NCBI GenBank assembly: GCA_036227345.1
Contig: CP109468.1
Location: 8,122,001-8,186,000 of the forward strand
From: Streptomyces sp. NBC_01463
GTDB lineage: Bacteria > Actinomycetota > Actinomycetes > Streptomycetales > Streptomycetaceae
Direction of reading: 5' to 3'
DNA length: 64,000 nucleotides
Position 1 is the first letter of the stretch. Each line of letters opens with the position of its first letter. The notes below the pieces were generated by a model. It saw only the letters and a program-made list of their open reading frames with translations. It ran no database searches and had not been told where the DNA came from. A program made the position numbers and the translations under genes. Shown piece by piece: positions 1 to 64,000 of this stretch.

Positions 1-462
1 GCCATTGACGTCCACCGGGGTGCCGTTGCCGCCCGGGTCGGGCGGCGAGGTCTCGTCGACGGAGCCCGTGCAGGAGACGCCGTTGAGCGTGAACGCCGTC
101 GGTTTCGGGTTGGCGCCCGTGAAGGAACCCACCAGCCCCACGTCGGCCGCCGCGCCGGTGGCCAGCGTGCGGTTCCAGTCGACGCCGACGGCCTTGGCCG
201 TGGAACCCGACTGCGACCAGGTGGCGTTCCAGCCCTGCACGACCTTCTGTCCGGTGTCCGGCAGGGCGAACGAGAGCGTCCACCCACTGACGGGTTCACC
301 CAGGTTGGTGATCTTTATGCCGGCCTGGAAGCCGCCCTGCCACTGGCTGGTGACCGTGTAGTCGACCTTGCATCCGGTGGCAGCCACCGCCTGGGGGCCG
401 AACAGGGCCGTGAGGCCCAGGATCGTCGCGCAGGCCGCCAGTAGGGCCAAGAAGCGTTTCAC
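1..462 (-). CDS. Secreted enzyme with N-terminal CBM2 (probable cellulase), 3' end outside window
   Basis: The gene reads leftward from a GTG at 462 and runs off the window. AGGAGG sits 6 bases before the start. A Sec signal peptide (about residues 1-32, ending AVAA) is followed by a family 2 carbohydrate-binding module: paired cysteines and the surface Trp pattern SQWQGGF, GWNATW and DWNRT, as in cellulose-binding CBM2. A Pro/Gly/Thr-rich linker begins near residue 140, and the last visible residues are TPVDVNG. An N-terminal CBM2 followed by such a linker is common in Streptomyces GH5 endoglucanases, but the catalytic domain is not in view, so the enzyme class is inference. A CelR-type palindrome lies 36 bases upstream of the start, implying repression in the absence of cello-oligosaccharides. 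Confidence 0.85.
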   Translation of the reverse strand, partial: MKRFLALLAACATILGLTALFGPQAVAATGCKVDYTVTSQWQGGFQAGIKITNLGEPVSGWTLSFALPDTGQKVVQGWNATWSQSGSTAKAVGVDWNRTLATGAAADVGLVGSFTGANPKPTAFTLNGVSCTGSVDETSPPDPGGNGTPVDVNG

Positions 463-497
463 AGCATTCCTCCTCGTACGAAGTGGAAACGACATGA

Positions 498-511
498 TGG
501 GAGCGCTCCCG
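498..511. promoter_or_regulatory. CelR/CebR-type operator, 13 of 14 match
   Basis: TGGGAGCGCTCCCG, one base from the perfect palindrome TGGGAGCGCTCCCA bound by CelR of Thermobifida and CebR of Streptomyces. It lies 36 bases upstream of the GTG of the CBM2 enzyme. Confidence 0.85.
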
Positions 512-647
512 AACGGCAGGGTTCGGTCATGGCCAACCTTGCTGGTGGACGGAAGCGGCCTCGCTTCCCGCCGGGCCGGCCTCGACGCGTGAAGTCGTCC
601 CGCAGGCCCGGGTGTTCCGCAGTGTGCGTCCGATGGGGCGTACGGTT

Positions 648-661
648 TGGGAGCGCTCCCA
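648..661. promoter_or_regulatory. CelR/CebR-type operator, perfect palindrome
   Basis: TGGGAGCGCTCCCA, a perfect 14-base dyad. It lies between the divergent CBM2 enzyme and the LacI regulator, 271 bases before the regulator start, and could serve either promoter, including autoregulation. Confidence 0.85.
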
Positions 662-931
662 ATTTGGTGCGCGTGAGACCCGCCGTCAAGCTGTTGGACA
701 GGATCCGCCACCGTTGTCGTGTGTGCGGTGCGGCGGCGTCCATGGTCGGGGCCGGCGTCCCGGGGCCGCATCCCCCGCCGCGCCGCCCGCGTCCGGACCA
801 GGAGTCACCCGCGTGCGGTCTCCCGGGCGACCGCGGGTGCCAACTGCCCCTCTATGCGGCCCTGTTCTTCGTGATTGCCCAGGCCCAGGACCTGTCGGGC
901 CGTAAGATCGGGTACTCCTGGGGGTGGGAAC

Positions 932-1954
932 ATGCTGAAGCGAAGTTCCGGCACACCGACGCTGGAGGAAGTGGCCGCCCTTGCCGGTGTGGGGCGGGGC
1001 ACGGTCTCCCGAGTGATCAACAACGCGTCGGGCGTCAAGGCGTCCACACGCCGTACCGTGCTGCGCGCCATCGACGAACTGGACTACGTGCCCAATCTGG
1101 CCGCGCGTTCACTGGCCGGGCGGCGCGCGGACGCCGTCGCCCTGGTGATGACGAAGGCGGACTGGCGGCTGTTCGGCGAGCCGTTCTTCTCGGAGGTCGT
1201 ACGGGCGGTCGGGGATGCCCTGGCCGAGGTGGACGTGCAGCTCCTGCTCACACTGGTCCGCACGGACGCCGAGCGGCAGCGGCTCGTCAAGTACGTGCGC
1301 GGCGGCCGGGTCGACGGGGTGCTGCTGATGTCCATGCGGGCCGAGGACCGGCTGCCGGACATGCTCGCCGACGCCGGGGTGCCCACGGTGCTGCTGGGCA
1401 GGCGCTCGGGGGAGGAGCGGGTGACCTACGTGGACGCGGACAACGTCGGTGGCGCTCGGGCCGCGGTCGGCCATCTGACGCGCGGCGGGCGGAAGGTCAT
1501 CGCCGCGATCACGGGCCCGCCCGAGATGTACGTCGCCCAGTGCAGGCTGCGCGGCTACCGGGAGGCGCTGGGTGACGCCGGGCTCGACGAGGTGCCGTCG
1601 CTGGTCGTACAGGGAGATTTCAGCGAGGCCAGCGGGCGCCGGGCGATGACGGGACTCATCGAGCGGCACCCGGAGGTCGACGCCGTCTTCGCCGCGTCGG
1701 ACAGCATGGCCGCCGGAGCGCTTGCCGCCCTGCATGCGGCGGGGCGCCGGGTGCCCCAGGACGTGGCGGTGATCGGCTTCGACGACTTCGAGCTGGCCGA
1801 GCAGACGGAACCGTCCCTGACGACCGTGCGTCAGCCGATGGAGGAGATCGGCCGGACCATGGTGCGGCTGCTGCTGGAGGAAATGGGCCAGCCGCAGGTG
1901 GCCTGGCGTCATGCGATCCTCCGGACGCGGCTGGTGGTGCGCGAGTCGGCCTGA
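932..1954 (+). CDS. LacI-family regulator of the CelR/CebR type
   Basis: A 340-aa LacI/GalR regulator. The helix-turn-helix lies at residues 10-35 with recognition segment GVGRGTVSRVIN, which I recall as the same as in Thermobifida fusca CelR, the repressor that binds TGGGAGCGCTCCCA and is released by cellobiose. The hinge helix YVPNLAARSL follows, then a periplasmic-binding-protein-like ligand domain (about 60-335) ending in the usual RTRLVVRES. The ATG at 932 follows GGGGTGGG and starts just before the HTH; longer starts add a non-conserved tail. With four operator copies in the flanking promoters, it very likely controls the CBM2 enzyme and the LPMO. Its ligand is probably cellobiose or cellotriose by analogy. 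A ceb transport operon is not present here. Confidence 0.9.
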   Translation: MLKRSSGTPTLEEVAALAGVGRGTVSRVINNASGVKASTRRTVLRAIDELDYVPNLAARSLAGRRADAVALVMTKADWRLFGEPFFSEVVRAVGDALAEVDVQLLLTLVRTDAERQRLVKYVRGGRVDGVLLMSMRAEDRLPDMLADAGVPTVLLGRRSGEERVTYVDADNVGGARAAVGHLTRGGRKVIAAITGPPEMYVAQCRLRGYREALGDAGLDEVPSLVVQGDFSEASGRRAMTGLIERHPEVDAVFAASDSMAAGALAALHAAGRRVPQDVAVIGFDDFELAEQTEPSLTTVRQPMEEIGRTMVRLLLEEMGQPQVAWRHAILRTRLVVRESA

Positions 1955-1979
1955 GGTCCCTCGCGCGCCCACTTCGACC

Positions 1980-2009
1980 GCCGCTCGGGCGGTTGCCCGT
2001 CCGAGCGGC
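1980..2009 (+). terminator. Hairpin after the LacI regulator
   Basis: Arms GCCGCTCGG and CCGAGCGGC (9 bp) flank a 12-base loop that itself contains GGGC and GCCC. It lies 25 bases after the stop codon. There is no U tract, as is usual in Streptomyces. Confidence 0.55.
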
Positions 2010-2256
2010 AGTCCGACAGCCCGGAGGCTGGCCCGCCCCGCCAGGTGACGCGCGCCGCCGGATTCCCTCCGGGGGAGAGGGGATGCCGCGAAATCCGGTT
2101 CAGGCGTCACCGCGCCCTTCCTCGTGAGGTCCCCGGGAGACAGCTCAACGACCCGCCTTCCGCGAAGGGCGCCGTCCACCGCCGACTCCAACGCTCGCTC
2201 CGCTCTCCGGCGGCACCTGTTCGCGCCGGCGTCCGAGTCCTGCGGCGGCGCGAGTA

Positions 2257-2270
2257 CGGGAGCGCTCCCA
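2257..2270. promoter_or_regulatory. CelR/CebR-type operator, 13 of 14 match
   Basis: CGGGAGCGCTCCCA, the distal of two operator copies upstream of the LPMO gene, 157 bases from the perfect copy at 2414. Confidence 0.8.
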
Positions 2271-2413
2271 GGCCGTTCGCGCCCGCGCGGCGAATTCGGC
2301 GCATCCTCATACCGTCCTTGACCTGCCCCTACTGAAATCCCGTCGACGCATTCCGTTCCGACGGGTTGTCAGGGACACGGTCACGCTCCTACAGTCCCCT
2401 ACGGACCAGAAGA

Positions 2414-2427
2414 TGGGAGCGCTCCCA
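2414..2427. promoter_or_regulatory. CelR/CebR-type operator, perfect palindrome
   Basis: TGGGAGCGCTCCCA, 200 bases upstream of the LPMO start. With the copy at 2257 it could support cooperative binding or a repression loop. Confidence 0.85.
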
Positions 2428-2627
2428 TGCGAGGTGGTCGGTATGCACCCGGGATTCCCTGGTTGCGCGATCCGGCGCCCGCAGGGGCCATGACTGCCCT
2501 GGCCACCTGGCCACCCGGCGCCCCGGCCGCCCCCACCTGCCATGCAGCCCCCGCCCGGGCCCACCGCCCGAAGGAGAAGAGCGCAAGCGGAAGCGGAAGC
2601 AGATCCCCCACAGGAACAGGAGACACC

Positions 2628-3716
2628 ATGGCTCGACGCAGGAAGCAACTGGCCTCCCTGGCGACGGTGCTCGCGACGCTGCTCGGCGGGTTGGCCCTGA
2701 CATTTCTGGGCCAGGGCAACGCGCAGGCGCACGGCGTGGCGATGACGCCGGGGTCGCGCACCTACCTCTGCTGGCTGGACGCCAAGACCAGTACCGGCTC
2801 CCTGGATCCGACCAACCCGGCGTGCAGGGCCGCGCTCGACGAGAGCGGCGCCACCGCGCTGTACAACTGGTTCGCCGTACTCGACTCCAACGCCGGCGGG
2901 CGAGGGCAGGGCTACGTCCCGGACGGCAAGCTGTGCAGCGCAGGTGACCGGTCGCCGTACAACTTCACCGGATACAACGCCGCTCGTGCCGACTGGCCCC
3001 GTACGCACCTGACGTCCGGGACCACGATCCAGGTCAAGCACAGCAACTGGGCGGCGCACCCGGGCTCGTTCCGGGTGTACATGTCCAAGCCCGGCTACTC
3101 ACCCAGCACCGAACTGGGCTGGGACGACCTGGAGCTGATCGACACCGTCACCAACCCGCCGCAGTCGGGCTCGCCGGGCACGGACGGCGGCCACTACTAC
3201 TGGGATCTGGACCTGCCGTCCGGCCGCTCGGGTGACGCGGTGATGTTCATCCAGTGGGTTCGTTCGGACAGCCAGGAGAACTTCTTCTCCTGCTCCGACA
3301 TCGCCTTCGACGGCGGCAACGGCGAGGTGACCGGCATCCGCGGTTCGGGCAGCACGCCGACTCCGGACCCGACGCCGACTCCGGACCCCACGCCGACCGA
3401 CCCGCACACCGGGTGCATGGCCGTCTACAGCGTGACCAACTCCTGGAGCGGCGGTTTCCAGGGGTCGGTGGAGGTCATGAACCATGGCACGGCAGCGCGT
3501 GAGGGCTGGGCCGTGAAATGGACGCCGGGCGCCGGCGCCGAGGTCAGCAGTGTGTGGAACGGTGCGCTGACCAGGGGCTCCGATGGCACGGTCACGGTCA
3601 GGAACCTCGACTACAACCGGACCGTCCCGCCGGACGGCAGCGTCACCTTCGGGTTCACCGCGACATCGACCGGCAACGACTTCCCGGTCGGCTCGATCGG
3701 CTGCGTCAACCCGTAG
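2628..3716 (+). CDS. AA10 lytic polysaccharide monooxygenase with C-terminal CBM2
   Basis: A 362-aa secreted copper monooxygenase that oxidatively cleaves crystalline cellulose (or chitin). ATG at 2628 follows AACAGGAGACACC; an upstream in-frame ATG at 2427 would only add a Pro-rich tail. The signal peptide (residues 1-34) ends NAQA, so mature His35 (HGVAMTPGSRT) becomes the N-terminal copper-brace ligand; the second brace histidine is His144 (WAAHPGSF). The AA10 domain spans 35-235, a linker of TPDP repeats 240-258, and a CBM2 263-362 with Trp residues in NSWSGGF, EGWAVKW and SSVWNG. The cellulose-type CBM2 and the CelR operators argue for cellulose as substrate. Confidence 0.95.
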   Translation: MARRRKQLASLATVLATLLGGLALTFLGQGNAQAHGVAMTPGSRTYLCWLDAKTSTGSLDPTNPACRAALDESGATALYNWFAVLDSNAGGRGQGYVPDGKLCSAGDRSPYNFTGYNAARADWPRTHLTSGTTIQVKHSNWAAHPGSFRVYMSKPGYSPSTELGWDDLELIDTVTNPPQSGSPGTDGGHYYWDLDLPSGRSGDAVMFIQWVRSDSQENFFSCSDIAFDGGNGEVTGIRGSGSTPTPDPTPTPDPTPTDPHTGCMAVYSVTNSWSGGFQGSVEVMNHGTAAREGWAVKWTPGAGAEVSSVWNGALTRGSDGTVTVRNLDYNRTVPPDGSVTFGFTATSTGNDFPVGSIGCVNP

Positions 3717-3846
3717 CCGCTCTTGAGCGCAGTGCCGGTTCCCGCATCGCGCGGGGGTCGGCGCTGCCGTGCCGAGCGGCGACGGGGTCTCGCCGAGCGC
3801 TGCCGTACGGGCCCCGTGGCCGGCTCACGTCGCACCCCGTCGGTGG

Positions 3847-4308
3847 TTATTCCACGTTCCGCGCCAGAATGCCGAGGGTCGCGCGCAGGCCCGCCTCGGG
3901 GATGACGGGGAAGATGCCCGCGCCCCGGTATCGCTCCTCGATGGCGCTCCAGTCGTAGTACGAGGTCACCAGAGTGCCGCCCTCGTTCGGCTCCAGCCGG
4001 TAGCCGTAGAGGTGGCGAATGGGCGGCTGCACCTGGCCGGAGATGGTCCACTCGATGAGAGCGTCCTGCTCGAACCGGGTGATGATCACCGTGACGTCGT
4101 ACTTGCCGAGGGGGAAGTCGTTCAGCGACTCACGGTCCATGTGCACGACGAACTCGTCACCGCTCCCGCGCACGGGGTCGCCCTCGGCCGACTGCAGCAT
4201 GCCGGAGCTGTCGATCGCCACGTGTCCGGCGGGGTCGCACAGCACGGCGAAGATCCTCTCCGGGCTCGCAGTCATCTGACGTCGCACTTCGAAGCGCTCT
4301 ATAGTCAT
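3847..4308 (-). CDS. SRPBCC (START-like) family protein
   Basis: A 153-aa protein of the SRPBCC fold (polyketide cyclase/dehydrase and lipid transport type), which binds hydrophobic ligands in a helix-grip pocket. It shows the usual opening (RRQMTASPERIFAVLCDPAGHVAIDSSG), the central DVTVIITRFEQDALIEWTISG strand pair and a C-terminal helix. The start ATG at 4308 gives the usual family length; an upstream ATG at 4455 would add 49 low-complexity residues and is less likely. It stands alone between the LPMO gene and a microprotein. The ligand is unknown. Confidence 0.8.
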   Translation of the reverse strand: MTIERFEVRRQMTASPERIFAVLCDPAGHVAIDSSGMLQSAEGDPVRGSGDEFVVHMDRESLNDFPLGKYDVTVIITRFEQDALIEWTISGQVQPPIRHLYGYRLEPNEGGTLVTSYYDWSAIEERYRGAGIFPVIPEAGLRATLGILARNVE

Positions 4309-4471
4309 GGACACACCCTCGCACGCACACGGAGCCGGCAGAGAAGCCATCGCCGCTCCTGCCTCCGTGTGTGCGGCGATCGCGTCCGCGCATGTGACCA
4401 GCGGTCGGGCAGCGCCCGTTTCCCGACGGGGAGCAGGGGTACGCGACGAGGACACTCGATCACGTAACCCA

Positions 4472-4498
4472 CACCCCCGGCACTGACGTCCGGGGGTG
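4472..4498. terminator. 9-bp hairpin upstream of the LPFR microprotein
   Basis: Arms CACCCCCGG and CCGGGGGTG with a 9-base loop, ending 22 bases before the microprotein ATG. It may be a transcript-end hairpin or part of the microprotein leader. It does not overlap the ribosome binding site at 4504-4512. Confidence 0.4.
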
Positions 4499-4520
4499 AG
4501 CCGGAAGGAAGGTCATTCGC

Positions 4521-4649
4521 ATGCTCAAGGCAATCGGAGACGTTTTCCGTTCAATCGGCAGTGCGGTCGCCACCTTGGTCAGTCTGCCGTTCCGCGCGCT
4601 CGGCCGTCTCTTCGGCGGAGCCTCGAGTACGGCGCACCGCCACGGCTGA
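4521..4649 (+). CDS. LPFR-motif microprotein, 42 aa
   Basis: A 42-residue gene with ATG at 4521 after GGAAGGAAGG (spacing about 8). The sequence has an amphipathic/hydrophobic N-terminal helix (MLKAIGDVFRSIGSAVATLV), then SLPFRALGRLFGG and a short polar tail with two histidines. The LPFRAL.RLFGG signature is conserved in a family of tiny actinobacterial proteins annotated as LPFR motif small proteins, with no known function. The helix with Lys/Arg spacing suggests membrane-surface binding. It has no partner in an operon. Confidence 0.8.
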   Translation: MLKAIGDVFRSIGSAVATLVSLPFRALGRLFGGASSTAHRHG

Positions 4650-4689
4650 CGCCGGCGGAGCAGCGCGTCCGGGGCCGGCCGGGTTTCTG

Positions 4690-5178
4690 TCAGTTCACCG
4701 GATGGCCCGGCGTGATGCCGCGGCCGTCGGACATGGACAGCAGACGCGGAGCGTCGCCCGCGGGGTGCTGCACCACCTCGGGCGCGAGCAGGAACCCCAC
4801 ATGGTCGCCCCCTTCGACGCGGCTCTCGACACGGCCGACGAACCAGGCGGGCGCCCCGTCGATGACGGGCGCCCCGCCCGGGCCGCGGTGCCATGCGGTG
4901 CGAGCGAACTTGTCGGTGTGATCACCGGTCTCGCCGCCGAAGAGGCGGGCCAGGTGCTCCTGGTCATGGGCCAGCACATGGACCGCGAGCCGGTCGGCGC
5001 GGTCGGCGACCCGGTACGTCCGGTTGGCCCTCGAAAGCCACACCATGAACCGCGGCGGCCGGATCGAACACTGCGAACCGAAGCCGACCAGGCAGCCGGC
5101 CCGTTCCCCCGCCGCCTCGGCGGTCACGACATACAGCGGACAGTCGAGCGCGTCGGTGAACGCATTCAGTTCGGCCAC
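4690..5178 (-). CDS. Flavin reductase-like FMN-binding split-barrel protein
   Basis: A 162-aa protein beginning with GTG at 5178 after GAGAGGAGCC. It reads as a flavin reductase-like domain: an N-terminal strand pair CPLYVVTAEAAGERAGCLVGF, the S-x-x-PP-R-F motif (SIRPPRFMVWLSRANRTYRVA) that binds FMN phosphate, and a C-terminal segment with HVGFLLAPEVVQ typical of the barrel closing strand. Such proteins supply reduced flavin to monooxygenases or are stand-alone FMN oxidoreductases. It is divergent from the catalase gene, with 208 bases between them. The partner enzyme is not apparent. Confidence 0.8.
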   Translation of the reverse strand: MAELNAFTDALDCPLYVVTAEAAGERAGCLVGFGSQCSIRPPRFMVWLSRANRTYRVADRADRLAVHVLAHDQEHLARLFGGETGDHTDKFARTAWHRGPGGAPVIDGAPAWFVGRVESRVEGGDHVGFLLAPEVVQHPAGDAPRLLSMSDGRGITPGHPVN

Positions 5179-5386
5179 GGTTCTCGGCTCCTCTCCCGGG
5201 GATCGGACGCTGGGGTCTCGTTCGCGGCCGCACGTGGCGCCGATGAGTCATGCCCTGACGGTGCAAGGTGCTGTTCATCCAGGTTTGACATCATTCGTAC
5301 CGGGCTAGTCGAACTGTCGTGACGTCGTTCCGCCGATCCGGCGGGACCAGCGTCGCACCCACAGCGACATGATGGAGGGCAGCCGG

Positions 5387-6910
5387 ATGACCGACAACGC
5401 AAGCAAACCGACGACCACCGATTCCGGAGCTCCGGTGGAGAGCGACGAACATTCGCTCACTGTCGGACCCGGGGGCCCGATCCTGCTCCAGGACGCCTAT
5501 CTGATCGAGCAGATGGCCCAGTTCAACCGGGAGCGGATCCCGGAGCGCCAGCCGCACGCCAAGGGCAGCGGTGCCTTCGGGCATTTCGAGGTGACCGGTG
5601 ACGTCAGCGCCTTCACCAAGGCCGCGGTGTTCCAGCCCGGTACCACGACCGATCTCGTGGCCCGCTTCTCCACCGTCGCGGGTGAGCGTGGCAGCCCGGA
5701 CACCTGGCGTGACCCCCGGGGCTTCGCGGTGAAGTTCTACACCAGCGAGGGCAACTACGACATGGTGGGGAACAACACCCCCGTCTTCTTCATCAAGGAT
5801 CCGATGAAGTTCCAGCACTTCATCCGGTCCCAGAAGCGCCGCGCGGACAGCAATCTGCGCGATCACGACATGCAGTGGGACTTCTGGACGCTCTCGCCCG
5901 AGTCGGCCCATCAGGTGACGTGGCTGATGGGTGACCGGGGCATTCCGCGCAGCTGGCGCCACATGAACGGCTACACCTCCCACACCTACATGTGGATCAA
6001 CGCGCAGGGCGAGCGCTTCTGGGTGAAGTACCACTTCAAGACCGACCAGGGGATCGAGTACTTCACCCAGGACGAGGGCGACCAGATGGCCTCGGCGGAC
6101 ACGGATTACCACACCCGGGATCTGTTCGAGCACATCCGGGACGGCGCCTTCCCGAGCTGGACCCTGCACGTACAGGTCATGCCGTACGACGACGCCGCCG
6201 CGTACCGGTTCAACCCGTTCGACCTGACCAAGGTGTGGCCGCACAGCGACTATCCGCTGACCGAGGTCGGCCGGATGACGCTGGACCGCAACCCCACCGA
6301 CAACCACGCGGAGATCGAGCAGGCGGCGTTCCAGCCGAACAACCTGGTCCCCGGCATCGGCCCCAGCCCGGACCGCATGCTGCTGGCCCGGCTCTTCTCG
6401 TACGCGGACGCGCACCGCTACCGCATCGGCGCCAACTACCAGCAGCTCCCCGTGAACGCGCCGGTCGCCCCCGTGCACACGTACTCGAAGGACGGGGCGA
6501 TGGCGTACCGCAAGACGGCCGACCCCGTCTACGCGCCGAACTCCAAGGGCGGCCCCGCGGCCGACACCGCTCGCCACGGCACTCCGCCCAGCTGGTACGC
6601 CGACGGGGACATCACCCGGGCCGCGTACGTCTCCCACTCCGAGGACGACGACTGGGGCCAGGCCGGCACCCTGGTGCGTGAGGTCCTCGACGACGCGGCG
6701 CGGGAGCGCCTGGTGGACAACGTGGTGGGCCATCTCCTCAACGGGGTGACGGAGCCCGTGCTGCGGCGGGCCTTCGAGTACTGGTCCAACGTCGACAAGT
6801 CGATCGGTGAACGGATCGAGCAGGGGGTCCGCGCGAAGGCGGACGAGAAGGACCCCAAGGCCGCGCAGCAGAGCAACCCCGCACGACGGGACATGCAGGA
6901 CAAGGCCTGA
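5387..6910 (+). CDS. katA: Monofunctional haem catalase
   Basis: A 507-aa small-subunit (clade 3 size) catalase that converts hydrogen peroxide to water and oxygen. The ATG at 5387 has GGAGGG seven bases upstream; ATGs at 5369 and 5372 lack this. Catalytic residues are visible: His57 ([12 protein letters not shown]), Asn130 (VGNNTPVFF) and proximal haem ligand Tyr339 in [14 protein letters not shown]. The family hallmark [25 protein letters not shown] is present. It is cytoplasmic. A 25-bp perfect hairpin 12 bases after the stop terminates the transcript. The nearby Ohr/OhrR system handles organic peroxides. No CatR or FurA gene is adjacent, so its regulator is not evident. Confidence 0.97.
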
Positions 6911-6922
6911 CGGCAAGGGCCT

Positions 6923-6980
6923 GGCGCGCACATCCGCCGGGTTCCGGGCAGGGCTCCGGAACCCGGCGGATGTGCGCGCC
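6923..6980. terminator. 25-bp perfect-stem terminator after catalase
   Basis: Arms 6923-6947 and 6956-6980 are perfectly complementary over 25 bases with an 8-base loop. This is a very stable hairpin; it ends 17 bases before the start codon of the next gene. Confidence 0.9.
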
Positions 6981-6997
6981 GACTACGGTTGGTCCGC

Positions 6998-7935
6998 ATG
7001 ACACACACCGACACCGAGATCACCGCGGAGCTGGTCCGGGAGCTGCTGCGCGAACAGCACCCCGACCTCGCCGGCCTTCCTCTGACGCTCGGGGCGCGTG
7101 GCTGGGACAACCAGCTGTGGCGTCTGGGTGACGATCTCGCGGTCCGGTTGCCCTGGGCGACGCAGTCCGCCGACGAGCTGCTGCGGGTGGAGCACACCTG
7201 GCTGCCTGCCCTCGCCCCCGGCCTTCCGCTGGAGGTCCCGGCCTTCCGCTGGAGGTCCCGGTGCCGCAGCGGCTCGGTGAGCCGTCCGAGCGCTTCCCGC
7301 GGCCCTGGATCGTCACCACCTGGGTGCCGGGCGCGCCCGCCGACCGCGCTCCCGCCACGAAGGCCGCCGAGGCCGCGGATGCCCTGGCCGGATTCCTGAC
7401 GGCGCTTCACCGGCCGGCCCCGGACACGGCGCCGGTCGGCCGGTTCGGCCGGGGCGGGTCGCTGGCCGACGGCTCCGAGGGAACCCTCAGGACGCTCGAC
7501 GAGGCGGCCGGGCAGGGGCTGGTCCCCGACCCGGACGTCGTGCGCGCGGTCTGGGAGGACGCCGTGACCGCGCCCGAGTGGGAGGGGCCGGCGCTGTGGC
7601 TCCACGGCGATCTGCATCCGGCGAACATCCTCACCGCGGACGGCACCATCTGCGGGGTGATCGATTTCGGCGACCTCTGCGCGGGCGATCCCGCCTGCGA
7701 CCTCGCCGCTCCCTGGGTGCTGCTGCCCGATGGCGCGATCGACCGATTCCACGCCGCCTACCGGCCGGCGGCCGACGCGGCGGCCCTGCGCCGCGCGCGC
7801 GGCTGGGCGGTGCGGACGGCTCTCAGCTGCATCCTCATCGGGGAGGCCGGCGTCCGGGGCCGGCCCGGCGGCAAGCCCAGCTGGGGTCCGCCGGGCCGGG
7901 CCGCGCTGCGGCGTCTCGTCGCCACGGCCCGCTGA
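6998..7935 (+). pseudogene. Aminoglycoside-phosphotransferase-family kinase gene, frameshifted by a 20-bp tandem duplication
   Basis: The N-terminal lobe starts at ATG 6998 (THTDTEITAELVREL, then GWDNQLWRLGDDLAVRLPW) and reads in frame 2 to about 7240. The C-terminal lobe continues in frame 1 from about 7255 to 7935 with the catalytic loop LWLHGDLHPANIL and the metal-binding GVIDFGDLCAGDPACDLA. The break falls exactly on two tandem copies of a 20-base unit (7221-7240 and 7241-7260). With one copy removed the frames join as LPLEVPVPQRLGEPSERF, normal for this family. As it stands, translation from 6998 stops at 7399. The C-terminal half alone from GTG 7261 would lack the ATP-binding lobe. It is a recent mutation, a phase-variable switch, or an assembly error. 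The substrate is unknown; the family includes small-molecule and antibiotic kinases. Confidence 0.85.
7221..7260 (+). repeat. 20-bp tandem duplication inside a kinase gene
   Basis: GCCTTCCGCTGGAGGTCCCG occurs twice back to back with no mismatch. The 20-base length shifts the reading frame of the surrounding phosphotransferase gene by two bases. Confidence 0.95.
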
Positions 7936-7978
7936 GCGGACCCGGCCGGGAGGGCGGCCGGGCCCGCGGTCCTGCTCG

Positions 7979-8926
7979 TCAGGCGCGGCTGGTCAGGTAG
8001 CCGCCCATGGAGGTGAAGTACTCCGTCGCGGCCAGTTCCCGGCCGTCCTCGGTGCGCACGCGGGTGATGGCCAGGCCGTGGTTGCGGCCGGTGCGGGCGT
8101 CGGCGCCGGCGACGATCACCACGCCCTCGCCCTCGCGGTAGAAGATGCGGCCCGGCGTCCCGCCGTAGCGGCCCTGGGACACGACGGCGGCGAGGACCTC
8201 GAGACGCTTGCCCTTGTGGAAGGCGTAGGCGCTGGGGTACGGCTCGGACTGGGCGCGGACCAGGCGTTCGAGGTCCTGGGCCGGCCAGTTCCAGTCGATG
8301 CGGATGTCCTCGGCGGACCGCTTGTGGAAGAAGGTCGCCCGGGTGCGGTCCTGCTTGGTGAACTCGGTCTGCCCGGAGGCGATGAGGTCGAGTGCACCGG
8401 TGGTGACCGGGGCGATGAGGTCGACGGTCTTGTGGAAGAGGTCGGTGGCGGTGTCCGCCGGTCCGACCGGGACCGCTTCCTGCCGGACGATGTCACCGGC
8501 GTCGAGCTCGTCGTTCATCATGTGCGCCGTGACGCCCACTTCGCTCTCGCCGTTGATCAGCGCCCAGATCAGCGGGGAGAAGCCGGCGTACTTCGGCAGC
8601 AGCGAGTCGTGGATGTTCAGCGTGCCGCGGCGCGGGAGGGCGAAGATGCGCGGGGGGATCCAGGTCCGCCAGTTGTTCGCCACGATGATGTCCGGGTCGG
8701 CCTCCTTGAGGCGCTCGAACAGCTCGTCGTCGTCAGGGCGGTTGCGGATCAGAACCGGGACGTCGTGCTCCTCGGCGAGATCGGCGACCGAGTCGCTCCA
8801 GATCTTCTCGTACGCGTGGTCGCTCTTGGGATGTGTCACGACCAGCACCACGTCGTGCTCGGAGTCCAGGAGGGCTTGCAGGGTGCGGTGCCCCCAGGTC
8901 TGGTAACCGAACATGACGACCCGCAT
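7979..8926 (-). CDS. cchA: CchA, N5-hydroxyornithine formyltransferase
   Basis: A 315-aa enzyme of the methionyl-tRNA formyltransferase family. It transfers a formyl group from 10-formyl-tetrahydrofolate to the hydroxamate nitrogen of N5-hydroxy-ornithine, giving the building block for position 1 of coelichelin. Catalytic Asn104 and His106 (LNIHDSLLPKYAG) and Asp142 (NDELDAGDIV) are in place, and a C-terminal OB-like domain covers about 210-310. ATG at 8926 follows GAGGAGG. It is divergent from cchB, and two iron boxes lie in the shared 247-base promoter region. Family homology plus exact cluster order supports the name. Confidence 0.95.
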   Translation of the reverse strand: MRVVMFGYQTWGHRTLQALLDSEHDVVLVVTHPKSDHAYEKIWSDSVADLAEEHDVPVLIRNRPDDDELFERLKEADPDIIVANNWRTWIPPRIFALPRRGTLNIHDSLLPKYAGFSPLIWALINGESEVGVTAHMMNDELDAGDIVRQEAVPVGPADTATDLFHKTVDLIAPVTTGALDLIASGQTEFTKQDRTRATFFHKRSAEDIRIDWNWPAQDLERLVRAQSEPYPSAYAFHKGKRLEVLAAVVSQGRYGGTPGRIFYREGEGVVIVAGADARTGRNHGLAITRVRTEDGRELAATEYFTSMGGYLTSRA

Positions 8927-8964
8927 GGGGTTCCTCCTCAGCGTAGGAATGGAGCGACGCCCAG

Positions 8965-8983
8965 TAAAGCAAGGCTTACCTTA
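8965..8983. promoter_or_regulatory. DmdR/IdeR iron box upstream of cchA
   Basis: TAAAGCAAGGCTTACCTTA matches 13 of 19 positions of the consensus TTAGGTTAGGCTAACCTAA. It lies 39 bases upstream of the cchA start, the usual place for Fe(II)-dependent repression. Confidence 0.7.
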
Positions 8984-9069
8984 TCGTGCAACGGGCGCAC
9001 GATTTGCCCCAGTTGAACGGCATCGGGGCGAGGTATGTCCGGAACCCGCCTATCGACAGCGTCACAGGA

Positions 9070-9088
9070 TTAGCTTAGGCTCACCTAA
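9070..9088. promoter_or_regulatory. DmdR/IdeR iron box upstream of cchB
   Basis: TTAGCTTAGGCTCACCTAA, 17 of 19 positions of the consensus and the best match in the window. It lies 85 bases upstream of the cchB ATG and probably governs the cchB-E operon. Confidence 0.9.
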
Positions 9089-9173
9089 GTTCATCGGGAC
9101 GCTCTGTCGGCGTGCCCGTCTTTCACACGTTCCCCACACCTGACAGGCGGCGTCCCCGCACGATGGGAGTGAC

Positions 9174-10529
9174 ATGTCACAGGTTCGTCCTGGCGACGCA
9201 CCACCGGTCCACGACCTCATTGGTATCGGCTTCGGGCCGTCCAATGTGGCCATGGCGATCGCGATCAGCGAGCACAACGCACGAAGTGGCACCCAGGAGG
9301 CGGTCAGCGCTCACTTCTTCGAGCAGCAACCGCGCTTCGGCTGGCACCGGGGCATGCTCATCGACGACGCGACCATGCAGGTGTCCTTCCTCAAGGACCT
9401 GGTGACGCTCCGGAACCCGTCCAGCGAGTACAGCTTCCTCTGCTATCTGCAGAGCAAGGGGCGGTTGATCGACTTCATCAACCACAAGAACCTCTTCCCG
9501 CTCCGGGTCGAGTTCCACGAGTACTTCGAGTGGGCCGCGGCGCAGGTCGCGGACCTGGTCTCCTACGACCACGAAGTCGTCTCCGTCACACCCGTCGTCC
9601 ACGACGGAACGGTGGAGTACCTGGACGTGACGGTCCGGTCGGGGGAGGGGCTCACGGTCCACCGCGCCCGCAACCTCGTCATCGGCACCGGCCTGCGCCC
9701 TCTCGTGCCGGAAGGCGTCGAGCGCGGCGACCGGGTCTGGCACAACTCCGAACTGCTGATGCGCGTCGGTGAACTGGACGGCACCTCGCCCTCCCGGTTC
9801 GTCGTCGTGGGTGCCGGGCAGAGCGCGGCCGAGAACGTCGCCTATCTGCACCGCCGCTTCCCCGACGCGGAGGTCTGCGCGGTCTTCTCCCGCTACGGCT
9901 ACAGCCCCGCGGACGACAGCAGCTTCGCCAACAAGATCTTCGATCCCGGCGCGGTCGACGAGTACTTCGACGCCCCCGAGGGCGTCAAGCGCAAGCTGAT
10001 GGAGTACCACGGCAACACCAACTACTCCGTGGTGGACATCGACCTGATCGACGACCTGTACCGGCAGATGTACCAGGAGAAGGTGCTCGGCACCGAGCGG
10101 CTGCGCTTCCTCAACGTCTCCCGGCTCGACGAGGTCAAGGAGACACCGGACAACGTCCGCGCCACCGTGAGATCCCTCGTCACCGGCGAGGAGACCTACC
10201 TGGACGCCGACGTCGTGGTGTTCGCCACCGGTTACAGCCCCGCCGACCCGCTCGGCCTGCTGGGCGAGGTCGGGGACAGCTGCCTGCGCGACGACCAGGG
10301 CCGCCTGCGGGTGGAGCGCGACTACCGGATCGCGACGGAGCCCGGACTGCGCTGCGGCATCTACCTCCAGGGGGGCACCGAGCACACCCACGGCATCACG
10401 TCGGCCCTGCTCTCCAACACCGCGATACGCGTCGGCGAGATCCTGGACTCGCTCCTCGGCCAGGGCGCCGGGACCGCTGCCGCCGAGGCCCGTCCGGTCG
10501 TCGGCGGAACCGGCAGCGCACCCCGCTAG
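9174..10529 (+). CDS. cchB: CchB, L-ornithine N5-monooxygenase
   Basis: A 451-aa flavin- and NADPH-dependent N-hydroxylating monooxygenase that converts L-ornithine to N5-hydroxy-L-ornithine, the committed step for all three hydroxamates of coelichelin. The FAD-binding GIGFGPSN lies at residues 17-24 and the NADPH-binding VVGAGQSAAE near 210-220; the family motif FATGYSPADP lies near residue 350. The substrate segment FLKDLVTLRNPSSEYSFLCYL is typical of SidA/PvdA-type ornithine hydroxylases. ATG at 9174 follows GGGAG. It is first in the rightward operon; cchC starts 65 bases after its stop. Confidence 0.97.
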   Translation: MSQVRPGDAPPVHDLIGIGFGPSNVAMAIAISEHNARSGTQEAVSAHFFEQQPRFGWHRGMLIDDATMQVSFLKDLVTLRNPSSEYSFLCYLQSKGRLIDFINHKNLFPLRVEFHEYFEWAAAQVADLVSYDHEVVSVTPVVHDGTVEYLDVTVRSGEGLTVHRARNLVIGTGLRPLVPEGVERGDRVWHNSELLMRVGELDGTSPSRFVVVGAGQSAAENVAYLHRRFPDAEVCAVFSRYGYSPADDSSFANKIFDPGAVDEYFDAPEGVKRKLMEYHGNTNYSVVDIDLIDDLYRQMYQEKVLGTERLRFLNVSRLDEVKETPDNVRATVRSLVTGEETYLDADVVVFATGYSPADPLGLLGEVGDSCLRDDQGRLRVERDYRIATEPGLRCGIYLQGGTEHTHGITSALLSNTAIRVGEILDSLLGQGAGTAAAEARPVVGGTGSAPR

Positions 10530-10594
10530 CGCGGTCACCACCTGTTCGGACCGTCCTGCGGAGCGAACGGATCAAAGGGATAACGTACGTCGAC

Positions 10595-11653
10595 ATGAGC
10601 ACGACTGCAGTGGAGCGCCCCATACCCCGGGGCACAACGAAGGCCCGCCGGCGGCGGGTTGTGGGCCTGGGGGTGCTTCTGCTGATCCTCCTGGTCGCGG
10701 GGGCCCTGTCGTTGGCGGTCGGGGCGCGTGCGCTGAGTCCCGCCGAGGTCTGGCACGGGCTGTTCGCCGCGCCGGAATCCGACCAGCGCCTCACCGAGAT
10801 CAGGCTCATCGTGCAGACCGTGCGGGTGCCCAGGACGGTGCTCGCCGTGGTGGCGGGCATCGCCCTCGGGGTCGGCGGTTCCCTGATCCAGGGGTACACG
10901 CGCAACCCGATCGCGGACACCGGGCTGCTGGGTGTGAACGCCGGGGCCTCGTTCGCCGTGGTGTCGGTGATCGCCGTGTTCGGGCTCAGCGATCCGCTCC
11001 AGTACATCTGGTTCGCCTTCCTGGGTGCGGCGGTCGCCGGTGTCGTGGTGTTCGGGCTGGCGAGCATCGGCAGGGGCGCCGGCAATCCGCTGACGCTGGC
11101 TCTGGCCGGTCAGGGGGTCACGGTGTTCCTCGCGGCGATGACGACAGCGGTCGCGCTGTCGGACCAGAAGTCGCTGAACGCGCTGCGCTTCTGGAACGCG
11201 GGCTCCGTGGCCGGCGTCGGCTTCGATCTCATCTGGCCGATGACCGCGTTCGTCGCGGCCGGCCTGGTGCTTGCGCTGACCATGCTGCCCTCGCTCAACC
11301 TGCTCAATCTGGGCGACGACGTGGCGCGGGGCCTGGGCGTGAACATCGCGCGGAGCCGTACGATCGGCATCCTCGCGATCACGCTGCTGGCGGGGGCGGC
11401 GACCGCGGCGTGCGGCCCCATCGCGTTCCTCGGGCTCATGGTCGCGCACGTGGCCCGCTATCTGACCGGTCCCGACTATCGCTGGCTGGTGCCGTACGCG
11501 GGTCTGCTCGGCGCCGTCGTCCTGCTGGTCTGCGACATCGTGGGCCGACTGGTCGTGCGGCCGGGCGAGTTGGACGCGGGCGTCGTCGTCGCCCTGGTCG
11601 GTGCGCCGTTCTTCGCGGCTCTGGTGTGGCGTGGAAAGTTCAGGAGCGCATGA
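10595..11653 (+). CDS. cchC: CchC, ferric-siderophore ABC permease (FecCD family)
   Basis: A 352-aa integral membrane permease of the FecCD/BtuC family with about ten hydrophobic segments. It imports ferric coelichelin together with CchD, CchE and CchF. Family motifs seen: RVPRTVLAVVAGIALGVGGSLIQGYTRNPIADTGLLGVNAGASFAVV near residues 75-130 (first coupling region) and CGPIAFLGLMVAHVARYLTGPDYR near 270. The start ATG at 10595 follows AAGGGA at somewhat long spacing. The stop overlaps the cchD start by ATGA, so the two permeases are translationally coupled. Confidence 0.93.
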   Translation: MSTTAVERPIPRGTTKARRRRVVGLGVLLLILLVAGALSLAVGARALSPAEVWHGLFAAPESDQRLTEIRLIVQTVRVPRTVLAVVAGIALGVGGSLIQGYTRNPIADTGLLGVNAGASFAVVSVIAVFGLSDPLQYIWFAFLGAAVAGVVVFGLASIGRGAGNPLTLALAGQGVTVFLAAMTTAVALSDQKSLNALRFWNAGSVAGVGFDLIWPMTAFVAAGLVLALTMLPSLNLLNLGDDVARGLGVNIARSRTIGILAITLLAGAATAACGPIAFLGLMVAHVARYLTGPDYRWLVPYAGLLGAVVLLVCDIVGRLVVRPGELDAGVVVALVGAPFFAALVWRGKFRSA

Positions 11654-12720
11654 ACGTGACGGAGACGAAGACCTCCCCGGTTCCGGGCGTCCGGCTCGGC
11701 CGGGTGTCGTTCGTGTGGCGGCCGTGGATGGTGCTGGTCACGCTGGTGCTGGCGGCGGCGGCCTTTCTGGTGTTCTGCCTGTCGATCGCGGTCGGGGACT
11801 TCCCCATCGGGCTCTCCCGGGTGTTCGCCACGCTCCTGGGCCGGGGCGAACAGGTCGACGAGTTCGTGATCATGGATCTGCGGATGCCGCGCGCGCTGGC
11901 CGGCCTCGTCGTGGGGATCGCGCTGGGTGTCTCCGGGGCGATCACCCAGTCAGTGGCGCGCAATCCGCTGGCCAGCCCGGACATCCTGGGGATCACCGGG
12001 GGTGCCGGCGCGGTCGCGGTGTTCTCGGTGACGGTCTCGGGCGGTACCGCGGCGACGGTCGTCAGCTCCATGGGACTGTCCGCCGCCGCACTCGCCGGCG
12101 GTCTCGGCACGGGACTGCTGGTCTACTTCCTGGCGTGGCGGCGCGGGATCGACGGCTTCCGGCTCATCCTCATCGGCATCTCGGTGAGCGCGGTGATGGA
12201 GGCGATCACCACCTGGCTGCTCGTCTCGGCCGACATCAGGGATGTGGCCCGGGCCCAGGCGTGGCTGGTCGGCTCGCTGGAGAACCGGTCGTCGGACGAT
12301 GTCCGGGTGGCGGTCTGGTGCACGCTCGTGCTGCTGGCCGTCGTGGCCTGCGCCGCGTTCCAGTTCAAGCCGATGCACCTCGGCGACGAGGTCGCCGCGG
12401 GCCTGGGCGTCCGGCACACCCGGGTGCGGGCCGTCCTGCTGCTGTGCGCGGTCCTGCTCGCCGCGGTGGCGGTGAGCGCCGCTGGCCCCGTACCGTTCGT
12501 CGCGCTGGTCGCGCCACAGGTGGCGATGCGTCTGGCGAAGTGCCCCACACCGCCGATGGTGGCCTCGGGGCTGGTCGGCGCACTCCTGCTGACCGGCTCC
12601 GACCTGATCGCGCGCGCCGCACTGCCTGAGAGCCTTCCGGTCGGCGTCGTCACGGCGGCGATCGGCGGCCCGTTCCTCGTGTACCTGCTGGTACGGGCGA
12701 ACCTCAGGCAGTCGGCATGA
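11650..12720 (+). CDS. cchD: CchD, ferric-siderophore ABC permease (FecCD family)
   Basis: A 356-aa second FecCD-type permease that pairs with CchC to form the transmembrane channel. The ATG at 11650 overlaps the cchC TGA and has AGGAG inside the end of cchC. Motifs LRMPRALAGLVVGIALGVSGAITQSVARNPLASPDILGITGGAGAVAV and VPFVALVAPQVAMRLA are the FecCD signatures. The stop again overlaps the next start (cchE) by ATGA. The two-permease arrangement means a heterodimeric channel. Confidence 0.93.
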   Translation: MNVTETKTSPVPGVRLGRVSFVWRPWMVLVTLVLAAAAFLVFCLSIAVGDFPIGLSRVFATLLGRGEQVDEFVIMDLRMPRALAGLVVGIALGVSGAITQSVARNPLASPDILGITGGAGAVAVFSVTVSGGTAATVVSSMGLSAAALAGGLGTGLLVYFLAWRRGIDGFRLILIGISVSAVMEAITTWLLVSADIRDVARAQAWLVGSLENRSSDDVRVAVWCTLVLLAVVACAAFQFKPMHLGDEVAAGLGVRHTRVRAVLLLCAVLLAAVAVSAAGPVPFVALVAPQVAMRLAKCPTPPMVASGLVGALLLTGSDLIARAALPESLPVGVVTAAIGGPFLVYLLVRANLRQSA

Positions 12721-13598
12721 CATTCGAATTGGACTACCCGGACAAAGGGGGGCCCGTGGCCGCTCACTTCACCACCACCGAGGTCGCGTCGGTGGACAAG
12801 GGCGCCGCACGACTGGCGGCCAGGGACGTCACGGTCGGCTACGGCGGCCGCACCGTCATCGAGGGCCTCGACGTCGAGATCCCGACGGGGGTGATCACCA
12901 CCATCATCGGCCCCAACGGCTGCGGGAAGTCGACCCTGTTGCGCACCCTGACGCGCCTGCTCAAACCGGCCGGCGGCGCGGTCGTGCTGGACGGCGAGGA
13001 CATCGCCGGACTGCGGACCAGGGATGTGGCGAAGAAGCTCGGCCTGTTGCCGCAGGCGCCCGTCGCACCGGAGGGCCTGACGGTGGCCGACCTGGTCGCC
13101 CGGGGCCGCCATCCGCACCAGAGCTGGCTGCGGCAGTGGTCGTCGGACGACGCCGACGTCGTGGCGAAGGCGCTGGCGATGACCGGGGTTTCCGAACTGG
13201 CCGACCGCCCCGTCGACTCGCTGTCGGGCGGACAGCGCCAGCGCGTGTGGATATCGATGACCCTGGCCCAGGGCACCGACCTGCTGCTGCTCGACGAGCC
13301 GACCACCTACCTGGACCTGGCGCACGCGATCGACGTGCTCGATCTGGTGGATGACCTGCACGAGTCGGGATGCACCGTCGTCATGGTGCTGCACGACCTC
13401 AATCTGGCCACGCGGTACAGCGACAACCTCGTCGTGATGCGGGACGGGGCGATCCTGGCGCAGGGGCACCCGCGCGACGTGATCACGGCCGATCTGCTGC
13501 ACGAGGCGTTCGGGCTGCGGGCCATGGTGATCGACGACCCGGTCGGCGACCGGCCGCTCATCGTGCCGATCGGCCGGACGCACGTACAACTCAACTAG
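12717..13598 (+). CDS. cchE: CchE, ferric-siderophore ABC transporter ATPase
   Basis: A 293-aa cytoplasmic ATPase that powers siderophore import through CchC/CchD. Walker A GPNGCGKST (about residues 64-72), Q-loop LGLLPQAPVAPEGLTV, signature [10 protein letters not shown], Walker B LLLLDEPTTYLD and switch His in MVLHDLN are all intact. I use ATG 12717, which overlaps the cchD stop; a GTG at 12756 preceded by a G-rich purine tract is an alternative that drops a non-conserved 13-residue tail. It is the last gene of the cchBCDE operon; cchF follows after its own iron boxes. Confidence 0.93.
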   Translation: MTFELDYPDKGGPVAAHFTTTEVASVDKGAARLAARDVTVGYGGRTVIEGLDVEIPTGVITTIIGPNGCGKSTLLRTLTRLLKPAGGAVVLDGEDIAGLRTRDVAKKLGLLPQAPVAPEGLTVADLVARGRHPHQSWLRQWSSDDADVVAKALAMTGVSELADRPVDSLSGGQRQRVWISMTLAQGTDLLLLDEPTTYLDLAHAIDVLDLVDDLHESGCTVVMVLHDLNLATRYSDNLVVMRDGAILAQGHPRDVITADLLHEAFGLRAMVIDDPVGDRPLIVPIGRTHVQLN

Positions 13599-13623
13599 GT
13601 CTCGAACACGGGAATTACGCCAG

Positions 13624-13642
13624 TTAGGCTAGGCTGCCCTCA
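13624..13642. promoter_or_regulatory. DmdR/IdeR iron box upstream of cchF (distal)
   Basis: TTAGGCTAGGCTGCCCTCA, 15 of 19 positions of the iron-box consensus. It is 30 bases upstream of a second, weaker box. Confidence 0.8.
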
Positions 13643-13653
13643 TTCATTCGAGG

Positions 13654-13672
13654 TAAGGTTTGGCTGCCCTTA
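13654..13672. promoter_or_regulatory. DmdR/IdeR iron box upstream of cchF (proximal)
   Basis: TAAGGTTTGGCTGCCCTTA, 14 of 19 positions, with outer dyad GTAAGG/CCTTAC. It lies 40 bases before the cchF ATG. Centre-to-centre distance to the distal box is 30 bases, nearly three helical turns, which would place two repressor dimers on the same face. Confidence 0.75.
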
Positions 13673-13712
13673 CACAGGGGCCAGTGGACAGTGCGAACGC
13701 AAGGGAATCCGG

Positions 13713-14771
13713 ATGCTCATCCATAGAACGATGCTCACGAAGCCCTGGCAGCGGGTGGCGGCGACGGTGTCCGCCGCGGCCCTCGGCATCGGCCTCCTGG
13801 CGGGATGCGGTTCCGACTCGAAGGACGAGACGGACAAGGCGAGCGACAAGGCCCCGGCCGCCGCCGGTGCGTTCCCGGTCACCGTGGAGCACGCGTTCGG
13901 ATCCACGAAGATCACCAAGGCCCCCCAGCGGGTCGTCTCCGTCGGCTACACGGACGACCAGACCATCCTGGCGTTCGGCATCAAGCCGGTCGGCATGGTC
14001 GACCAGTACCCGAACCCCGAGGGCAAGACCCCCGACGTCAACACCCAGTGGCCCTGGGTGAAGGACAAGTGGGGGGACGCCCGCCCCGAGGTCATCATGA
14101 AGAACGGTGACTCCGGCCCCAACTACGAGAAGATCGCGGGCCTCCGCCCGGACCTGATCATCGCGGTCTACTCGGAGATCGACCAGGCCGCCTACGACAA
14201 GCTGTCGAAGATCGCCCCGACGGTTGGCCGCACCAAGGCGGAGAAGGAGCCCTTCAGCGCGCCCTGGCAGGACAACGCGCTGCACATCGCCAAGGCCCTC
14301 GGCAAGGAGAAGGAGGGCAAGGAGATGGTGAGCGGCATCCAGACCCAGCTGGACGCCGCCGCGAAGGCGCACCCCGAGTTCGCCAAGCAGACCGCCGTGG
14401 CGCTGTCCTGGTACGACAACTCCGTCGCGCCGTTCACCACCACCGACGTCCGTGGACGCCTGCTGACGGGCATCGGCTACAAGGGCGCCACCGAGATCGA
14501 CAAGATCGCCGGCGGCAAGTTCTACACCAAGCTGTCACCCGAGCGCATGGACCTCGTCGACGTCGACCGCATCTTCGTCATCAACGACAAGGCCGACCAG
14601 GAAGCCCTGAAGAAGTCCAAGCTCTTCGCCAACCTCAAGGCGGTCAAGGAGGGACGCGTGTCGTACCTCCTCGACGGCGAGGGCCCGGCGGTCGGTGCCG
14701 CCATCTCGCAGGGCACGCTGCTGTCCATGCCGTACGCGATCGACGAGCTCGTCAAGTCGGCCGGCCAGTGA
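13713..14771 (+). CDS. cchF: CchF, siderophore-binding lipoprotein
   Basis: A 352-aa extracellular lipoprotein that captures ferric coelichelin and hands it to CchC/CchD. The lipobox LLAGC puts the lipidated residue at Cys32. The mature part is a FepB/FhuD-type cluster A-8 binding protein: PQRVVSVGYTDDQTILAFGIKPVGMVDQY near 75-100, then GLRPDLIIAVYSEIDQAAYDKLSKIAPTV near 145-172. The ATG at 13713 has AAGGGA six bases upstream. The gene has its own promoter with two iron boxes, so binding protein can be expressed apart from the permeases. Confidence 0.95.
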   Translation: MLIHRTMLTKPWQRVAATVSAAALGIGLLAGCGSDSKDETDKASDKAPAAAGAFPVTVEHAFGSTKITKAPQRVVSVGYTDDQTILAFGIKPVGMVDQYPNPEGKTPDVNTQWPWVKDKWGDARPEVIMKNGDSGPNYEKIAGLRPDLIIAVYSEIDQAAYDKLSKIAPTVGRTKAEKEPFSAPWQDNALHIAKALGKEKEGKEMVSGIQTQLDAAAKAHPEFAKQTAVALSWYDNSVAPFTTTDVRGRLLTGIGYKGATEIDKIAGGKFYTKLSPERMDLVDVDRIFVINDKADQEALKKSKLFANLKAVKEGRVSYLLDGEGPAVGAAISQGTLLSMPYAIDELVKSAGQ

Positions 14772-14811
14772 GGTCCGCGCCGTCCCGCCCCCTACCTGAA
14801 CTGGCCCACGT

Positions 14812-16599
14812 GTGAGCACCACCGCGACCCGCATCCCCCCGGCGACCCTGCGTACGGCGACGGGGGGTGAGGCCACCCGATGGCTCGCGGCACACTGTCG
14901 CGAGGTGCCGTGGCTGAGTGCCGCGACCCTGTTCACCACGGTGGCCGGGGCGGCGCTCCAGGTACTCCCGGTGCTGTTGCTGGGCCAGGTGGTCGACGGG
15001 GTCGTGGACGGCGAGTCACGCGCGGTCCTGGTCAGGGTCGGAGTGCTGATGGTGGCCGCCGCCCTGCTCGGTGCGGCGGCCACCGCGGCCTCCACGTATC
15101 TGATCGGGCGGCTCGGCGCGGACCTGCTCGCCCGGCTGCGGGAGGGCGCGGTCCGCGCGGTGCTCGGCATGCCGAGCGCGCGCATCGAACAGGTCGGCCG
15201 GGGGGACGTGCTGTCCCGGGTGGGCGACGACGTGGCCGTGCTGTCCCGGGGCATCAGGTCGGCCATCCCCACGGTGTTCTCGGCCGGGGTGCTGGTCACC
15301 ATCGCGACCGCGGGCATGTTCGGACTGGACTGGCGGCTCGGCCTGGCGGGAGCCGGCGCGCTGCCGGCGTACGCACTGGCCCTGCGCTGGTACCTTCCCC
15401 GCTCCGCGCCGCTGTACAAGAAGCAGCGGGCCGCCCAGGCCGACCGGGCACAGGCGTTGATCAGCGGTCTGAACGGGATCGAGACCGTCCGGGCCTACCG
15501 CCTCGAAGGGGCCTTCCGCGAGAAGGTCACGAGCGAGTCGTGGCGGGTGCGTGAACTCGGTATCGAGGTCTTCCGGTTCTTCGGCCGCTTCGTCGGCAGG
15601 GAGAACCGCGCCGAGTTCATCGGCCTGGTCCTGATCCTCCTGGTCGGCTACGCGCTGCTGGAGGGCGACGCGGCCACCCTCGGCGAGGTCTCGGCCGCCC
15701 CGCTGATGTTCCACCGGCTCTTCACCCCGCTCGGCGCCATCATGTTCACCTTCGACGAGGCACAGAAGTCGGGCGCCAGCCTGACCCGTCTGGTCGGGGT
15801 GCTGGCGGAGGACGCGGAGGACCGCCTGGTGGGCGATGCCACCGTGGCGGCGGCGGACGACGTGCCCTATCAAGTCACCGTCGAGGGGCTGACGTTCAGC
15901 TATCCCGACACCGAGGACCCGGTCCTGCGGGATGTCAGTCTGACGATTCCGGCCGGTGGTTCACTCGCTCTGGTCGGGGCGACCGGTGCGGGCAAGTCGA
16001 CCCTGGCCGCACTGATCGCGGGCATCGGCACACCACAGGCCGGTTCGGTGCGCATCGGGCCGAACGACCTCGCCGGAATGGACGAGGCGGGGGCCCGGGC
16101 CCTGGTGAGCATCCTGACCCAGGAGACACACGTGTTCTCCGGCCCGCTCGCCGACGACCTGCGCCTCGCCGCGCCGGAGGCGACCGACGCCGATCTGGTC
16201 GCGGCGCTGCGCACGGTCGGCGCGGGAGCGTGGACCGACGCGCTGCCCGACGGGCTGGGAACCCTGGTCGGCGAGGGCGGCGAACGCCTGGACGTCACCA
16301 AGGTCGCCCAGATCGCGCTGGCCCGGCTGGTGCTGGCCCGTTCGCCCGTCGTGGTGCTGGACGAGTCGACGGCGGAGGCGGGCAGCGAGGGCGCCGCCGA
16401 GCTGGAGCGGGCCGTGCTGGCCGCCTGCGCGGGCCGCACCACGCTGTTCGTGGCGCACCGGCTGACCCAGGCGATGGCCGCGGACCGGATCGCCGTGCTG
16501 GACGCGGGGCGTGTGGTGGAACAGGGCACGCACGACGAGCTGGTGGCCCTGGGGGGCCGGTATGCGCGACTGTGGCAGGCTTGGCGCGAAGGTAGTTAG
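14812..16599 (+). CDS. cchG: CchG, ABC exporter half-transporter with degenerate signature motif
   Basis: A 595-aa fusion of a six-helix export-type membrane domain (about 30-320) and an ATPase domain (about 350-590), expected to export coelichelin. Walker A GATGAGKST (Lys about 395), Q-loop ILTQETHVFSG, Walker B VVVLDESTAEAG and switch His FVAHRL are intact. The signature motif is not: LDVTK (about 493-497) replaces LSGGQ. Its partner CchI has the mirror-image defects, so the two almost certainly form a heterodimer with one working ATP site. The GTG start at 14812 lacks a clear ribosome binding site; coupling to cchF (40-base gap) is possible. Confidence 0.93.
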   Translation: MSTTATRIPPATLRTATGGEATRWLAAHCREVPWLSAATLFTTVAGAALQVLPVLLLGQVVDGVVDGESRAVLVRVGVLMVAAALLGAAATAASTYLIGRLGADLLARLREGAVRAVLGMPSARIEQVGRGDVLSRVGDDVAVLSRGIRSAIPTVFSAGVLVTIATAGMFGLDWRLGLAGAGALPAYALALRWYLPRSAPLYKKQRAAQADRAQALISGLNGIETVRAYRLEGAFREKVTSESWRVRELGIEVFRFFGRFVGRENRAEFIGLVLILLVGYALLEGDAATLGEVSAAPLMFHRLFTPLGAIMFTFDEAQKSGASLTRLVGVLAEDAEDRLVGDATVAAADDVPYQVTVEGLTFSYPDTEDPVLRDVSLTIPAGGSLALVGATGAGKSTLAALIAGIGTPQAGSVRIGPNDLAGMDEAGARALVSILTQETHVFSGPLADDLRLAAPEATDADLVAALRTVGAGAWTDALPDGLGTLVGEGGERLDVTKVAQIALARLVLARSPVVVLDESTAEAGSEGAAELERAVLAACAGRTTLFVAHRLTQAMAADRIAVLDAGRVVEQGTHDELVALGGRYARLWQAWREGS

Positions 16600-16614
16600 G
16601 TAAGCCTTAGTTAA
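16596..16614. promoter_or_regulatory. DmdR/IdeR iron box upstream of cchH
   Basis: TTAGGTAAGCCTTAGTTAA, 14 of 19 positions. It overlaps the cchG stop codon and ends 42 bases before the cchH ATG, giving the NRPS-exporter pair cchHI its own iron-controlled promoter. Confidence 0.8.
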
Positions 16615-16656
16615 ACTGGCTTGGTCGCATATCTCGGACGGGAAGCGGAGTCTTCG

Positions 16657-19600
16657 ATGTTGGAAACGGGCGCTCGCCTCGCACTGCTCTCTGCCGCGGG
16701 CCTGGCCGGTCTGCGCAGGCGCACCGGTGACTACGAGGACCGGACCCTCGCCGAGGCGTGCGCCATCGGCCTGTCCTACTGGGCGACCGGCCGGAGCCCC
16801 GACGGCATAGAACTCACCCCCGCCACCCTGTTCGCCGACGTGCTCGGCTGGGCCGACAACGGCGGCCGCGCACCCGCCGGCTGGGAGGCCGGCGCGGACG
16901 GCCGGACCATCGCCGTCCCCGAAGGCGTCCCGGCCGCCGATGCGCAGCGCGCCCTGGACGACCTCGCCGACTTCCCCGACCGGCCGCTCGGAACCATCGG
17001 CCCGTCCGGCGCCGCCGAACGCGTCGAGACGCTGGCCCGCTGGAACGACACCGAGGCCGGGCGGGAGCGCCCGACCGTCGTGGAGATGTTCCGCGAACAG
17101 GCGAGGACCCGGCCGGACGCCGTCGCGATCGTCGACGAACACCGGTCGCTGACCTACCGTCAGGCGGCCGAGCTCTCCGCCCAGTTGGCCCACCACCTGA
17201 CCCGCGGCGGACTCGCCGCCGAGCAGGTCGTCGGCATCTCGCTGGGCCGCTCCGCCGACATGGTCATCGCCCTGCTCGGCGTGCTCCAGGCCGGCTGCGC
17301 GTTCGTCCCCCTCGACCCGCAGTGGCCCGCCGCGCGCCGTGCGGTCGTCGTCGAGGACGCCCGCGTCGTGCTCCAGCTCAACGCATCGGGCGAGAGCGCC
17401 CCGGGCGAACCGGACGCCGTGGCCGTCGACCTCGGCGACTGGCGGTTCGCCGCCGAGCCCGCCGAGGCCCCCGAGGTCGTCGTGCCCGGCCCCGCCCTGG
17501 CGTACGTGATCTTCACCTCCGGCTCGACCGGCCGCCCCAAGGGCGCGATGATCCGTCACGAGGCCATCAGCGAACGCCTGTTGTGGCAGTCCCGCGAGAT
17601 CCTCGGCTTCGGTCACGACGACGCGTCACTGTTCAAGGCACCGCTGTCCTTCGACATCTCCATCAACGAGATCTTCCTGCCCCTGGTCTGCGGCGGCCGG
17701 CTGGTGGTCCTGCGGCCCGGCGGCGAACGCGACCCGCACCACCTGCTGAGCGTGATAGCCGGGCAGCGCGTCACCTTCACCTACCTGGTGTCGTCCATGC
17801 TGGACGTCCTGCTGGAGATCGCGGGGGAGTCCGGGCGGCTGGACAGCCTGCGGCACGTGTGGTGCGGCGGCGAGGTCCTGACCCCCGAGCTCTACGAGCG
17901 CTTCCGCACCCGCCTCGACATCCCCATGTACCACGGCTACGGCCCCGCCGAGACGACGATCGGCGTCTCGCACGTCATCTACCGGGGCGCCGCCGAACGC
18001 CTGTCGACCTCGATCGGCAAGGCCAACCCCAACACCCAGCTGTACGTCCTGGACGACGAGCTGCGCCCGGTCCCGGTCGGGGTCGGCGGCGAGCTGTACG
18101 TGGGCGGCTTCCTGCTGGGACGCGGCTACGTCAACGCGGCCGGCCTCACCGCCTCCCGGTTTGTGGCGAACCCCTTCGCCGCCGACGGCTCCCGGCTCTA
18201 CCGCACCGGCGACCTGGCCCGGTTCGCCCCGGACGGCTCGCTGGACTTTCTCGGCCGGGCCGACAACCAGATCAAGATCCGCGGCATGCGCCTGGAGATC
18301 GAGGACGTCGAGGCGGGTCTGGCCGAGCACCCCGGCGTACGGCACAGCTGTGTCGTCGCGAAGAAGAACTCGGCCGGGGGCACCTACCTCGTCGGCTACG
18401 TGATCCCCGCCGCCGGGAGCGGGGAACTGCGCGCGGACGACGTCAGGGCCTGGGCCGGCGCGCACATGGTGGAGTACATGGTGCCCGCCCACACCGTCGT
18501 GATGAAGGAGTTCCCGCTCACCGCGAACGGCAAGATCGACCGGGCCGCGCTGCCGGAGCCGGTGCTCTCGGCCGGGCCCGTCGTCGCCCCCACCACCGAC
18601 GACGAGCGCGTGGTCTGCGCGGCCGTCGCCGCGGTGCTCCGCGTGGACGAGGTGGGTGTCGACCAGGACTTCTTCCGGCTCGGCGGAGACAGCATCCTGG
18701 CGATCTCCCTGCTGAGCGCGTTGCGCGAGGCCGGCCTCTATGTCACGGCCCGCCAGATCTTCACCCACAGCGTCCTGGGCGCCCTCGCGGCGGTCGCGAG
18801 CCGCGATGACGTGGCACCGGTCGAGGACGACGACGTGGCGACCGGATCGGTCGTCGGCTCGCCCATCGTGCAGTGGCTCGGCGGAACCACGGACGCCGTC
18901 GACGGCTTCGTGCAGTCCGTGGTCCTGAACACCCCGGCGGAACTCACCGCCGGCACCCTGGACCGGATGCTCACCGCGCTGGTCGCGCGGCACGACATGC
19001 TGCGCGCCAGGCTCGTGCGCGGCGACCGCTGGGGCTTCGACATCCCCGAGGCGGACGGCGCCGTCGCCCGGTGGCAGGAGAGTGACCTGCCGCTCGACGC
19101 ATGCGTCGAGCTCGCCACCGAGGCGCTCGACCCGGACAACGGCGTGATGCTGCGCGCCGTCTGGCGCAGCGAGGCACGCCAACTGGTCCTGGTCGTCCAC
19201 CACGTGGTGGTCGACGGGGTGTCCTGGCGCGTCCTGATGGACGACCTGGCCACGGCCTGGCGGCAGTGCACCGCCGGCGCACCGGTCGAACTGCCCCCGG
19301 TGGGCACGTCGTTCCGGCGCTGGACGGAACTTCTCGGGCGCGCCGGATTCGACGCGGACCGCTCCTACTTCGGACGAACCCTGCCCGGAGCGGACGGGCC
19401 GGTGGGCCGCCGCCCGCTGTCCGCATCCGACACCGTCGCCAAGGAACGGGAGCGCACCCTCTCGGTCGGCCCCGAGATCACCGCTGCGCTGCTGGGCGAG
19501 ATCCCCGCGAAGTTCCACGCGGGCGTCAACGACGTGCTGCTCACCGCGCTCGCCGTCGCCCTCGCGCGCTGGCGGCGCGACCTCGGCCAGGACCAGACGT

Positions 19601-22600
19601 TCGCGCACATCGAGCTGGAGGGCCACGGCCGCGAAGGACGCTTCGTGGCGGACGCCGCCGGCTTCGAGCCCGAACTGTCCCGTACGGTCGGCTGGTTCAC
19701 CACCCTCTTCCCGGTGACCGTCGACCCCGGACCGGCGGCCGACCTCACCTCGCCCGCATACCTGGCCGCCGCGCTCAAGGCCGTCAAGGAGGACCTCTCC
19801 CGGGTCCCCAGCAACGGTCTCTCCTACGGCGCGCTGCGCCACCTCGCCGACACCCGCTTCGACGCGCCCGCACCCCAGGTGCTCTTCAACTACCTGGGCC
19901 GCTTCGACTCGGGCACCTCGGCGGACTGGCAGCCCGCGGGCGCCACCGGGCAGCTGGGCGAGAAGCGCGACCCGAGGATGCGCCTGCCGCGCGCCCTGGA
20001 GTTCAACCTCATCGCCGAACCCGCGGCGGCCGGCACCTACGAACTGGTCACCACCATCTCGTGGCCCGACGGCATGTTCACCGAAGCCGACATCACGGTG
20101 ATCGGCGGGTACCTGCAAGGAGCGCTGGCCGGACTGGCCGCGCTCGACGAGGGCGGCCACTCGCCCAGCGACTTCCCCCTGGTGCCGCTCACCCAGGACG
20201 ACGTCGACACGCTGGACGGCCCCGGACTGCGGGACATCCTGCCCCTCACCCCTTTGCAGGAGGGCCTGTACTTCCACTCGGTCTTCGACGACGAATCGGC
20301 GGGCAGCTACGTCGAGCAGCAGCTGCTGACCCTCGACGGCGAGGCGGACCCGGGCCGGCTCGCCGCGGCGGCGACCCGGCTGCTCGCCCTCTACCCGAAC
20401 CTGGCCGCCCGTTTCGTGGCGCTCGCCGACGGCCGGGTGGTCTCCGTGCTGGAGAGCGGTGCCGAGGCCCCGTTCACCGTCCTGGACCGCCCCGGCATCA
20501 CCGACGAGGAGATCCGCGCGTACGCCGAGCGCGACCGCCGCGCCGGATTCGACCTGGCCACCGGACCGCTGATGCGGTACACGCTCGTCCGCGGGGGCGA
20601 CGGCCGCGACGTGCTGGTGCAGACCGTGCACCACATCATCGCCGACGGCTGGTCGGTGCCGCCGATGCTCCGCACCCTGCTGGCCGAGTACCACCGGCCG
20701 GGCACCGGATACCGCCTCGGCGGGTTCGCCGACTACGTGCACTGGCTCGCCGGCCGCGACGACGCCGAGAGCGACCGCGTGTGGAGCGATGAGCTCGCCG
20801 GACTGCCCGGCCCGTCGCTGGTCGCGGAGGGACACACCCCGTCCGACCGGTTCGCCGACACCATCGTGGAGCCGGCCGACGACATCGACACGGCCGTACG
20901 GTCGGCCGGTGTGCCCCTGAGCGTGGCCGTGCACAGCGCCTGGGCGGTGACGCTCGGCGGCATCCTGCACGGCGACGACGTCGTGTTCGGCTCCACCGTG
21001 TCCGGCCGCGACGCGGACGTCCCCGGCATCGCGGACATGGTGGGTCTGTTCATCAACACGATCCCCGTACGCGCCCGTTGGGCGGCCACCACCACCGCGG
21101 CCGGACTGCTGGCCTCGGTACGGGAGCACCAGAGCGCGGTGCTGCCCCACCAGCACGTCTCGCTGGCGAGGATCGGCCGGCAGACGGGCGTCGACGCCCG
21201 GTTCGACACCCTGGTGGTCTTCGACGTCGCGACCGACGTGGCCGCGCTGCGCGGGCGCGACGACGAACTGGCCGTCACCGGCATCGTCAACGAGGGCGCC
21301 CCGCACTACCCGCTGACACTGGTGGTGGAGCGCGCCCCCGACGGCCGCCCGCGCTTCAACCTGATCTACGACGGCGAGCTGCTGCGGGAGCCGAGCGCGG
21401 AGGCGATCCTGCACACCTTCACCCGCACCCTCACCGCACTGCTCACCCGGCCGGACGCCCTCGTCGGGGAACTGGCCGCCGAGCAGGAACGGCGCCCCGA
21501 GGCCTTCGCACCGACGACCCTGGGCGCACTGTTCGACGCCGCCGCCGGCCGTGCCCCGGCAGCGGCCGCCGTCACCCAGTGCGGACTCGACGGCGGCACC
21601 AGGTCCCTGACCTACGGCGAACTGGCCGCGGCCAAGGACGAACTGGCCGCGCTCCTGCGGTCAGCCGGTGTCGGACCCGGCCGGCGTGTCGCCGTCGCCG
21701 TCCCGCGTTCGCTGGAGCAGGTCTCCGCCCTCGTCGCCATCGTCACCGCGGGCGGCGCCTACGTACCACTGGACCTGGCGTACCCCGACGACCGTCTTGA
21801 GTACATCCTCACCGACGCCGCCCCGCAGGTCGTGCTCGTGAGCCGTGAGCAGAAGGACCGCTTCACCGGGCTCCTGAGCCGGGCGGGAGTGCGGGCCCGG
21901 GTGCTCGTGCTCGGCGAGGAACTGCCGCGGGCGGACGAGCGGGCGCCGGACACCGCCCACCCCGGGGCCCGCCCGCACGATCCCGCGTACGTCATCTACA
22001 CATCCGGATCCACCGGACGCCCCAAGGGCGTCGTCGTCCCGCACTCCGCCGTGGTGACCCTGCTGGCCAACACCCGGCCCGCCATGGGGTTCGGCCCCGA
22101 CGACGTGTGGGTCCAGTTCCACTCGTACTCCTTCGACTTCGCCGTCTGGGAGCTGTGGGGCGCGCTGGTCCACGGCGCCGAACTGCTGGTGCCCGACTAC
22201 GGACTGACCCGGTCCCCGGTCGACTTCCACCGGCTGGTCCGCGAGCGCGGGGTGACCGTCCTCAACCAGACACCTTCGGCGTTCTACCAGTTCATCGAGG
22301 CCGACCGGCACGCCGGTGAACCGGCCACCGCGCTGCGCCGGATCATTTTCGGCGGCGAGGCGCTCGATCCCGTGCGGCTGCGCGGCTGGGTCGAGCGGTA
22401 CGGCACCGCATCGCCCGAGCTGGTCAACATGTACGGCATCACCGAGACCACCGTCCACGTCACCCACCGGGTGCTCACCGACGTGGACTTCGGCGCCGAC
22501 GCCGACGTCAGCCCGATCGGCGGCCCGGTCCCCGGTCTCGACACCTATCTCCTGGACGACCGGCTGCGGCCGGTGCCGCCCGGCCGGGTCGGCGCCATCT

Positions 22601-25600
22601 ACGTCGCGGGCGACCAGCTGTCGCTCGGCTACCTCGGCAGGCCGGGCCTCACCGCCGGCCGGTTCGTCGCGAACCCGTTCGCGGACGACGGCTCCCGGAT
22701 GTACCACACGGGCGATCTCGCCCGCCGTACGCTCGACGGTGAGCTGGAGTTCGCCGGCCGCGCCGACGACCAGGTCCAGCTCAAGGGATTCCGCATCGAG
22801 CTCGGTGAGGTGGAGTCCGCGATCAGGGAACTCGACGGCGTCGTAGACGTGGCCGTCACCGCGGCGGACAGCGGGGACCACCTGATCGCACACGTCGTGG
22901 GCCGGGTGCCCGAGGACCTCACCGGACTCCTGGCCGCGAAGCTGCCCGTGCACATGGTGCCGGGGCAGGTGCGGGGCGTCGACGCGCTGCCGCTGACGGT
23001 CAACGGCAAGCTGGACCGCAAGGCGCTGACCGAGCATGCCGCGCACGACGTCGTCCCGGTGGCCGCGACCGGCTCCGCGCTCGACGCGCTGACCGGTATC
23101 TTCGCCGCCACGCTGCCCGGCTCCGACGCGGACGCCGACACCGACTTCTTCATGGCCGGCGGCGACAGCATCCTCGCCATCACCGTCATCAACCGGGCCA
23201 GGGCGCTCGGTCTGTCGATCGCGCCGCGGGACGTCTTCCTGTTCAAGACCCCGCGCGCACTCGCCGCGCAGGTGGAGACACGGACGCCGCGGGCCGCCGC
23301 ACCCGGGCCCGTCCGCCCCGAGGACGGTCCGCTGATCCCGACGCCGATCATGCTGCGCCGGCGCGAACTGGGCGGATCGCTCGCCCGGTTCGCCCAGGCC
23401 AGGGCGTGGGTGGTGCCCGACGACGCCGGGTTCGCCGACATCGAACGCGCCGCGAACGCCGTCGTGGCCGCGCACCCGGTCCTCCGGCTGAGGCTGGACG
23501 TCCAGCACGGCGTCTGGGCCCTGCGCACCGGACCCCGCCGCGAGGTCACCGTCGTCCCCGCGGACCCGGCCGACGCGGCGGCCGCGGCGAACGACGCCGC
23601 CGGGCGCCTCGATCCCGAGGCCGGCGACGTCATCGCGTTCAGCTGGCTGGCGGCGAGCCGCACCCTGGTGGTCACCGTCCACCACCTCGCCGTCGACGCG
23701 GTGTCCTGGCTGGTCCTGCTCGACGACCTGGCCACCGCAATCGCCGGCACGCCCCTGCCGCCGCCGACCACGTCCTACGCCGAGTACGCCGAGGCACTGA
23801 GCGCCCGGTCCGCCGGGACGGCCGAGGGCCTGGGGGACTGGCTCACGACCCTCGGGGCCCCCGCGCTGCTGCCCGCCGTCGGGAGCCTGCGCGAGACCAT
23901 CGTGGTGCTCCCGCCCGAGGTGAGCGACCGGGTGACCCGTACCGCACCCGCCGTACTCGGCGTCGGCCTCACCGAATTGCTGTGCGGAGCGCTCCGCACC
24001 GCGCTGACCCACGTCCAGCCGGCCCCCACCGACCTCGCGATCGAGCTGGAGCGGCACGGCCGCGTCCCGGCACGCGAACACCACGACTACACCCGAACCG
24101 TCGGCTGGTTCACCGCCATCGCGCCCGTCCGGCTCACGGCGCACACCGACCCGGTCGAGGCCGCCCGCGAACTGGCCGCACGCCAGCCGGACGAGGACGG
24201 ACACCTCGCCTACGGCGGGCTCCGCTACCTCAACCCGCAGACGGCCCCGCTGCTCACCGCCCGCCCCCAGGTGCTGTTCAACTACCTCGGCCGGGGCGGC
24301 GAGTCCCAGGCACCGCGGATCACCGGCGCAGACGAGGGCAGCCCGTACGCCGTCGAGGTCAACGCGTGGACCGACGAGGCCACCGGCAGCCTGCACGCGG
24401 CCTTCACCCTCGCCGACGGCATCGGTGACGAGCTGGCGGGGCACTGGCTCGGCGCCCTGGAACACATCGCCGACGCCGCCACGACGGCCGAGCGCACCGC
24501 ACCGGTCACCCCCCTCCAGCGCGGCCTGTACTTCCAGGCCCAGCTGGCGGGCACGGCCGGACACTACGTCGCGCAGAGCTACTTCGCCTTCGACCGGCGC
24601 CTGGACACCGACGCGCTCGCCGACGCGATGGCGTACGTCATCGCCCGGCACCCGGTCGTCGGCGCCGGCTTCGCCACCGACGACCGCGGAAACCCGGTCC
24701 AGGTCCTCAAGGCGGGCCGGCGGGTCGGCGTCCGCACCGTCCACCTGGAAACGGAGGCGGAGGCCGACGCCCTGCGCGCCAGGGACCGCGACACCGGATT
24801 CGACCCCGGTGAGCCGCCCCTGATCAGGCTGACCGTGGTGCGGCTGCCCGACGGCCGGGACAGGCTGCTGCTGAGCTACCACCTGCTGCTGTGGGACGGC
24901 TGGTCCCGCGAGATCCTGCTGCGCGACCTGTTCGACGCCTACCGGGCGGTCGTCGCCGGCGAGACCCTCGACGCGACCCCGCTCACCCCGGGCTTCGAGG
25001 ACTACGCCCGGACGCTCGCCGCCAGGGACTCCGCCGTGTCGGAACGCTTCTGGGCGGAGCACCTGGACGGACTGACCGGCCCGACGCTGCTCGCCGGACC
25101 GCAGCCGGCCGTCTCGGACGACCTGCCGCGCGCCCTCGTCCACACGATGTCCGCCGAACTGTCCGACCTGCTGCGCGAAGCGGCCCGGGTGCACGGCGTC
25201 ACACTGAACTCGGTGCTGACCGGGGCCTTCGGCCTCCTGCTCGGCGCGCACACGGGCCGCAGCGACGCGGTGTTCGGCGTGACCGTCTCGGGCCGGGAGG
25301 GCGAAGGGCTGTCCGGCATCGTCGGCGTGCTGCTCAACACCGTGCCCATGTGGACGCGGGCCCGGCCTGAACACACGGTCCGGGAGTACCTGACGGCCGT
25401 CCAGACGGCCCGCGTCGACGCGATGGAGCACGAGCACCTCGGGCTCGGCGAGATCCAGCGGGCCAGCGGCCACGACAGCCTGTTCGACAACCTGTTCGTG
25501 CTCCAGAACTTCCTGGACATGGACGCGTTCGCCGCCATGAACAGCAGGCACGGCATCACCTCGGTGAAGTCCGACGACTCGACCCACTACCCGTTCACCT

Positions 25601-27558
25601 GGGTCGTCACGCCCGGCGACCGGCTCACGGTCAAGCTGGAACACCGCGACGACGACCCCGCGGGCGCCCGCCGGCTCCTCGACGACTATCTGCGCGTCCT
25701 GGAGGACCTGGCCAGGTCGACCGGCCCGCTCGCGGCCCTTCCGGGGCCGGGCCCCAGGCCCGAGCCGGGCGTGCGGACGGAAATCGGCACGGACACCGTC
25801 GTCGACCGCTTCGACACGGCGGCCGACCGCGACCCGCAGCGGACCGCCCTCGTCGCCCAGGGCTCGGTCATGACCTTCGCCGGACTCCAGGAGCGCAGCC
25901 GCGCGGTGGCGGGCGTGCTCGCCCGGCGCGGCATCGGACCCGAGACGACCGTGGGTCTCGCGATCCCGCGCTCCCTCGACTCCATCGTGGCGCTGTTCGC
26001 CGTGCTGCGCGTCGGCGCCGCGTACGTGCCGCTGGAGCTGGACCACCCGGACGAGCGGATCGCCGCGATCGTGGACGCCGCCCGCCCCGACGTGATCCTC
26101 ACCGTGAGCGCCGTGTCGCCGCGGCTCACCGGCGACCTGATCGAACTCGACCGCCCGCTGCCCGAGGCGGAGCCGTACACCACGTTCGCACCGGACGACC
26201 CGGACCGGCTGCGCCATCCCGCGTACACGATCTTCACCTCCGGCTCGACCGGGAAGCCCAAGGGCGTGGTGACCGAGTACGCCGGGCTGACCAACATGCT
26301 GATCAACCACCAGCGCCGGATCTTCGAGCCGGTCCTCGCCGACCACGGCCACCGGGTCTTCCGGATCGCCCACACCGTGTCGTTCGCCTTCGACATGTCG
26401 TGGGAGGAACTGCTCTGGCTCGCCGACGGCCACGAGGTGCACATCTGCGACGAGGAACTGCGCCGGGACGCGCCCCGGCTGGTCGCGTACTGCCTGGAGC
26501 ACGGGATCGACGTCGTCAACGTGACGCCGACCTACGCCCAGCAACTGGTGGCGGAAGGACTGCTCGACGACCCCGCACGGCGGCCCGCACTGGTGCTGCT
26601 GGGCGGCGAGGCCGTCACCCCGGCGCTGTGGCAGCGGCTCGCGGAGACCGAGGGCACGGCCGGGTACAACCTGTACGGACCCACCGAGTACACCATCAAC
26701 ACGCTCGGCGTCGGCACCTTCGAATGCCAGGACCCGGTGGTGGGCGTCGCGATCGACAACACCGAGGTGTACGTCCTGGACCCGTGGCTGCGGCCCCTGC
26801 CGGACGGGGTCCCGGGCGAGCTGTACGTATCGGGCGTCGGCATCGCGCGCGGCTACCTCGGACAGCCCGCCCAGACGGCGCACCGGTTCGTCGCGTGCCC
26901 GTTCGGCGGACCCGGCGAGCGCATGTACCGCACCGGCGACCTGGTGGTCAGGCGGCCCGACGGCAACCTGATGTACCTCGGCCGCACCGACCAGCAGGTG
27001 AAGATCCGCGGCCACCGGGTCGAACCGGGCGAGGTCGAGGCCGCGTTCGCGGCCCACCCGGCGGTGCGGTTCGCCGCCGCCGTCGCCCAGCCCGACCCGC
27101 AGGTCGACGGGGCGTACCGGCTGGCCGCCTACCTGGTGCTGGACGGATCGTCCGACCTGGCGGCCGTCGCCGCCGAGGTGGGAGCCGCGCTCCCCGACTT
27201 CCTGCGCCCGACGCACTACGCCGAGGTCGCCGGCATCCCGCTCACCGTGAACGGGAAGGCTGACACCAAGGCGCTGCCGGAGGCCAGGCCGCTAGGCGTG
27301 CTGACCACCGGGACGGAGCGCGCGCCGGAGACCGAAACCGAGATCACGGTGTGCGAGTTCTTCGCCGAAGCACTGGACCTGGACGACGACGAGGTGAGCG
27401 CGGTGAGTGATTTCGTGTCCCTCGGCGGACACTCCATGGTGGCGGTGCGTCTGATCGGGCTGCTCCGCCGGGAGTACGGTCCGGTGATCACGATCCGTGA
27501 CCTGCTCACCCTGCGAACCCCCGAAGCGATTGCCGGTCACCTCGATGAAAACTCCTGA
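16657..27558 (+). CDS. cchH: CchH, coelichelin non-ribosomal peptide synthetase (three modules)
   Basis: A 3633-aa cytoplasmic NRPS read as A-T-E / C-A-T-E / C-A-T. A1 (125-645; TSGSTG near 286) has specificity residues D-I-N-Y-W-G-G-I-G, the formyl-hydroxy-ornithine code. T1 Ser lies near 678 (LGGDSIL) and E1 at 725-1165 ([10 protein letters not shown]). C2 covers 1195-1620 (HHIIADGWS). A2 (TSGSTG near 1781) reads D-F-W-N-I-G-M-V-H, the threonine code. T2 Ser is near 2171; E2 has [10 protein letters not shown] near 2342. C3 has YHLLLWDGW near 2741; A3 reads D-M-E-N-L-G-L-I-N, the hydroxy-ornithine code; T3 Ser is near 3590 (LGGHSM). There is no thioesterase domain, as in known CchH. The first 100 residues resemble no complete domain. 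ATG 16657 follows GCGGAG. Expected product: coelichelin. Confidence 0.96.
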
Positions 27559-29245
27559 CACCCAGCCGCCCCGCCGGGGCGCCGCCATCCTGCGGACCGC
27601 GCTGCGCCGCAACGTCGGCGCGATGGTCTGGGGCACCGTCCTCATGGGCCTGTACCAGGCGGGCGAGACCTCGTTCCCGATCGCGCTCGGCCTGATCGTC
27701 GAGTACACGCTGCAGGACCGGAGCCCCGGTTCGCTGGGGCTCGCGATCGGCGCGCTGGCGGTGATCATCACCACCGTGTCGCTGTCGTGGCGGTTCGGGA
27801 TGCGGGTGCTGCAGAAGGCCAACACGACCGAGGCGCACCGCTGGCGGGTGCAGGTCGCGGAGTGCGGACTCCAGCCCGTGGACCGGGACGTCGATCTGAA
27901 GTCGGGCGAGGTGCTGACCATCGCCACCGAGGACGCCGACTCGACCGCGGACATCATCGAGGTGGTCCCGCTGCTGATCAGCTCGCTGGTCGCGGTGCTG
28001 GTCGCGGCGGTCGCGCTGGGCCTGGCGGACATCCGGCTGGGGCTGCTGGTGATCGTCGGAACCGTCGTGATCCTGTCGATCCTGAGCGTGATGTCCAAGC
28101 GGATCGGCGCCAGTACCCAGGAGCAGCAGGCCCGCGTGGCCCGGGCGGGCGCCAAGGTCGCCGACCTGATCTCCGGCCTGCGCCCGTTGCACGGCTTCGG
28201 CGGGAACCACGCGGCGTTCGTGTCCTACCGCAAGGTCAGCACGGAGGCGAAGCAGCAGGCGGTCACCGTCGCCCGGGTGAACGGTGTGTACGCCGGCGCC
28301 GCACTGGCCCTGAACGCGGTCCTCGCCGCCGCCGTGACGCTGACCGCGGGCTGGCTGGCCTTCGACGGCCAGATCTCCATCGGCGCCCTCGTGATGGCCG
28401 TGGGGCTCGCGCAGTTCATCATGGAACCGCTCAAGATGTTCTCGGAGATGCCGAAGTACGTGATGATGGCGCGCGCGTCGGCCGAGCGGATGGCGCTGGT
28501 CCTCGCGGCGCCGCCGGTGACGACGCCCGGACCGGAACGCCCGTCGGCGGGCGGGGACCTGGAGATCGACGGTGTCCGGTACGGGGCGCTGGCCGGGCTC
28601 AAGATGCGGGTCGCAGCAGGGGAGTTCGTGGCGGTCGCGGCCTACCAGCCGCGTGCGGCGGCCGACTTCGCGTCGATCCTCGCGGTGAACGTCCCGCCGG
28701 ACGACTACGAGGGCGCGGTACGGATCGGCGGGCAGGAGCTCGCCGGGCTGTCGGTCGAGGCGGTCCGCGAGCTCATGCTGGTGAACCCGTACGACGCGGA
28801 GATCTTCGCCGGCACCCTCCGTACGAACATCGACCCGTCCGGGACCAGCCGGATGCTTCCGGAGGCCGTCGAGGCGTCCATGCTGACCGATGTCGTCGCC
28901 CTGCACCGCGAAGGGCTCGACCACGGCGTCCGCGACCGCGGGGCCAACCTGTCGGGCGGGCAGCGTCAACGGCTCTCCCTGGCCCGCGCCCTGGCCGCCG
29001 ACTCCGACGTCCTGGTGCTGCACGACCCGACCACGGCCGTCGACGCGGTCACCGAGCAGCTCATCGCGCGCAACATCGCGAAGGTGCGCCGGGGCCGGAC
29101 CACCGTGGTGTTCACCAGCAGCCCGGCCGTCCTGGACGCGGCCGACCGGGTCCTCGTCCTGGCCGACGGGGTCATCGCGGCCGAGGACACCCATCGCAAC
29201 CTGCTGGCCACCGACGAGGCGTACTGCCTCGCGGTGGCCCGCTGA
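27545..29245 (+). CDS. cchI: CchI, ABC exporter half-transporter with degenerate ATP site
   Basis: A 566-aa export-type ABC half-transporter, ATG at 27545, overlapping the cchH stop by 14 bases, so translationally coupled to the NRPS. Six hydrophobic segments lie within about 25-310. The ATPase domain is unusual. Walker A is lost (AYQPRAAAD near 366-374 in place of GxxGxGKST), the Q-loop Gln is Asn ([12 protein letters not shown]), the Walker B pair is His493-Asp494 ([12 protein letters not shown]), and the switch His is Ser (FTSSPAVL). The signature LSGGQRQR at 469 is perfect. It can therefore lend only its signature, completing the ATP site of CchG. Role: export of coelichelin. Confidence 0.93.
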
Positions 29246-29267
29246 CCGCCCCGACGCCGGGCGGCGG

Positions 29268-30362
29268 TTAACCCAGGGCCCAGGCGACATCCCTGAGCAG
29301 CGGGTGCCGCCAGCCGGCGCGGTCGTGGCCGGCGGCCGACCGGGAGATCCGGACCGTCGCCCCGGCCTGCTCGGTCAGGGCCTCGACCGGCTCGCAGTGG
29401 GGGAGCATCCGGGTCTCGTGTTCCCCCACGTCGAACGCGATCCGCAGACCGGACAGGTCGGGGCGCTCCCGCAGCCGTGCGGCGACGGTGCCGCCCGTCG
29501 GGCCGGCGAAGGGGTCCGGCAGGTCGCCCACGCCGGGGCTCCACCAGAACGACCCCGACTGGCAGGCGACGCGCGAGACCAGCTCCGGGAACTCCAGCGC
29601 CGCGTACAGCGCGCTCAGACCGCCCAGGCTCTGCCCGGCGACCACCAGCCGGTCCGGGTCGGCGGGCACACCGGACTCCGCCACCAGGGGCAGCAGTTCG
29701 TCCCGGACCGCCTCCCACAGCGCGGGGCGGCACGTGAACTCGCCCGCCCGGTCCTTGGCCGGCAGGAAGACGAGCGTGACGGGGGGCAGGTCGCCGGCCG
29801 CCACGGCCGAGTCGAAGGCGGCCGTCGCCGGGTGCAGGTACAGCCAGTCGTCCCCGTCGAGCAGCAGTACCACGGGTCCGCCGCCGCCCACCGGGTGGAC
29901 GCGCACGGTGCGCCGCCCGCCGAGCCGTTCACTGGCCCAGCGCAGCCGGGTGTCCGGCACGGGCAGCACGTCGTCGGCACCGACCAGGGGCCAGTGCGGC
30001 TGGTCGGGCGCGTCCGGGGTCGCGGCGATGGAGCGGTCCAGGCCTGCGCCGGCCGGGTTGAACGGGTCGGCGTACGCCGTGCCGTCCACGAGGAACTGGT
30101 AGGTCACCCGCAGCCGTTCGGGCATGGGCACCTCCGCGTACCAGCAGTCGGTGCGGTCCCATCGGTGCAGAGGGATCTCCGGCGACCAGCTCTCGAAGCC
30201 GAGGGTCGCGGGGGAGCCGCGCCAGAGAAACAGGGTCACCCAGCCGCCGTCGTCGGCCGGCACCGACGCGGGTGTCCGCGCCGCCGCCCAGAACTCGTCG
30301 GACCCGGGTGCGCCGGGCAGGCCGAACGCGGCGAAGGCGTTCTCGGTAGCGGCCGGGGGCAT
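29268..30362 (-). CDS. cchJ: CchJ, siderophore esterase (Fes family)
   Basis: A 364-aa enterochelin-esterase-like hydrolase with ATG at 30362 after AAGGAG. The N-terminal Fes-type domain (about 35-145) has the FLWRGSPATLGF strand. The alpha/beta-hydrolase domain (155-364) carries nucleophile Ser245 (AGQSLGGLSALYAAL), an acid in FDVGEHETRM and catalytic His346 (AAGHDRAGWR). In the coelichelin system CchJ is proposed to release the peptide, since CchH lacks a thioesterase; hydrolysis of the ferric complex after uptake is the other possible role. No signal peptide, so cytoplasmic. It converges on cchI with a 22-base gap and is divergent from cchK across an iron box. Confidence 0.93.
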   Translation of the reverse strand: MPPAATENAFAAFGLPGAPGSDEFWAAARTPASVPADDGGWVTLFLWRGSPATLGFESWSPEIPLHRWDRTDCWYAEVPMPERLRVTYQFLVDGTAYADPFNPAGAGLDRSIAATPDAPDQPHWPLVGADDVLPVPDTRLRWASERLGGRRTVRVHPVGGGGPVVLLLDGDDWLYLHPATAAFDSAVAAGDLPPVTLVFLPAKDRAGEFTCRPALWEAVRDELLPLVAESGVPADPDRLVVAGQSLGGLSALYAALEFPELVSRVACQSGSFWWSPGVGDLPDPFAGPTGGTVAARLRERPDLSGLRIAFDVGEHETRMLPHCEPVEALTEQAGATVRISRSAAGHDRAGWRHPLLRDVAWALG

Positions 30363-30410
30363 GAACGTCTCCTTGTGAGAGGGGCGGAGAAAAGGCTAAG
30401 CTCCATTCGA

Positions 30411-30429
30411 TTAGGGGAGCCTAACCTAA
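30411..30429. promoter_or_regulatory. DmdR/IdeR iron box between cchJ and cchK
   Basis: TTAGGGGAGCCTAACCTAA, 16 of 19 positions. It lies 49 bases before the cchJ start and 83 before cchK, and is well placed to control both divergent genes. Confidence 0.85.
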
Positions 30430-30511
30430 GCTCGGCCTCTCCTTCCATGCACGCTGGACACGCCCGGCGCGGCCGCCACCGGCCCGTCGGACCCAAGGAG
30501 GTACTGACACC

Positions 30512-30724
30512 ATGAGCACCAACCCGTTCGACGATCCCGAAGGCCGGTTCCTGGTCCTGGTGAACGGTGAGGGCCAGCACTCGCTGTGGCCGTCCTTCGC
30601 GGAGGTGCCCGGAGGCTGGACCGTCGCCTTCGAGGAGAACACCCGGGAGGCGTGCCTGGACTTCGTCGAGGCCAACTGGACGGACCTGCGGCCGCGTTCC
30701 CTCGCCGCGTCCATGGACGGCTGA
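30512..30724 (+). CDS. cchK: CchK, MbtH-like protein
   Basis: A 70-aa MbtH-family protein that binds NRPS adenylation domains and is needed for their solubility and activity; the partner here is CchH. The family signature is clear: [24 protein letters not shown] with the paired Trp residues, then [21 protein letters not shown] at 30512 follows AAGGAGG. It probably shares a transcript with the GNAT gene 91 bases downstream. Confidence 0.96.
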
Positions 30725-30815
30725 CCTCTTCCGGACCGCCCCGCCGCCCGCACTCCGGGCGCCCGGAGTCCCGGTCCGCCGTGCCGTCCGTTCGTGGAAC
30801 CCAGGAAGGAAAGCG

Positions 30816-31337
30816 TTGACCACGGCCACGCCGAGGCCCGCCCTCGATCTGCCCGCACTCCGCGTGCCTGCCTCCTCCGTGCGCTTCGGCCGCGCGGAGG
30901 ACGCCGCCGAACTCGCCGCCCTGTCCCGGCCCTTCGTGCGCTCGGGGGCGCTGCGGGAGCGGCCGGTCCCGCTCTACGCCGCCCGTGCGGCCGACTTCGT
31001 GGTGGCCGTGGGCCCCGGAGGGGCGATCGAGGGATGCGTGGGGCTGAGCGTGTACCCGGCCGGTCCGGCGGCGGGCGGTGTGCCCGCGGGTGTGCTGTAC
31101 AACTTCTGTGTGGCCGGGCACTGGCAGGGACGCGGTGTGGGCGCGGTGCTGCTGCGTACCGCGCTGACGCGGGCGCGCACCCGGTCCCTCGGTGCGCTGT
31201 TCACCGCGACGACCGGCGGCGGAAGGCTGTTCCAGCGCTACGGATTCACTCCCGCGGCTGCCCGGCTGGCGCCCCGGGCCTGGGCGGATTCACTGGATCC
31301 GCGGCGCGACGCACGCATCCTCGCGAGGGCCGTGTGA
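30816..31337 (+). CDS. GNAT N-acetyltransferase resembling N-acetylglutamate synthase (ArgA type)
   Basis: A 173-aa GNAT enzyme with TTG start at 30816, chosen because AGGAAGGAAAG sits six bases before it and no good ATG or GTG exists. The pattern RPFVRSGALRERP, acetyl-CoA-binding CVAGHWQGRGVGAVLL, ALFTATTGGGRLFQRYGFTP and the tail ADSLDPRRDARILAR follows the acetyltransferase domain of bacterial N-acetylglutamate synthases. It would make N-acetylglutamate from glutamate and acetyl-CoA, the first step to ornithine. The neighbour on the opposite strand is acetylglutamate kinase, the second step, which supports this reading. An alternative is acetylation of hydroxy-ornithine, but coelichelin carries formyl, not acetyl, groups. 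Confidence 0.75.
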   Translation: MTTATPRPALDLPALRVPASSVRFGRAEDAAELAALSRPFVRSGALRERPVPLYAARAADFVVAVGPGGAIEGCVGLSVYPAGPAAGGVPAGVLYNFCVAGHWQGRGVGAVLLRTALTRARTRSLGALFTATTGGGRLFQRYGFTPAAARLAPRAWADSLDPRRDARILARAV

Positions 31338-31378
31338 AGCGGCGGGGGGCCGTGGCGCCCCGCCCCTGACGCCGCAGG

Positions 31379-31405
31379 CCGGTCCGCGGCGCGCCCGCGG
31401 ACCGG
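31379..31405. terminator. Bidirectional terminator between GNAT and argB paralogue
   Basis: Arms CCGGTCCGCGG and CCGCGGACCGG, 11 bp perfect with a 5-base loop, between two convergent genes. Confidence 0.85.
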
Positions 31406-31408
31406 GTG

Positions 31409-32260
31409 TCACACGGTGCTCAGGTCGCGGTCCTGACCGGCGCCGGGCGCGACGGCGACGCCCGGAACCACCGCGGTGCCGGGGCTGTTCTCGCCGAGCG
31501 TGCCGCGCAGCACCGCGTGCGGCACCCGGCCGTCGAGCACCTGCGCCCTGGGCACACCGCCGCGCACGGCCCGCAGGCAGCCCTCCATCTTCGGCAGCAT
31601 CCCGCTCGCCAACCGTGGCAGCAGCTCGTCCAGTTCGTCGGCCGTCAGGCGCTCGATCACGTCGGTGCTGTGCGGCCAGTCCGCGTACAGCCCCGCCACG
31701 TCGGTGAGCATGACCAGCCGTTCCGCGTCGAGCGCCACGGCCAGGGCCGATGCCGCGAGGTCCGCGTTGACGTTGTAGACCTGTCCGTCGTCGCCGCGGG
31801 CGACGGGGGAGACCACCGGGATGTGCCCCTGTGCCAAAAGGGTGCGCACCATGGCCGGATTCACGTCCACGATGTCCCCGACGAGGCCGATGTCCACCGG
31901 GCGGCCGTCCACATGGGCCTGTCTGCGCACCGCCGTCATCGTGTGCGCGTCCTCGCCGGTCATACCGACGGCGAACGGCCCATGGGCGTTGATCTGGCCG
32001 ACCAGCTCCCGCTGGACGCGGCCGGACAGCACCATGCGCACCACGTCCATGGTCTCGGGCGTGGTCACCCGCAGGCCCGCCTCGAAGCGGGTCTCCAGCC
32101 CGAGGCGGTCGAGCATCGCGCTGATCTGCGGCCCGCCCCCGTGCACGACGACCGGCCGCAGGCCCGCGTGCCACAACTCCACGACGTCCTGGGCGAAGAG
32201 CCGTTGCAGGCCCGCGTCCACCATGGCGTTGCCGCCGAACTTGACGACGACCGGTCTCAT
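31409..32260 (-). CDS. argB: Acetylglutamate kinase paralogue lacking the N-terminal regulatory helix
   Basis: A 283-aa N-acetyl-L-glutamate kinase (ATP-dependent, second step from glutamate to ornithine). All core motifs are intact: VVKFGGNAM at residues 4-12, [10 protein letters not shown], the [19 protein letters not shown] segment, [38 protein letters not shown] and [13 protein letters not shown]. The protein starts directly at strand 1: an in-frame TGA lies six codons upstream of the ATG, so no N-terminal extension is possible. Canonical arginine-inhibited ArgB proteins carry about 20-30 residues before this strand, forming the helix for hexamer assembly and feedback inhibition. An iron box lies 24 bases upstream. 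Inference: an iron-starvation-induced, arginine-insensitive enzyme that raises ornithine for coelichelin. Confidence 0.9.
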
Positions 32261-32284
32261 GCCTGTCCACCCCGTTCAGAGAAG

Positions 32285-32303
32285 TCAGGTTAGCCTAACC
32301 TGA
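32285..32303. promoter_or_regulatory. DmdR/IdeR iron box, perfect dyad, upstream of the argB paralogue
   Basis: TCAGGTTAGCCTAACCTGA is a perfect palindrome around a central C and matches 16 of 19 consensus positions. It ends 43 bases upstream of the argB paralogue ATG when counted from its far edge. Confidence 0.88.
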
Positions 32304-32409
32304 ATGATCCGCCCGGTGGCGAGCCGCGGGAACCGCGGCCGGATCCGACCGGACGACTTCACTGAAGGGCCTTGACCTCAAGTCCGCTTGAGATCCCAGA
32401 GTGATCTGC

Positions 32410-32847
32410 ATGAACACCGAAACCACAGCCACCGAAGCCACAGCCACCGAAACCGCGGACACCGAAACCGCGGACATCAAGGCCATCGAACTGGTCGTCA
32501 GCACGGTCGAAAGGGCCCAGCGCACCAAGGATGTCGAGGGGTTCCTCGCACTCTTCCACCCCGACGCCCTCTGGACGACGGCCCACGGCAAGGTCCTGAT
32601 CGGCTTCGACGCGATCGCCGAGTTCACCCGCGCCGTGCTGCCCGCGGCGAGCTGGGACGGAGAGGTCACCTACGAGGCCGCGCACACGCAGTTCCTGCGC
32701 CCCGATGTGGCGGCCGTCAAGGTCCGGCAGGTCTACCACGCACCGGAGGGCGCCTCGGAGGGCTCTCCGCTCTACGTCATGACGAAGCAGGACGACGGGC
32801 GCTGGCTCCTGCACGCCGGCCAGAACACCGAAGTGCGGGCCGAGTAG
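32410..32847 (+). CDS. SnoaL-like / SgcJ-EcaC family protein with Thr-Glu repeat tail
   Basis: A 145-aa protein with a cystatin-like (NTF2 fold) domain at about 28-143, of the SgcJ/EcaC type: AIELVVSTVERAQRTKDVEGFLALFHPDALWTTAHGKVLIGFDAI, then KVRQVYHA and the closing WLLHAGQNTEV. These small domains act as isomerases, hydrolases or unknown accessory proteins. Residues 2-24 are a low-complexity run of TE, TA and AT units encoded by imperfect repeats of ACCGAAACCGCGGAC. I use ATG 32410; a GTG three codons earlier is possible. No operon partner is visible and the function is unknown. Confidence 0.75.
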   Translation: MNTETTATEATATETADTETADIKAIELVVSTVERAQRTKDVEGFLALFHPDALWTTAHGKVLIGFDAIAEFTRAVLPAASWDGEVTYEAAHTQFLRPDVAAVKVRQVYHAPEGASEGSPLYVMTKQDDGRWLLHAGQNTEVRAE

Positions 32848-32856
32848 CGCCGGACC

Positions 32857-32883
32857 GGCCCCGCCGGTTCACGCGGCGGGGCC
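32857..32883. terminator. Bidirectional terminator between SnoaL-like gene and molybdoenzyme
   Basis: Arms GGCCCCGCCG and CGGCGGGGCC, 10 bp perfect with a 7-base loop, overlapping the stop codon of the leftward molybdoenzyme gene. Confidence 0.8.
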
Positions 32884-35202
32884 GATGGTCACCTTGACGT
32901 GCTTCATGATCGGCTGATCGCTCTGGGTGCTGTAGTCGCCCAGAGCGCACAGCACGTTCATCTCCGGCATGTAACCGGCCGCGCAGCCGCGCGGGATGTC
33001 GTACGGGATCGCGGTATAGCCGTTCAGGGACCGCCGGCCGCCGTCCTTCGCGATGCTCGTGATGTCGACCGGACCGAGATCGGCGATGCCGCGTTCGCGC
33101 ATGTCGGCCCGGTTCATGAAGACGAGCGTGCGCAGGTTCTTGATGCCGCGGTAGCGGTCGTTGTCGGAGTAGATGGTGGTGTTCCACTGGTCGTGGGACC
33201 GCATGGTGCCCAGGGCCAGGGTGCCGGCCTCGGGAACGATGTCCGGCAGGGCGGCGGCGGAGAACTCGGCGCGACCCGACGGCGTGAGGAAGACCAGTTC
33301 ACGGGCGGGCTGCTTGATCCGGAAGCCGAGGGGGAGGCGTACCCGGCGGTTGAAGTCCTCGAAGCCGTCGAGGGCCCGCGCCATGGTGTCCCGGATGCGG
33401 TCGTAGTCCTCGACGTACCACTGCCAGGGCGTCGCGCTGTCGGGGAGCGCGGCGCGCGCCATGCCGGCGACGACGGCCGGTTCGGACAGCAGGTGCGGTG
33501 AGGCGGGACGCTTCATCCCGACCGACAGGTGGACCATGCTCATCGAGTCCTCGACGGACGTGCTCTGGATCCCCTTGCGCTGATGGTCCTTCTCGGTCCG
33601 GCCGAGACAGGGGAGGATCAGGGCCCGGCTGCCGTGGACGATGTGGCTGCGGTTCAGTTTGGTGCTCACCTGGACCGTGAGGTCGCAGGCGCGCAGTGCC
33701 TCGTACGTGTACGGGGTGTCGGGTGCGGCGAGGGCGAAGTTGCCGCCCATGGCGACGAACACCTTCACGTCACCGCTGTGCATCGCCCGAATGGTGCGCA
33801 CGGTGTCCAGACCGTGCCGGCGCGGCGGCTCGATGTCGCAGGCCTCCGCCAGCCGGTCGAGGAACGCGTCGGTGGGGCGGTGGTCGATGCCGCACGTGCG
33901 GTTGCCCTGCACGTTGCTGTGTCCGCGCACGGGGGAGGGGCCCGCGCCCTCGCGCCCCAGATTGCCGCGGAGCAGCAGCAGGTTGACGATCTCCCGGACC
34001 GTGTCCACGCCGTGTTCGTGCTGGGTGAGTCCGAGGCACCAGCTCACGATGGAGCGGTCGGCCTCGCGGTACACGCGCGCCGCTTCGAGGATGTCGGCGC
34101 GGCTCAGTCCGGACTGGGTCTCGATCTCCTCCCACGGGGTGGCCTCGCACCGCGTGCGGTACTCCCCGAAACCGGAGGTGTGCCGGTCGATGAACTCCTG
34201 GTCCAGCGCCTTGGGATCGGTCGCGGACTGCTCGAGGATCGCCTTGGCCATGCCGCGCAGGAGCGCCATGTCGCCGCCGATGCGCACCTGGAGGTTCAGG
34301 GTGCTGGTCCTGGTCGGCTTGAACAGGGCCATGTCCACGAAGTCGTGCGGGACGATGGTGCGGGTGGCGGCGGCCTCGACCAGGGGGTTGACGTGCACGA
34401 TACTGGCGCCGCGCCGGTGGGCCTCGGCCAGGGCGGTGAGCATCCGCGGAGCGTTGGATGCGGCGTTGACCCCCAGGATGAACAGCGCGTCGGCGGACTC
34501 CCAGTCCTTGAGGTCGACGGTCCCCTTCCCCGTACCCAGGGACGCGGTCAGGGCGCGGCCGCTCGCCTCGTGGCACATGTTGGAACAGTCCGGCAGGTTG
34601 TTCGTGCCCAGTTCGCGGGCCATCAGCTGGTAGAGGAACGTGGCCTCGTTACCGAGGCGCCCGGAGGTGTAGAACGCCGCCTGATCCGGGTGGTCCAGAG
34701 TGCGCAGGGCGGTCCCGACCAGCTCGAACGCGTCCTTCCAGCTGACCGGTACGTAGTGGTCCGACTCGGGGTCGTACACCATCGGTTCGGTCAGCCGGCC
34801 CTGGTTCTCCAGCTCGAAGTCGCTCCACCCGGCCAGCTCGGTCACCGAGTGGGCGGCGAAGAACTCGCGGCCGACCCGCTTGCGGGTCATCTCCCAGGTG
34901 ACGTGCTTGATGCCGTTCTCGCAGATGTCCAGATGCAGGCCCTTGGTGTCGTCGGGCCACGCGCAGCCGGGGCAGTCGAAGCCGCCGTTCTCGTGGTTCA
35001 TCCGCATGATCGCCCGCGGGCCGTCGACCAGTGCGCGCTCACGTACCAGGAACTGGGTCACGCTCCTGGCCGCCCCCCAGCCGGCCGCGGGGTGGTGGTA
35101 GGGGCGAAACTTCGGCTCCTCGTCCGGGGTGGGCCCCACTTCGGGCTCCCGGGGCTGCCGGCCGTCACCGTTCGCGCTCAAGTTCCTCAGCCCTTCCACC
35201 AT
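32869..35202 (-). CDS. FdhF/YdeP-type molybdopterin oxidoreductase
   Basis: A 777-aa molybdenum cofactor enzyme of the FdhF/YdeP branch of the formate dehydrogenase/DMSO reductase superfamily. The N-terminal [11 protein letters not shown] (about 90) replaces the four-Cys iron-sulfur site of true formate dehydrogenase. [12 protein letters not shown] follows, then [20 protein letters not shown] and the [14 protein letters not shown] pterin-binding segment. The C-terminal molydopterin-binding domain (about 640-775) has [21 protein letters not shown]. No signal peptide, so cytoplasmic. The electron donor and substrate of this branch are unknown; E. coli YdeP is linked to acid resistance. ATG 35202 has a poor ribosome binding site, and a TTG about 25 bases further in is an alternative. 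Divergent from a DUF1345 membrane protein. Confidence 0.88.
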
Positions 35203-35422
35203 GGGGGTGGGTGACAAAACGCTGGTCCCGGGCAGGCTATGCCGGGGGGTCCACCCGCGCCATCCGGCAGCCGGTGCCCCACCGCGCCGGTCCCGTCCCC
35301 GTGGCGACGGCCGCGGAATCACGTTCTACTGCCAGCGGGACGACGTTCCCGGTCTCCGCGCGGGTCCGTGTCCGAGGGGAGGCGCCGGAGACCTCACCGA
35401 GCAGCCACCGAGGCGGTCGATC

Positions 35423-36067
35423 GTGAAGCCCATCAGCCACCGGCTGCCGCTGTCCGCCGTTCCCCGGCTCGCCGGTTCGGCGGTCGTCGGCGCGGCGACC
35501 GGCGCGGTCGTCGCCCTGCTGACCACCGTCCCGCTGGGCCTGCTCGCCGGTATCGCCGCCGTGGAGACCCTCTTCGTCGTCGCGGGCTGGCTCGTCCTGT
35601 GGCCCATGGACGCCGCCACCACCCATCGGAACGCCCGGCGCGAGGAGTTCCGCCCCGTCGTCGAGGAACTCGTCGTCGTCGGCTCCGCCCTGTGCGGACT
35701 GGTCGGCATCGTGCTGCTGCTCCTGGTCGACCGGTCGGACCTCACCCACGCGGCGGCCGCGACGGCGCTGTGCGGTGTCTTCATGGCATGGGCCGCACTC
35801 CACCTGATGTACGCCACCCGCTACGCGTACCTCTACTACCGGGCGCCGCGGGGCGGGATCGACTTCAATTCCGACGATCCGCCGCGCTACATCGACTTCC
35901 TCTACTTCAGCTACAACCTCGGGATGACCTACCAGGTCTCCGACACCAACGTGTCGAGCTCCCCGCTCCGCGCGATCGTCCTGCGGCACTGTCTGCTGTC
36001 GTACGTGTTCGGCGCCAGCATCCTGGCCACCACCATCAACCTCGTCGCCGGGATCGTCACGGGCTGA
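35423..36067 (+). CDS. DUF1345 family membrane protein
   Basis: A 214-aa integral membrane protein with GTG start at 35423 (GAGGCGG upstream) and about five hydrophobic segments. The conserved C-terminal half has the DUF1345 pattern: [23 protein letters not shown], then the soluble loop [32 protein letters not shown] and a last helix ending NLVAGIV. The function is unknown. The aromatic- and Asp-rich loop with YF-x-YN-x-GMT-x-QVSD is the family hallmark. It is divergent from the molybdoenzyme gene with a 220-base gap. Confidence 0.85.
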
Positions 36068-36160
36068 CGCACGGAGCCCTCCCCGCCCGCGGGGGCACCC
36101 GGGCCGCTCCGCGACCGGGACGCGTTGCCGCTCCGGGGTCCCCGGGTGATGCTTGGGAGC

Positions 36161-36907
36161 ATGGCTGACCACGCACGCCCCGAGCCTGTCGCGGCCGTCA
36201 GGCGTGCCCTTCGCCTGCTGGAGGCCGCGGGGGCGCACGGGGACGAGGCCACCGCGGAGCAGCTGGCCCGCGATGCGGGGCTGCCGCTGGTCACGGTCCG
36301 TGAGCTGCTGCCCGGGCTGGCCCGGGACGGGTACGTGCGGGAGCTGGACGACGGTACGTTCACCCTGGCCGGGACGGGCGCGGGAGGCGACGGCCAGGGA
36401 CTGCTGAACCGTGTCCGCCCCGTTCTCACCGCCCTGCGGAACGATCTGTCGGCAGCCGTCTACCTGACCCTGTACGTGGACGGCGAGATCCGGATCATGG
36501 AGATAGTCGACAGCGCCCGGACCCCTCGCGTGGACCTCTGGGTGGGCTTCGAGGATGCCGGGCACGCCACCGCCCTGGGCAAGAGCGTGCTGCGCGAACT
36601 CGACCCGGAGGCACGCGCCGACTACCTGTCCCGGCACTCCCTGACCGGCCTCACGCCCCGGACCATCACACACCGGCAGGAACTCATCCAGGAGCTCGAC
36701 ACCTCGTCGACCGCGCCGCTCGTCATGGACCGTGAGGAGTACGTCCGCGGCACCACCTGCGTCGCGGTGCCCGTGTACAGCGGCGATCAGGTCGGGTCCC
36801 TCGGGATCTCCTTCCGGTCGGACCGGATGTACCGCAGCAGCCACGTCCGGCAGGGACTGCTCTCCTCCGCGATCCGGGTGTCCCAGGGACTCTCGCTCCC
36901 CGGCTGA
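36161..36907 (+). CDS. IclR-family transcriptional regulator
   Basis: A 248-aa regulator: winged helix at about 5-65 (AVRRALRLLEAAGAHGDEATAEQLARDAGLPLVTVRELLPGLARDGYV) and IclR effector-binding domain at about 80-245 (AVYLTLYVDGEIRIMEIVD, GHATALGKSVLRELDPEARADYL, YVRGTTCVAVPVYSGDQVGSLGISF). Several start codons are possible between 36146 and 36161; I use the ATG at 36161, which begins just before the HTH. The ligand is unknown. No catabolic operon is adjacent, so the target may be the genes on either side or distant. Confidence 0.85.
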   Translation: MADHARPEPVAAVRRALRLLEAAGAHGDEATAEQLARDAGLPLVTVRELLPGLARDGYVRELDDGTFTLAGTGAGGDGQGLLNRVRPVLTALRNDLSAAVYLTLYVDGEIRIMEIVDSARTPRVDLWVGFEDAGHATALGKSVLRELDPEARADYLSRHSLTGLTPRTITHRQELIQELDTSSTAPLVMDREEYVRGTTCVAVPVYSGDQVGSLGISFRSDRMYRSSHVRQGLLSSAIRVSQGLSLPG

Positions 36908-36958
36908 ACCACGGGCGCCGACGCGGCACCGGACAGCCGGCGAGCATCCACCGGGCAA

Positions 36959-36981
36959 GTACTTTCCATACAGGAAAGTAC
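36959..36981. promoter_or_regulatory. Perfect 9-bp dyad, probable operator of the downstream winged-helix operon
   Basis: Arms GTACTTTCC and GGAAAGTAC separated by five bases. It lies 50 bases before the membrane-protein ATG at 37031, in the promoter of the operon that also encodes a winged-helix regulator. Geometry fits a homodimeric MarR-like protein, so autoregulation is likely. Confidence 0.7.
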
Positions 36982-37030
36982 GTGCGAGGATGGCAACACA
37001 GGAGTCCCCGGCCCGGAGGTGTCACGTCCC

Positions 37031-37537
37031 ATGCCCGCGCACGAAGGTGCCACGGAGTCCGTCCCCCATGACCTGGAGCCGTCCGCCCGGGCGGCAGCGC
37101 GGGCGCTGGGCTCCGTCGACACGGCCAGGGCGGCGCCCGCGGAAGTGCCTCGCCCCTGGTGGTACGGCCTGATGGCCGCGCTCTCCGGCGCGGCCGGGGT
37201 CGTCGTGATCGGCAGCGGGGTGACTCATGCGGACCACCCCGCCCTGGTGTGGGCGGGCGCCGTCGTCGTCTGGGGCCTGTCCCTGCTGCTCATGCGCACC
37301 CGCACGCTCGCCACCGGAGTGCGGCTGCCGCTCGCGGCCCGCCTCCGGCGCGGCCGTGGGGCCGGAGTTCTTGCGCAACTCGCCGCCGCGGGTGCCGCGT
37401 GGGCCGTCTGCCTCCTGTCCGGGGCCGATGGGGGCGTCACCACGGTGGCCGTGGCCGTGGTCGTCGGACTGAGTACGTGGGGCCGGTGCGTCGCACACAA
37501 CAGCCGGGCCCGACGTGGGATCCGGGGACGCGTATGA
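37031..37537 (+). CDS. Small membrane protein paired with a winged-helix regulator
   Basis: A 168-aa protein with a hydrophilic Ala-rich N-terminus (about 1-45), then four hydrophobic segments: LMAALSGAAGVVVIGSGV, ALVWAGAVVVWGLSLLL, VLAQLAAAGAAWAVCLL and GVTTVAVAVVVGLSTWG. A charged tail ends in HNSRARRGIRGRV. I do not recognise a named family beyond unknown actinobacterial membrane proteins. The stop overlaps the next gene by ATGA, so it is coupled to the winged-helix regulator. Such pairs often make the membrane protein the target or the sensor partner of the regulator; that is inference. Confidence 0.75.
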   Translation: MPAHEGATESVPHDLEPSARAAARALGSVDTARAAPAEVPRPWWYGLMAALSGAAGVVVIGSGVTHADHPALVWAGAVVVWGLSLLLMRTRTLATGVRLPLAARLRRGRGAGVLAQLAAAGAAWAVCLLSGADGGVTTVAVAVVVGLSTWGRCVAHNSRARRGIRGRV

Positions 37538-37884
37538 GTGTGGACTCCGCCGGCCGGGGAGCGGGGCCCGCGCTCGACGCGACGATCCACCACCCCAGCC
37601 GGCTGGCGGTCGCGGCCTTCCTCTCGGCCTGCGTCGAGGCCGACTTCGCGGCAGTCAGAGATCACTGCGGGCTCTCGGATTCGGCGCTGAGCAAGATCTC
37701 CACGGCTCTGGAGGGGGCCGGCTACCTCCACATCCGCAAGGGGCACGTCGGCCGGCGTCCCCGTACCTGGCTCTCCCTCACGCAGGTGGGCCGGGATGCG
37801 CTGGGCCGTCATGTCGCCGCGCTCCAGGCGATCGCCGACTCGGCCCGTACCGCGGGCGGGTCGGTGCACGACTCCGCTCCCTGA
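37534..37884 (+). CDS. Winged-helix transcriptional regulator (MarR-like)
   Basis: A 116-aa DNA-binding protein: ALDATIHHPSRLAVAAFLSACVEADFAAVRDHCGLSDSALSKISTALEGAGYLHIRKGHVGRRPRTWLSLTQVGRDALGRHV is the compact winged-helix DNA-binding fold often annotated as MarR-like or transcriptional regulator. The recognition helix is DSALSKISTALEGAG and the wing is KGHVGRRPRTW. ATG at 37534 overlaps the upstream membrane-protein stop. It probably binds the dyad at 36959-36981 and represses its own operon. Confidence 0.85.
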   Translation: MSVDSAGRGAGPALDATIHHPSRLAVAAFLSACVEADFAAVRDHCGLSDSALSKISTALEGAGYLHIRKGHVGRRPRTWLSLTQVGRDALGRHVAALQAIADSARTAGGSVHDSAP

Positions 37885-37999
37885 TCCGGGGTCGGCCCGG
37901 GACCGTGCCGCGATGGGTCTCCGGGGACATCGACCGGAACGGACACCGGAGTTGTGGCCTGCCGGTCCCTCGCGCGGGCGGATGTGGCACAGTCGGGCC

Positions 38000-39763
38000 G
38001 TGGATGCTCTGAGGCCTTCGGACCCCGCGCGAATAGGCGCCTACCAGCTGCTGGCCCGCCTCGGCGCGGGCGGCATGGGAAGGGTGTATCTCGGCCGGTC
38101 ACCCGGCGGGCGGCTGGTGGCGGTGAAGGTCATCCGCGACGAGATCAGTGACCATCCCGAAGCGCTGGCCCGGTTCAGGCGGGAGGCCGCGACCGTCGAG
38201 ACGGTACGCAGCGCCTACACGGCCCAGTTGATCGAGGCCGCGCTCGACGCGTCCCCGTACTGGCTGGCCACCGAGTACGTCGCCGGGCCCACCCTGCGGG
38301 GCGCCGTGGGCGCGAGCGGCCCGTTCCCGCCGGACAGTGCGCTGCGGCTGCTCGCGGCGCTCGCCGAGGGGCTGGCCGCCGTGCATGCCCACGGCGTCAC
38401 GCACCGGGACCTGAAGCCGCAGAACGTCATCCTCTCGCCGCAGGGGCCGCAGCTCATCGACTTCGGGATCGCGCGGGGGCTGGAGCAGACGATCCTCACC
38501 CGGGAGGGGGCGACGTCGGGGACGCCCGGATACACGGCGCCCGAGGTGCTGCTGCGCAACGAGGTGGGCCCGGCGGCGGACGTCTTCGCCCTGGGCGCGA
38601 CCCTCGCGTACGCGTTGACGGGGCGGCCCCCGTACGGAGCCGGTGATGCGGCGTCCGTGAACTACCGGACCGTCTACGAGGACATCGACCTGGACGGCGT
38701 ACGGCCGGAGGCCGCCGCACTGATCCGCGGGTGTGTCGCCAAGGACCCGGCGCGGCGGCCGGACCCGGCCGCCGTCATCGCCGGATGCGCGGTGGACTCA
38801 CCGCTGGCCTCGGACCCGCACTACCGTGCCGTGGCCCGGGCCGCCGATCCCGTGCCCGTGTCACCGGACGAGCGGACGCGGCCCGTCCCCTCCGGCGAGC
38901 GGCGCCGATGGGAATCCGGAACGGACGTCCTGCCGGCCACCGGGACCGGGCCCCGCACGAGGCTGGGGAGCGAGGGGCCGTCCGGCTCGCCGGCGTCCGG
39001 CACCACGGCACCCTCCGACGGCCCGGACGGGCGGAGCCGTCCCGGCCGGGCCCCGCGGAACAAGACCTGGCTCGCCGTGTGCGCGGTGGCCGCCGCCGTC
39101 CCGCTGACGGTCTGGCTGCTCCCCGGATCGGGCAGTGAGGACGACGCGTCGGCCACGCCCGGGACCACCCGGTCCGGACGGCCTGTGGTGTCGAGTCCGG
39201 CCGGCAAGGGCCCGGACGGCGGGAAGAAGTCCGCCGGGCCGCCGGACCACATCCTCAACGACCGTGTCTCGCACGACCGCTGGACCCTGTCGGGGGACTC
39301 CGAGCAGGCCGCTTTTCTCAGCGGCGACTGCGACGGCGCCTTTCCCGACGTCACGCCGCCCGACGGCCTGAGGTCCTCCGTTTCCCACACCACCGGCTCG
39401 GACACCGCGACGGTGTCGATGCGGCCCGAGGGTGCGGGGGAGGGGAAGAGGCCGGAGCCGTACTACGTATCCGTCGGCGTCCGGCCCCCGCACGAGACCG
39501 ACCGCGCCACCGGCCGGCCGCTCGCCACCGTCAGCAAGGGCATCGGCTTCACCAGCAAGCCGGTCGACCTCTACGCGCACTGGACCTCCGGCGGCACGGT
39601 CAAGCTCCGCTACCCCCAGGACTTCCGGGCCCACTTCGGTGAACGGGCCGTCGACGCGATCCCGGTGGGGGACGACCGCGGCGACTGGACCGTCGTGATC
39701 TACCACGTCGAGGGCGGGCCGTCGGACTACACGTCCGTCGTCTGCAACGGCTTCCACGCCTGA
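38000..39763 (+). CDS. Membrane-anchored Ser/Thr protein kinase
   Basis: A 587-aa eukaryotic-type (Hanks) kinase with GTG start at 38000. Kinase domain about 12-270: glycine loop LGAGGMGRVYLG, Lys43 (VAVKV), catalytic HRDLKPQN (Asp137), DFGIAR (154), and activation-segment TSGTPGYTAPEVL. A low-complexity Pro/Ser/Gly region (about 290-352) is followed by one membrane helix (356-376) and an extracellular domain of about 190 residues with Cys pair SGDCDGAF...VVCNGF. This C-terminal sensor has no PASTA repeats and I do not recognise it. Autophosphorylation on receipt of an outside signal is the usual mode. A strong terminator follows. Confidence 0.93.
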   Translation: MDALRPSDPARIGAYQLLARLGAGGMGRVYLGRSPGGRLVAVKVIRDEISDHPEALARFRREAATVETVRSAYTAQLIEAALDASPYWLATEYVAGPTLRGAVGASGPFPPDSALRLLAALAEGLAAVHAHGVTHRDLKPQNVILSPQGPQLIDFGIARGLEQTILTREGATSGTPGYTAPEVLLRNEVGPAADVFALGATLAYALTGRPPYGAGDAASVNYRTVYEDIDLDGVRPEAAALIRGCVAKDPARRPDPAAVIAGCAVDSPLASDPHYRAVARAADPVPVSPDERTRPVPSGERRRWESGTDVLPATGTGPRTRLGSEGPSGSPASGTTAPSDGPDGRSRPGRAPRNKTWLAVCAVAAAVPLTVWLLPGSGSEDDASATPGTTRSGRPVVSSPAGKGPDGGKKSAGPPDHILNDRVSHDRWTLSGDSEQAAFLSGDCDGAFPDVTPPDGLRSSVSHTTGSDTATVSMRPEGAGEGKRPEPYYVSVGVRPPHETDRATGRPLATVSKGIGFTSKPVDLYAHWTSGGTVKLRYPQDFRAHFGERAVDAIPVGDDRGDWTVVIYHVEGGPSDYTSVVCNGFHA

Positions 39764-39773
39764 CGCACGGCGG

Positions 39774-39797
39774 GCCCCGGAGCGCGTGCTCCGGGGC
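39774..39797. terminator. Bidirectional terminator between kinase and ohr
   Basis: Arms GCCCCGGAGC and GCTCCGGGGC, 10-bp perfect stem with a four-base loop GCGT, between convergent genes. Confidence 0.9.
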
Positions 39798-39822
39798 GGG
39801 CGCCGGTCCTTCCGTGGATCGG

Positions 39823-40236
39823 CTACTCGACGACGAGCTCGACCGGGATGTTGCCGCGGGTGGCGTTCGAGTACGGGCAGACCTGGTGGGCCTGCTCGAC
39901 GAGCTTGCGGCCGGTCGCCTCGTCGACGCACTCGGGCAGTTCCACCCGCAGCGTGACCGCGAGACCGAAGCCCTCGCCCTGCTTGCCGATACCGACCTCG
40001 CCCGTGACGGCGGCATCGCTGACATCGACCTTGGCCTGACGGCCCACGAGGCCCAGGGCGCTCGCGAAGCACGCCGCGTATCCGGCGGCGAACAGCTGCT
40101 CCGGGTTGGTGCCCTGGCCGTTGCCGCCCATCTCCACGGGGACGGCCAGCTGGAGATCGAGCTTGCCGTCGCTGCTCACGGCGCGGCCGTCGCGGCCGTG
40201 GGTGGCGGTGGCGACGGCGGTGTAGATCGTGTCCAT
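39823..40236 (-). CDS. ohr: Organic hydroperoxide resistance protein Ohr
   Basis: A 137-aa OsmC/Ohr-family thiol peroxidase that reduces organic hydroperoxides. The two catalytic cysteines are Cys56 (AGYAACFASAL) and Cys120 (HQVCPYSNATRGN), with the Ohr-specific N-terminal YTAVATATHGRDGRAVSSDGKLDLQL and the C-terminal NIPVELVV. It is cytoplasmic. It is divergent from the MarR-type sensor ohrR; the CACAATTAAGTTGTG operator lies between them. Confidence 0.96.
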   Translation of the reverse strand: MDTIYTAVATATHGRDGRAVSSDGKLDLQLAVPVEMGGNGQGTNPEQLFAAGYAACFASALGLVGRQAKVDVSDAAVTGEVGIGKQGEGFGLAVTLRVELPECVDEATGRKLVEQAHQVCPYSNATRGNIPVELVVE

Positions 40237-40303
40237 GGAAACCGGTCCTCTCGAAGGTCATGTTCCGGCGGCGATGTCCGGCCGCTTCCCCTGAAGTGAA
40301 GCA

Positions 40304-40318
40304 CACAATTAAGTTGTG
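40304..40318. promoter_or_regulatory. OhrR operator
   Basis: CACAATTAAGTTGTG, a 15-base near-perfect dyad of the AT-rich OhrR type (TACAATT-AATTGTA) in a GC-rich genome, in the divergent ohr-ohrR promoter. It lies 68 bases from the ohr start and 38 from ohrR. Confidence 0.9.
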
Positions 40319-40355
40319 CACAATCAAATCGGGTGCGCGGCGTTATGCTGAGTCC

Positions 40356-40892
40356 ATGACCGCCACGCCCAGCCCCGCCCGCACGGCCCCGGCCTCGTCC
40401 GGGGCCGACTACCTCCGCCTGGACCAGCAGATCTGCTTCTCCCTGAACGCCGCGTCGCGCGCCTTCGGGAGTGTCTACCGGGTGCTCCTCAAGGACCTGG
40501 GGCTCACCTACCCCCAGTACCTGGTGATGCTGGTGCTCTGGGAGCACGGCGAGCTGCCCGTGAAGACGCTCGGTCAGCACCTGCGGCTCGACTCCGGCAC
40601 GCTCTCGCCCCTGCTGAAGCGCCTGGAGGCGGCCGGTCTGGTGCGCCGTGAGCGGAGCGCCCGGGACGAGCGCTCGGTGCACGCGCACCTCACGGACGAG
40701 GGCACGGCGCTGCGCGAGCGGGCCCTGCTCGTGCCCCGCCGGATCGCCGCCGCGACCGGCTTCGAGCTCGACGAGATCAGCGAACTCCGGGACCGGCTGA
40801 ACCGGCTCACCGCGGCGCTGGACGCGTCGGAGCTGGATTCGTCGGAGCTGGACGAGGGACCGGACGGCGTCGGCGGGGGCGCCGCGAAGTAG
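40356..40892 (+). CDS. ohrR: OhrR, organic peroxide-sensing MarR-type repressor
   Basis: A 178-aa MarR-family repressor with the redox-sensing cysteine at residue 27 in RLDQQICFSLNAASRAF, the OhrR signature. Winged helix: LTYPQYLVMLVLWEHGELPVKTLGQHLRLDSGTLSPLLKRLEAAGLVRRERSARDERSVHAHLT. Oxidation of the cysteine by organic peroxides releases the operator and switches on ohr and ohrR. The C-terminus is a longer-than-usual acidic and Gly-rich tail (about 150-178). Convergent with the aldo/keto reductase. Confidence 0.95.
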   Translation: MTATPSPARTAPASSGADYLRLDQQICFSLNAASRAFGSVYRVLLKDLGLTYPQYLVMLVLWEHGELPVKTLGQHLRLDSGTLSPLLKRLEAAGLVRRERSARDERSVHAHLTDEGTALRERALLVPRRIAAATGFELDEISELRDRLNRLTAALDASELDSSELDEGPDGVGGGAAK

Positions 40893-40932
40893 CGCCACCC
40901 TTCCCGCACCGGCCGGCCCCGGGGCGCCCGGC

Positions 40933-41925
40933 CTATCGCCCGAGCAGCTTCCCGATCTCCGCCAGCTGTTCCGCCGACAGCGGTCCGTACGCCACCGCCC
41001 CCGCGTTCTCCTCCGCCTGGGCGACGGTGCGGAAGCCCGGGATCGGCACGGTCCGCGGGCTGCGCGCCCACAGCCAGGCGAGTGCGCCCTGCGCGAGCGT
41101 GCGCCCCTGCGACATGAGGATCTCCCGCACGGCCTCGACCCGGGCGAGCCACTGGGGCGACGGGACCCCACCCGCGTCGAACCAGTCGAGCCACGGGGGC
41201 GGCGTGGCCCGGATGTCACCGGCGGCGCTCCTGCTCAGCGGCCCGTACTTCCCCGTGAGCAGGCCCATCGCGAGTGGACCGCGACTGATGCTCGCCAGCT
41301 CCTCCCGCTCACAGAGCTCCACCATCTCCGGGGCGTCCACCAGGACGTTCAGCCCGTGCTGCACGGCGGCGCAGTGCGGACCCCGCGCGAAGACCGCCGC
41401 GCGGGCCGGATCGTCCGTGCTCCAGCCGTACGCCCGGATCAGCCCTTCCCGTACGAAGCCCTCACAGGCCTCCCGCAGCAGTGCCGCCCGCTCCGGATCG
41501 GCGTCCCCGAGGTGCAGCTGCCACAGGTCCACGTAGTCGGTGCCGAGCCGCCGCAGCGAGGCCAGCAGTGCCGCACGGGCGTACCCCACGCTGTCGTCCC
41601 CGCCGGTCATCACCTTCTGCCGCTCGTCGAAGACGTTCCCCCACTTCGTGGCGATCACCGCCTCCGCCCGCCGCCCCCGCAACGCCCGGCCGAGCAGCCG
41701 CTCGCTGTGCCCGGCCCCGTACACGTCCGCCGTGTCGAAGAACGTCACGCCCAGTTCCAGCGCCCGCCGCACCGCCGCGACGGACTCCTCGTCGTCCGTC
41801 CTCCCCCAGCCCAGCGGCGCCCCGGCCGGGTCCGTCCACTCACCGCCGATGGCCCAGCAGCCGAATCCCAGCGCGCCGGCCCGGATGCCGCTGCGCCCCA
41901 ACGTCCTGTTCTCCAAGGTCTCCAT
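40933..41925 (-). CDS. Aldo/keto reductase
   Basis: A 330-aa NADPH-dependent oxidoreductase of the aldo/keto reductase superfamily. Catalytic tetrad visible: Asp and Tyr in FFDTADVYGAGHSE (about 55-68), Lys in IATKWGN and His in VDLWQLHLGD. The cofactor segment WLWARSPRTVPIPGFRTVAQAEENAGA lies near the C-terminus. ATG 41925 gives the usual start METLENRTLGRSGIRAGALGFGCWAIGG. The true substrate is unknown. It stands alone on its strand, with a weak ribosome binding site. Confidence 0.9.
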   Translation of the reverse strand: METLENRTLGRSGIRAGALGFGCWAIGGEWTDPAGAPLGWGRTDDEESVAAVRRALELGVTFFDTADVYGAGHSERLLGRALRGRRAEAVIATKWGNVFDERQKVMTGGDDSVGYARAALLASLRRLGTDYVDLWQLHLGDADPERAALLREACEGFVREGLIRAYGWSTDDPARAAVFARGPHCAAVQHGLNVLVDAPEMVELCEREELASISRGPLAMGLLTGKYGPLSRSAAGDIRATPPPWLDWFDAGGVPSPQWLARVEAVREILMSQGRTLAQGALAWLWARSPRTVPIPGFRTVAQAEENAGAVAYGPLSAEQLAEIGKLLGR

Positions 41926-41987
41926 GGCCGGGAACGCTAGGTGTTGAAGCGCACGCGAGGGCAAGGGCGTCGGGCGGCCCGGCCGGA

Positions 41988-42674
41988 TCAGGCGGCGTAC
42001 GCGCTGACCGCCAGCGTCGCGGACAGCACCTTCCACAGCACCCAGGCGCCCGCCCGGCCGGCCGCGCCGCAGAGCGCCCCCTCCGTGCACCACGTCGGCC
42101 GGTCCTGCCAGGCGCTGACGTCCAGATAGTGGAAGCCGAGCGAACGCGTGAACGCGAAGCGGATGTGCAGCCCCTCGCCCAGGCCGTGACCGGGCAGCGT
42201 CGCGATCCGCAGCTCGTCGGCACCGACGGCCTCGACCCGGACCGGGTTGCCGCCCAGCAGATCGCACTCGTCACCCGGCTCGATCCTGGCCGGGCACGCG
42301 CCGCTCACCGGGAACAGCCAGAAGTTGTCGGTGAGCTGCCGGCGTACGTCGTGGGCGCTGGTGAACGGGTGAAAGCCCGTCGAGTAGCTGTACCGGTTCA
42401 GCCACTCCACGGTGCCCCCGCACGACGCGGGGGAGTCGCCGCAGTGCGCGCGGACGGCGTCGCCGCCACGCCGGAGCAGGGGAGTGCCGGCGTGCGAAGA
42501 CGGTGTCAGGACGGCGAACACGAGCAGGACCGTGAACAGGAGGGCCGACGCGCGGCCGGTCGCCGTACGGGTGAGTGCCGCCGCGGACCGCGATCGCGGC
42601 ACACGGCTTCGGCCAACCGTCCCGCGGCCGGAGATACGGGAGACACGGCGTTGAGCGCGGCTCGCCTTCCGCAT
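41988..42674 (-). CDS. Secreted or membrane-anchored protein of unknown function
   Basis: A 228-aa protein with ATG 42674 after GGGAGG. An Arg-rich N-terminus (about 1-42) precedes one hydrophobic segment ASALLFTVLLVFAVLTPSSHA, a signal peptide or anchor. The outer part has six cysteines in VRAHCGDSPASCGGTVEWLNRYSYSTGFHPFTSAHDVRRQLTDNFW, SGACPARIEPGDECDLLGG and RPTWCTEGALCGAAGRAG. It ends with a hydrophobic AGAWVLWKVLSATLAVSAYAA. I do not recognise the family. The first 42 residues are rich in Arg/Ser and could be an over-long start. Confidence 0.7.
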   Translation of the reverse strand: MRKASRAQRRVSRISGRGTVGRSRVPRSRSAAALTRTATGRASALLFTVLLVFAVLTPSSHAGTPLLRRGGDAVRAHCGDSPASCGGTVEWLNRYSYSTGFHPFTSAHDVRRQLTDNFWLFPVSGACPARIEPGDECDLLGGNPVRVEAVGADELRIATLPGHGLGEGLHIRFAFTRSLGFHYLDVSAWQDRPTWCTEGALCGAAGRAGAWVLWKVLSATLAVSAYAA

Positions 42675-42761
42675 CAGCACCTCCCGGAGCGCGGTATGCG
42701 CCACATGGAAGCTATGTCCTCGTGCGGGGTTCGGCATCTCGGCGGCCGGAAACGGTCCACC

Positions 42762-42785
42762 GGGCGGGCCCGGCCGGGCCCGCCC
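42762..42785. terminator. 24-base perfect palindrome, loopless
   Basis: GGGCGGGCCCGG followed by its exact complement CCGGGCCCGCCC, in the divergent gap between the unknown secreted protein and the DnaJ-like membrane protein. It may be a cruciform-prone or regulatory site rather than a terminator, as no gene ends here. Confidence 0.4.
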
Positions 42786-42917
42786 TTGGCTTCGGACAGG
42801 TGCAACTGCCATACAGGTGTTGTGCGTCAGTACGGACATGCCCGCGTACGAGCGCGGCGCAGCACCCGGTCGTTGCCGGGCGGATGACAGGGCGCGCGCA
42901 GAACGGCTGGGGGAGCG

Positions 42918-43964
42918 ATGGCGAGGAGCACGGCGCGGGTGAGGTGCCTCGGGGCCCTCTTCGTCGGATCGGTGATCCTCGTCTGGGGACTCGCCACGTT
43001 CTTCGGCGGCCCCGTCGAGTGCGGCGACGGCGGAGTGATCCACGGGGACTCCTGTGTCACCCCCACCCGTGCCGTCACGCAGGACGACATGGACGACGCG
43101 CGGCGCCTCCGGCACGTTCTGGGCGGGGTGGGCATCGCTGTCGGCCCGTTGCTCTTCCTCGGCGTCTGCGGGTTCGCACTCAGGGAGAGCCGGGCGAGGC
43201 GGCCGGCGCGCGCCCGGGTGTCGCTGACCCCGGAGCAGGCCGAAGGGGGCGGCACTGTGCCAGTCGACTACCGGGTGCGGGCCCGCTGCCCGCACTGCGA
43301 CGGCCGCGGGGTGCGCACCGTGGGCGCGGGACGAAGGTGCGCGCGGTGCCGGGGCACCGGGCTGACCCGGCGCGGTCCCCGGAGCGTCACCGTGCGCATC
43401 CCCGTCGGGGTCCGGCACGGGAGCACCTTGAGGATTCGCGGCCGGGGCACGCCGGGGAAGGGCGGCGCACCGTCGGGGGACCTGCTCCTCACCGTACTGA
43501 TCGCCGGACCGCCGGCACGGCCGGGCACCAGCGCCGCACCGCCCCGGCAGCGGACGGGCTCCGCACCGCCGCGCCCGGGGACCGCCGCCGCCCCGCCCGG
43601 CGGCCCCGCCACCATCGAGGCCGGCGGCATCCGTATCACCGCGGGCCCGGATTCCGTCACGGTCCGGGAGGAACGGCGGTCGCCCGGCGGCCGCATCACG
43701 TGGGTGACCACGCACGAACTGCGCTGGCCGGACATCGCCCTGCTGGTGTTCGACAGCGACCGGCACGATCCGGTCGTGGCCCTGTACGCGATACCCGCGG
43801 ACGCGGCCGCCGCCGGCCGGGGGAGGCACCACCTGGCCGACGACCGGAGGTTCACCGCCGCGGACTGGGACACACTCGCGGCCGGGATCGCCCGCCACAG
43901 CCACGGGCGCGTGAGACTGGACCTCGCCTCCCGCAACGCCCCGGGGGGCCTGCGTGACGGCTGA
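42918..43964 (+). CDS. Membrane protein with half DnaJ zinc finger and DnaJ C-terminal-like domain
   Basis: A 348-aa protein with ATG 42918 after GGGGGAG. Two membrane helices (about 10-30 and 66-90) enclose a short outside loop with two cysteines. The inside part has two CxxCxGxG motifs (CPHCDGRG, about 124, and CARCRGTG, about 140) where DnaJ has four. Next come VTVRIPVGVRHGSTLRIRGRGTPGKGGAPSGDLLLTVLI, close to the substrate-binding C-terminal domain of DnaJ, and a Pro-rich linker. The last 120 residues (IEAGGIRITAGPDSVTVREERR and VTTHELRWPDIALLVFDSD) are unrecognised. There is no J-domain, so it cannot stimulate DnaK by itself. Function unknown. Confidence 0.75.
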   Translation: MARSTARVRCLGALFVGSVILVWGLATFFGGPVECGDGGVIHGDSCVTPTRAVTQDDMDDARRLRHVLGGVGIAVGPLLFLGVCGFALRESRARRPARARVSLTPEQAEGGGTVPVDYRVRARCPHCDGRGVRTVGAGRRCARCRGTGLTRRGPRSVTVRIPVGVRHGSTLRIRGRGTPGKGGAPSGDLLLTVLIAGPPARPGTSAAPPRQRTGSAPPRPGTAAAPPGGPATIEAGGIRITAGPDSVTVREERRSPGGRITWVTTHELRWPDIALLVFDSDRHDPVVALYAIPADAAAAGRGRHHLADDRRFTAADWDTLAAGIARHSHGRVRLDLASRNAPGGLRDG

Positions 43965-43967
43965 ACC

Positions 43968-43985
43968 GGCCGCGGTCCCGCGGCC
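43968..43985. terminator. Hairpin between DnaJ-like and DoxX genes
   Basis: Arms GGCCGCGG and CCGCGGCC, 8 bp with a 2-base loop, just after the rightward stop and before the convergent DoxX stop. Confidence 0.6.
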
Positions 43986-44002
43986 CGGGGCGGCCCGGAG
44001 GC

Positions 44003-44350
44003 TCAGGCCGCGAGCCCCAGGACCATGGCCCCGACGACCGGCGCCGCGTACACCAGCGGGAACGGGATGTGGGTGTACCAGCGGGCCCGGATCACGGTGA
44101 CGACCGCACCGGCGAAGTACAGCACCAGACCGGCCCCCGCCAGCATGCCGACCACCGGGACGAACAGTCCGGCGACCAGGCCCACGGCCCCGGCTGCCTT
44201 GGCCGCTCCCAGCCAGGTCCACCAGGAGCGGGGGACGCTGTAGTCGGTCAGGGCCTGGACGACCCACTGGGCGCGGAAGAGCAGGGCGCCGGCCGAGTAT
44301 CCGGCCATGGCGGCAGCGACGAGAGTGACGACGACGTGGGCGACGGACAT
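44003..44350 (-). CDS. DoxX-family membrane protein
   Basis: A 115-aa protein of four membrane helices of the DoxX/DoxX-like family: VVVTLVAAAMAGYSAGALLF, then SWWTWLGAAKAAGAVGLVAGLFVPVVGMLAGAGLVLYFAGAVVTVIRARWY and VYAAPVVGAMVLGLAA. ATG 44350 follows GAGGAG. DoxX-like proteins are linked to quinone or redox and thiol stress in other actinobacteria, but the role of this one is unknown. Confidence 0.85.
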   Translation of the reverse strand: MSVAHVVVTLVAAAMAGYSAGALLFRAQWVVQALTDYSVPRSWWTWLGAAKAAGAVGLVAGLFVPVVGMLAGAGLVLYFAGAVVTVIRARWYTHIPFPLVYAAPVVGAMVLGLAA

Positions 44351-44525
44351 GGTGAAGGCTCCTCATCGGACGGTGCCGGAGTGTTCTCGCGCCGGCCACG
44401 GTGGCCGGTCCGGCACTGCATCGACACGCCCCGACGGAGAAACGTGACACGTCCGCGAAAAATCTTTCTCCCGCTCGTCCGCACCCCTCGGGGCAGGGTG
44501 TCGCGCCCGCTCGCGCGGTGACCCG

Positions 44526-45203
44526 TCAGTGCCGCCGCGCCAGCAGGAACAGATGCGGCTCCGGCACCCCCGCCGGATGGGTGGGGGTGAACAGGGTGCT
44601 CTCCCGCTCCAGAACGGTGAACCCCGCCTCCGTCACCACATCGGCGAACGCGTCCTCACCGAAGCTGGTCACCCGTACCGGCTGACCCATGAACACGCCG
44701 CTCACCCCCTCCAGGTCCAACGGCACGGTCGCCACCGCCAGATGCCCGCCCGGCCGCAGTGCGCGTGCGGACCGGTGCAGGACATCCCGCTGCTCGGCAC
44801 GCGACAGCTGGAGGAGTGAGAAGTACACGCACACCGCGTCGAAAGACGCTTCCTCCAGGTGGAGTTCGCGGATGTCGGCGCAACGGAACTCCGCCCCGGG
44901 CACCTGCCGGGACGCGATGTCCACCATGACCGGGGAGACATCGACGCCCAGCACCTCGTGGCCGGCGTCCGCCAGCGTCCGCGCGGTCGGCCGCCCCGTG
45001 CCGCTGCCGACGTCCAGCACCCGGCTGCCCGGTGCGATCCGCTCCAACAGGCTTTCCAGCGAGGCGCGATGAGCGGCCGAACCGCCGAACGCCCGCTCGT
45101 AGTCGGCTCCGAGAGCGTCGAACACCGAAGCAGCGGTGGGATCCTGCCCCGTCCCGCCGGGCCCCGACGGGCCCTGGTCCGGCAGGCCCTGCTCCTCATC
45201 CAT
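44526..45203 (-). CDS. Class I SAM-dependent methyltransferase
   Basis: A 225-aa methyltransferase. The SAM-binding core has motif I RVLDVGSGTGRPTARTLADAGHEVLGVDVSP (about 60-90), motif II EFRCADIRELHLEEASFDAVCVYFSLLQLSRAEQ and motif III LRPGGHLAVATVPLDLEG. The C-terminal VRVTSFGEDAFADVVTEAGFTVLERE is typical of small-molecule methyltransferases. ATG 45203 after AGGAAGGG. It lies 30 bases after the stop-proximal end of the neighbouring DUF574-type gene's reading direction, on the same strand, so the two may share a transcript. The substrate is unknown. Confidence 0.88.
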   Translation of the reverse strand: MDEEQGLPDQGPSGPGGTGQDPTAASVFDALGADYERAFGGSAAHRASLESLLERIAPGSRVLDVGSGTGRPTARTLADAGHEVLGVDVSPVMVDIASRQVPGAEFRCADIRELHLEEASFDAVCVYFSLLQLSRAEQRDVLHRSARALRPGGHLAVATVPLDLEGVSGVFMGQPVRVTSFGEDAFADVVTEAGFTVLERESTLFTPTHPAGVPEPHLFLLARRH

Positions 45204-45233
45204 GGCGGAATCCCTTCCTCTGCGCCTGCCCGG

Positions 45234-46019
45234 CTACGGGACGCGGGCGACGGCCACGTACAGGCCACTGTGCTCGGGCTCGGGCGCCGTCGTGCCGCGG
45301 AACCACTCGGGGGCGGTCACCAGGCCGGGCTCGGCGAGCTCCAGACCGTCGAGGAACCGGGCGAACTCGGCGCGGGTGCGCAGCGCCAGCTGGATGCCGC
45401 CCTTGTCGTACTCGTCGGCACCCTGCTGTCCCCGCTCCGGGTTGACGTCGGACGCGCCCTGGGACAGCACCACGTAGCTGCCCGGCGACATCTCGTCCGT
45501 CAGTGTGCGGACGATCCCGATCGGATCGACCGCGTCGGGCAGGAAGTGCAGCAGGCCGAGCATGGAGAGGGCGACGGGGCGGCGGAAGTCCAGGATCTTG
45601 TGGGCCGCCTCGATGATGCTGTCCGGCTCACGGACGTCCGCCGGAATGTAGTCCGTGGCACCCTCCGGCCGGCTGATCAGCAGCGCCTCGGCATGACGCA
45701 GAACGATCGGATCGTTGTCGCAGTAGACCACCCGCGAGGCCGGGTTGATCTCCTGCGCGATCTGGTGAAGGTTCGGCGCGGTCGGAATGCCGGTGCCGAT
45801 GTCCAGGAACTGGTCGACGCCCTCACCGGCCAGCCATGCCGTGGCGCGGTTCATGAACGCGCGGTTCTGCCGGGCGCCGATCTTCGCCTCGACGGGCAGC
45901 TGTTCCGCCACGGCCTGGTCGACGGGGTAGTTGTCCTTGCCCCCGAGGAGCGCGTCGTAGACGCGCGCCGACTGCGGCCTGCTGGTGTCTATGGGGGGCT
46001 GGGACGTCCCGGTCGTCAT
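45234..46019 (-). CDS. DUF574 (Methyltransf_19) SAM-dependent methyltransferase
   Basis: A 261-aa protein of the actinobacterial DUF574 / Methyltransf_19 family. The signature is clear: SRPQSARVYDALLGGKDNYPVDQAVAEQLP at the N-terminus, then RAFMNRATAWLAGEGVDQFLDIGTGIPTAPNLHQIAQEINPASRVVYCDNDPIVL for SAM binding, and RPVALSMLGLLHFLPD. ATG 46019 follows CGGAG. Streptomyces have many paralogues, sometimes near regulatory conservons. Target unknown. It is separate from the type III PKS operon, which ends 103 bases upstream on the same strand. Confidence 0.9.
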   Translation of the reverse strand: MTTGTSQPPIDTSRPQSARVYDALLGGKDNYPVDQAVAEQLPVEAKIGARQNRAFMNRATAWLAGEGVDQFLDIGTGIPTAPNLHQIAQEINPASRVVYCDNDPIVLRHAEALLISRPEGATDYIPADVREPDSIIEAAHKILDFRRPVALSMLGLLHFLPDAVDPIGIVRTLTDEMSPGSYVVLSQGASDVNPERGQQGADEYDKGGIQLALRTRAEFARFLDGLELAEPGLVTAPEWFRGTTAPEPEHSGLYVAVARVP

Positions 46020-46122
46020 GGCGAACTCCGTTGCTGATGAGAGTGAGAACCGCTCCTCCGGCGCAGTCTGCCACAGCAACTCCATGATGATCACGCGCCG
46101 TTGGCGGAGGCACGGCAGCCGC

Positions 46123-47136
46123 CTACTGGAGCGCGCGGACCGCCGCGCCGAACAGGGCCGGGGCCCGGTGCGCCACGGGCACGATCAGCCGTGCGGTGGC
46201 GGGCCGCCGCGCCAGCGACAACAGGCCGCAGGTCAGCAGACGATGACGCCGGGTCACCCGCGCCCACCGGTCCGGGTAGTCCTGCGGGCGGCCCGCGGCC
46301 AGCGAGTCCACCGCCGCACCGGCCGTCGCCACCGCCAGCGCGACCCCCTCGCCGGTCAGCGCGTCCACGTACCCCGCGGCGTCACCGACCAGCAGCACCC
46401 GCCCGGCCCGCTGGGTCCGCGCCCGCCGGCGCAGGGGGCCGGCACCCCGCACGGGACCGGCGTCCCGGCCGAGAAGTCCGGCGGCGAGACGGGGGAAGGC
46501 GGCCAGCTGGCTCTCGTACGCGAGACGCTCCCCGCTCAGCACGGCCACCCCCACCAGCCCGTCCGCGAGCGGCGTCACATACGCCTCACCGTGCCGGGAC
46601 CAGTGGACCTCCACGAACTCCGTCCACGGGGCGATCCGGTAGTGCCGTCGCTGCCCGTACCGGCGCACGGTGCTGCCGGGCCCGTCCAGGCCGAGTCCGC
46701 GGCGGACGGGCGAGTGCAGTCCGTCGGCGGCGATCAGCCAGCGGGCGGTCAGCCCGCAGGCCTCGATCCGGTCGTCGCTCTGCCGCACCTCCGTGACCTT
46801 GCCCGGCACGATCCGGACGCCGAGCTCCAGCGCCCGCGCGTGCAGCGCCGAGTGCAGCGCGGTCCGCCGCACACCGAGCCCCGGCCGGCCGCGGAACGCC
46901 GCTTCCGCCCTCCGCGCCCCTGCCACGTAACGGATGCCGCGCAGCGGGCGGCCCGGCACCTCGACGCCCAGGGCGCGCAGGGCCGCCACCCCGCTGGGCA
47001 TGATGCCCTCGCCGCAGGCCTTGTCGATGGGGGCCGTACGCGGTTCCACGACGACCGCCTCCATGCCGAGAGCGGCCGCCCGGATGGCCGCGGCGAGTCC
47101 GGCCGGGCCGCCGCCCGCGATCAGGAGATCGATCAC
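46123..47136 (-). CDS. FAD-dependent hydroxylase of the type III PKS cluster (SrsC-like)
   Basis: A 337-aa flavoprotein of the geranylgeranyl reductase / PHBH-like group. FAD-binding GGGPAGLAAAIRAAALGMEAVVVEP starts at residue 8; KACGEGIMPSG and VLLVGDAAGYVDALTGEGVALAVATA are further hallmarks. GTG 47136 overlaps the stop of the upstream methyltransferase by four bases, so they are coupled. The gene order PKS, methyltransferase, flavin hydroxylase matches the srsABC operon of S. griseus. There SrsC hydroxylates and decarboxylates alkylresorcinols to alkylquinones. The same role here is inference. Confidence 0.85.
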   Translation of the reverse strand: MIDLLIAGGGPAGLAAAIRAAALGMEAVVVEPRTAPIDKACGEGIMPSGVAALRALGVEVPGRPLRGIRYVAGARRAEAAFRGRPGLGVRRTALHSALHARALELGVRIVPGKVTEVRQSDDRIEACGLTARWLIAADGLHSPVRRGLGLDGPGSTVRRYGQRRHYRIAPWTEFVEVHWSRHGEAYVTPLADGLVGVAVLSGERLAYESQLAAFPRLAAGLLGRDAGPVRGAGPLRRRARTQRAGRVLLVGDAAGYVDALTGEGVALAVATAGAAVDSLAAGRPQDYPDRWARVTRRHRLLTCGLLSLARRPATARLIVPVAHRAPALFGAAVRALQ

Positions 47137-47660
47137 GCCGGCACACCCGCCGCCGGTGCCGAGGCGAGCGCCGCGTCCTCGCACCGGATGCGTACGGCCA
47201 TCAGCGCCGCGTTGAGCACGGTGAAGACCACCGCGGTCACCCACGCGCCGTGCACGAGCGGCAGCGCGAGCCCCTCGGCGGCGACGGCCACGTAGTTGGG
47301 GTGGCGCATCAGCCGGTAGGGACCGCCCGTCACCAGCGGCAGTCCCGGGACGACGATGACGCGGGTGTTCCAGCGCGGCCCGAGCGTACGGATGCACCAC
47401 CAGCGCAGCGCCTGCGCGGCGATCACCACGGCCGTCATCGTCCAGCCGAGCAGGGGCACGAACGGCCGGTCCGCCAGTCCCGCCTCGACGAGACAGCCCG
47501 CCAGCAGCGCCGTGTGCAGGGCGACCATGGCCGGGTAGTGGCCGCGGCCCGACTCGGTCCCGCCCCTGGCCAGCGCCCAGCGGGTGTGGCGCAGGGCGAC
47601 GACGAGTTCGGCGAGGCGCTCGCCGGCCACGGCCAGCACCAGTGCGGTGTACCAGATCAT
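47133..47660 (-). CDS. Isoprenylcysteine carboxyl methyltransferase-family protein (SrsB-like)
   Basis: A 175-aa membrane methyltransferase with four or five hydrophobic segments. The ICMT hallmark GPYRLMRHPNYVAVAAEGLALPL (about 115-137) includes the SAM-binding HPNY. In the srs pathway the similar SrsB methylates the phenolic hydroxyl of alkylresorcinols. ATG 47660 lies 12 bases after the PKS stop; the stop overlaps the FAD hydroxylase start. It is the middle gene of a tightly packed three-gene operon. Confidence 0.88.
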   Translation of the reverse strand: MIWYTALVLAVAGERLAELVVALRHTRWALARGGTESGRGHYPAMVALHTALLAGCLVEAGLADRPFVPLLGWTMTAVVIAAQALRWWCIRTLGPRWNTRVIVVPGLPLVTGGPYRLMRHPNYVAVAAEGLALPLVHGAWVTAVVFTVLNAALMAVRIRCEDAALASAPAAGVPA

Positions 47661-47672
47661 GTGTCCTCCGAC

Positions 47673-48728
47673 CTACCAGCGCAGCAGCACGAGTTCGCAG
47701 CAGAAGCCGGGGCCCATGGCCAGCAGCAGGCCAGGTGAACCCGGTTCGGGACGCCGCTGCTCCAGCGTGTCCCGCAGGACGTGGAGCACCGAGGACGAGG
47801 ACAGGTTCCCCACCTCGGCCAGCGAGCGCCAGGTGACGTCGAGCGCGCCGTCGGGGAGCGAGAGCACGTCGCTGACGGCCTCCAGGACCTTGGGCCCTCC
47901 CGGGTGGCACACCCAGTGGGCCACGTCCTTCGGCTTGAGCCCGTGCTCGGCCAGGAACTCCCGCACGTCGTCCGCCAGATAGCGGCGCACGACATCGGGG
48001 ACACCCGGATCGAGCACCACCTTGAAGCCGGAGTCGCGGATGTCCCAGCCCATCACGTGCTCGGTGTCCGGATACATCCGGCTGCGGGTCGCCACCACCT
48101 CGGGCCCGGCCGCGGGCGCCCGCCCCTCGCCCAGCGCCACCACGGCGGCCGCGCCGTCCCCGAACAGCGCGGTCGCCACGAGATTGGCGGGCGTCGCGTC
48201 CCGGCGCTGGAACGTGAGGGAGCACAGCTCGACCGAGAGCAGCACCGCCACGTCGTCGGGCCGGCCGAGCAGATAGTCGTGCAGCCTGGCCACCCCCGCC
48301 GCGCCGGCGACACAGCCGAGGCCGAAGACCGGCAGCCGCTTCACATCGGGGCGCATGCCGAGCCGCCCCACCAGCCGGGCGTCGACGGACGGGGCGGCCA
48401 CCCCGGTGACGGAGGTGAACATCAGCAGGTCCACGTCGGTGGGCCGCAGCCCCGCCGTCCGCAGCGCCCCGCGCAGCGCCTCGGCGCCCATGTCCACCGC
48501 CGAGCGGATGAACACGTCGTTCGCGTCACCGAAACCGTCCAGCTCCGCGTAGCGCTCCAACGGCAGCACCATGTTCCGGGTGCGCACCCGGGCGTTCTCG
48601 TGCAGACGGTCCAGGACTCGCCGGTCCGCCCCCGGCGGCAGGCAGGTGCGGGCCACCATGTCGGTGACCTCGCGCTGGGTGTGGCGGTACGGGGCCGGCG
48701 TGCCGTGCACGGCTGCGAGCCGGGTCAT
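47673..48728 (-). CDS. Type III polyketide synthase (alkylresorcinol/alkylpyrone type)
   Basis: A 351-aa chalcone-synthase-like type III PKS. Catalytic triad: Cys139 (PVFGLGCVAGAAG), His275 (HWVCHPGGPKVLEAV) and Asn308 (EVGNLSSSSVL). Overall pattern (VLPLERYAELDGFGDAND, then DVDLLMFTSVTGVAAPSVDARL) is closer to the SrsA/PKS11/PKS18 group, which elongates long-chain acyl-CoA with malonyl or methylmalonyl-CoA, than to RppA. ATG 48728 after AGGA. It is the first gene of the operon with the methyltransferase and hydroxylase, and is divergent from a UbiA prenyltransferase. The product is not predictable beyond an alkyl-resorcinol, quinone or pyrone, possibly prenylated. Confidence 0.9.
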   Translation of the reverse strand: MTRLAAVHGTPAPYRHTQREVTDMVARTCLPPGADRRVLDRLHENARVRTRNMVLPLERYAELDGFGDANDVFIRSAVDMGAEALRGALRTAGLRPTDVDLLMFTSVTGVAAPSVDARLVGRLGMRPDVKRLPVFGLGCVAGAAGVARLHDYLLGRPDDVAVLLSVELCSLTFQRRDATPANLVATALFGDGAAAVVALGEGRAPAAGPEVVATRSRMYPDTEHVMGWDIRDSGFKVVLDPGVPDVVRRYLADDVREFLAEHGLKPKDVAHWVCHPGGPKVLEAVSDVLSLPDGALDVTWRSLAEVGNLSSSSVLHVLRDTLEQRRPEPGSPGLLLAMGPGFCCELVLLRW

Positions 48729-48846
48729 GCAGAGTCCTGCTGCGGAGGCGTCATGGCCCATCTCTGCCCCACATCAGTGACAAAACACCGCAAACAACCC
48801 GTGCGGCTGTCACGTCCCCTTCCTCCCGCGTACCTACGATCACGTG

Positions 48847-49716
48847 ATGGGCACTCCGGAACCGACGCGTGGATACGCCGCGACAGCCTGGCCGCCGCGC
48901 CGCGTGGCCGGACTGGCCAGGTCCTGCCATCCGGGGCCGGTGATCGCGGTGTCGGTGACGGCGGGCGGCCTCGGCGCGGCCGGCGGCCTCGACGGGGCCC
49001 GCTGGGTCCTCCTCGTCGCGGCCGTACTGACCGGCCAGCTCTCCGTGGGCTGGTGCAACGACGCCTTCGACGCCCGCCGGGACGCCGCGGCCGGACGCAC
49101 GGGCAAGCCGGTGGCCGAGGGGGCGGTGAGCCGGAGGGCGGTCTGGGCGGCCGCGTTCACCGCCGCGCTGCTGTGCGTGCCGCTCTCCCTGGCCTGCGGC
49201 CCGCAGGCCGGCGCGGTGCATCTGGCGGCGGTCGCGGCCGCCTGGGCGTACAACCTGAAACTGAAGGCGACGGTGCTGTCCTGGCTGCCCTACGTCATCG
49301 GGTTCGGCACGCTGCCCGCCGTGGCCACCCTGACGCTGCCCGGCCGCCCGTGGCCGGCCTGGTGGGCGGTGACCGCGGGAGCGCTCCTGGGCCTGGCGGC
49401 CCACCTGGGCGACGTCCTGCCCGATATCGAGGACGATCTGCGCCACGGGGTGACCGGTCTGCCGCAGCGGCTGGGAGCCACGGCCACCCGGCTGCTGCTG
49501 CCCGTGCCCCTCGTGGCGGCGTCGGCGGTCCTGGCGTTCGGCCCGGCGGGCCCGCCCGGCCGGTGGGGAGCGGTGACGCTCGCGGTCGCCGCACCCGCGG
49601 CGGTCGCGGGGCTCGTGCTCGCCCGGACCTGGCGCAAGGCACCGCTCGCCGCCGCGGCCGTCGTCGCTGCCGCGGACGTGGCCCTTCTGCTGGTACGGGG
49701 CACCGGCCCGGCGTGA
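48847..49716 (+). CDS. UbiA-family aromatic prenyltransferase
   Basis: A 289-aa integral membrane prenyltransferase with about eight helices. The two prenyl-diphosphate/Mg-binding motifs are NDAFDARRD (residues 71-79) and DVLPDIEDD (189-197). It would attach a polyprenyl chain to an aromatic acceptor. It is divergent from the type III PKS with a 118-base promoter gap, so the acceptor may be the phenolic product of that operon; menaquinone-like substrates are the alternative. ATG 48847 or the GTG just before it; ribosome binding site weak. Confidence 0.88.
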   Translation: MGTPEPTRGYAATAWPPRRVAGLARSCHPGPVIAVSVTAGGLGAAGGLDGARWVLLVAAVLTGQLSVGWCNDAFDARRDAAAGRTGKPVAEGAVSRRAVWAAAFTAALLCVPLSLACGPQAGAVHLAAVAAAWAYNLKLKATVLSWLPYVIGFGTLPAVATLTLPGRPWPAWWAVTAGALLGLAAHLGDVLPDIEDDLRHGVTGLPQRLGATATRLLLPVPLVAASAVLAFGPAGPPGRWGAVTLAVAAPAAVAGLVLARTWRKAPLAAAAVVAAADVALLLVRGTGPA

Positions 49717-49731
49717 CGAGGGCCGCGGCCC

Positions 49732-50274
49732 TCACCCCGCGCGCAGCCAGACGCCGATCCGTCGCAGGTCCGCGTCGGTGAGGCCGAGTCCGGGATCGAC
49801 GCGGTGGAGCAGGGCCCGCCCCGTGTGGTGCGCGGCCACCCAGTGCCGGTCCGCCGCGGTGATCTCGTCGTCCACCCACACGAAGTCGCGCCCCGCCGCC
49901 CAGCCGACGAGCGTGCGGGTCTTCCAGTGCAGCCCGGCCCGCACACCCCGTTCGGCCTCGGCGTCGCACCCGTCCTCACCCTCGTCCGGAGACGGGGGCC
50001 AGGTCACCACGCGCAGCTGCGGCAGCCCGAGCCGCGGTGCGACGACCGTGTTCGCCTCGTCCTCCCACGTGGTCGCCCAGACCAGCTCGCAGGCGAGCGC
50101 GGCCAGCCGGGGCCCGAGCGACGGATCGATCCGGCCGAGCAGCGGATTCGCCCCGGCGCCCGGTGGAAACGGCCCGCCCGGATACACCGGGTGGCCGCCG
50201 GCGCGCGGGCCGAACGGAACGAGCGGGCCGTCGACATCGAGGAAGAGCAGCGGAAGGCCGCCGGGACCGGTCAC
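49732..50274 (-). CDS. HAD-like protein (HAD_SAK type)
   Basis: A 180-aa haloacid dehalogenase-fold protein. Motif I LLFLDVDGPLVPFG (nucleophile Asp near residue 13), motif II-like LVWATTWEDEANTVVAPRLG, and acidic motif FVWVDDEITAADRHWVAAH. It resembles the HAD domain of the Swiss army knife RNA repair set, often found alone in Streptomyces. Phosphatase activity is expected; the substrate is unknown. GTG 50274 start, weak ribosome binding site. Confidence 0.8.
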   Translation of the reverse strand: MTGPGGLPLLFLDVDGPLVPFGPRAGGHPVYPGGPFPPGAGANPLLGRIDPSLGPRLAALACELVWATTWEDEANTVVAPRLGLPQLRVVTWPPSPDEGEDGCDAEAERGVRAGLHWKTRTLVGWAAGRDFVWVDDEITAADRHWVAAHHTGRALLHRVDPGLGLTDADLRRIGVWLRAG

Positions 50275-50296
50275 CGCCGCACCGTACAGCCTGAGG

Positions 50297-51031
50297 TCAG
50301 CGACCGCCCGCCACCCGCAGGATCGCTCCGGTCGCGTACGAGGCGTCGTCCGACAGCAGCCAGGCGACGGCGCCGGCGATCTCCTCCGGCTGCCCCGGGC
50401 GGCCCAGCGGGATTCCCGCGGCGAGCTTGTCGGGGCGTTCCGGGTCCGCGTGGAACTCGGTCCGGATCACGCCGGGCGCCACCGCGTTGACCCGGATTCC
50501 GGCCGCCGCGACCTCCTTGGACAGGCCGACGGTCATCGTGTCCACGGCGGCCTTGGCCGCGGCGTAGTGGACGTACTCGCCGGGGCTGCCGAGCGTGGCA
50601 GCCGCCGACGACATGTTCACGATGGCACCGCCGCCCGATCCGCTCATGTCGCGCACCGCACGCCGGGCGCAGAGCAGATAGCCGACGACGTTGACGTCCA
50701 GGGCGCGCCGCAGCCCCGCCGCGTCGGCGTCGGCGAGCGGGCCCAGCGGGCCGCCGACCCCGGCGTTGTTGACGAGACCGGTGACCGGGCCGAGCTCCGT
50801 CGCCGCGGTGTCGAACAGCCGGTCGACGTCGGCCTCTTCGCTCGTGTCCATCCGCACCGTGACGCAGCGGCGGCCCGATTCCCGCACGGACCGGGCGACC
50901 TCATCGGCCGCTGCCGCGTCGGAGCGGTAGCCCAGGGCGATGTCATGGCCGTCGGCCGCGAGCCGGACACAGACGGCGGCCCCGATGCCCCGGCTGCCGC
51001 CCGTGACCACGGTGACCTGATGACGGTTCAT
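50297..51031 (-). CDS. Short-chain dehydrogenase/reductase
   Basis: A 244-aa classical SDR. NAD(P)-binding TGGSRGIG (about 10-17), LVNNAG (about 87), catalytic Ser in VNMSSAAATLGSPGE and Tyr-Lys in HYAAAKAAVDTM. C-terminal ATGAILRVAGG is usual. ATG 51031 after GAGGGG. It resembles 3-oxoacyl-ACP reductase or glucose-1-dehydrogenase-type SDRs; the substrate cannot be told. It may share a transcript with the HAD gene 22 bases downstream. Confidence 0.9.
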   Translation of the reverse strand: MNRHQVTVVTGGSRGIGAAVCVRLAADGHDIALGYRSDAAAADEVARSVRESGRRCVTVRMDTSEEADVDRLFDTAATELGPVTGLVNNAGVGGPLGPLADADAAGLRRALDVNVVGYLLCARRAVRDMSGSGGGAIVNMSSAAATLGSPGEYVHYAAAKAAVDTMTVGLSKEVAAAGIRVNAVAPGVIRTEFHADPERPDKLAAGIPLGRPGQPEEIAGAVAWLLSDDASYATGAILRVAGGR

Positions 51032-51145
51032 GGGAATCCCCTCGCTCCTGCGCGACGACGTGACGTCCTCGGTGGACCGCCATCGTAGGCAACCATGATC
51101 AACGCCCCGCCCGCACCCAGGCCCCGCCCCGGACTCCGCACGCGC

Positions 51146-51187
51146 CGATGGACCGCCACCCCCTCATGGAAGGGTGGCGGTCCATCG
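51146..51187. terminator. 16-bp hairpin terminator of the DUF6381-like gene
   Basis: Arms CGATGGACCGCCACCC and GGGTGGCGGTCCATCG, perfect over 16 bp with a 10-base loop, 22 bases beyond the stop of the leftward small gene. Confidence 0.88.
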
Positions 51188-51208
51188 GTGGTGTGTACGC
51201 CGCGTCGG

Positions 51209-51391
51209 CTACAGCGGGACGTCGCTGTTGTCGCGGGCGCCCTGCTGCTCGCTCCGCTCGTGCAGCTTCCGGGCCTTCTCCTGGAGCCGGCGCTTCTGCT
51301 CCGGGTCGCTCGTGCGCTCCGCGGCCTCGGTCATGTGCCGGGCCTTCTCACGCATCTGCTGGGCTCGGTCTGTTTCTCCTGCAACGCTCAT
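51209..51391 (-). CDS. Small coiled-coil protein (DUF6381-like), 60 aa
   Basis: A 60-aa highly charged protein with ATG 51391 after AAGGAG. The sequence (RAQQMREKARHMTEAAERTSDPEQKRRLQEKARKLHERSEQ) is almost all predicted helix with heptad-like spacing, so two helices in a hairpin or a short coiled coil. Similar small proteins occur in several copies in Streptomyces genomes and are annotated as DUF6381; I assign that from memory. Function unknown. It has its own strong terminator. Confidence 0.8.
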   Translation of the reverse strand: MSVAGETDRAQQMREKARHMTEAAERTSDPEQKRRLQEKARKLHERSEQQGARDNSDVPL

Positions 51392-51583
51392 CGTCGCTCC
51401 TTGAACGGTAGGGAAGAGCGGGCTCCTTCAGAGAAGCAGCGCAGAGCGACGATCGCACGCCGGAGCGTGACGTACGGTGAGAGTGCCAGGTGGGGCGGGT
51501 GCGGAGGCCGGGGCGGCGGGGTCCGGCCACCCGCCGCGGCACCGGCGTGATCCGGGCGCCCCGGCGCTGGCATGATCAGGGGT

Positions 51584-52270
51584 ATGAACGAGCGCATGAT
51601 CGCCGCGTGTGACGGGGCGTCGAAGGGTAATCCGGGGCCTGCGGCCTGGGCCTACGTGGTGGCCGACGCGGCCGGCCGGCCGCTGCGATGGGAGGCCGGG
51701 CCGCTGGGCACCGCCACCAACAACGTCGCCGAGCTCACCGCCCTCCAGGAGCTGCTGCAGTCCCTCGACCCGGCCGTGGCGCTGGAGGTCCGGATGGACT
51801 CGCAGTACGCGATGAACGCGGTGACCAAGTGGCTGCCGGGCTGGAAGCGCAACGGCTGGAAGACATCGGCCGGCAAGCCGGTCGCCAACCGCGAGCTGGT
51901 GGTCCGGATCGACTCCCTGCTCAGCGGCCGCACCGTGCAGTTCGTCTATGTGCCGGCCCATCAGGTCGACGGCGACCCGCTCAACGCCCTCGCCGACCAG
52001 GCCGCCAGCGAGGTGGCCGTCGCGCAGCGGGCCGCCGGCACCTCGCAGGGCACCGCCGATCTTCCGGTCCCCGCGCCCGCCCGCGCCACTGAGGGGCGGC
52101 GGACCGCAGCAGCGCCGAAGATGGCGGGGAGCGGCGCCCGCGCCGGGGCCACCATCCGCGCCAGGTTCGCCGGCCGGTGCCACTGCGGAAAGCCTTACGC
52201 GGCCAAGGACATGATCGCCAAGAACGACCAGGGCTGGGGCCACCCGGAGTGCCGGACCGCCACCGCCTGA
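51584..52270 (+). CDS. Ribonuclease HI with C-terminal cysteine-rich tail
   Basis: A 228-aa protein with an RNase H domain at about 5-145: Asp10 (ACDGASKGNPGPAAWAYVV), Glu50 (NNVAELTAL), Asp72 (VRMDSQYAMNAV) and the last acidic residue in VPAHQVDGDPLNALADQAA. It degrades RNA in RNA-DNA hybrids. A Pro/Ala linker follows, then a tail FAGRCHCGKPYAAKDMIAKNDQGWGHPECR with three Cys and a His that may bind zinc. ATG 51584 chosen; ATG 51572 is an alternative. Confidence 0.88.
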   Translation: MNERMIAACDGASKGNPGPAAWAYVVADAAGRPLRWEAGPLGTATNNVAELTALQELLQSLDPAVALEVRMDSQYAMNAVTKWLPGWKRNGWKTSAGKPVANRELVVRIDSLLSGRTVQFVYVPAHQVDGDPLNALADQAASEVAVAQRAAGTSQGTADLPVPAPARATEGRRTAAAPKMAGSGARAGATIRARFAGRCHCGKPYAAKDMIAKNDQGWGHPECRTATA

Positions 52271-52377
52271 CGCCGTACGCCGAGGACCGCTTGCGCACCC
52301 CGTGAATGGACATGCTTGCTTTTGGGGCTGTTCCTTGGGGGGAACGCAGGTGGCTCCCAGGGGAAGGCGATCGCCCG

Positions 52378-53634
52378 ATGCCGGAATCAGAACACCGCAT
52401 GCCCTTCGAGGGCCGCCGTCTGCTCATGGTCTCGACGAACTACGCACCGGAGCTGACGGGCCCCGGACCGTACGCCGCCCAGCTCGCCGAGCACTGGGCG
52501 CGTTCCGGAGCCGAGACCCATGTGCTGACCGGCATGCCGCACTACCCGTCCTGGCGGACGGAGGCGCCCTACCGAGGGGTGTGGCGCGCCGACGAGGAAC
52601 GCTCGGGCGTCCACGTCCACCGCCGAAGACACTACGTGCCGCCCCGTCAGGGTGTCCTGCGCAGAGGAGTGTTCGAGGCCAGTGTGCTGGCGCACGGGCT
52701 GACCGCACCACCCGCGCAGCGGCCCGACGCCGTGATCGCGCAGATGCCTGGCCTCGCGAGCGGCGTCATCGGCGCCCGCCTGGCCCGCCGCCACCGCGTT
52801 CCCTACATACCCGTCGTGCGGAACCTGACGGGCGTCGCCGCCGCCCGGAGCGGGATACGGGAGGCCGGCGCGGCCCTCGCGGCGAGGGCCGAGCGGTACG
52901 CGCTGGGCGCGGCCACGCTGGTCGGCGTCATCCACGAGAGCCTCGTCCCCCGGGTCACCGCCCACGGTGTGGACCCCGGCCGCATCCGCCTCGTCCCCAA
53001 CTGGAGCCGCACGCAGGCCCCTTCGGCCGACCGGGCCGCCACCAGGGCGCGCCTCGGGTGGCGCGACGGCGTCCCCGTGGTTCTGCACTCCGGCACCATG
53101 GGGCGCAAACAGGGCCTGGAGGTCCTCGTCGACGCGGCGCGGATCGCCCCCGACATACGTGTCGTGCTGATGGGGGACGGCGATCAGCGCGACGCCCTGC
53201 TGGCCCGGGCACCGGGGCTGCCCAACCTCGACTTCCTGCCGCCCGCCGGCGCGGACGAGTTCACCGACATCCTGGCCGCCGCCGACGTCCTCGTCGTGAC
53301 CCAGTGCGCGTCCGTGCGCGGCACGGGTGTCCCCTCCAAGCTCACCTCGTACTTCGTCTCGGGCCGCCCCGTCGTCGCCTCCGTGGCGGACGGGGGCGGC
53401 GCCGCCCAGGAGGTGCAGCGCTCGGGCGCCGGGCTGCTGGTCGCACCCGAGGACCCGGCCGCGGTGCTCGCGGCCGTCCGCAAACTGTTCGAGGAACCCG
53501 CCGCGGCGGACCGGCTCGGCGCCCACGGACCGCTCTACGTGGCACGTCATCTGAGCAGGGAGGCCGGTCTCGCCCGCTTCGACGCACTGCTCGGCGAGGT
53601 CTTCGACGAGGCGGGGGAGAGCCACCGCCGGTGA
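52378..53634 (+). CDS. Glycosyltransferase family 4 (WcaI-like)
   Basis: A 418-aa GT-B glycosyltransferase. N-terminal domain: RRLLMVSTNYAPELTGPGPYAAQLAEHWARSGAETHVLTGMPHYP. C-terminal GT4 core: VVLHSGTMGRKQGLEVLVDAARIAPDIRVVLMGDGDQ, LDFLPPAGADEFTDILAAADVLVVTQCASVRGTGVPSKLTSYFVSGRPVVASV with the nucleotide-sugar Glu region replaced by VPSKLTSY. It resembles WcaI/colanic-acid-type enzymes. ATG 52378 follows GGGAAGG. No other polysaccharide genes are adjacent, so donor and acceptor are unknown. Confidence 0.88.
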   Translation: MPESEHRMPFEGRRLLMVSTNYAPELTGPGPYAAQLAEHWARSGAETHVLTGMPHYPSWRTEAPYRGVWRADEERSGVHVHRRRHYVPPRQGVLRRGVFEASVLAHGLTAPPAQRPDAVIAQMPGLASGVIGARLARRHRVPYIPVVRNLTGVAAARSGIREAGAALAARAERYALGAATLVGVIHESLVPRVTAHGVDPGRIRLVPNWSRTQAPSADRAATRARLGWRDGVPVVLHSGTMGRKQGLEVLVDAARIAPDIRVVLMGDGDQRDALLARAPGLPNLDFLPPAGADEFTDILAAADVLVVTQCASVRGTGVPSKLTSYFVSGRPVVASVADGGGAAQEVQRSGAGLLVAPEDPAAVLAAVRKLFEEPAAADRLGAHGPLYVARHLSREAGLARFDALLGEVFDEAGESHRR

Positions 53635-53734
53635 ACAGCCCGCCGCCCGCCTCGCCGCCCGTCCCCCCGCCGCCGTCTGGGAGAATGCGGTGCCGGGAGA
53701 CAGTGCCCGGCCATGAACGAAAGAGGGACGCACG

Positions 53735-54994
53735 GTGACTCCCGCGGAGATGAACTGGGCCGGCAACATCACGTTCGGGGCGAGGCGGCTGTGTGTACCC
53801 CTTTCGGAGGCCGAGCTGCAGGAGACGGTGGCCGCCTCGGCCTCGGTACGGGCCCTGGGCACCCGGCACTCCTTCAACACCGTCGCCGACACCACGGGGG
53901 ACCTCGTCTCGGTGGCCGGGCTGCCACGGGTGGTCGACATCGACCCCGAGGAGCGGTCGGTCACCGTCGGCGCGGGACTGCGGTTCGGCGAGTTCGCCGG
54001 CGAACTGCACGAGAGCGGCTTCGCGCTGCACAACCTGGGCTCGCTGCCGCACATCTCGGTGGCCGGGGCCTGCGCGACCGGAACCCATGGCTCGGGCGTA
54101 GGGAACCGCTCCCTCGCGGGAGCCGTCCGGGCGCTGGAGATGGTGACGGCGGACGGCGGGCGGACCACCCTGCGGCGCGGTGACGACGACTTCGCCGGCG
54201 CGGTGGTGTCGATGGGCGCCCTGGGAGTGGTGACCCGGCTGACGCTGGACCTGGTGCCCGCCTTCGACGTTCAGCAGTGGGTCTACGAGGACCTGCCCGA
54301 GGCCGCGCTGACCGGTGGCTTCGACGAGGTGATGGCGGCCGCGTACAGCGTGAGCGTCTTCACCGACTGGCGGCCCGGTCCGGTGGGCCAGGTGTGGCTC
54401 AAGCAGCGGGTGGGCGAGGAGGGGCCGGGGCAGGCCCCGGCCGAGTGGCTCGGCGCCCGGCTCGCCGACGGTCCGCGGCACCCGATCCCCGGCGTGCCGG
54501 CCGGGAACTGCACCCGGCAGCAGGGAGTCCCCGGCCCCTGGCACCGGCGGCTCCCGCACTTCCGCCTGGAGTTCACCCCGAGCAACGGCGACGAACTCCA
54601 GTCCGAGTACTTCGTGGCACGCGAGGACGCCGCGGCCGCGTACGAGGCCGTGGCCCGGCTCCGGGACCGGATCACCCCGCTGCTCCAGATCTCCGAGATC
54701 CGCACGGTGGCGCGCGACGACCTGTGGCTGAGCCCCGCCTCCGGCAGGGAGTCGGTGGCCTTCCACTTCACCTGGGTCCCCGACGGCGAGGCCGTCGCAC
54801 CGGTGCTCGCGGAGATCGAGGAGGCGCTGGCACCCTTCGGCGCCCGGCCGCACTGGGGCAAGGTCTTCGGCACCGCCCCCGATGTGCTGCGCGCCCTGTA
54901 CCCGCGGCACGGGGACTTCGTGAAGCTGATGGACAGGTACGACCCGGCCGGCACGTTCCGCAACGACTTCCTGGACCGGCACTTCCCGGGGTGA
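53735..54994 (+). CDS. FAD-dependent alditol oxidase (AldO-like)
   Basis: A 419-aa covalent flavoprotein of the VAO family, close to alditol oxidase AldO of S. coelicolor. FAD attachment His45 in ALGTRHSFN; FAD-binding SLPHISVAGACATGTHGSGVGN; substrate-domain segments AAAYSVSVFTDWRPG, NCTRQQGVPGPWHRRLPHFRLEFTPS and FHFTWVPDGEAV match AldO. It oxidises the terminal hydroxyl of sugar alcohols (xylitol, sorbitol) using oxygen and giving hydrogen peroxide. GTG 53735 after GAGGG. No signal peptide, so cytoplasmic. It stands alone, without a sugar-alcohol transporter. Confidence 0.93.
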   Translation: MTPAEMNWAGNITFGARRLCVPLSEAELQETVAASASVRALGTRHSFNTVADTTGDLVSVAGLPRVVDIDPEERSVTVGAGLRFGEFAGELHESGFALHNLGSLPHISVAGACATGTHGSGVGNRSLAGAVRALEMVTADGGRTTLRRGDDDFAGAVVSMGALGVVTRLTLDLVPAFDVQQWVYEDLPEAALTGGFDEVMAAAYSVSVFTDWRPGPVGQVWLKQRVGEEGPGQAPAEWLGARLADGPRHPIPGVPAGNCTRQQGVPGPWHRRLPHFRLEFTPSNGDELQSEYFVAREDAAAAYEAVARLRDRITPLLQISEIRTVARDDLWLSPASGRESVAFHFTWVPDGEAVAPVLAEIEEALAPFGARPHWGKVFGTAPDVLRALYPRHGDFVKLMDRYDPAGTFRNDFLDRHFPG

Positions 54995-55017
54995 GCCACG
55001 GCCGCGTCCCGGACGGA

Positions 55018-56022
55018 TCAGCGGGTCTCGCGCTCGTCCCTGGCACGGGACGGCCAGGCGGCCGCCGATCTGCCCGGGGCGAGCTGCTCCACCACGTCGG
55101 CCAGGTCCTCGCAGGCGCGCTCGATCCGGCGCCGGATGTTCTGCTGCTCGGCCACGACGGCGGCCAGCAGCAGAGCGGTGAGCGCGACGGCACCGTTCAG
55201 GACCGTGAGGTTGACCATCACCTCGATGATCGTGTGGTTGGCGAACGGGCCCACCCGGTCCGTGCCCGCGACCACCGCCAGCACGGACACCAGCAGGGCA
55301 CAGGGCGCGCTGCCCGCGAGCCGGAAGCGCAGCGCCGCCCAGATGATGATCGGGAACACCAGATACAGCATCGACAGCGAACTGCGGGTGGCCAGCAGCG
55401 AGCCCATCACCGTGACGGCCAGCAGCGCCCCCGCCTCCACCCACCGGTGGGTGGTCCGCGGCATCCGCACCCTGCGCAGCACGAGAAGGACCGGGGTGAC
55501 CACGAGCACGCCCATGACGTCCCCGGCCCACCACGCCGCCCAGGCCGACCAGAACCCGCTCGCGGGCAGCTTGCCGTCGGCCAGGAGGACGAGGGTGGCC
55601 GTGGTCGCGCTGATCGTCATGCCCACGATCGCCCCCAGGAAGACCAGGACGACACCGTCGCGCAGCCGGTCCAGCTCCGTCCGGAAGCCGACCCTGCGCA
55701 GCAGCAGGAAGGCACAGACGGGGGCGAGCGTGTTCCCCGCCACGACGAAGACGCTGGAGGCCGTCACCGATCCGCTGAGCGTGGCGATGACGAGCAGGGA
55801 GCCGAGCGCGATGCCGGGCCAGATGCGCAGCCCCAGGTACAGCAGACAGCTCAGCGCGATCCCGGTCGGCGGCCACAGCGGGGTGATCACCGCCCCGTGG
55901 ACGGTCACCTGCCGCATCAGTCCCAGGGCCCCGGCCGCGTAGTAGGCACCGGCGACGGCCAGGATGCGCAGTAATGCCACGGCCGTACGTCGGTGCTTCT
56001 CGCTGCGGATCACGCCTCTCAT
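55018..56022 (-). CDS. MASE1-domain membrane protein
   Basis: A 334-aa membrane protein with about eight helices in a MASE1 sensory domain: ALLRILAVAGAYYAAGALGL, VHGAVITPLWPPTGIALSCLLYLGLRIWPGIALGSL, AGNTLAPVCAFLLLRRVGF, WAAWWAGDVMGVLVVTPVLLVL. Usually MASE1 is the N-terminal half of a histidine kinase or GGDEF protein; here only a short cytoplasmic helix (about 295-315) follows. It lies downstream of a SpoIIE phosphatase on the same strand with a 60-base gap. The two may form a split sensor-effector pair. Ligand unknown. Confidence 0.85.
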   Translation of the reverse strand: MRGVIRSEKHRRTAVALLRILAVAGAYYAAGALGLMRQVTVHGAVITPLWPPTGIALSCLLYLGLRIWPGIALGSLLVIATLSGSVTASSVFVVAGNTLAPVCAFLLLRRVGFRTELDRLRDGVVLVFLGAIVGMTISATTATLVLLADGKLPASGFWSAWAAWWAGDVMGVLVVTPVLLVLRRVRMPRTTHRWVEAGALLAVTVMGSLLATRSSLSMLYLVFPIIIWAALRFRLAGSAPCALLVSVLAVVAGTDRVGPFANHTIIEVMVNLTVLNGAVALTALLLAAVVAEQQNIRRRIERACEDLADVVEQLAPGRSAAAWPSRARDERETR

Positions 56023-56082
56023 CAGACACCGGCCACCAGCGGAGGCGACCGCGTGACACGCGCGCCGGTCCCCGGCGGTGAC

Positions 56083-56934
56083 TCATCCCGCGGCGGCGGG
56101 GTACGCCTCGTGGCGCAGGACGAGCACCGCGGCGTCGTCCTCGTGCCCGGTGCGCGCCGCCGTCCGCAGAATGGCGTCGGCCAGTTCGTCGGCGCTGTCG
56201 CCCACGCGTGAACGCACCAGTTGCACGACGGCGTCCAGACCCTCGTCGAGGGGGTAGGAAGGGCCTTCGACCACCCCGTCGGTGAGCAGGACGAACGCGC
56301 TGCCGGGCGCGAGCCGCCGCGTGGTTACGGGGTACTCCTCACCGCTCTGGATCCCGAGCGGCAGACCGCCCTCGTCCTCGGTGACGCCGGACCGCCCGTC
56401 GGCGGTCGCCCACACGGCGCCCACATGCCCGGCCCGGGCGCTCTGCAGCTCCAGGGTGCGCGGGTCGAGCCGGACGAAGGTGCAGGTGGCCAGGAGACCT
56501 GAGTCCACGGACAGCAGCAGGTCATTGGTGCGGCGCACCACCTCGCCCGGATCCGAGGCCGTCACCGCCAGCGCCCGCATGGCGATGCGGACCTGGCCCA
56601 TGAAGGCCGCCGCCTCGACGTCATGGCCCTGGACGTCCCCGATGGCGAACGCCAGCGAACCGTCGGGCAGCCGGAACCCGTCGTACCAGTCACCGCCGAT
56701 GTCCAGGCCGCTGCGCGCGGGGGTGTACCGGGCAGCGGCCTGCAGCCCGGGCAGGGCGGGCAGCGTGGAGGGGAGCATCTCGCGCTGGAGCGCCTGGGCC
56801 AGTTCCACCCGCGCCTGATGCACCTCCACCTCGCGGCGTGCCCGTGAGGTGAGGTGCTGGAGCGTGGTGAGCAACTCCTCGGCACTGGCCGAGCGGGGAG
56901 GACGACGCCGGTTCATGGGCCGCTCCGCAGACAT
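56083..56934 (-). CDS. SpoIIE-type PP2C Ser/Thr phosphatase
   Basis: A 283-aa cytoplasmic phosphatase: an N-terminal helix of about 60 residues (RREVEVHQARVELAQALQREMLP, the linker helix common to this family) and a PP2C/SpoIIE domain. Metal-binding residues are intact: DIGGDWYDGF, IGDVQGHDVEAAAFMG, LLTDGVVEG and HEDDAAVLVLR. It would dephosphorylate an anti-sigma-factor antagonist, but no antagonist or anti-sigma gene is next to it. A MASE1 membrane protein follows in the same operon. ATG 56934; an ATG at 56916 is also possible. Confidence 0.9.
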   Translation of the reverse strand: MSAERPMNRRRPPRSASAEELLTTLQHLTSRARREVEVHQARVELAQALQREMLPSTLPALPGLQAAARYTPARSGLDIGGDWYDGFRLPDGSLAFAIGDVQGHDVEAAAFMGQVRIAMRALAVTASDPGEVVRRTNDLLLSVDSGLLATCTFVRLDPRTLELQSARAGHVGAVWATADGRSGVTEDEGGLPLGIQSGEEYPVTTRRLAPGSAFVLLTDGVVEGPSYPLDEGLDAVVQLVRSRVGDSADELADAILRTAARTGHEDDAAVLVLRHEAYPAAAG

Positions 56935-57192
56935 CTGGGGTGGCCGGCCGCATCACAGGGCTGTCGTGGCGCGACGATCCGGGGAGGCCAACGTTTCGGA
57001 CCCGGAGGGCCCGGGCCCCGGCCCGGCTGCTGCGGGCGTGATGACTGCATCCTATTTCGGTCCGGGGATCCGCGCAGGCCGAGCCGGACCGGGCGGCCGG
57101 GAAGCTGCGCGCCGGGCCGGTCGGGTGGATCCTGGGAGTGCTCCCGCACGCCGGCAGCGCCTGCTCGCCGGTGCGGGGCCCGGAGGTGTGCG

Positions 57193-57492
57193 ATGAATCG
57201 CTCGATGGAATGGACGGTCCATGTCGACCTGTCCGAGACGGACGGTACGACGAAGGCGGAGGCGGTGCTGGACACCGGTACGGCGAAACTCACCGGCCAC
57301 GGAGTCGCCCGGTGCAGTCCCCAGGACCCCGACGTACCCACGATCGGCGGCGAACTGGCGGCGAGCCGCGCGATGCGCGATGTCGCCGGTCAGCTGATGA
57401 GTGTCGCCGACCGCGAACTCGGCAGGGTGGGTGCGGGTCCCGCGGACGGGCCCGTGCCGCCGCCGTACGCCTGGTCGGACGCCACGGCCTGA
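57193..57492 (+). CDS. DUF1876 protein, 99 aa
   Basis: A 99-aa small protein with ATG 57193 after GGAGGTG. It carries the DUF1876 (dsRBD-like fold) pattern: MEWTVHVDLSETDGTTKAEAVLDTGTAKLTGHGVARCSPQDPDVPTIGGELAASRAMRDVAGQL. Similar proteins such as Rv2632c in mycobacteria have no known function; the fold suggests nucleic-acid or ligand binding. Its tail (about 72-99) is Pro/Gly-rich. The next gene lies 51 bases downstream on the same strand, so they may share a transcript. Confidence 0.88.
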   Translation: MNRSMEWTVHVDLSETDGTTKAEAVLDTGTAKLTGHGVARCSPQDPDVPTIGGELAASRAMRDVAGQLMSVADRELGRVGAGPADGPVPPPYAWSDATA

Positions 57493-57543
57493 ACCCGTAA
57501 GCGCCTGCCACGGCCGGCCGAACCGCGAGTCCCGGGGGGACCC

Positions 57544-58185
57544 ATGTGCTGGAGCGCCACCGCCGATCTGGTCGCGGGTACCGCGGTGGCGGCGATCGGT
57601 GCCGGCTGCGTCGTACGCGCGCGCCGGGCGCGGGATCTGCCGCTCGCGGCGCTGCCGCTGCTCCTGGGGGCCCACCAGATCATCGAGTCCGCGGTCTGGC
57701 GGGCGGACGGCGGCACCGGCCCGGCCACCGTGGCATGGGCGGTCATCGCCCTGCCGCTCCTGGCGCTGTGGGTGCCCCTCGGGGTGATGTGCGCCGCCCC
57801 CGCGCACGCCCGCCGCCGTCTCGCCGTGCCGCTGGCGGCCGGCGCCGCGACCTCCGCCGCGCTCGCGTACAGCCTCGCGACACGGCAGGTGACGGCGGAG
57901 ATCCGCGGACACACCCTCGGATACGTCCTCGACCTGCCGCGCCCCGGACTCCTCGTCGCGGGATACCTCCTGGCCACCGTCGGCTCCCTGCTCCTGTCCG
58001 GCGACCGGATCCTCACATGGCTCGGGGTGCTGGTCGCGGGCGGGGCCGCGGTGTGCGCCGCGCTGTGGCGGCTGGAATTCATCTCCACCTGGTGCGCGTT
58101 CGCGGCCGTCTGCTCATTGGTTCTCCTCGGCTGGTCCGGCAGGACGGACCGCCGGCCCCTCGCGTCCGGCCGCGCGACACCCTGA
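57544..58185 (+). CDS. DUF6629-like membrane protein
   Basis: A 213-aa protein of about seven helices with ATG 57544 after GGGGGA. The start MCWSATADLVAGTAVAAIGAGCVVRARRARDLPLAALPLLLGAHQIIESAVWR is the hallmark of a Streptomyces membrane family annotated as DUF6629: MCxSx-x-AD, then the buried His-Gln-x-x-Glu. It may share a transcript with the DUF1876 gene. Function unknown. Confidence 0.8.
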   Translation: MCWSATADLVAGTAVAAIGAGCVVRARRARDLPLAALPLLLGAHQIIESAVWRADGGTGPATVAWAVIALPLLALWVPLGVMCAAPAHARRRLAVPLAAGAATSAALAYSLATRQVTAEIRGHTLGYVLDLPRPGLLVAGYLLATVGSLLLSGDRILTWLGVLVAGGAAVCAALWRLEFISTWCAFAAVCSLVLLGWSGRTDRRPLASGRATP

Positions 58186-58577
58186 CCACCCCGGCCGGTG
58201 TTCGAGGGAACCTCCGTGCTGCTTTCCCGGAGTAACGGAACGGGCGTTCACCTGCGGGGTGGTGGCGGTTGTTACAGAACCCGGACGCCGGGCCGCACAC
58301 CCCGGACGGGCGCGCGACGGGGGCGCGACGGCGCTTGACCGTCCGTCAACCCGGTGCAGCGCGGGTGGGTGCAGCGTGCAGGAATTGACAGGTACCCGGA
58401 CGGTTCGGTGGATGCCGCCTACAGTCGCCCGTGACGGAAATGTCTTTACTTCGTCACACGCACCGGGGCGGTGACCACGGGCGCCGTCATCAGGCCAGAG
58501 TGTGCCTTCCCGGTACCACGCCGGGGCCGAACAACGCCCGGACCGCAAGGCCCGGGCCCGCACCCTGAGGGGTCTTC
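58186..58577. other. Intergenic stretch of 392 bases without a gene
   Basis: No conserved open frame or RNA gene seen. An imperfect dyad GTGACG ... CGTCAC lies at 58431-58457, about 120 bases before the next start. A TTGACA at about 58385 has no matching -10. The region is presumably the promoter and leader of the secreted lamin-tail protein. Confidence 0.5.
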
Positions 58578-59045
58578 ATGTCCCGTTCCGCACGACGGAT
58601 CACCGCAGCCGTTCTCGCTTCCGGCGCACTGGTGGCCGCCGCCGCCCTCCCGGCGGTCGCCGACGACCACGGCCGTGGTCACTCCCAGCGTTCGACCGTC
58701 GTCCTGGGCAAGATCCAGTACAACAGCCCCGGCCGCGACAACGGCTCGAACCGGAGCCTGAACGGCGAGTGGGTCACCGTCACCAACACCAGCCGCCACT
58801 CGGTCAACCTGCGCGGCTGGACCCTCCGTGACGAGAGCCGCCGCACCTACCGGTTCGACCTGCGCCTGCCCGGCGGCTCCTCGGTGCGCGTGCACACCGG
58901 CGTGGGCCGCGACACCCGCACCGACGTCTACCAGGACCTCCGCCGCTACGTCTGGGACAGCAGCGACACGGCGACCCTGCGGGACGCGCACGGTCACAAG
59001 GTCGACTCCAAGTCCTGGGGCCACCGCCACGGCGGCCGCCACTGA
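58578..59045 (+). CDS. Secreted lamin-tail-domain protein
   Basis: A 155-aa exported protein with ATG 58578 after GAGGGG. Signal peptide about 1-28 (ends AVAD). The mature part is one lamin-tail domain (LTD, immunoglobulin-like fold): VLGKIQYNSPGRDNGSNRSLNGEWVTVTNTSRHSVNLRGWTLRDESRRTYRF and VRVHTGVGRDTRTDVYQDLRRYVWDSSDTATLRDAHGHKVDSKSWG. It ends in a His/Arg/Gly tail. Bacterial LTD proteins often accompany nucleases or surface proteins; alone, the role is unknown. Two tandem terminator hairpins follow. Confidence 0.9.
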   Translation: MSRSARRITAAVLASGALVAAAALPAVADDHGRGHSQRSTVVLGKIQYNSPGRDNGSNRSLNGEWVTVTNTSRHSVNLRGWTLRDESRRTYRFDLRLPGGSSVRVHTGVGRDTRTDVYQDLRRYVWDSSDTATLRDAHGHKVDSKSWGHRHGGRH

Positions 59046-59050
59046 TCCGT

Positions 59051-59084
59051 CGGCGGCCGCCCTCCGAACCCGGGGCGGCCGCCG
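59051..59084 (+). terminator. First terminator hairpin after the lamin-tail gene
   Basis: Arms CGGCGGCCGCCC and GGGCGGCCGCCG, 12-bp perfect with a 10-base loop, six bases after the stop codon. Confidence 0.9.
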
Positions 59085-59094
59085 GCGCCCGACC

Positions 59095-59130
59095 GCGGCG
59101 CACCACGGCCCGACCGCCGTGGTGCGCCGC
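59095..59130. terminator. Second terminator hairpin after the lamin-tail gene
   Basis: Arms GCGGCGCACCACGG and CCGTGGTGCGCCGC, 14-bp perfect with an 8-base loop, 10 bases after the first hairpin. It can also stop transcripts from the leftward regulator gene. Confidence 0.88.
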
Positions 59131-59270
59131 ACCCATGTCCGCGTCAGGAGTCACCGGCCGCCGCACGCTCCTCGGTGCTGCGGGCCGTCGCGGTGAGGGT
59201 CATCACCAGCGTGCACAGGACGGCCAGGACGAACGCCGCGGTACGCAGGGGGTTCGGCTGCCCGCGGCCG

Positions 59271-61343
59271 TCACGTGCTGTCGTCGGCCGGGACCTCCTG
59301 CTCGGTCCACAGGGCCTTGCCGTCGGTGTTGTACCGGGTGCCCCAGTGCGTCGCGAGCTGGGAGACGATGAACAGGCCCCGGCCGCCCTCGTCGACGGTG
59401 CGGGCGTGCCGCAGGTGCGGTGCGACCGGGCTGGTGTCGTGGACCTCGCAGGTGAGGGTGCGGTCCAGCATGACCCGCAGATGGAGGGGCGGGGCGCCGT
59501 AGCGGACCGCGTTGGTGATCAGTTCGCTGACGATCAGTTCGGTCGCCTCGATGGTCTCCTCGCCGAGGTGCCAGCCCTCCAGCCTGTCGCGGACCAGGGT
59601 GCGGGCGACGGACGGCGTGGTCCGGTCGTGGGCCAGTTCCCAGGTCGCGACCCGTTCGGGCGGGACGACGCCGGTCCTGGCGAGCAGGAGCGCGGCACCG
59701 TCCGGGTGCGACGCCGCGGGGAGGTTGTAGACGACGGCGTCGCACAGGTCCTGGAGGGGCCGGTCCGGGTAGCCGAGGGCGTCCCGCACCCTGCTCGCCG
59801 ACTCGTCGTCGGACAGCCGGGAACCGGTGAGGAAGGCCAGCACACTGCCCTCGTCGAGTTCGATCGTCGCGGTGGCGAACGGGGCGCTGTCCTCAGAGAA
59901 CAGCGCGGGCCCCTCGGGCACGTCGAGGGTGACCGGGCGGCCGTCCGGATCGACGGCGACCGGTGCCGGGTGCCCCGCACGCGCCACCGTGCAGGTCCGG
60001 GCGAAGGGGTCGTAGACCGCGTACAGACAGCTCGCCGTCAGCGGCTGGCGGTGCAGCGAGTCGCCCGGCGGCAGCGACCTGCGTTCGCGTGCGAGACGGT
60101 CGGCCGTGTCGTTGAGACGGGCCAGCACCTCGTCGGGGTCCAGGTCGAGACCGGCCAGGGCGTGCAGGGCCGTCCGCAACTGCCCCATGGTGATGGCGGT
60201 CTGGAGCCCGTGCCCCGCGACGCTGCCGACGATCAGCGCGGTCCGGGCGCCGGACAGCCCGATGGTGTCGAACCAGCAGCCGCTGTTGCGCCCCGGGATC
60301 AGCACATGGGCGGTCTCCACGGCGATCCGGGCGCCGTCGTGCTGGGGCAGCAGTCTGCGCTGGACGGTCGAGGCGATCACATGGTCGTGCGCGTAGCGCC
60401 GCGAGGTCTCGATGCTCAGTGCCGTATGGGCGGCTGCTGTCAGCATGAGGGTCAGGTCACGCTCGTCGAACGGTTCGGAGCCGGTGCAGCGGTAGAGGCT
60501 GACCAGACCGAGGAAGGCCCCGTGCAGCTTCAGCGGCGCCACGATCAGGGAGTGGGCGCCGGTCGTGGCGATCATGTGCGCGGTGATGGGGTCCGCGTCC
60601 AGCCAGGGGGTGCCTGGGGTGATCTGGATGAGCCTGGGCCGCAGATCGACGGCGGTGAGTGCGTACGGCGTGCCCGCGGGCAGGTGCCGCATCTCGCCCA
60701 CCGGGGTGTCCCCGTCGACCCCGAACTGGGCCGCACGGCGCAGGGGGACATCGGGCCTCACCGGGCTGACCGGCGCACTCGTGCCGCGCAGGACGTCGTC
60801 CACCACCTCGACCACGGCGAAGTCGGCGAACTGCGGTACCAGCGCCGACACCAGGCCCTGGCAGATGGCCTCCATGTCGAGCGAGTGGCCCACGTTCCGG
60901 CGGACCGAGGCCAGGGCGTCCACGCGCGTGCGGGACTTCTCCTGCTCGTTGACGTCGACGACGGCCGCCAGCAGTCCGAGCGGCCGGCCGGAGGGGTCGT
61001 CCAGACGGTGCACGGTCACCATCAGACTGCGGTCGGGTCCGGGTGCCTCCATGAGGCGCCCGCGGATCACATGGTTCAGGAGGGGCGTACCGCTCTCCAG
61101 TACTCCGCGCAGCAGTTCCTCCGACTCCTCGGGGTCCTGCAGCCAGTAGGCGTCGGTGAAGTGCCGTCCCACGATCCGTTCGGGTGCGACCGCGTCGGAC
61201 AGGGTGTTGACCCGCTCCACCCGCAGCTGTGTGTCCAGGACGTGCAGCCCCACCGCGGACTGGCTGAACAGTGCGTCCAGGAGAGCCCCCGTCATCTTGT
61301 CGGCCGGGGATGTCCCAGGGACCGGTGGACCGGCGTCCGGCAC
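59271..61343 (-). CDS. PAS-GAF-SpoIIE-HATPase regulator with degenerate phosphatase domain
   Basis: A protein of about 690 aa. Order: PAS (about 15-135; QSAVGLHVLDTQLRVERVN), GAF (about 150-310; TTGAHSLIVAPLKLHGAFLGLVSLYR), SpoIIE-like domain (about 325-540) and a C-terminal HATPase_c anti-sigma-type kinase domain (about 565-690; EATELIVSELITNAVRYG, DEGGRGLFIVSQLATHWG). In the SpoIIE part the metal ligands are lost: NSGCWFD for GGDW[FY]D, GSVAGHG for GDVxGHG, and LTGSRLS for TDGLVE. It is probably a pseudophosphatase that still senses and may phosphorylate or bind an anti-sigma antagonist. I prefer GTG 61343 (GGGGGTG upstream); ATG 61295 is an alternative. Cytoplasmic. Confidence 0.85.
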   Translation of the reverse strand: MPDAGPPVPGTSPADKMTGALLDALFSQSAVGLHVLDTQLRVERVNTLSDAVAPERIVGRHFTDAYWLQDPEESEELLRGVLESGTPLLNHVIRGRLMEAPGPDRSLMVTVHRLDDPSGRPLGLLAAVVDVNEQEKSRTRVDALASVRRNVGHSLDMEAICQGLVSALVPQFADFAVVEVVDDVLRGTSAPVSPVRPDVPLRRAAQFGVDGDTPVGEMRHLPAGTPYALTAVDLRPRLIQITPGTPWLDADPITAHMIATTGAHSLIVAPLKLHGAFLGLVSLYRCTGSEPFDERDLTLMLTAAAHTALSIETSRRYAHDHVIASTVQRRLLPQHDGARIAVETAHVLIPGRNSGCWFDTIGLSGARTALIVGSVAGHGLQTAITMGQLRTALHALAGLDLDPDEVLARLNDTADRLARERRSLPPGDSLHRQPLTASCLYAVYDPFARTCTVARAGHPAPVAVDPDGRPVTLDVPEGPALFSEDSAPFATATIELDEGSVLAFLTGSRLSDDESASRVRDALGYPDRPLQDLCDAVVYNLPAASHPDGAALLLARTGVVPPERVATWELAHDRTTPSVARTLVRDRLEGWHLGEETIEATELIVSELITNAVRYGAPPLHLRVMLDRTLTCEVHDTSPVAPHLRHARTVDEGGRGLFIVSQLATHWGTRYNTDGKALWTEQEVPADDST

Positions 61344-61554
61344 GTCGCACCCCCATCGGCTCCGCCACCCCTGCGTATCGGCAGCTCTCCGGACAGCCTG
61401 CGCATGCCCCGCGCGGCCCGCCACCGCGCTGCGGCAGACGGGTGAACCCCGCCGCGCGAACGCCCGCCGCCCGTCCGGTGCGCCCGGGCGGCAACCTTTC
61501 CGGGCCCGGCGGGCACTGAGGAATACCACGCCCCCACTCCGGAAGGCACGCACC

Positions 61555-63444
61555 GTGACTCCTGAGCTCTCCTTGACTCCCCGCAGACGCCGCGCCACCC
61601 GCACCCGAACACTGCTCGGCGCCGTCACGGCAGGTCTCCTGGCAGCCACCGCACTGGTCGTCACCGGCCAGACCTCGCATGCCGCGACCGCACGCCAGGC
61701 GGAGGCGCTTGACCGCGGTGTGGTCAGCGTCCACACCGACGCGGGCAACCTGATCAGCTGGCGCTGGCTCGCCACCGACGCGGACGACGTGTCCTTCAAC
61801 GTCTACCGTGCGGGCACCAAGGTGAACGCCTCACCCGTCACCGCCTCGACGAACTACTTCCACGCCGGGGCCCCCAACTCGGCCGACTACACGGTGCGCG
61901 CGGTCGTCGGGGGAGTCGAACAGAGCGACTCCGTCCACGCGATCCAGTTCCGCACCGGCTACAAGGACGTGCCTATCACCCCGCCCGCCGGCGGCACGAC
62001 CCCCGACGGCGTCGCCTACACCTACGAGGCCAACGACGCCTCCGTCGGCGACCTCGACGGCGACGGCGCACTGGACTTCGTACTCAAGTGGCAGCCCACC
62101 AACGCCAAGGACAACTCCCAGTCCGGCTACACCGGCAACACGATCGTCGACGGGATCAGGCTCGACGGCACCCGGCTGTGGCGCGTCGACCTGGGCCGCA
62201 ACATCCGCTCGGGCGCGCACTACACCCAGTTCCAGGTGTACGACTACGACGGCGACGGCAAGGCCGAGGTCGCGATGAAGACCGCCGACGGCAGCGTCGA
62301 CGGCAGGGGCACGGTGATCGGCAGCGCCTCCGCCGACCACCGCAACTCCGCCGGCTACGTCCTGTCCGGCCCCGAGTACCTGACCATGTTCAACGGGCAG
62401 ACGGGCGCCGCCATGGGCACGGTCGACTACGTCCCCGCACGCGGCACCGTCTCCTCATGGGGCGACAGCTACGGCAACCGCGTCGACCGCTTTCTCGCCG
62501 GCACCGCCTACCTCGACGGCGCCAGGCCGTCACTGATCATGGCCCGCGGCTACTACACGCGGACGGTGATCGCCGCCTGGGACTGGCGGAACGGGGCGTT
62601 CACCCGGCGCTGGACCTTCGACACCACCAGCTCGACCAACTCCGGCAAGGGGTACGACGGCCAGGGCAACCACCAGCTCTCGGTCGCCGACGTGGACGCG
62701 GACGGCAGGGACGAGATCGTGTACGGCGCCATGGCCGTCGACGACAACGGCAACGCCCTGTGGACCACGAAGAACGGCCACGGCGACGCGATGCACGTCG
62801 GCGACCTGGACCCGTCCCGGCCCGGGCCGGAGGAGTTCAAGGTCGACGAGGACAGCTCGAAGCCCTCGTCGTGGATGGCGGACGCGCGGACCGGCCAGAT
62901 CATCTGGTCGACGCCGGCCGCCGGTGACAACGGGCGAGGCGTCAGCGACGACATCTGGTCCGGCAGCGCGGGCGCCGAGTCCTGGTCGTCCGCGGCCGAC
63001 GGGGTCCGCAACCCCAAGGGCACCGTCGTGGCGAGCCGCAAGCCCTCCAGCGCCAACTTCCTGGCCTGGTGGGACGGCGACACCACCCGCGAACTCCTGG
63101 ACGGCACCCACATCGACAAGTACGGCACCTCCGCCGACACCCGGCAGCTGACCGGGGCATCGGTCCACTCCAACAACGGGACCAAGGCCACCCCCGCGAT
63201 CTCCGGCGACCTGTTCGGCGACTGGCGCGAGGAAGTGGTCTGGGCGACGACGAACAACACCGCGCTGCGGATCTACTCCACGCCGTACGAGACCGGCACG
63301 AAGATCACCACACTGCTCCACGACACCACCTACCGCACGGCGCTGGCCTGGCAGAACACGGCTTACAACCAGCCCCCGCACCCGAGCTTCCACATCGGGA
63401 GCGGAATGGCGGCGGCGCCGCGGCCGGCCGTGTCGACGCCATAG
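61555..63444 (+). CDS. Rhamnogalacturonan lyase, polysaccharide lyase family 11
   Basis: A 629-aa secreted enzyme with GTG 61555 after GGAAGG. Signal peptide about 1-44 ends SHAA. It has the PL11 layout: a short immunoglobulin-like N-terminal domain (about 50-140, WRWLATDADDVSFNVYRAG) and an eight-bladed propeller with repeated calcium-binding Asp motifs (VGDLDGDGALDFVLKWQP, VYDYDGDGKAEVAMKTADG, VADVDADGRDEIVYG, HVGDLDPSRPGPEEFKVDE) and SGDLFGDWREEVVWAT. It cleaves the rhamnosyl-galacturonic acid backbone of pectin. No carbohydrate-binding module is visible. Independent of the CelR sites at the other end of the window. Confidence 0.95.
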   Translation: MTPELSLTPRRRRATRTRTLLGAVTAGLLAATALVVTGQTSHAATARQAEALDRGVVSVHTDAGNLISWRWLATDADDVSFNVYRAGTKVNASPVTASTNYFHAGAPNSADYTVRAVVGGVEQSDSVHAIQFRTGYKDVPITPPAGGTTPDGVAYTYEANDASVGDLDGDGALDFVLKWQPTNAKDNSQSGYTGNTIVDGIRLDGTRLWRVDLGRNIRSGAHYTQFQVYDYDGDGKAEVAMKTADGSVDGRGTVIGSASADHRNSAGYVLSGPEYLTMFNGQTGAAMGTVDYVPARGTVSSWGDSYGNRVDRFLAGTAYLDGARPSLIMARGYYTRTVIAAWDWRNGAFTRRWTFDTTSSTNSGKGYDGQGNHQLSVADVDADGRDEIVYGAMAVDDNGNALWTTKNGHGDAMHVGDLDPSRPGPEEFKVDEDSSKPSSWMADARTGQIIWSTPAAGDNGRGVSDDIWSGSAGAESWSSAADGVRNPKGTVVASRKPSSANFLAWWDGDTTRELLDGTHIDKYGTSADTRQLTGASVHSNNGTKATPAISGDLFGDWREEVVWATTNNTALRIYSTPYETGTKITTLLHDTTYRTALAWQNTAYNQPPHPSFHIGSGMAAAPRPAVSTP

Positions 63445-63516
63445 GCGCGTACACGTAGGCCTGTTGAGGTACCGGGTGCCGCCCCCGTCGCCCCGACCGG
63501 CCGGGCATGCGCGATC

Positions 63517-64000
63517 ATGACCGGAATGAAGGCTCGTTTCCTCGGTATCGATGATCTGACCGACGTTCCCTCCGTGGCGGTCGTGGTCGACGTCATGCGC
63601 GCGTTCACCGTGGCCGCCTGTGCGTTCGCCCGGGGGGCGGAGAAGATCGTGCTCGCCGGGTCGCTGGACGAAGCCCGGGCGCTCAAGGACCGCCACCCGG
63701 ACTGGGTGGCGGTCAAGGACGGTCCGCCCGCGCCCGGGTTCGACGCCGTCAACTCGCCCGGCCTGCTGCGCTCCGTCGACCTGGCCGGACGGACCGTGGT
63801 GCAGAAGACCACGGCGGGGACGGTCGGCGCCCTCGCGGTGAAGGAGTCCGAACTGGTGCTGTGCGCCGGCTTCGTGGTGGCGGAGGCAACGGCCCGGCTC
63901 CTGCGGGCGCGCGGCAGCGACCGTGTCACGTTCGTGGTCACGGGCGAGGACGGGCGGGCCGATGAGGACCTGGCGTGTGCGCAGTACATCGCCGGGAGGG
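63517..64000 (+). CDS. 2-phosphosulfolactate phosphatase-like protein (ComB family), 3' end outside window
   Basis: About 160 residues are visible. The start ([54 protein letters not shown]) with the VDVxRAxT motif, [18 protein letters not shown] and TTAGTVGAL matches ComB, which removes phosphate from 2-phosphosulfolactate in archaeal coenzyme M synthesis. Bacteria without coenzyme M also carry it, possibly for sulfolactate or another phosphate ester. ATG 63517 or ATG 63526; no clear ribosome binding site. Confidence 0.85.

Follow-up and report, generated by a model that had tools for sequence, protein, structure and literature searches.

Results

A gene pair beside a coelichelin-type cluster

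The window (the whole 64-kb stretch of DNA that was analysed) sits in a 9.07-Mb genome (G000). It contains a siderophore cluster with genes for a formyltransferase, an N-oxygenase, FecCD/ABC/binding-protein uptake, ABC exporters, a trimodular NRPS (three condensation and three AMP-binding domains), an esterase and an MbtH-like protein (Table 1). These are the features of a coelichelin cluster, and the earlier assignment of the neighbouring genes to coelichelin was kept in the form 'coelichelin-type', as identified by gene content alone. Next to the cluster lie the genes for a GNAT protein and for an ArgB paralogue (ArgB2), which are convergent and whose stops are separated by 71 bp. The GNAT gene was missed by a GC-based gene finder and its reality rests on its homologues. 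As had been noted previously, argC, argJ and argD are absent: the 64 kb were searched, no match covered more than half of their length and copies hidden elsewhere in the window were ruled out.

Table 1. Features of the window discussed in the text
Feature	Position	Strand	Remarks
Coelichelin-type siderophore cluster	7979..30724		Adjoined by the argB2/GNAT pair
Iron box	9070..9088	.	At the divergent formyltransferase/N-oxygenase genes
Iron box	30411..30429	.	Between the esterase gene and MbtH
MbtH-like protein	30512..30724	+	Pfam MbtH, 95 bits; directly upstream of GNAT
GNAT of the N-acetylglutamate synthase type (sequence and predicted fold)	30816..31337	+	TTG start, 173 aa
argB paralogue (ArgB2), predicted acetylglutamate kinase without N-terminal helix	31409..32260	-	ATG start, 283 aa; TIGR00761
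ArgB2 codons 251-262	31475..31510	-	Stand where the primary enzyme has its arginine-site motif, LLEIFTDEGIGT
Iron box, TCAGGTTAGCCTAACCTGA	32285..32303	.	Perfect 9+1+9 dyad, 25 bp before the argB2 ATG

Identity of ArgB2 and other kinases of the genome

The short start read from the sequence by the original prediction was confirmed. ArgB2 begins with MRP followed by VVVKFGG, and because an in-frame TGA stands six codons upstream of the ATG, which is the first possible start after this stop, the protein has no N-terminal extension. A start shortened by an annotation artefact was thus rejected, and the absence of the N-terminal helix was borne out. The open frame before VV(V/I)KFGG is likewise only 9–12 codons long in L043, L059, L076 and L079.

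ArgB2 scored 243.3 bits with the TIGR00761 argB profile (cut-off 151.3) and stayed below the cut-offs of the LysW-type models. Its nine catalytic or substrate positions are the same as those of all 21 sampled primary ArgBs. By profile and catalytic positions, ArgB2 is a predicted acetylglutamate kinase. The dN/dS ratio between ArgB2 of the window and seven close relatives was 0.20–0.35.

ArgB2 is not the only copy in the genome. A primary argB, whose existence the original prediction had demanded, was found in an argJ-argB-argD block (C1:7315912). Its product carries the helix; its N-terminal arm reads LPKAQILIEALPWLTRHNGK and its arginine loop LLEIFTDEGIGT. A third and more distant kinase, encoded at C1:1501540 between semialdehyde dehydrogenase and M20 peptidase genes, looks LysW-type.

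The closest solved sequences to ArgB2 are the hexameric arginine-sensitive kinases of Mycobacterium (303.7 bits), Pseudomonas and Thermotoga, of which ArgB2 has neither the helix nor the motif. The dimeric E. coli kinase (1gs5) shares the absence of the N-terminal helix but is distant in sequence (94.2 bits). The view of ArgB2 as an E. coli-type enzyme had therefore to be given up as far as sequence is concerned. On this comparison ArgB2 is a derived member of the arginine-sensitive line, and the helix-less state is one that ArgB2 and the E. coli enzyme would have reached separately.

Loss of the arginine sensor

When the Pseudomonas enzyme was stripped of its whole helix, in the 2008 work of Fernandez-Murga and Rubio, arginine inhibition was reportedly abolished. 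An N-terminal extension of 19–38 residues is present in all arginine-inhibitable acetylglutamate kinases, and the E. coli enzyme is arginine-insensitive (PMC3329491). Insensitive kinases are without the mobile helix, and the arginine site is marked by the motif E-(L/I)-(F/M)-(T/S)-X-X-G-X-G-T (PMC4490483). In ArgB2, the N-terminal helix is absent and the motif is broken by two changes, E to G and G to S. The arginine insensitivity predicted from the missing helix thus gains independent support from the broken motif.

Helix and motif Glu were both found in all 21 sampled Streptomyces primary ArgBs, and the motif was kept in 27/27 further primary ArgBs. ArgB2-type copies were aligned without the interrupted L100, which left 58 of 59. 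Among the matches listed, only 10 of these 58 uninterrupted copies have both helix and Glu; in the other 48, Glu was found in 0/48 and an intact helix motif in 0/48, 'helix' being scored by a sequence pattern of which 14 of the 48 keep a remnant. The nine catalytic positions are identical in all 79 sequences (21 primaries and the 58 ArgB2 copies among the matches listed). Conservation of the motif was lower than that of the core in the 48 Glu-less copies (0.71 versus 0.885) and higher in the primaries (0.99 versus 0.92). ArgB2 is, on this pattern, under selection, though apparently not as an arginine sensor. The 10 helix-bearing copies were intermediate (motif 0.78, core 0.88). They are the very copies, 10 of the 58, that have an ornithine-oxygenase gene nearby (with 65% identity or more to the L088 gene). 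Since the first motif Gly is changed in most of them, their own arginine sensitivity is also in doubt.

The GNAT and N-acetylglutamate synthases

The GNAT had been said to resemble N-acetylglutamate synthase. It aligned with the synthase profile over the GNAT part only (294–440 of 441) and scored far below the cut-off of the whole two-domain synthase (36.4 versus 344 bits). Cut-offs of further curated synthase models, including the short PRK07922, were not reached either (33 versus 202.85 and 22.9 versus 180 bits). The best PDB sequence match was the Neisseria N-acetylglutamate synthase (E 0.0002). A structure of the GNAT was predicted with 44 sequences (pLDDT 82). When this model was compared with 350 542 chains using Foldseek, ranks 1–7 were taken by N-acetylglutamate synthases (Neisseria, Mycobacterium ArgA and Vibrio). 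VIA-align 2 also placed such synthases at ranks 1–4, with many other GNATs close behind. A fold that the model shares with synthases is by itself no sign of function.

Synthases have the CoA motif (R/Q)-X-X-G-X-(G/A), and in the Neisseria enzyme Arg316 and Arg425 bind the carboxylate, Glu353 is the proposed general base and Ser427 is a substrate ligand (PMC4490483). The CoA motif and both substrate-binding arginines were found in the GNAT, where Q104, G107, G109, R49 and R164 are invariant in 44 sequences; fold, motif and arginines are shared with the GNAT domains of Neisseria 2r8v and Mycobacterium ArgA 5yge. Unlike the Neisseria synthase, the GNAT has no kinase-like domain attached, and, with residues mapped by sequence alignment and an inferred numbering offset of 20, Val93 replaces Glu353 and Ala166 replaces Ser427. 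The claimed resemblance therefore holds for the fold, the CoA motif and the two arginines, but not for the cut-offs, the proposed base or the serine ligand. N-acetylglutamate synthase activity of the GNAT is likely, judged from sequence and model. Arginine could still be sensed by the GNAT itself, because the title of one structure (5yo2) places L-arginine in Mycobacterium ArgA, which is a synthase made of a GNAT alone. An origin of the GNAT as a duplicate of the short ArgA of the cell was rejected, since a tblastn search of locus L008 with the GNAT returned no genuine match (15 bits).

Iron boxes

Sites were scanned with a 19-bp DmdR-type palindrome that we take to be the iron-box consensus. 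Three sites with at most three mismatches were found in the 64 kb (Table 1), against a mean of 0.00 in shuffles (n = 100), and no box was found in 20 mononucleotide shuffles of the window. The predicted perfect-dyad box just upstream of argB2 was present. With this presumed consensus, argB2 has a 19-bp box near the gene start, as do members of a DmdR-type regulon. The same 25-bp spacing between box and ATG is repeated in L043, L059, L076 and L079. If the GNAT were co-transcribed with MbtH, it would also be served by the box that lies between MbtH and the esterase gene.

For the scan across genomes, up to four mismatches were allowed, with the centre free, within 4.2 kb upstream. Among the matches listed, a predicted box was found upstream of ArgB2 in 56/59 loci (the misses are L081, L094 and L095), and in 54/59 it lies less than 700 bp from argB or from a same-strand isochorismatase, argC or argJ gene. 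The corresponding near-box figure for the GNAT is 36/48. In a second, GNAT-seeded set, 71 of 72 loci have a predicted box upstream of ArgB2, the miss being L227. Upstream of primary argB there was none (0/21; about 2.9 kb or more of upstream sequence in 18 loci and 0.4–1.5 kb in three), nor was a box found in the 131 kb of primary arg loci. From these recurring predicted boxes, ArgB2 appears to be under iron control. The words ornithine and argB are absent from the accessible text of a paper on the DmdR1 regulon of S. coelicolor (PMC12161575).

Occurrence of the pair across genomes

The survey covered 295 genomes of the genus, in which related genomes are not independent. Matches were called ArgB2 above a line at 72% identity, with the interrupted 87% copy of G180 added, and copies at 64–69% identity to the query were taken as primary. 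On this basis the GNAT was found in 59/295 genomes, ArgB2 in at least 59/295 and the coelichelin exporter in 70/295. GNAT and ArgB2 occur together in 54 genomes, of 59 each, and among the matches listed 48 of these pairs lie within 12 kb (Fisher p = 4e-47 for co-occurrence, kinship of the genomes being ignored). Among the matches listed, the GNAT occurs without ArgB2 in G039, G150, G165 and G196, and ArgB2 without the GNAT in G004, G015, G052, G072 and G143; argB2 is interrupted in G180 and the ArgB2 copy of G157 is cut by a contig end. The partners are thus apart in at least four genomes (the GNAT is kept in G150, G165 and G196, and argB is interrupted in G180).

Around the 70 coelichelin loci, ArgB2 was found within 20 kb in 31, the GNAT in 33 and both in 30, ArgB2 being counted among the matches listed. 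ArgB2 is not needed for coelichelin, because 34 of the 70 coelichelin genomes are without it among the matches listed; four of these 34 retain the GNAT. Nor is it confined to coelichelin, since 28 of the 59 copies listed have no coelichelin genes within 20 kb. A second set was seeded with the GNAT (best 80 of 108 relatives) and overlaps the 295-genome set. In this set, ArgB2 lies within 10 kb of the GNAT in 72/80 loci and coelichelin genes are present in 51/80, with ArgB2 in 45 of those 51. Over the two overlapping sets, every one of the 120 loci that have both genes carries them on opposite strands, and the GNAT is on the 3′ side of argB in 117 of these loci. The survey thus bore out the expectation of finding the pair in further coelichelin clusters, and showed it beside argCJBD operons as well; the pair is not universal and, in these counts, is accessory in coelichelin genomes.

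Origin of the pair

In some relatives, ArgB2 lies within argC-J-B-D operons. The argC, argJ and argD products of L065 pass the equivalog or subfamily cut-offs of argC, argJ and argD. Intact argCJBD together with the GNAT is found beside coelichelin genes in L065–L068, L072 and L074, and in L065–L068 the GNAT is convergent with argB. Other ArgB2 copies have an ornithine-oxygenase gene together with NRPS-like genes in their neighbourhood (L088, L090 and L092) or sit in iron-transport loci with an amidohydrolase (L080 and L082). Among the matches listed, eight of the 31 coelichelin-linked ArgB2 loci keep argC, J or D and 23 have argB only. Apart from one 34% ArgD-like match, argC, J or D was not found in 38 coelichelin loci without ArgB2 (38 of the 39 without a nearby ArgB2; L123, L127 and L128 are cut by contig ends). 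In the GNAT-seeded loci, argC, J or D without argB was found in 0/80.

All primaries of the ArgB tree fall into a single clade (100/100). The 48 Glu-less copies form one group (100/97), with the helix-bearing copies outside. The copy of the window falls in a clade of 25 rows (100/99), of which 23 are coelichelin-linked by label and only L048 keeps argC and argJ. The window has kept argB, the GNAT and the boxes and has lost argC, J and D and the leading isochorismatase gene. The pair thus seems to be what survives of a larger iron-boxed module, made up of argC-J-B-D and the GNAT, and not the outcome of piecemeal recruitment.

Other ArgB paralogues

A further 26 paralogues were taken from 26 genomes picked for more than one match. 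No locus was obtained for two of the listed matches; L241 and L242, which are ArgB2 copies, were removed ahead of the alignment, and the partial L288 ahead of the counts. 'Primary' was decided in this set by the N-terminal arm, so that the arm is circular as a criterion and the Glu is not. The motif Glu is missing in 21/26 paralogues (Q in nine, G in six, A and P in two each, S in one and D in one, L257, where the D falls at an alignment gap) and kept in five. The helix pattern is present in 14/26, and seven catalytic positions are intact in 26/26. In a tree of 105 sequences, well-supported branches force at least six changes at the motif Glu, of which some may be regains. An N-oxygenase-like gene (46–52% identity, with 30% or more of its length aligned) lies beside 8/26 paralogues. 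Loss of arginine control seems to be a recurrent fate of such paralogues.

Discussion

A proposed iron-switched ornithine supply

Many Streptomyces carry ArgB2 near coelichelin genes, probably to have enough ornithine when iron runs out. We consider it probable that ArgB2 and the GNAT give coelichelin an iron-switched and feedback-free ornithine supply. The original prediction withstood computational checks that were able to overturn it, and an evolutionary history has been added to it. In low iron, an iron-dependent repressor would leave the boxes. ArgB2 would then be made, and so would the GNAT, probably together with MbtH. ArgB2 has kept the catalytic site and lost the sensor parts (the helix at the N-terminus, and in the arginine loop Glu and Gly), and arginine would no longer stop the second step from glutamate to ornithine. 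The primary, sensor-bearing ArgB would be retained for ordinary growth and the argC, argD and argJ steps would be supplied by the primary operon. The extra ornithine would pass to hydroxylation and formylation for coelichelin.

The pair could instead be a decaying relic. It would then stem from a different siderophore cluster, formerly adjacent to the coelichelin genes, would have lost its arginine control for want of selection and would contribute little. The genes argC, J and D and isochorismatase are indeed gone from the window and kept in relatives, and ArgB2 is interrupted in G180 and absent, among the matches listed, from the GNAT-keeping G150, G165 and G196. Decay is, however, at odds with the dN/dS of 0.20–0.35 and the invariant catalytic positions, and with the recurrence of the iron boxes and the convergent pair through the 25-row clade. 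Moreover, because the coelichelin loci without ArgB2 keep no argC, J or D (the ArgD-like match aside), what survives is argB and not a random gene. For these reasons we regard this explanation as quite improbable. More improbable still is that ArgB2 phosphorylates a different substrate and is no enzyme of the ornithine pathway. Its long divergence from the primary enzyme (64–69% identity, for the matches taken as primary) would suit a new substrate, but the argB model is well above its cut-off with the LysW-type models below theirs, the catalytic positions are unchanged and in relatives argB2 sits between argJ and argD, in L065 with argC, J and D products that pass their cut-offs.

The role of the GNAT is where an alternative deserves somewhat more weight, although we still hold it to be unlikely: the GNAT would acetylate another amine, for instance hydroxyornithine or a siderophore intermediate, and ArgB2 alone would raise ornithine. 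Against it stand the top structural matches, which are all N-acetylglutamate synthases (seven chains with Foldseek and four entries with the second aligner), the invariance of both substrate-binding arginines in 44 sequences and the presence of the GNAT with argCJBD away from coelichelin genes as well.

Comparison with known systems

Ornithine-pathway genes inside NRPS clusters are known from lunaemycin (lun11-14), stenothricin (StenJKLM) and himastatin (HmtB) (PMC9866976). Shared with the window are dedicated copies of the pathway, including argB, and a peptide with an ornithine-derived residue. Lunaemycin has a full argC-D-B-J set for piperazate, whereas the window has argB and the GNAT only, with iron boxes and a lost arginine sensor; arginine control is not discussed in that paper's passages on ornithine operons. 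The qinichelin cluster, which holds glutamate-to-ornithine genes by the description in this citing paper, is likewise a siderophore cluster with its own ornithine genes, but in the window, beside coelichelin genes, argB and the GNAT are all that is left of them. L088, L090 and L092, the clusters with an ornithine oxygenase, are likely to be close to the qinichelin cluster. In Aspergillus fumigatus, iron starvation brings an increase in ornithine synthesis, for which arginine feedback is a suggested limit, and less siderophore is made when the kinase-reductase gene is lost (PMC3688985). There the primary pathway is regulated, whereas the window has a separate paralogue.

Titles and abstract beginnings on coelichelin or siderophores with acetylglutamate kinase or argB were searched, in a literature from which subscription papers were mostly outside, and a reduced, desensitised and iron-boxed pair was not found among them. 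Ornithine operons in peptide clusters are thus already known, and the reduced, desensitised, iron-boxed pair is apparently unreported in the literature searched.

Significance

More broadly, ArgB may repeatedly have lost its arginine control on recruitment to ornithine-consuming peptide clusters. The siderophore version would be pared down to the two steps at which arginine normally brakes the pathway, a desensitised kinase and a synthase-type GNAT, placed under iron control and perhaps acting as a split form of the fused synthase/kinase; the arguments for and against this wider view are, to us, evenly balanced. From the proposed supply pair one would predict feedback resistance to be common among the ArgB paralogues of peptide clusters. 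The enzymes, with their graded loss of the allosteric helix, form a set that would be of use in work on allostery and in producing ornithine. If the proposal for the window is true, ArgB2 would be a natural and conditional counterpart of the feedback-resistant acetylglutamate kinase with which engineers raise ornithine, set under the iron switch of its own siderophore. It makes testable a way in which Streptomyces may supply a siderophore precursor without upsetting arginine control.

Genes accompanying and flanking argB2

The module formed by argB2, the acetylglutamate kinase paralogue of the window, and the convergent N-acetylglutamate-synthase-like GNAT gene had three kinds of companion gene, several of them preceded by iron boxes: one for an Amidohydro_3 enzyme, one for a 72-aa protein that matched no family, and a lone isochorismatase gene. 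Outside Streptomyces, relatives of the GNAT and the amidohydrolase were found together in Salinispora pacifica (locus L232), and ArgB2 was absent within 10 kb of this pair. Of the two genes flanking argB2, the molybdopterin oxidoreductase gene was found again in the related loci L043 and L044, where roughly 9 kb separate it from argB2 on the upstream side. In Streptomyces himastatinicus (genome G180; loci L100/L179), the ArgB2 located beside the coelichelin genes is broken by two in-frame TGA codons; the frame of the GNAT is open.

Coordinates of genes around argB2 and of other ArgB-like kinases
Feature	Position	Remark
Module companion genes	L065 (locus of a relative), 5766–7573 and 12775–13482	Similar genes in many ArgB2 loci
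DUF4440/SnoaL-like and molybdopterin oxidoreductase genes	Window, 32401–35322	Flank argB2
Third argB-like amino acid kinase	L003, 329–3449 (C1:1500040–1503768)	Source genome
ArgB of a different clade	L285 (G128:C2:1928345–1929136)	No helix; motif Glu replaced by Gly

Other ArgB-like kinases and the residue preceding the lost Glu

The third kinase lies between a semialdehyde dehydrogenase gene and an M20 peptidase gene, an arrangement that resembles a biosynthetic locus of the LysW (amino-group carrier protein) type. The coelichelin exporter gene of genome G128 is located about 23 kb from the different-clade ArgB, which may be another, separate instance of the solution seen in ArgB2.

Codon 252 of ArgB2, directly before the lost Glu of the arginine-site motif, encodes Arg in 44 of the 48 derived copies lacking both this Glu and an intact N-terminal helix (loci L043–L099); the matching residue is Leu in all 21 sampled primary Streptomyces ArgBs. 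Decay alone may not explain this Arg side chain of the derived ArgB2, which lies close to the vacant arginine site.
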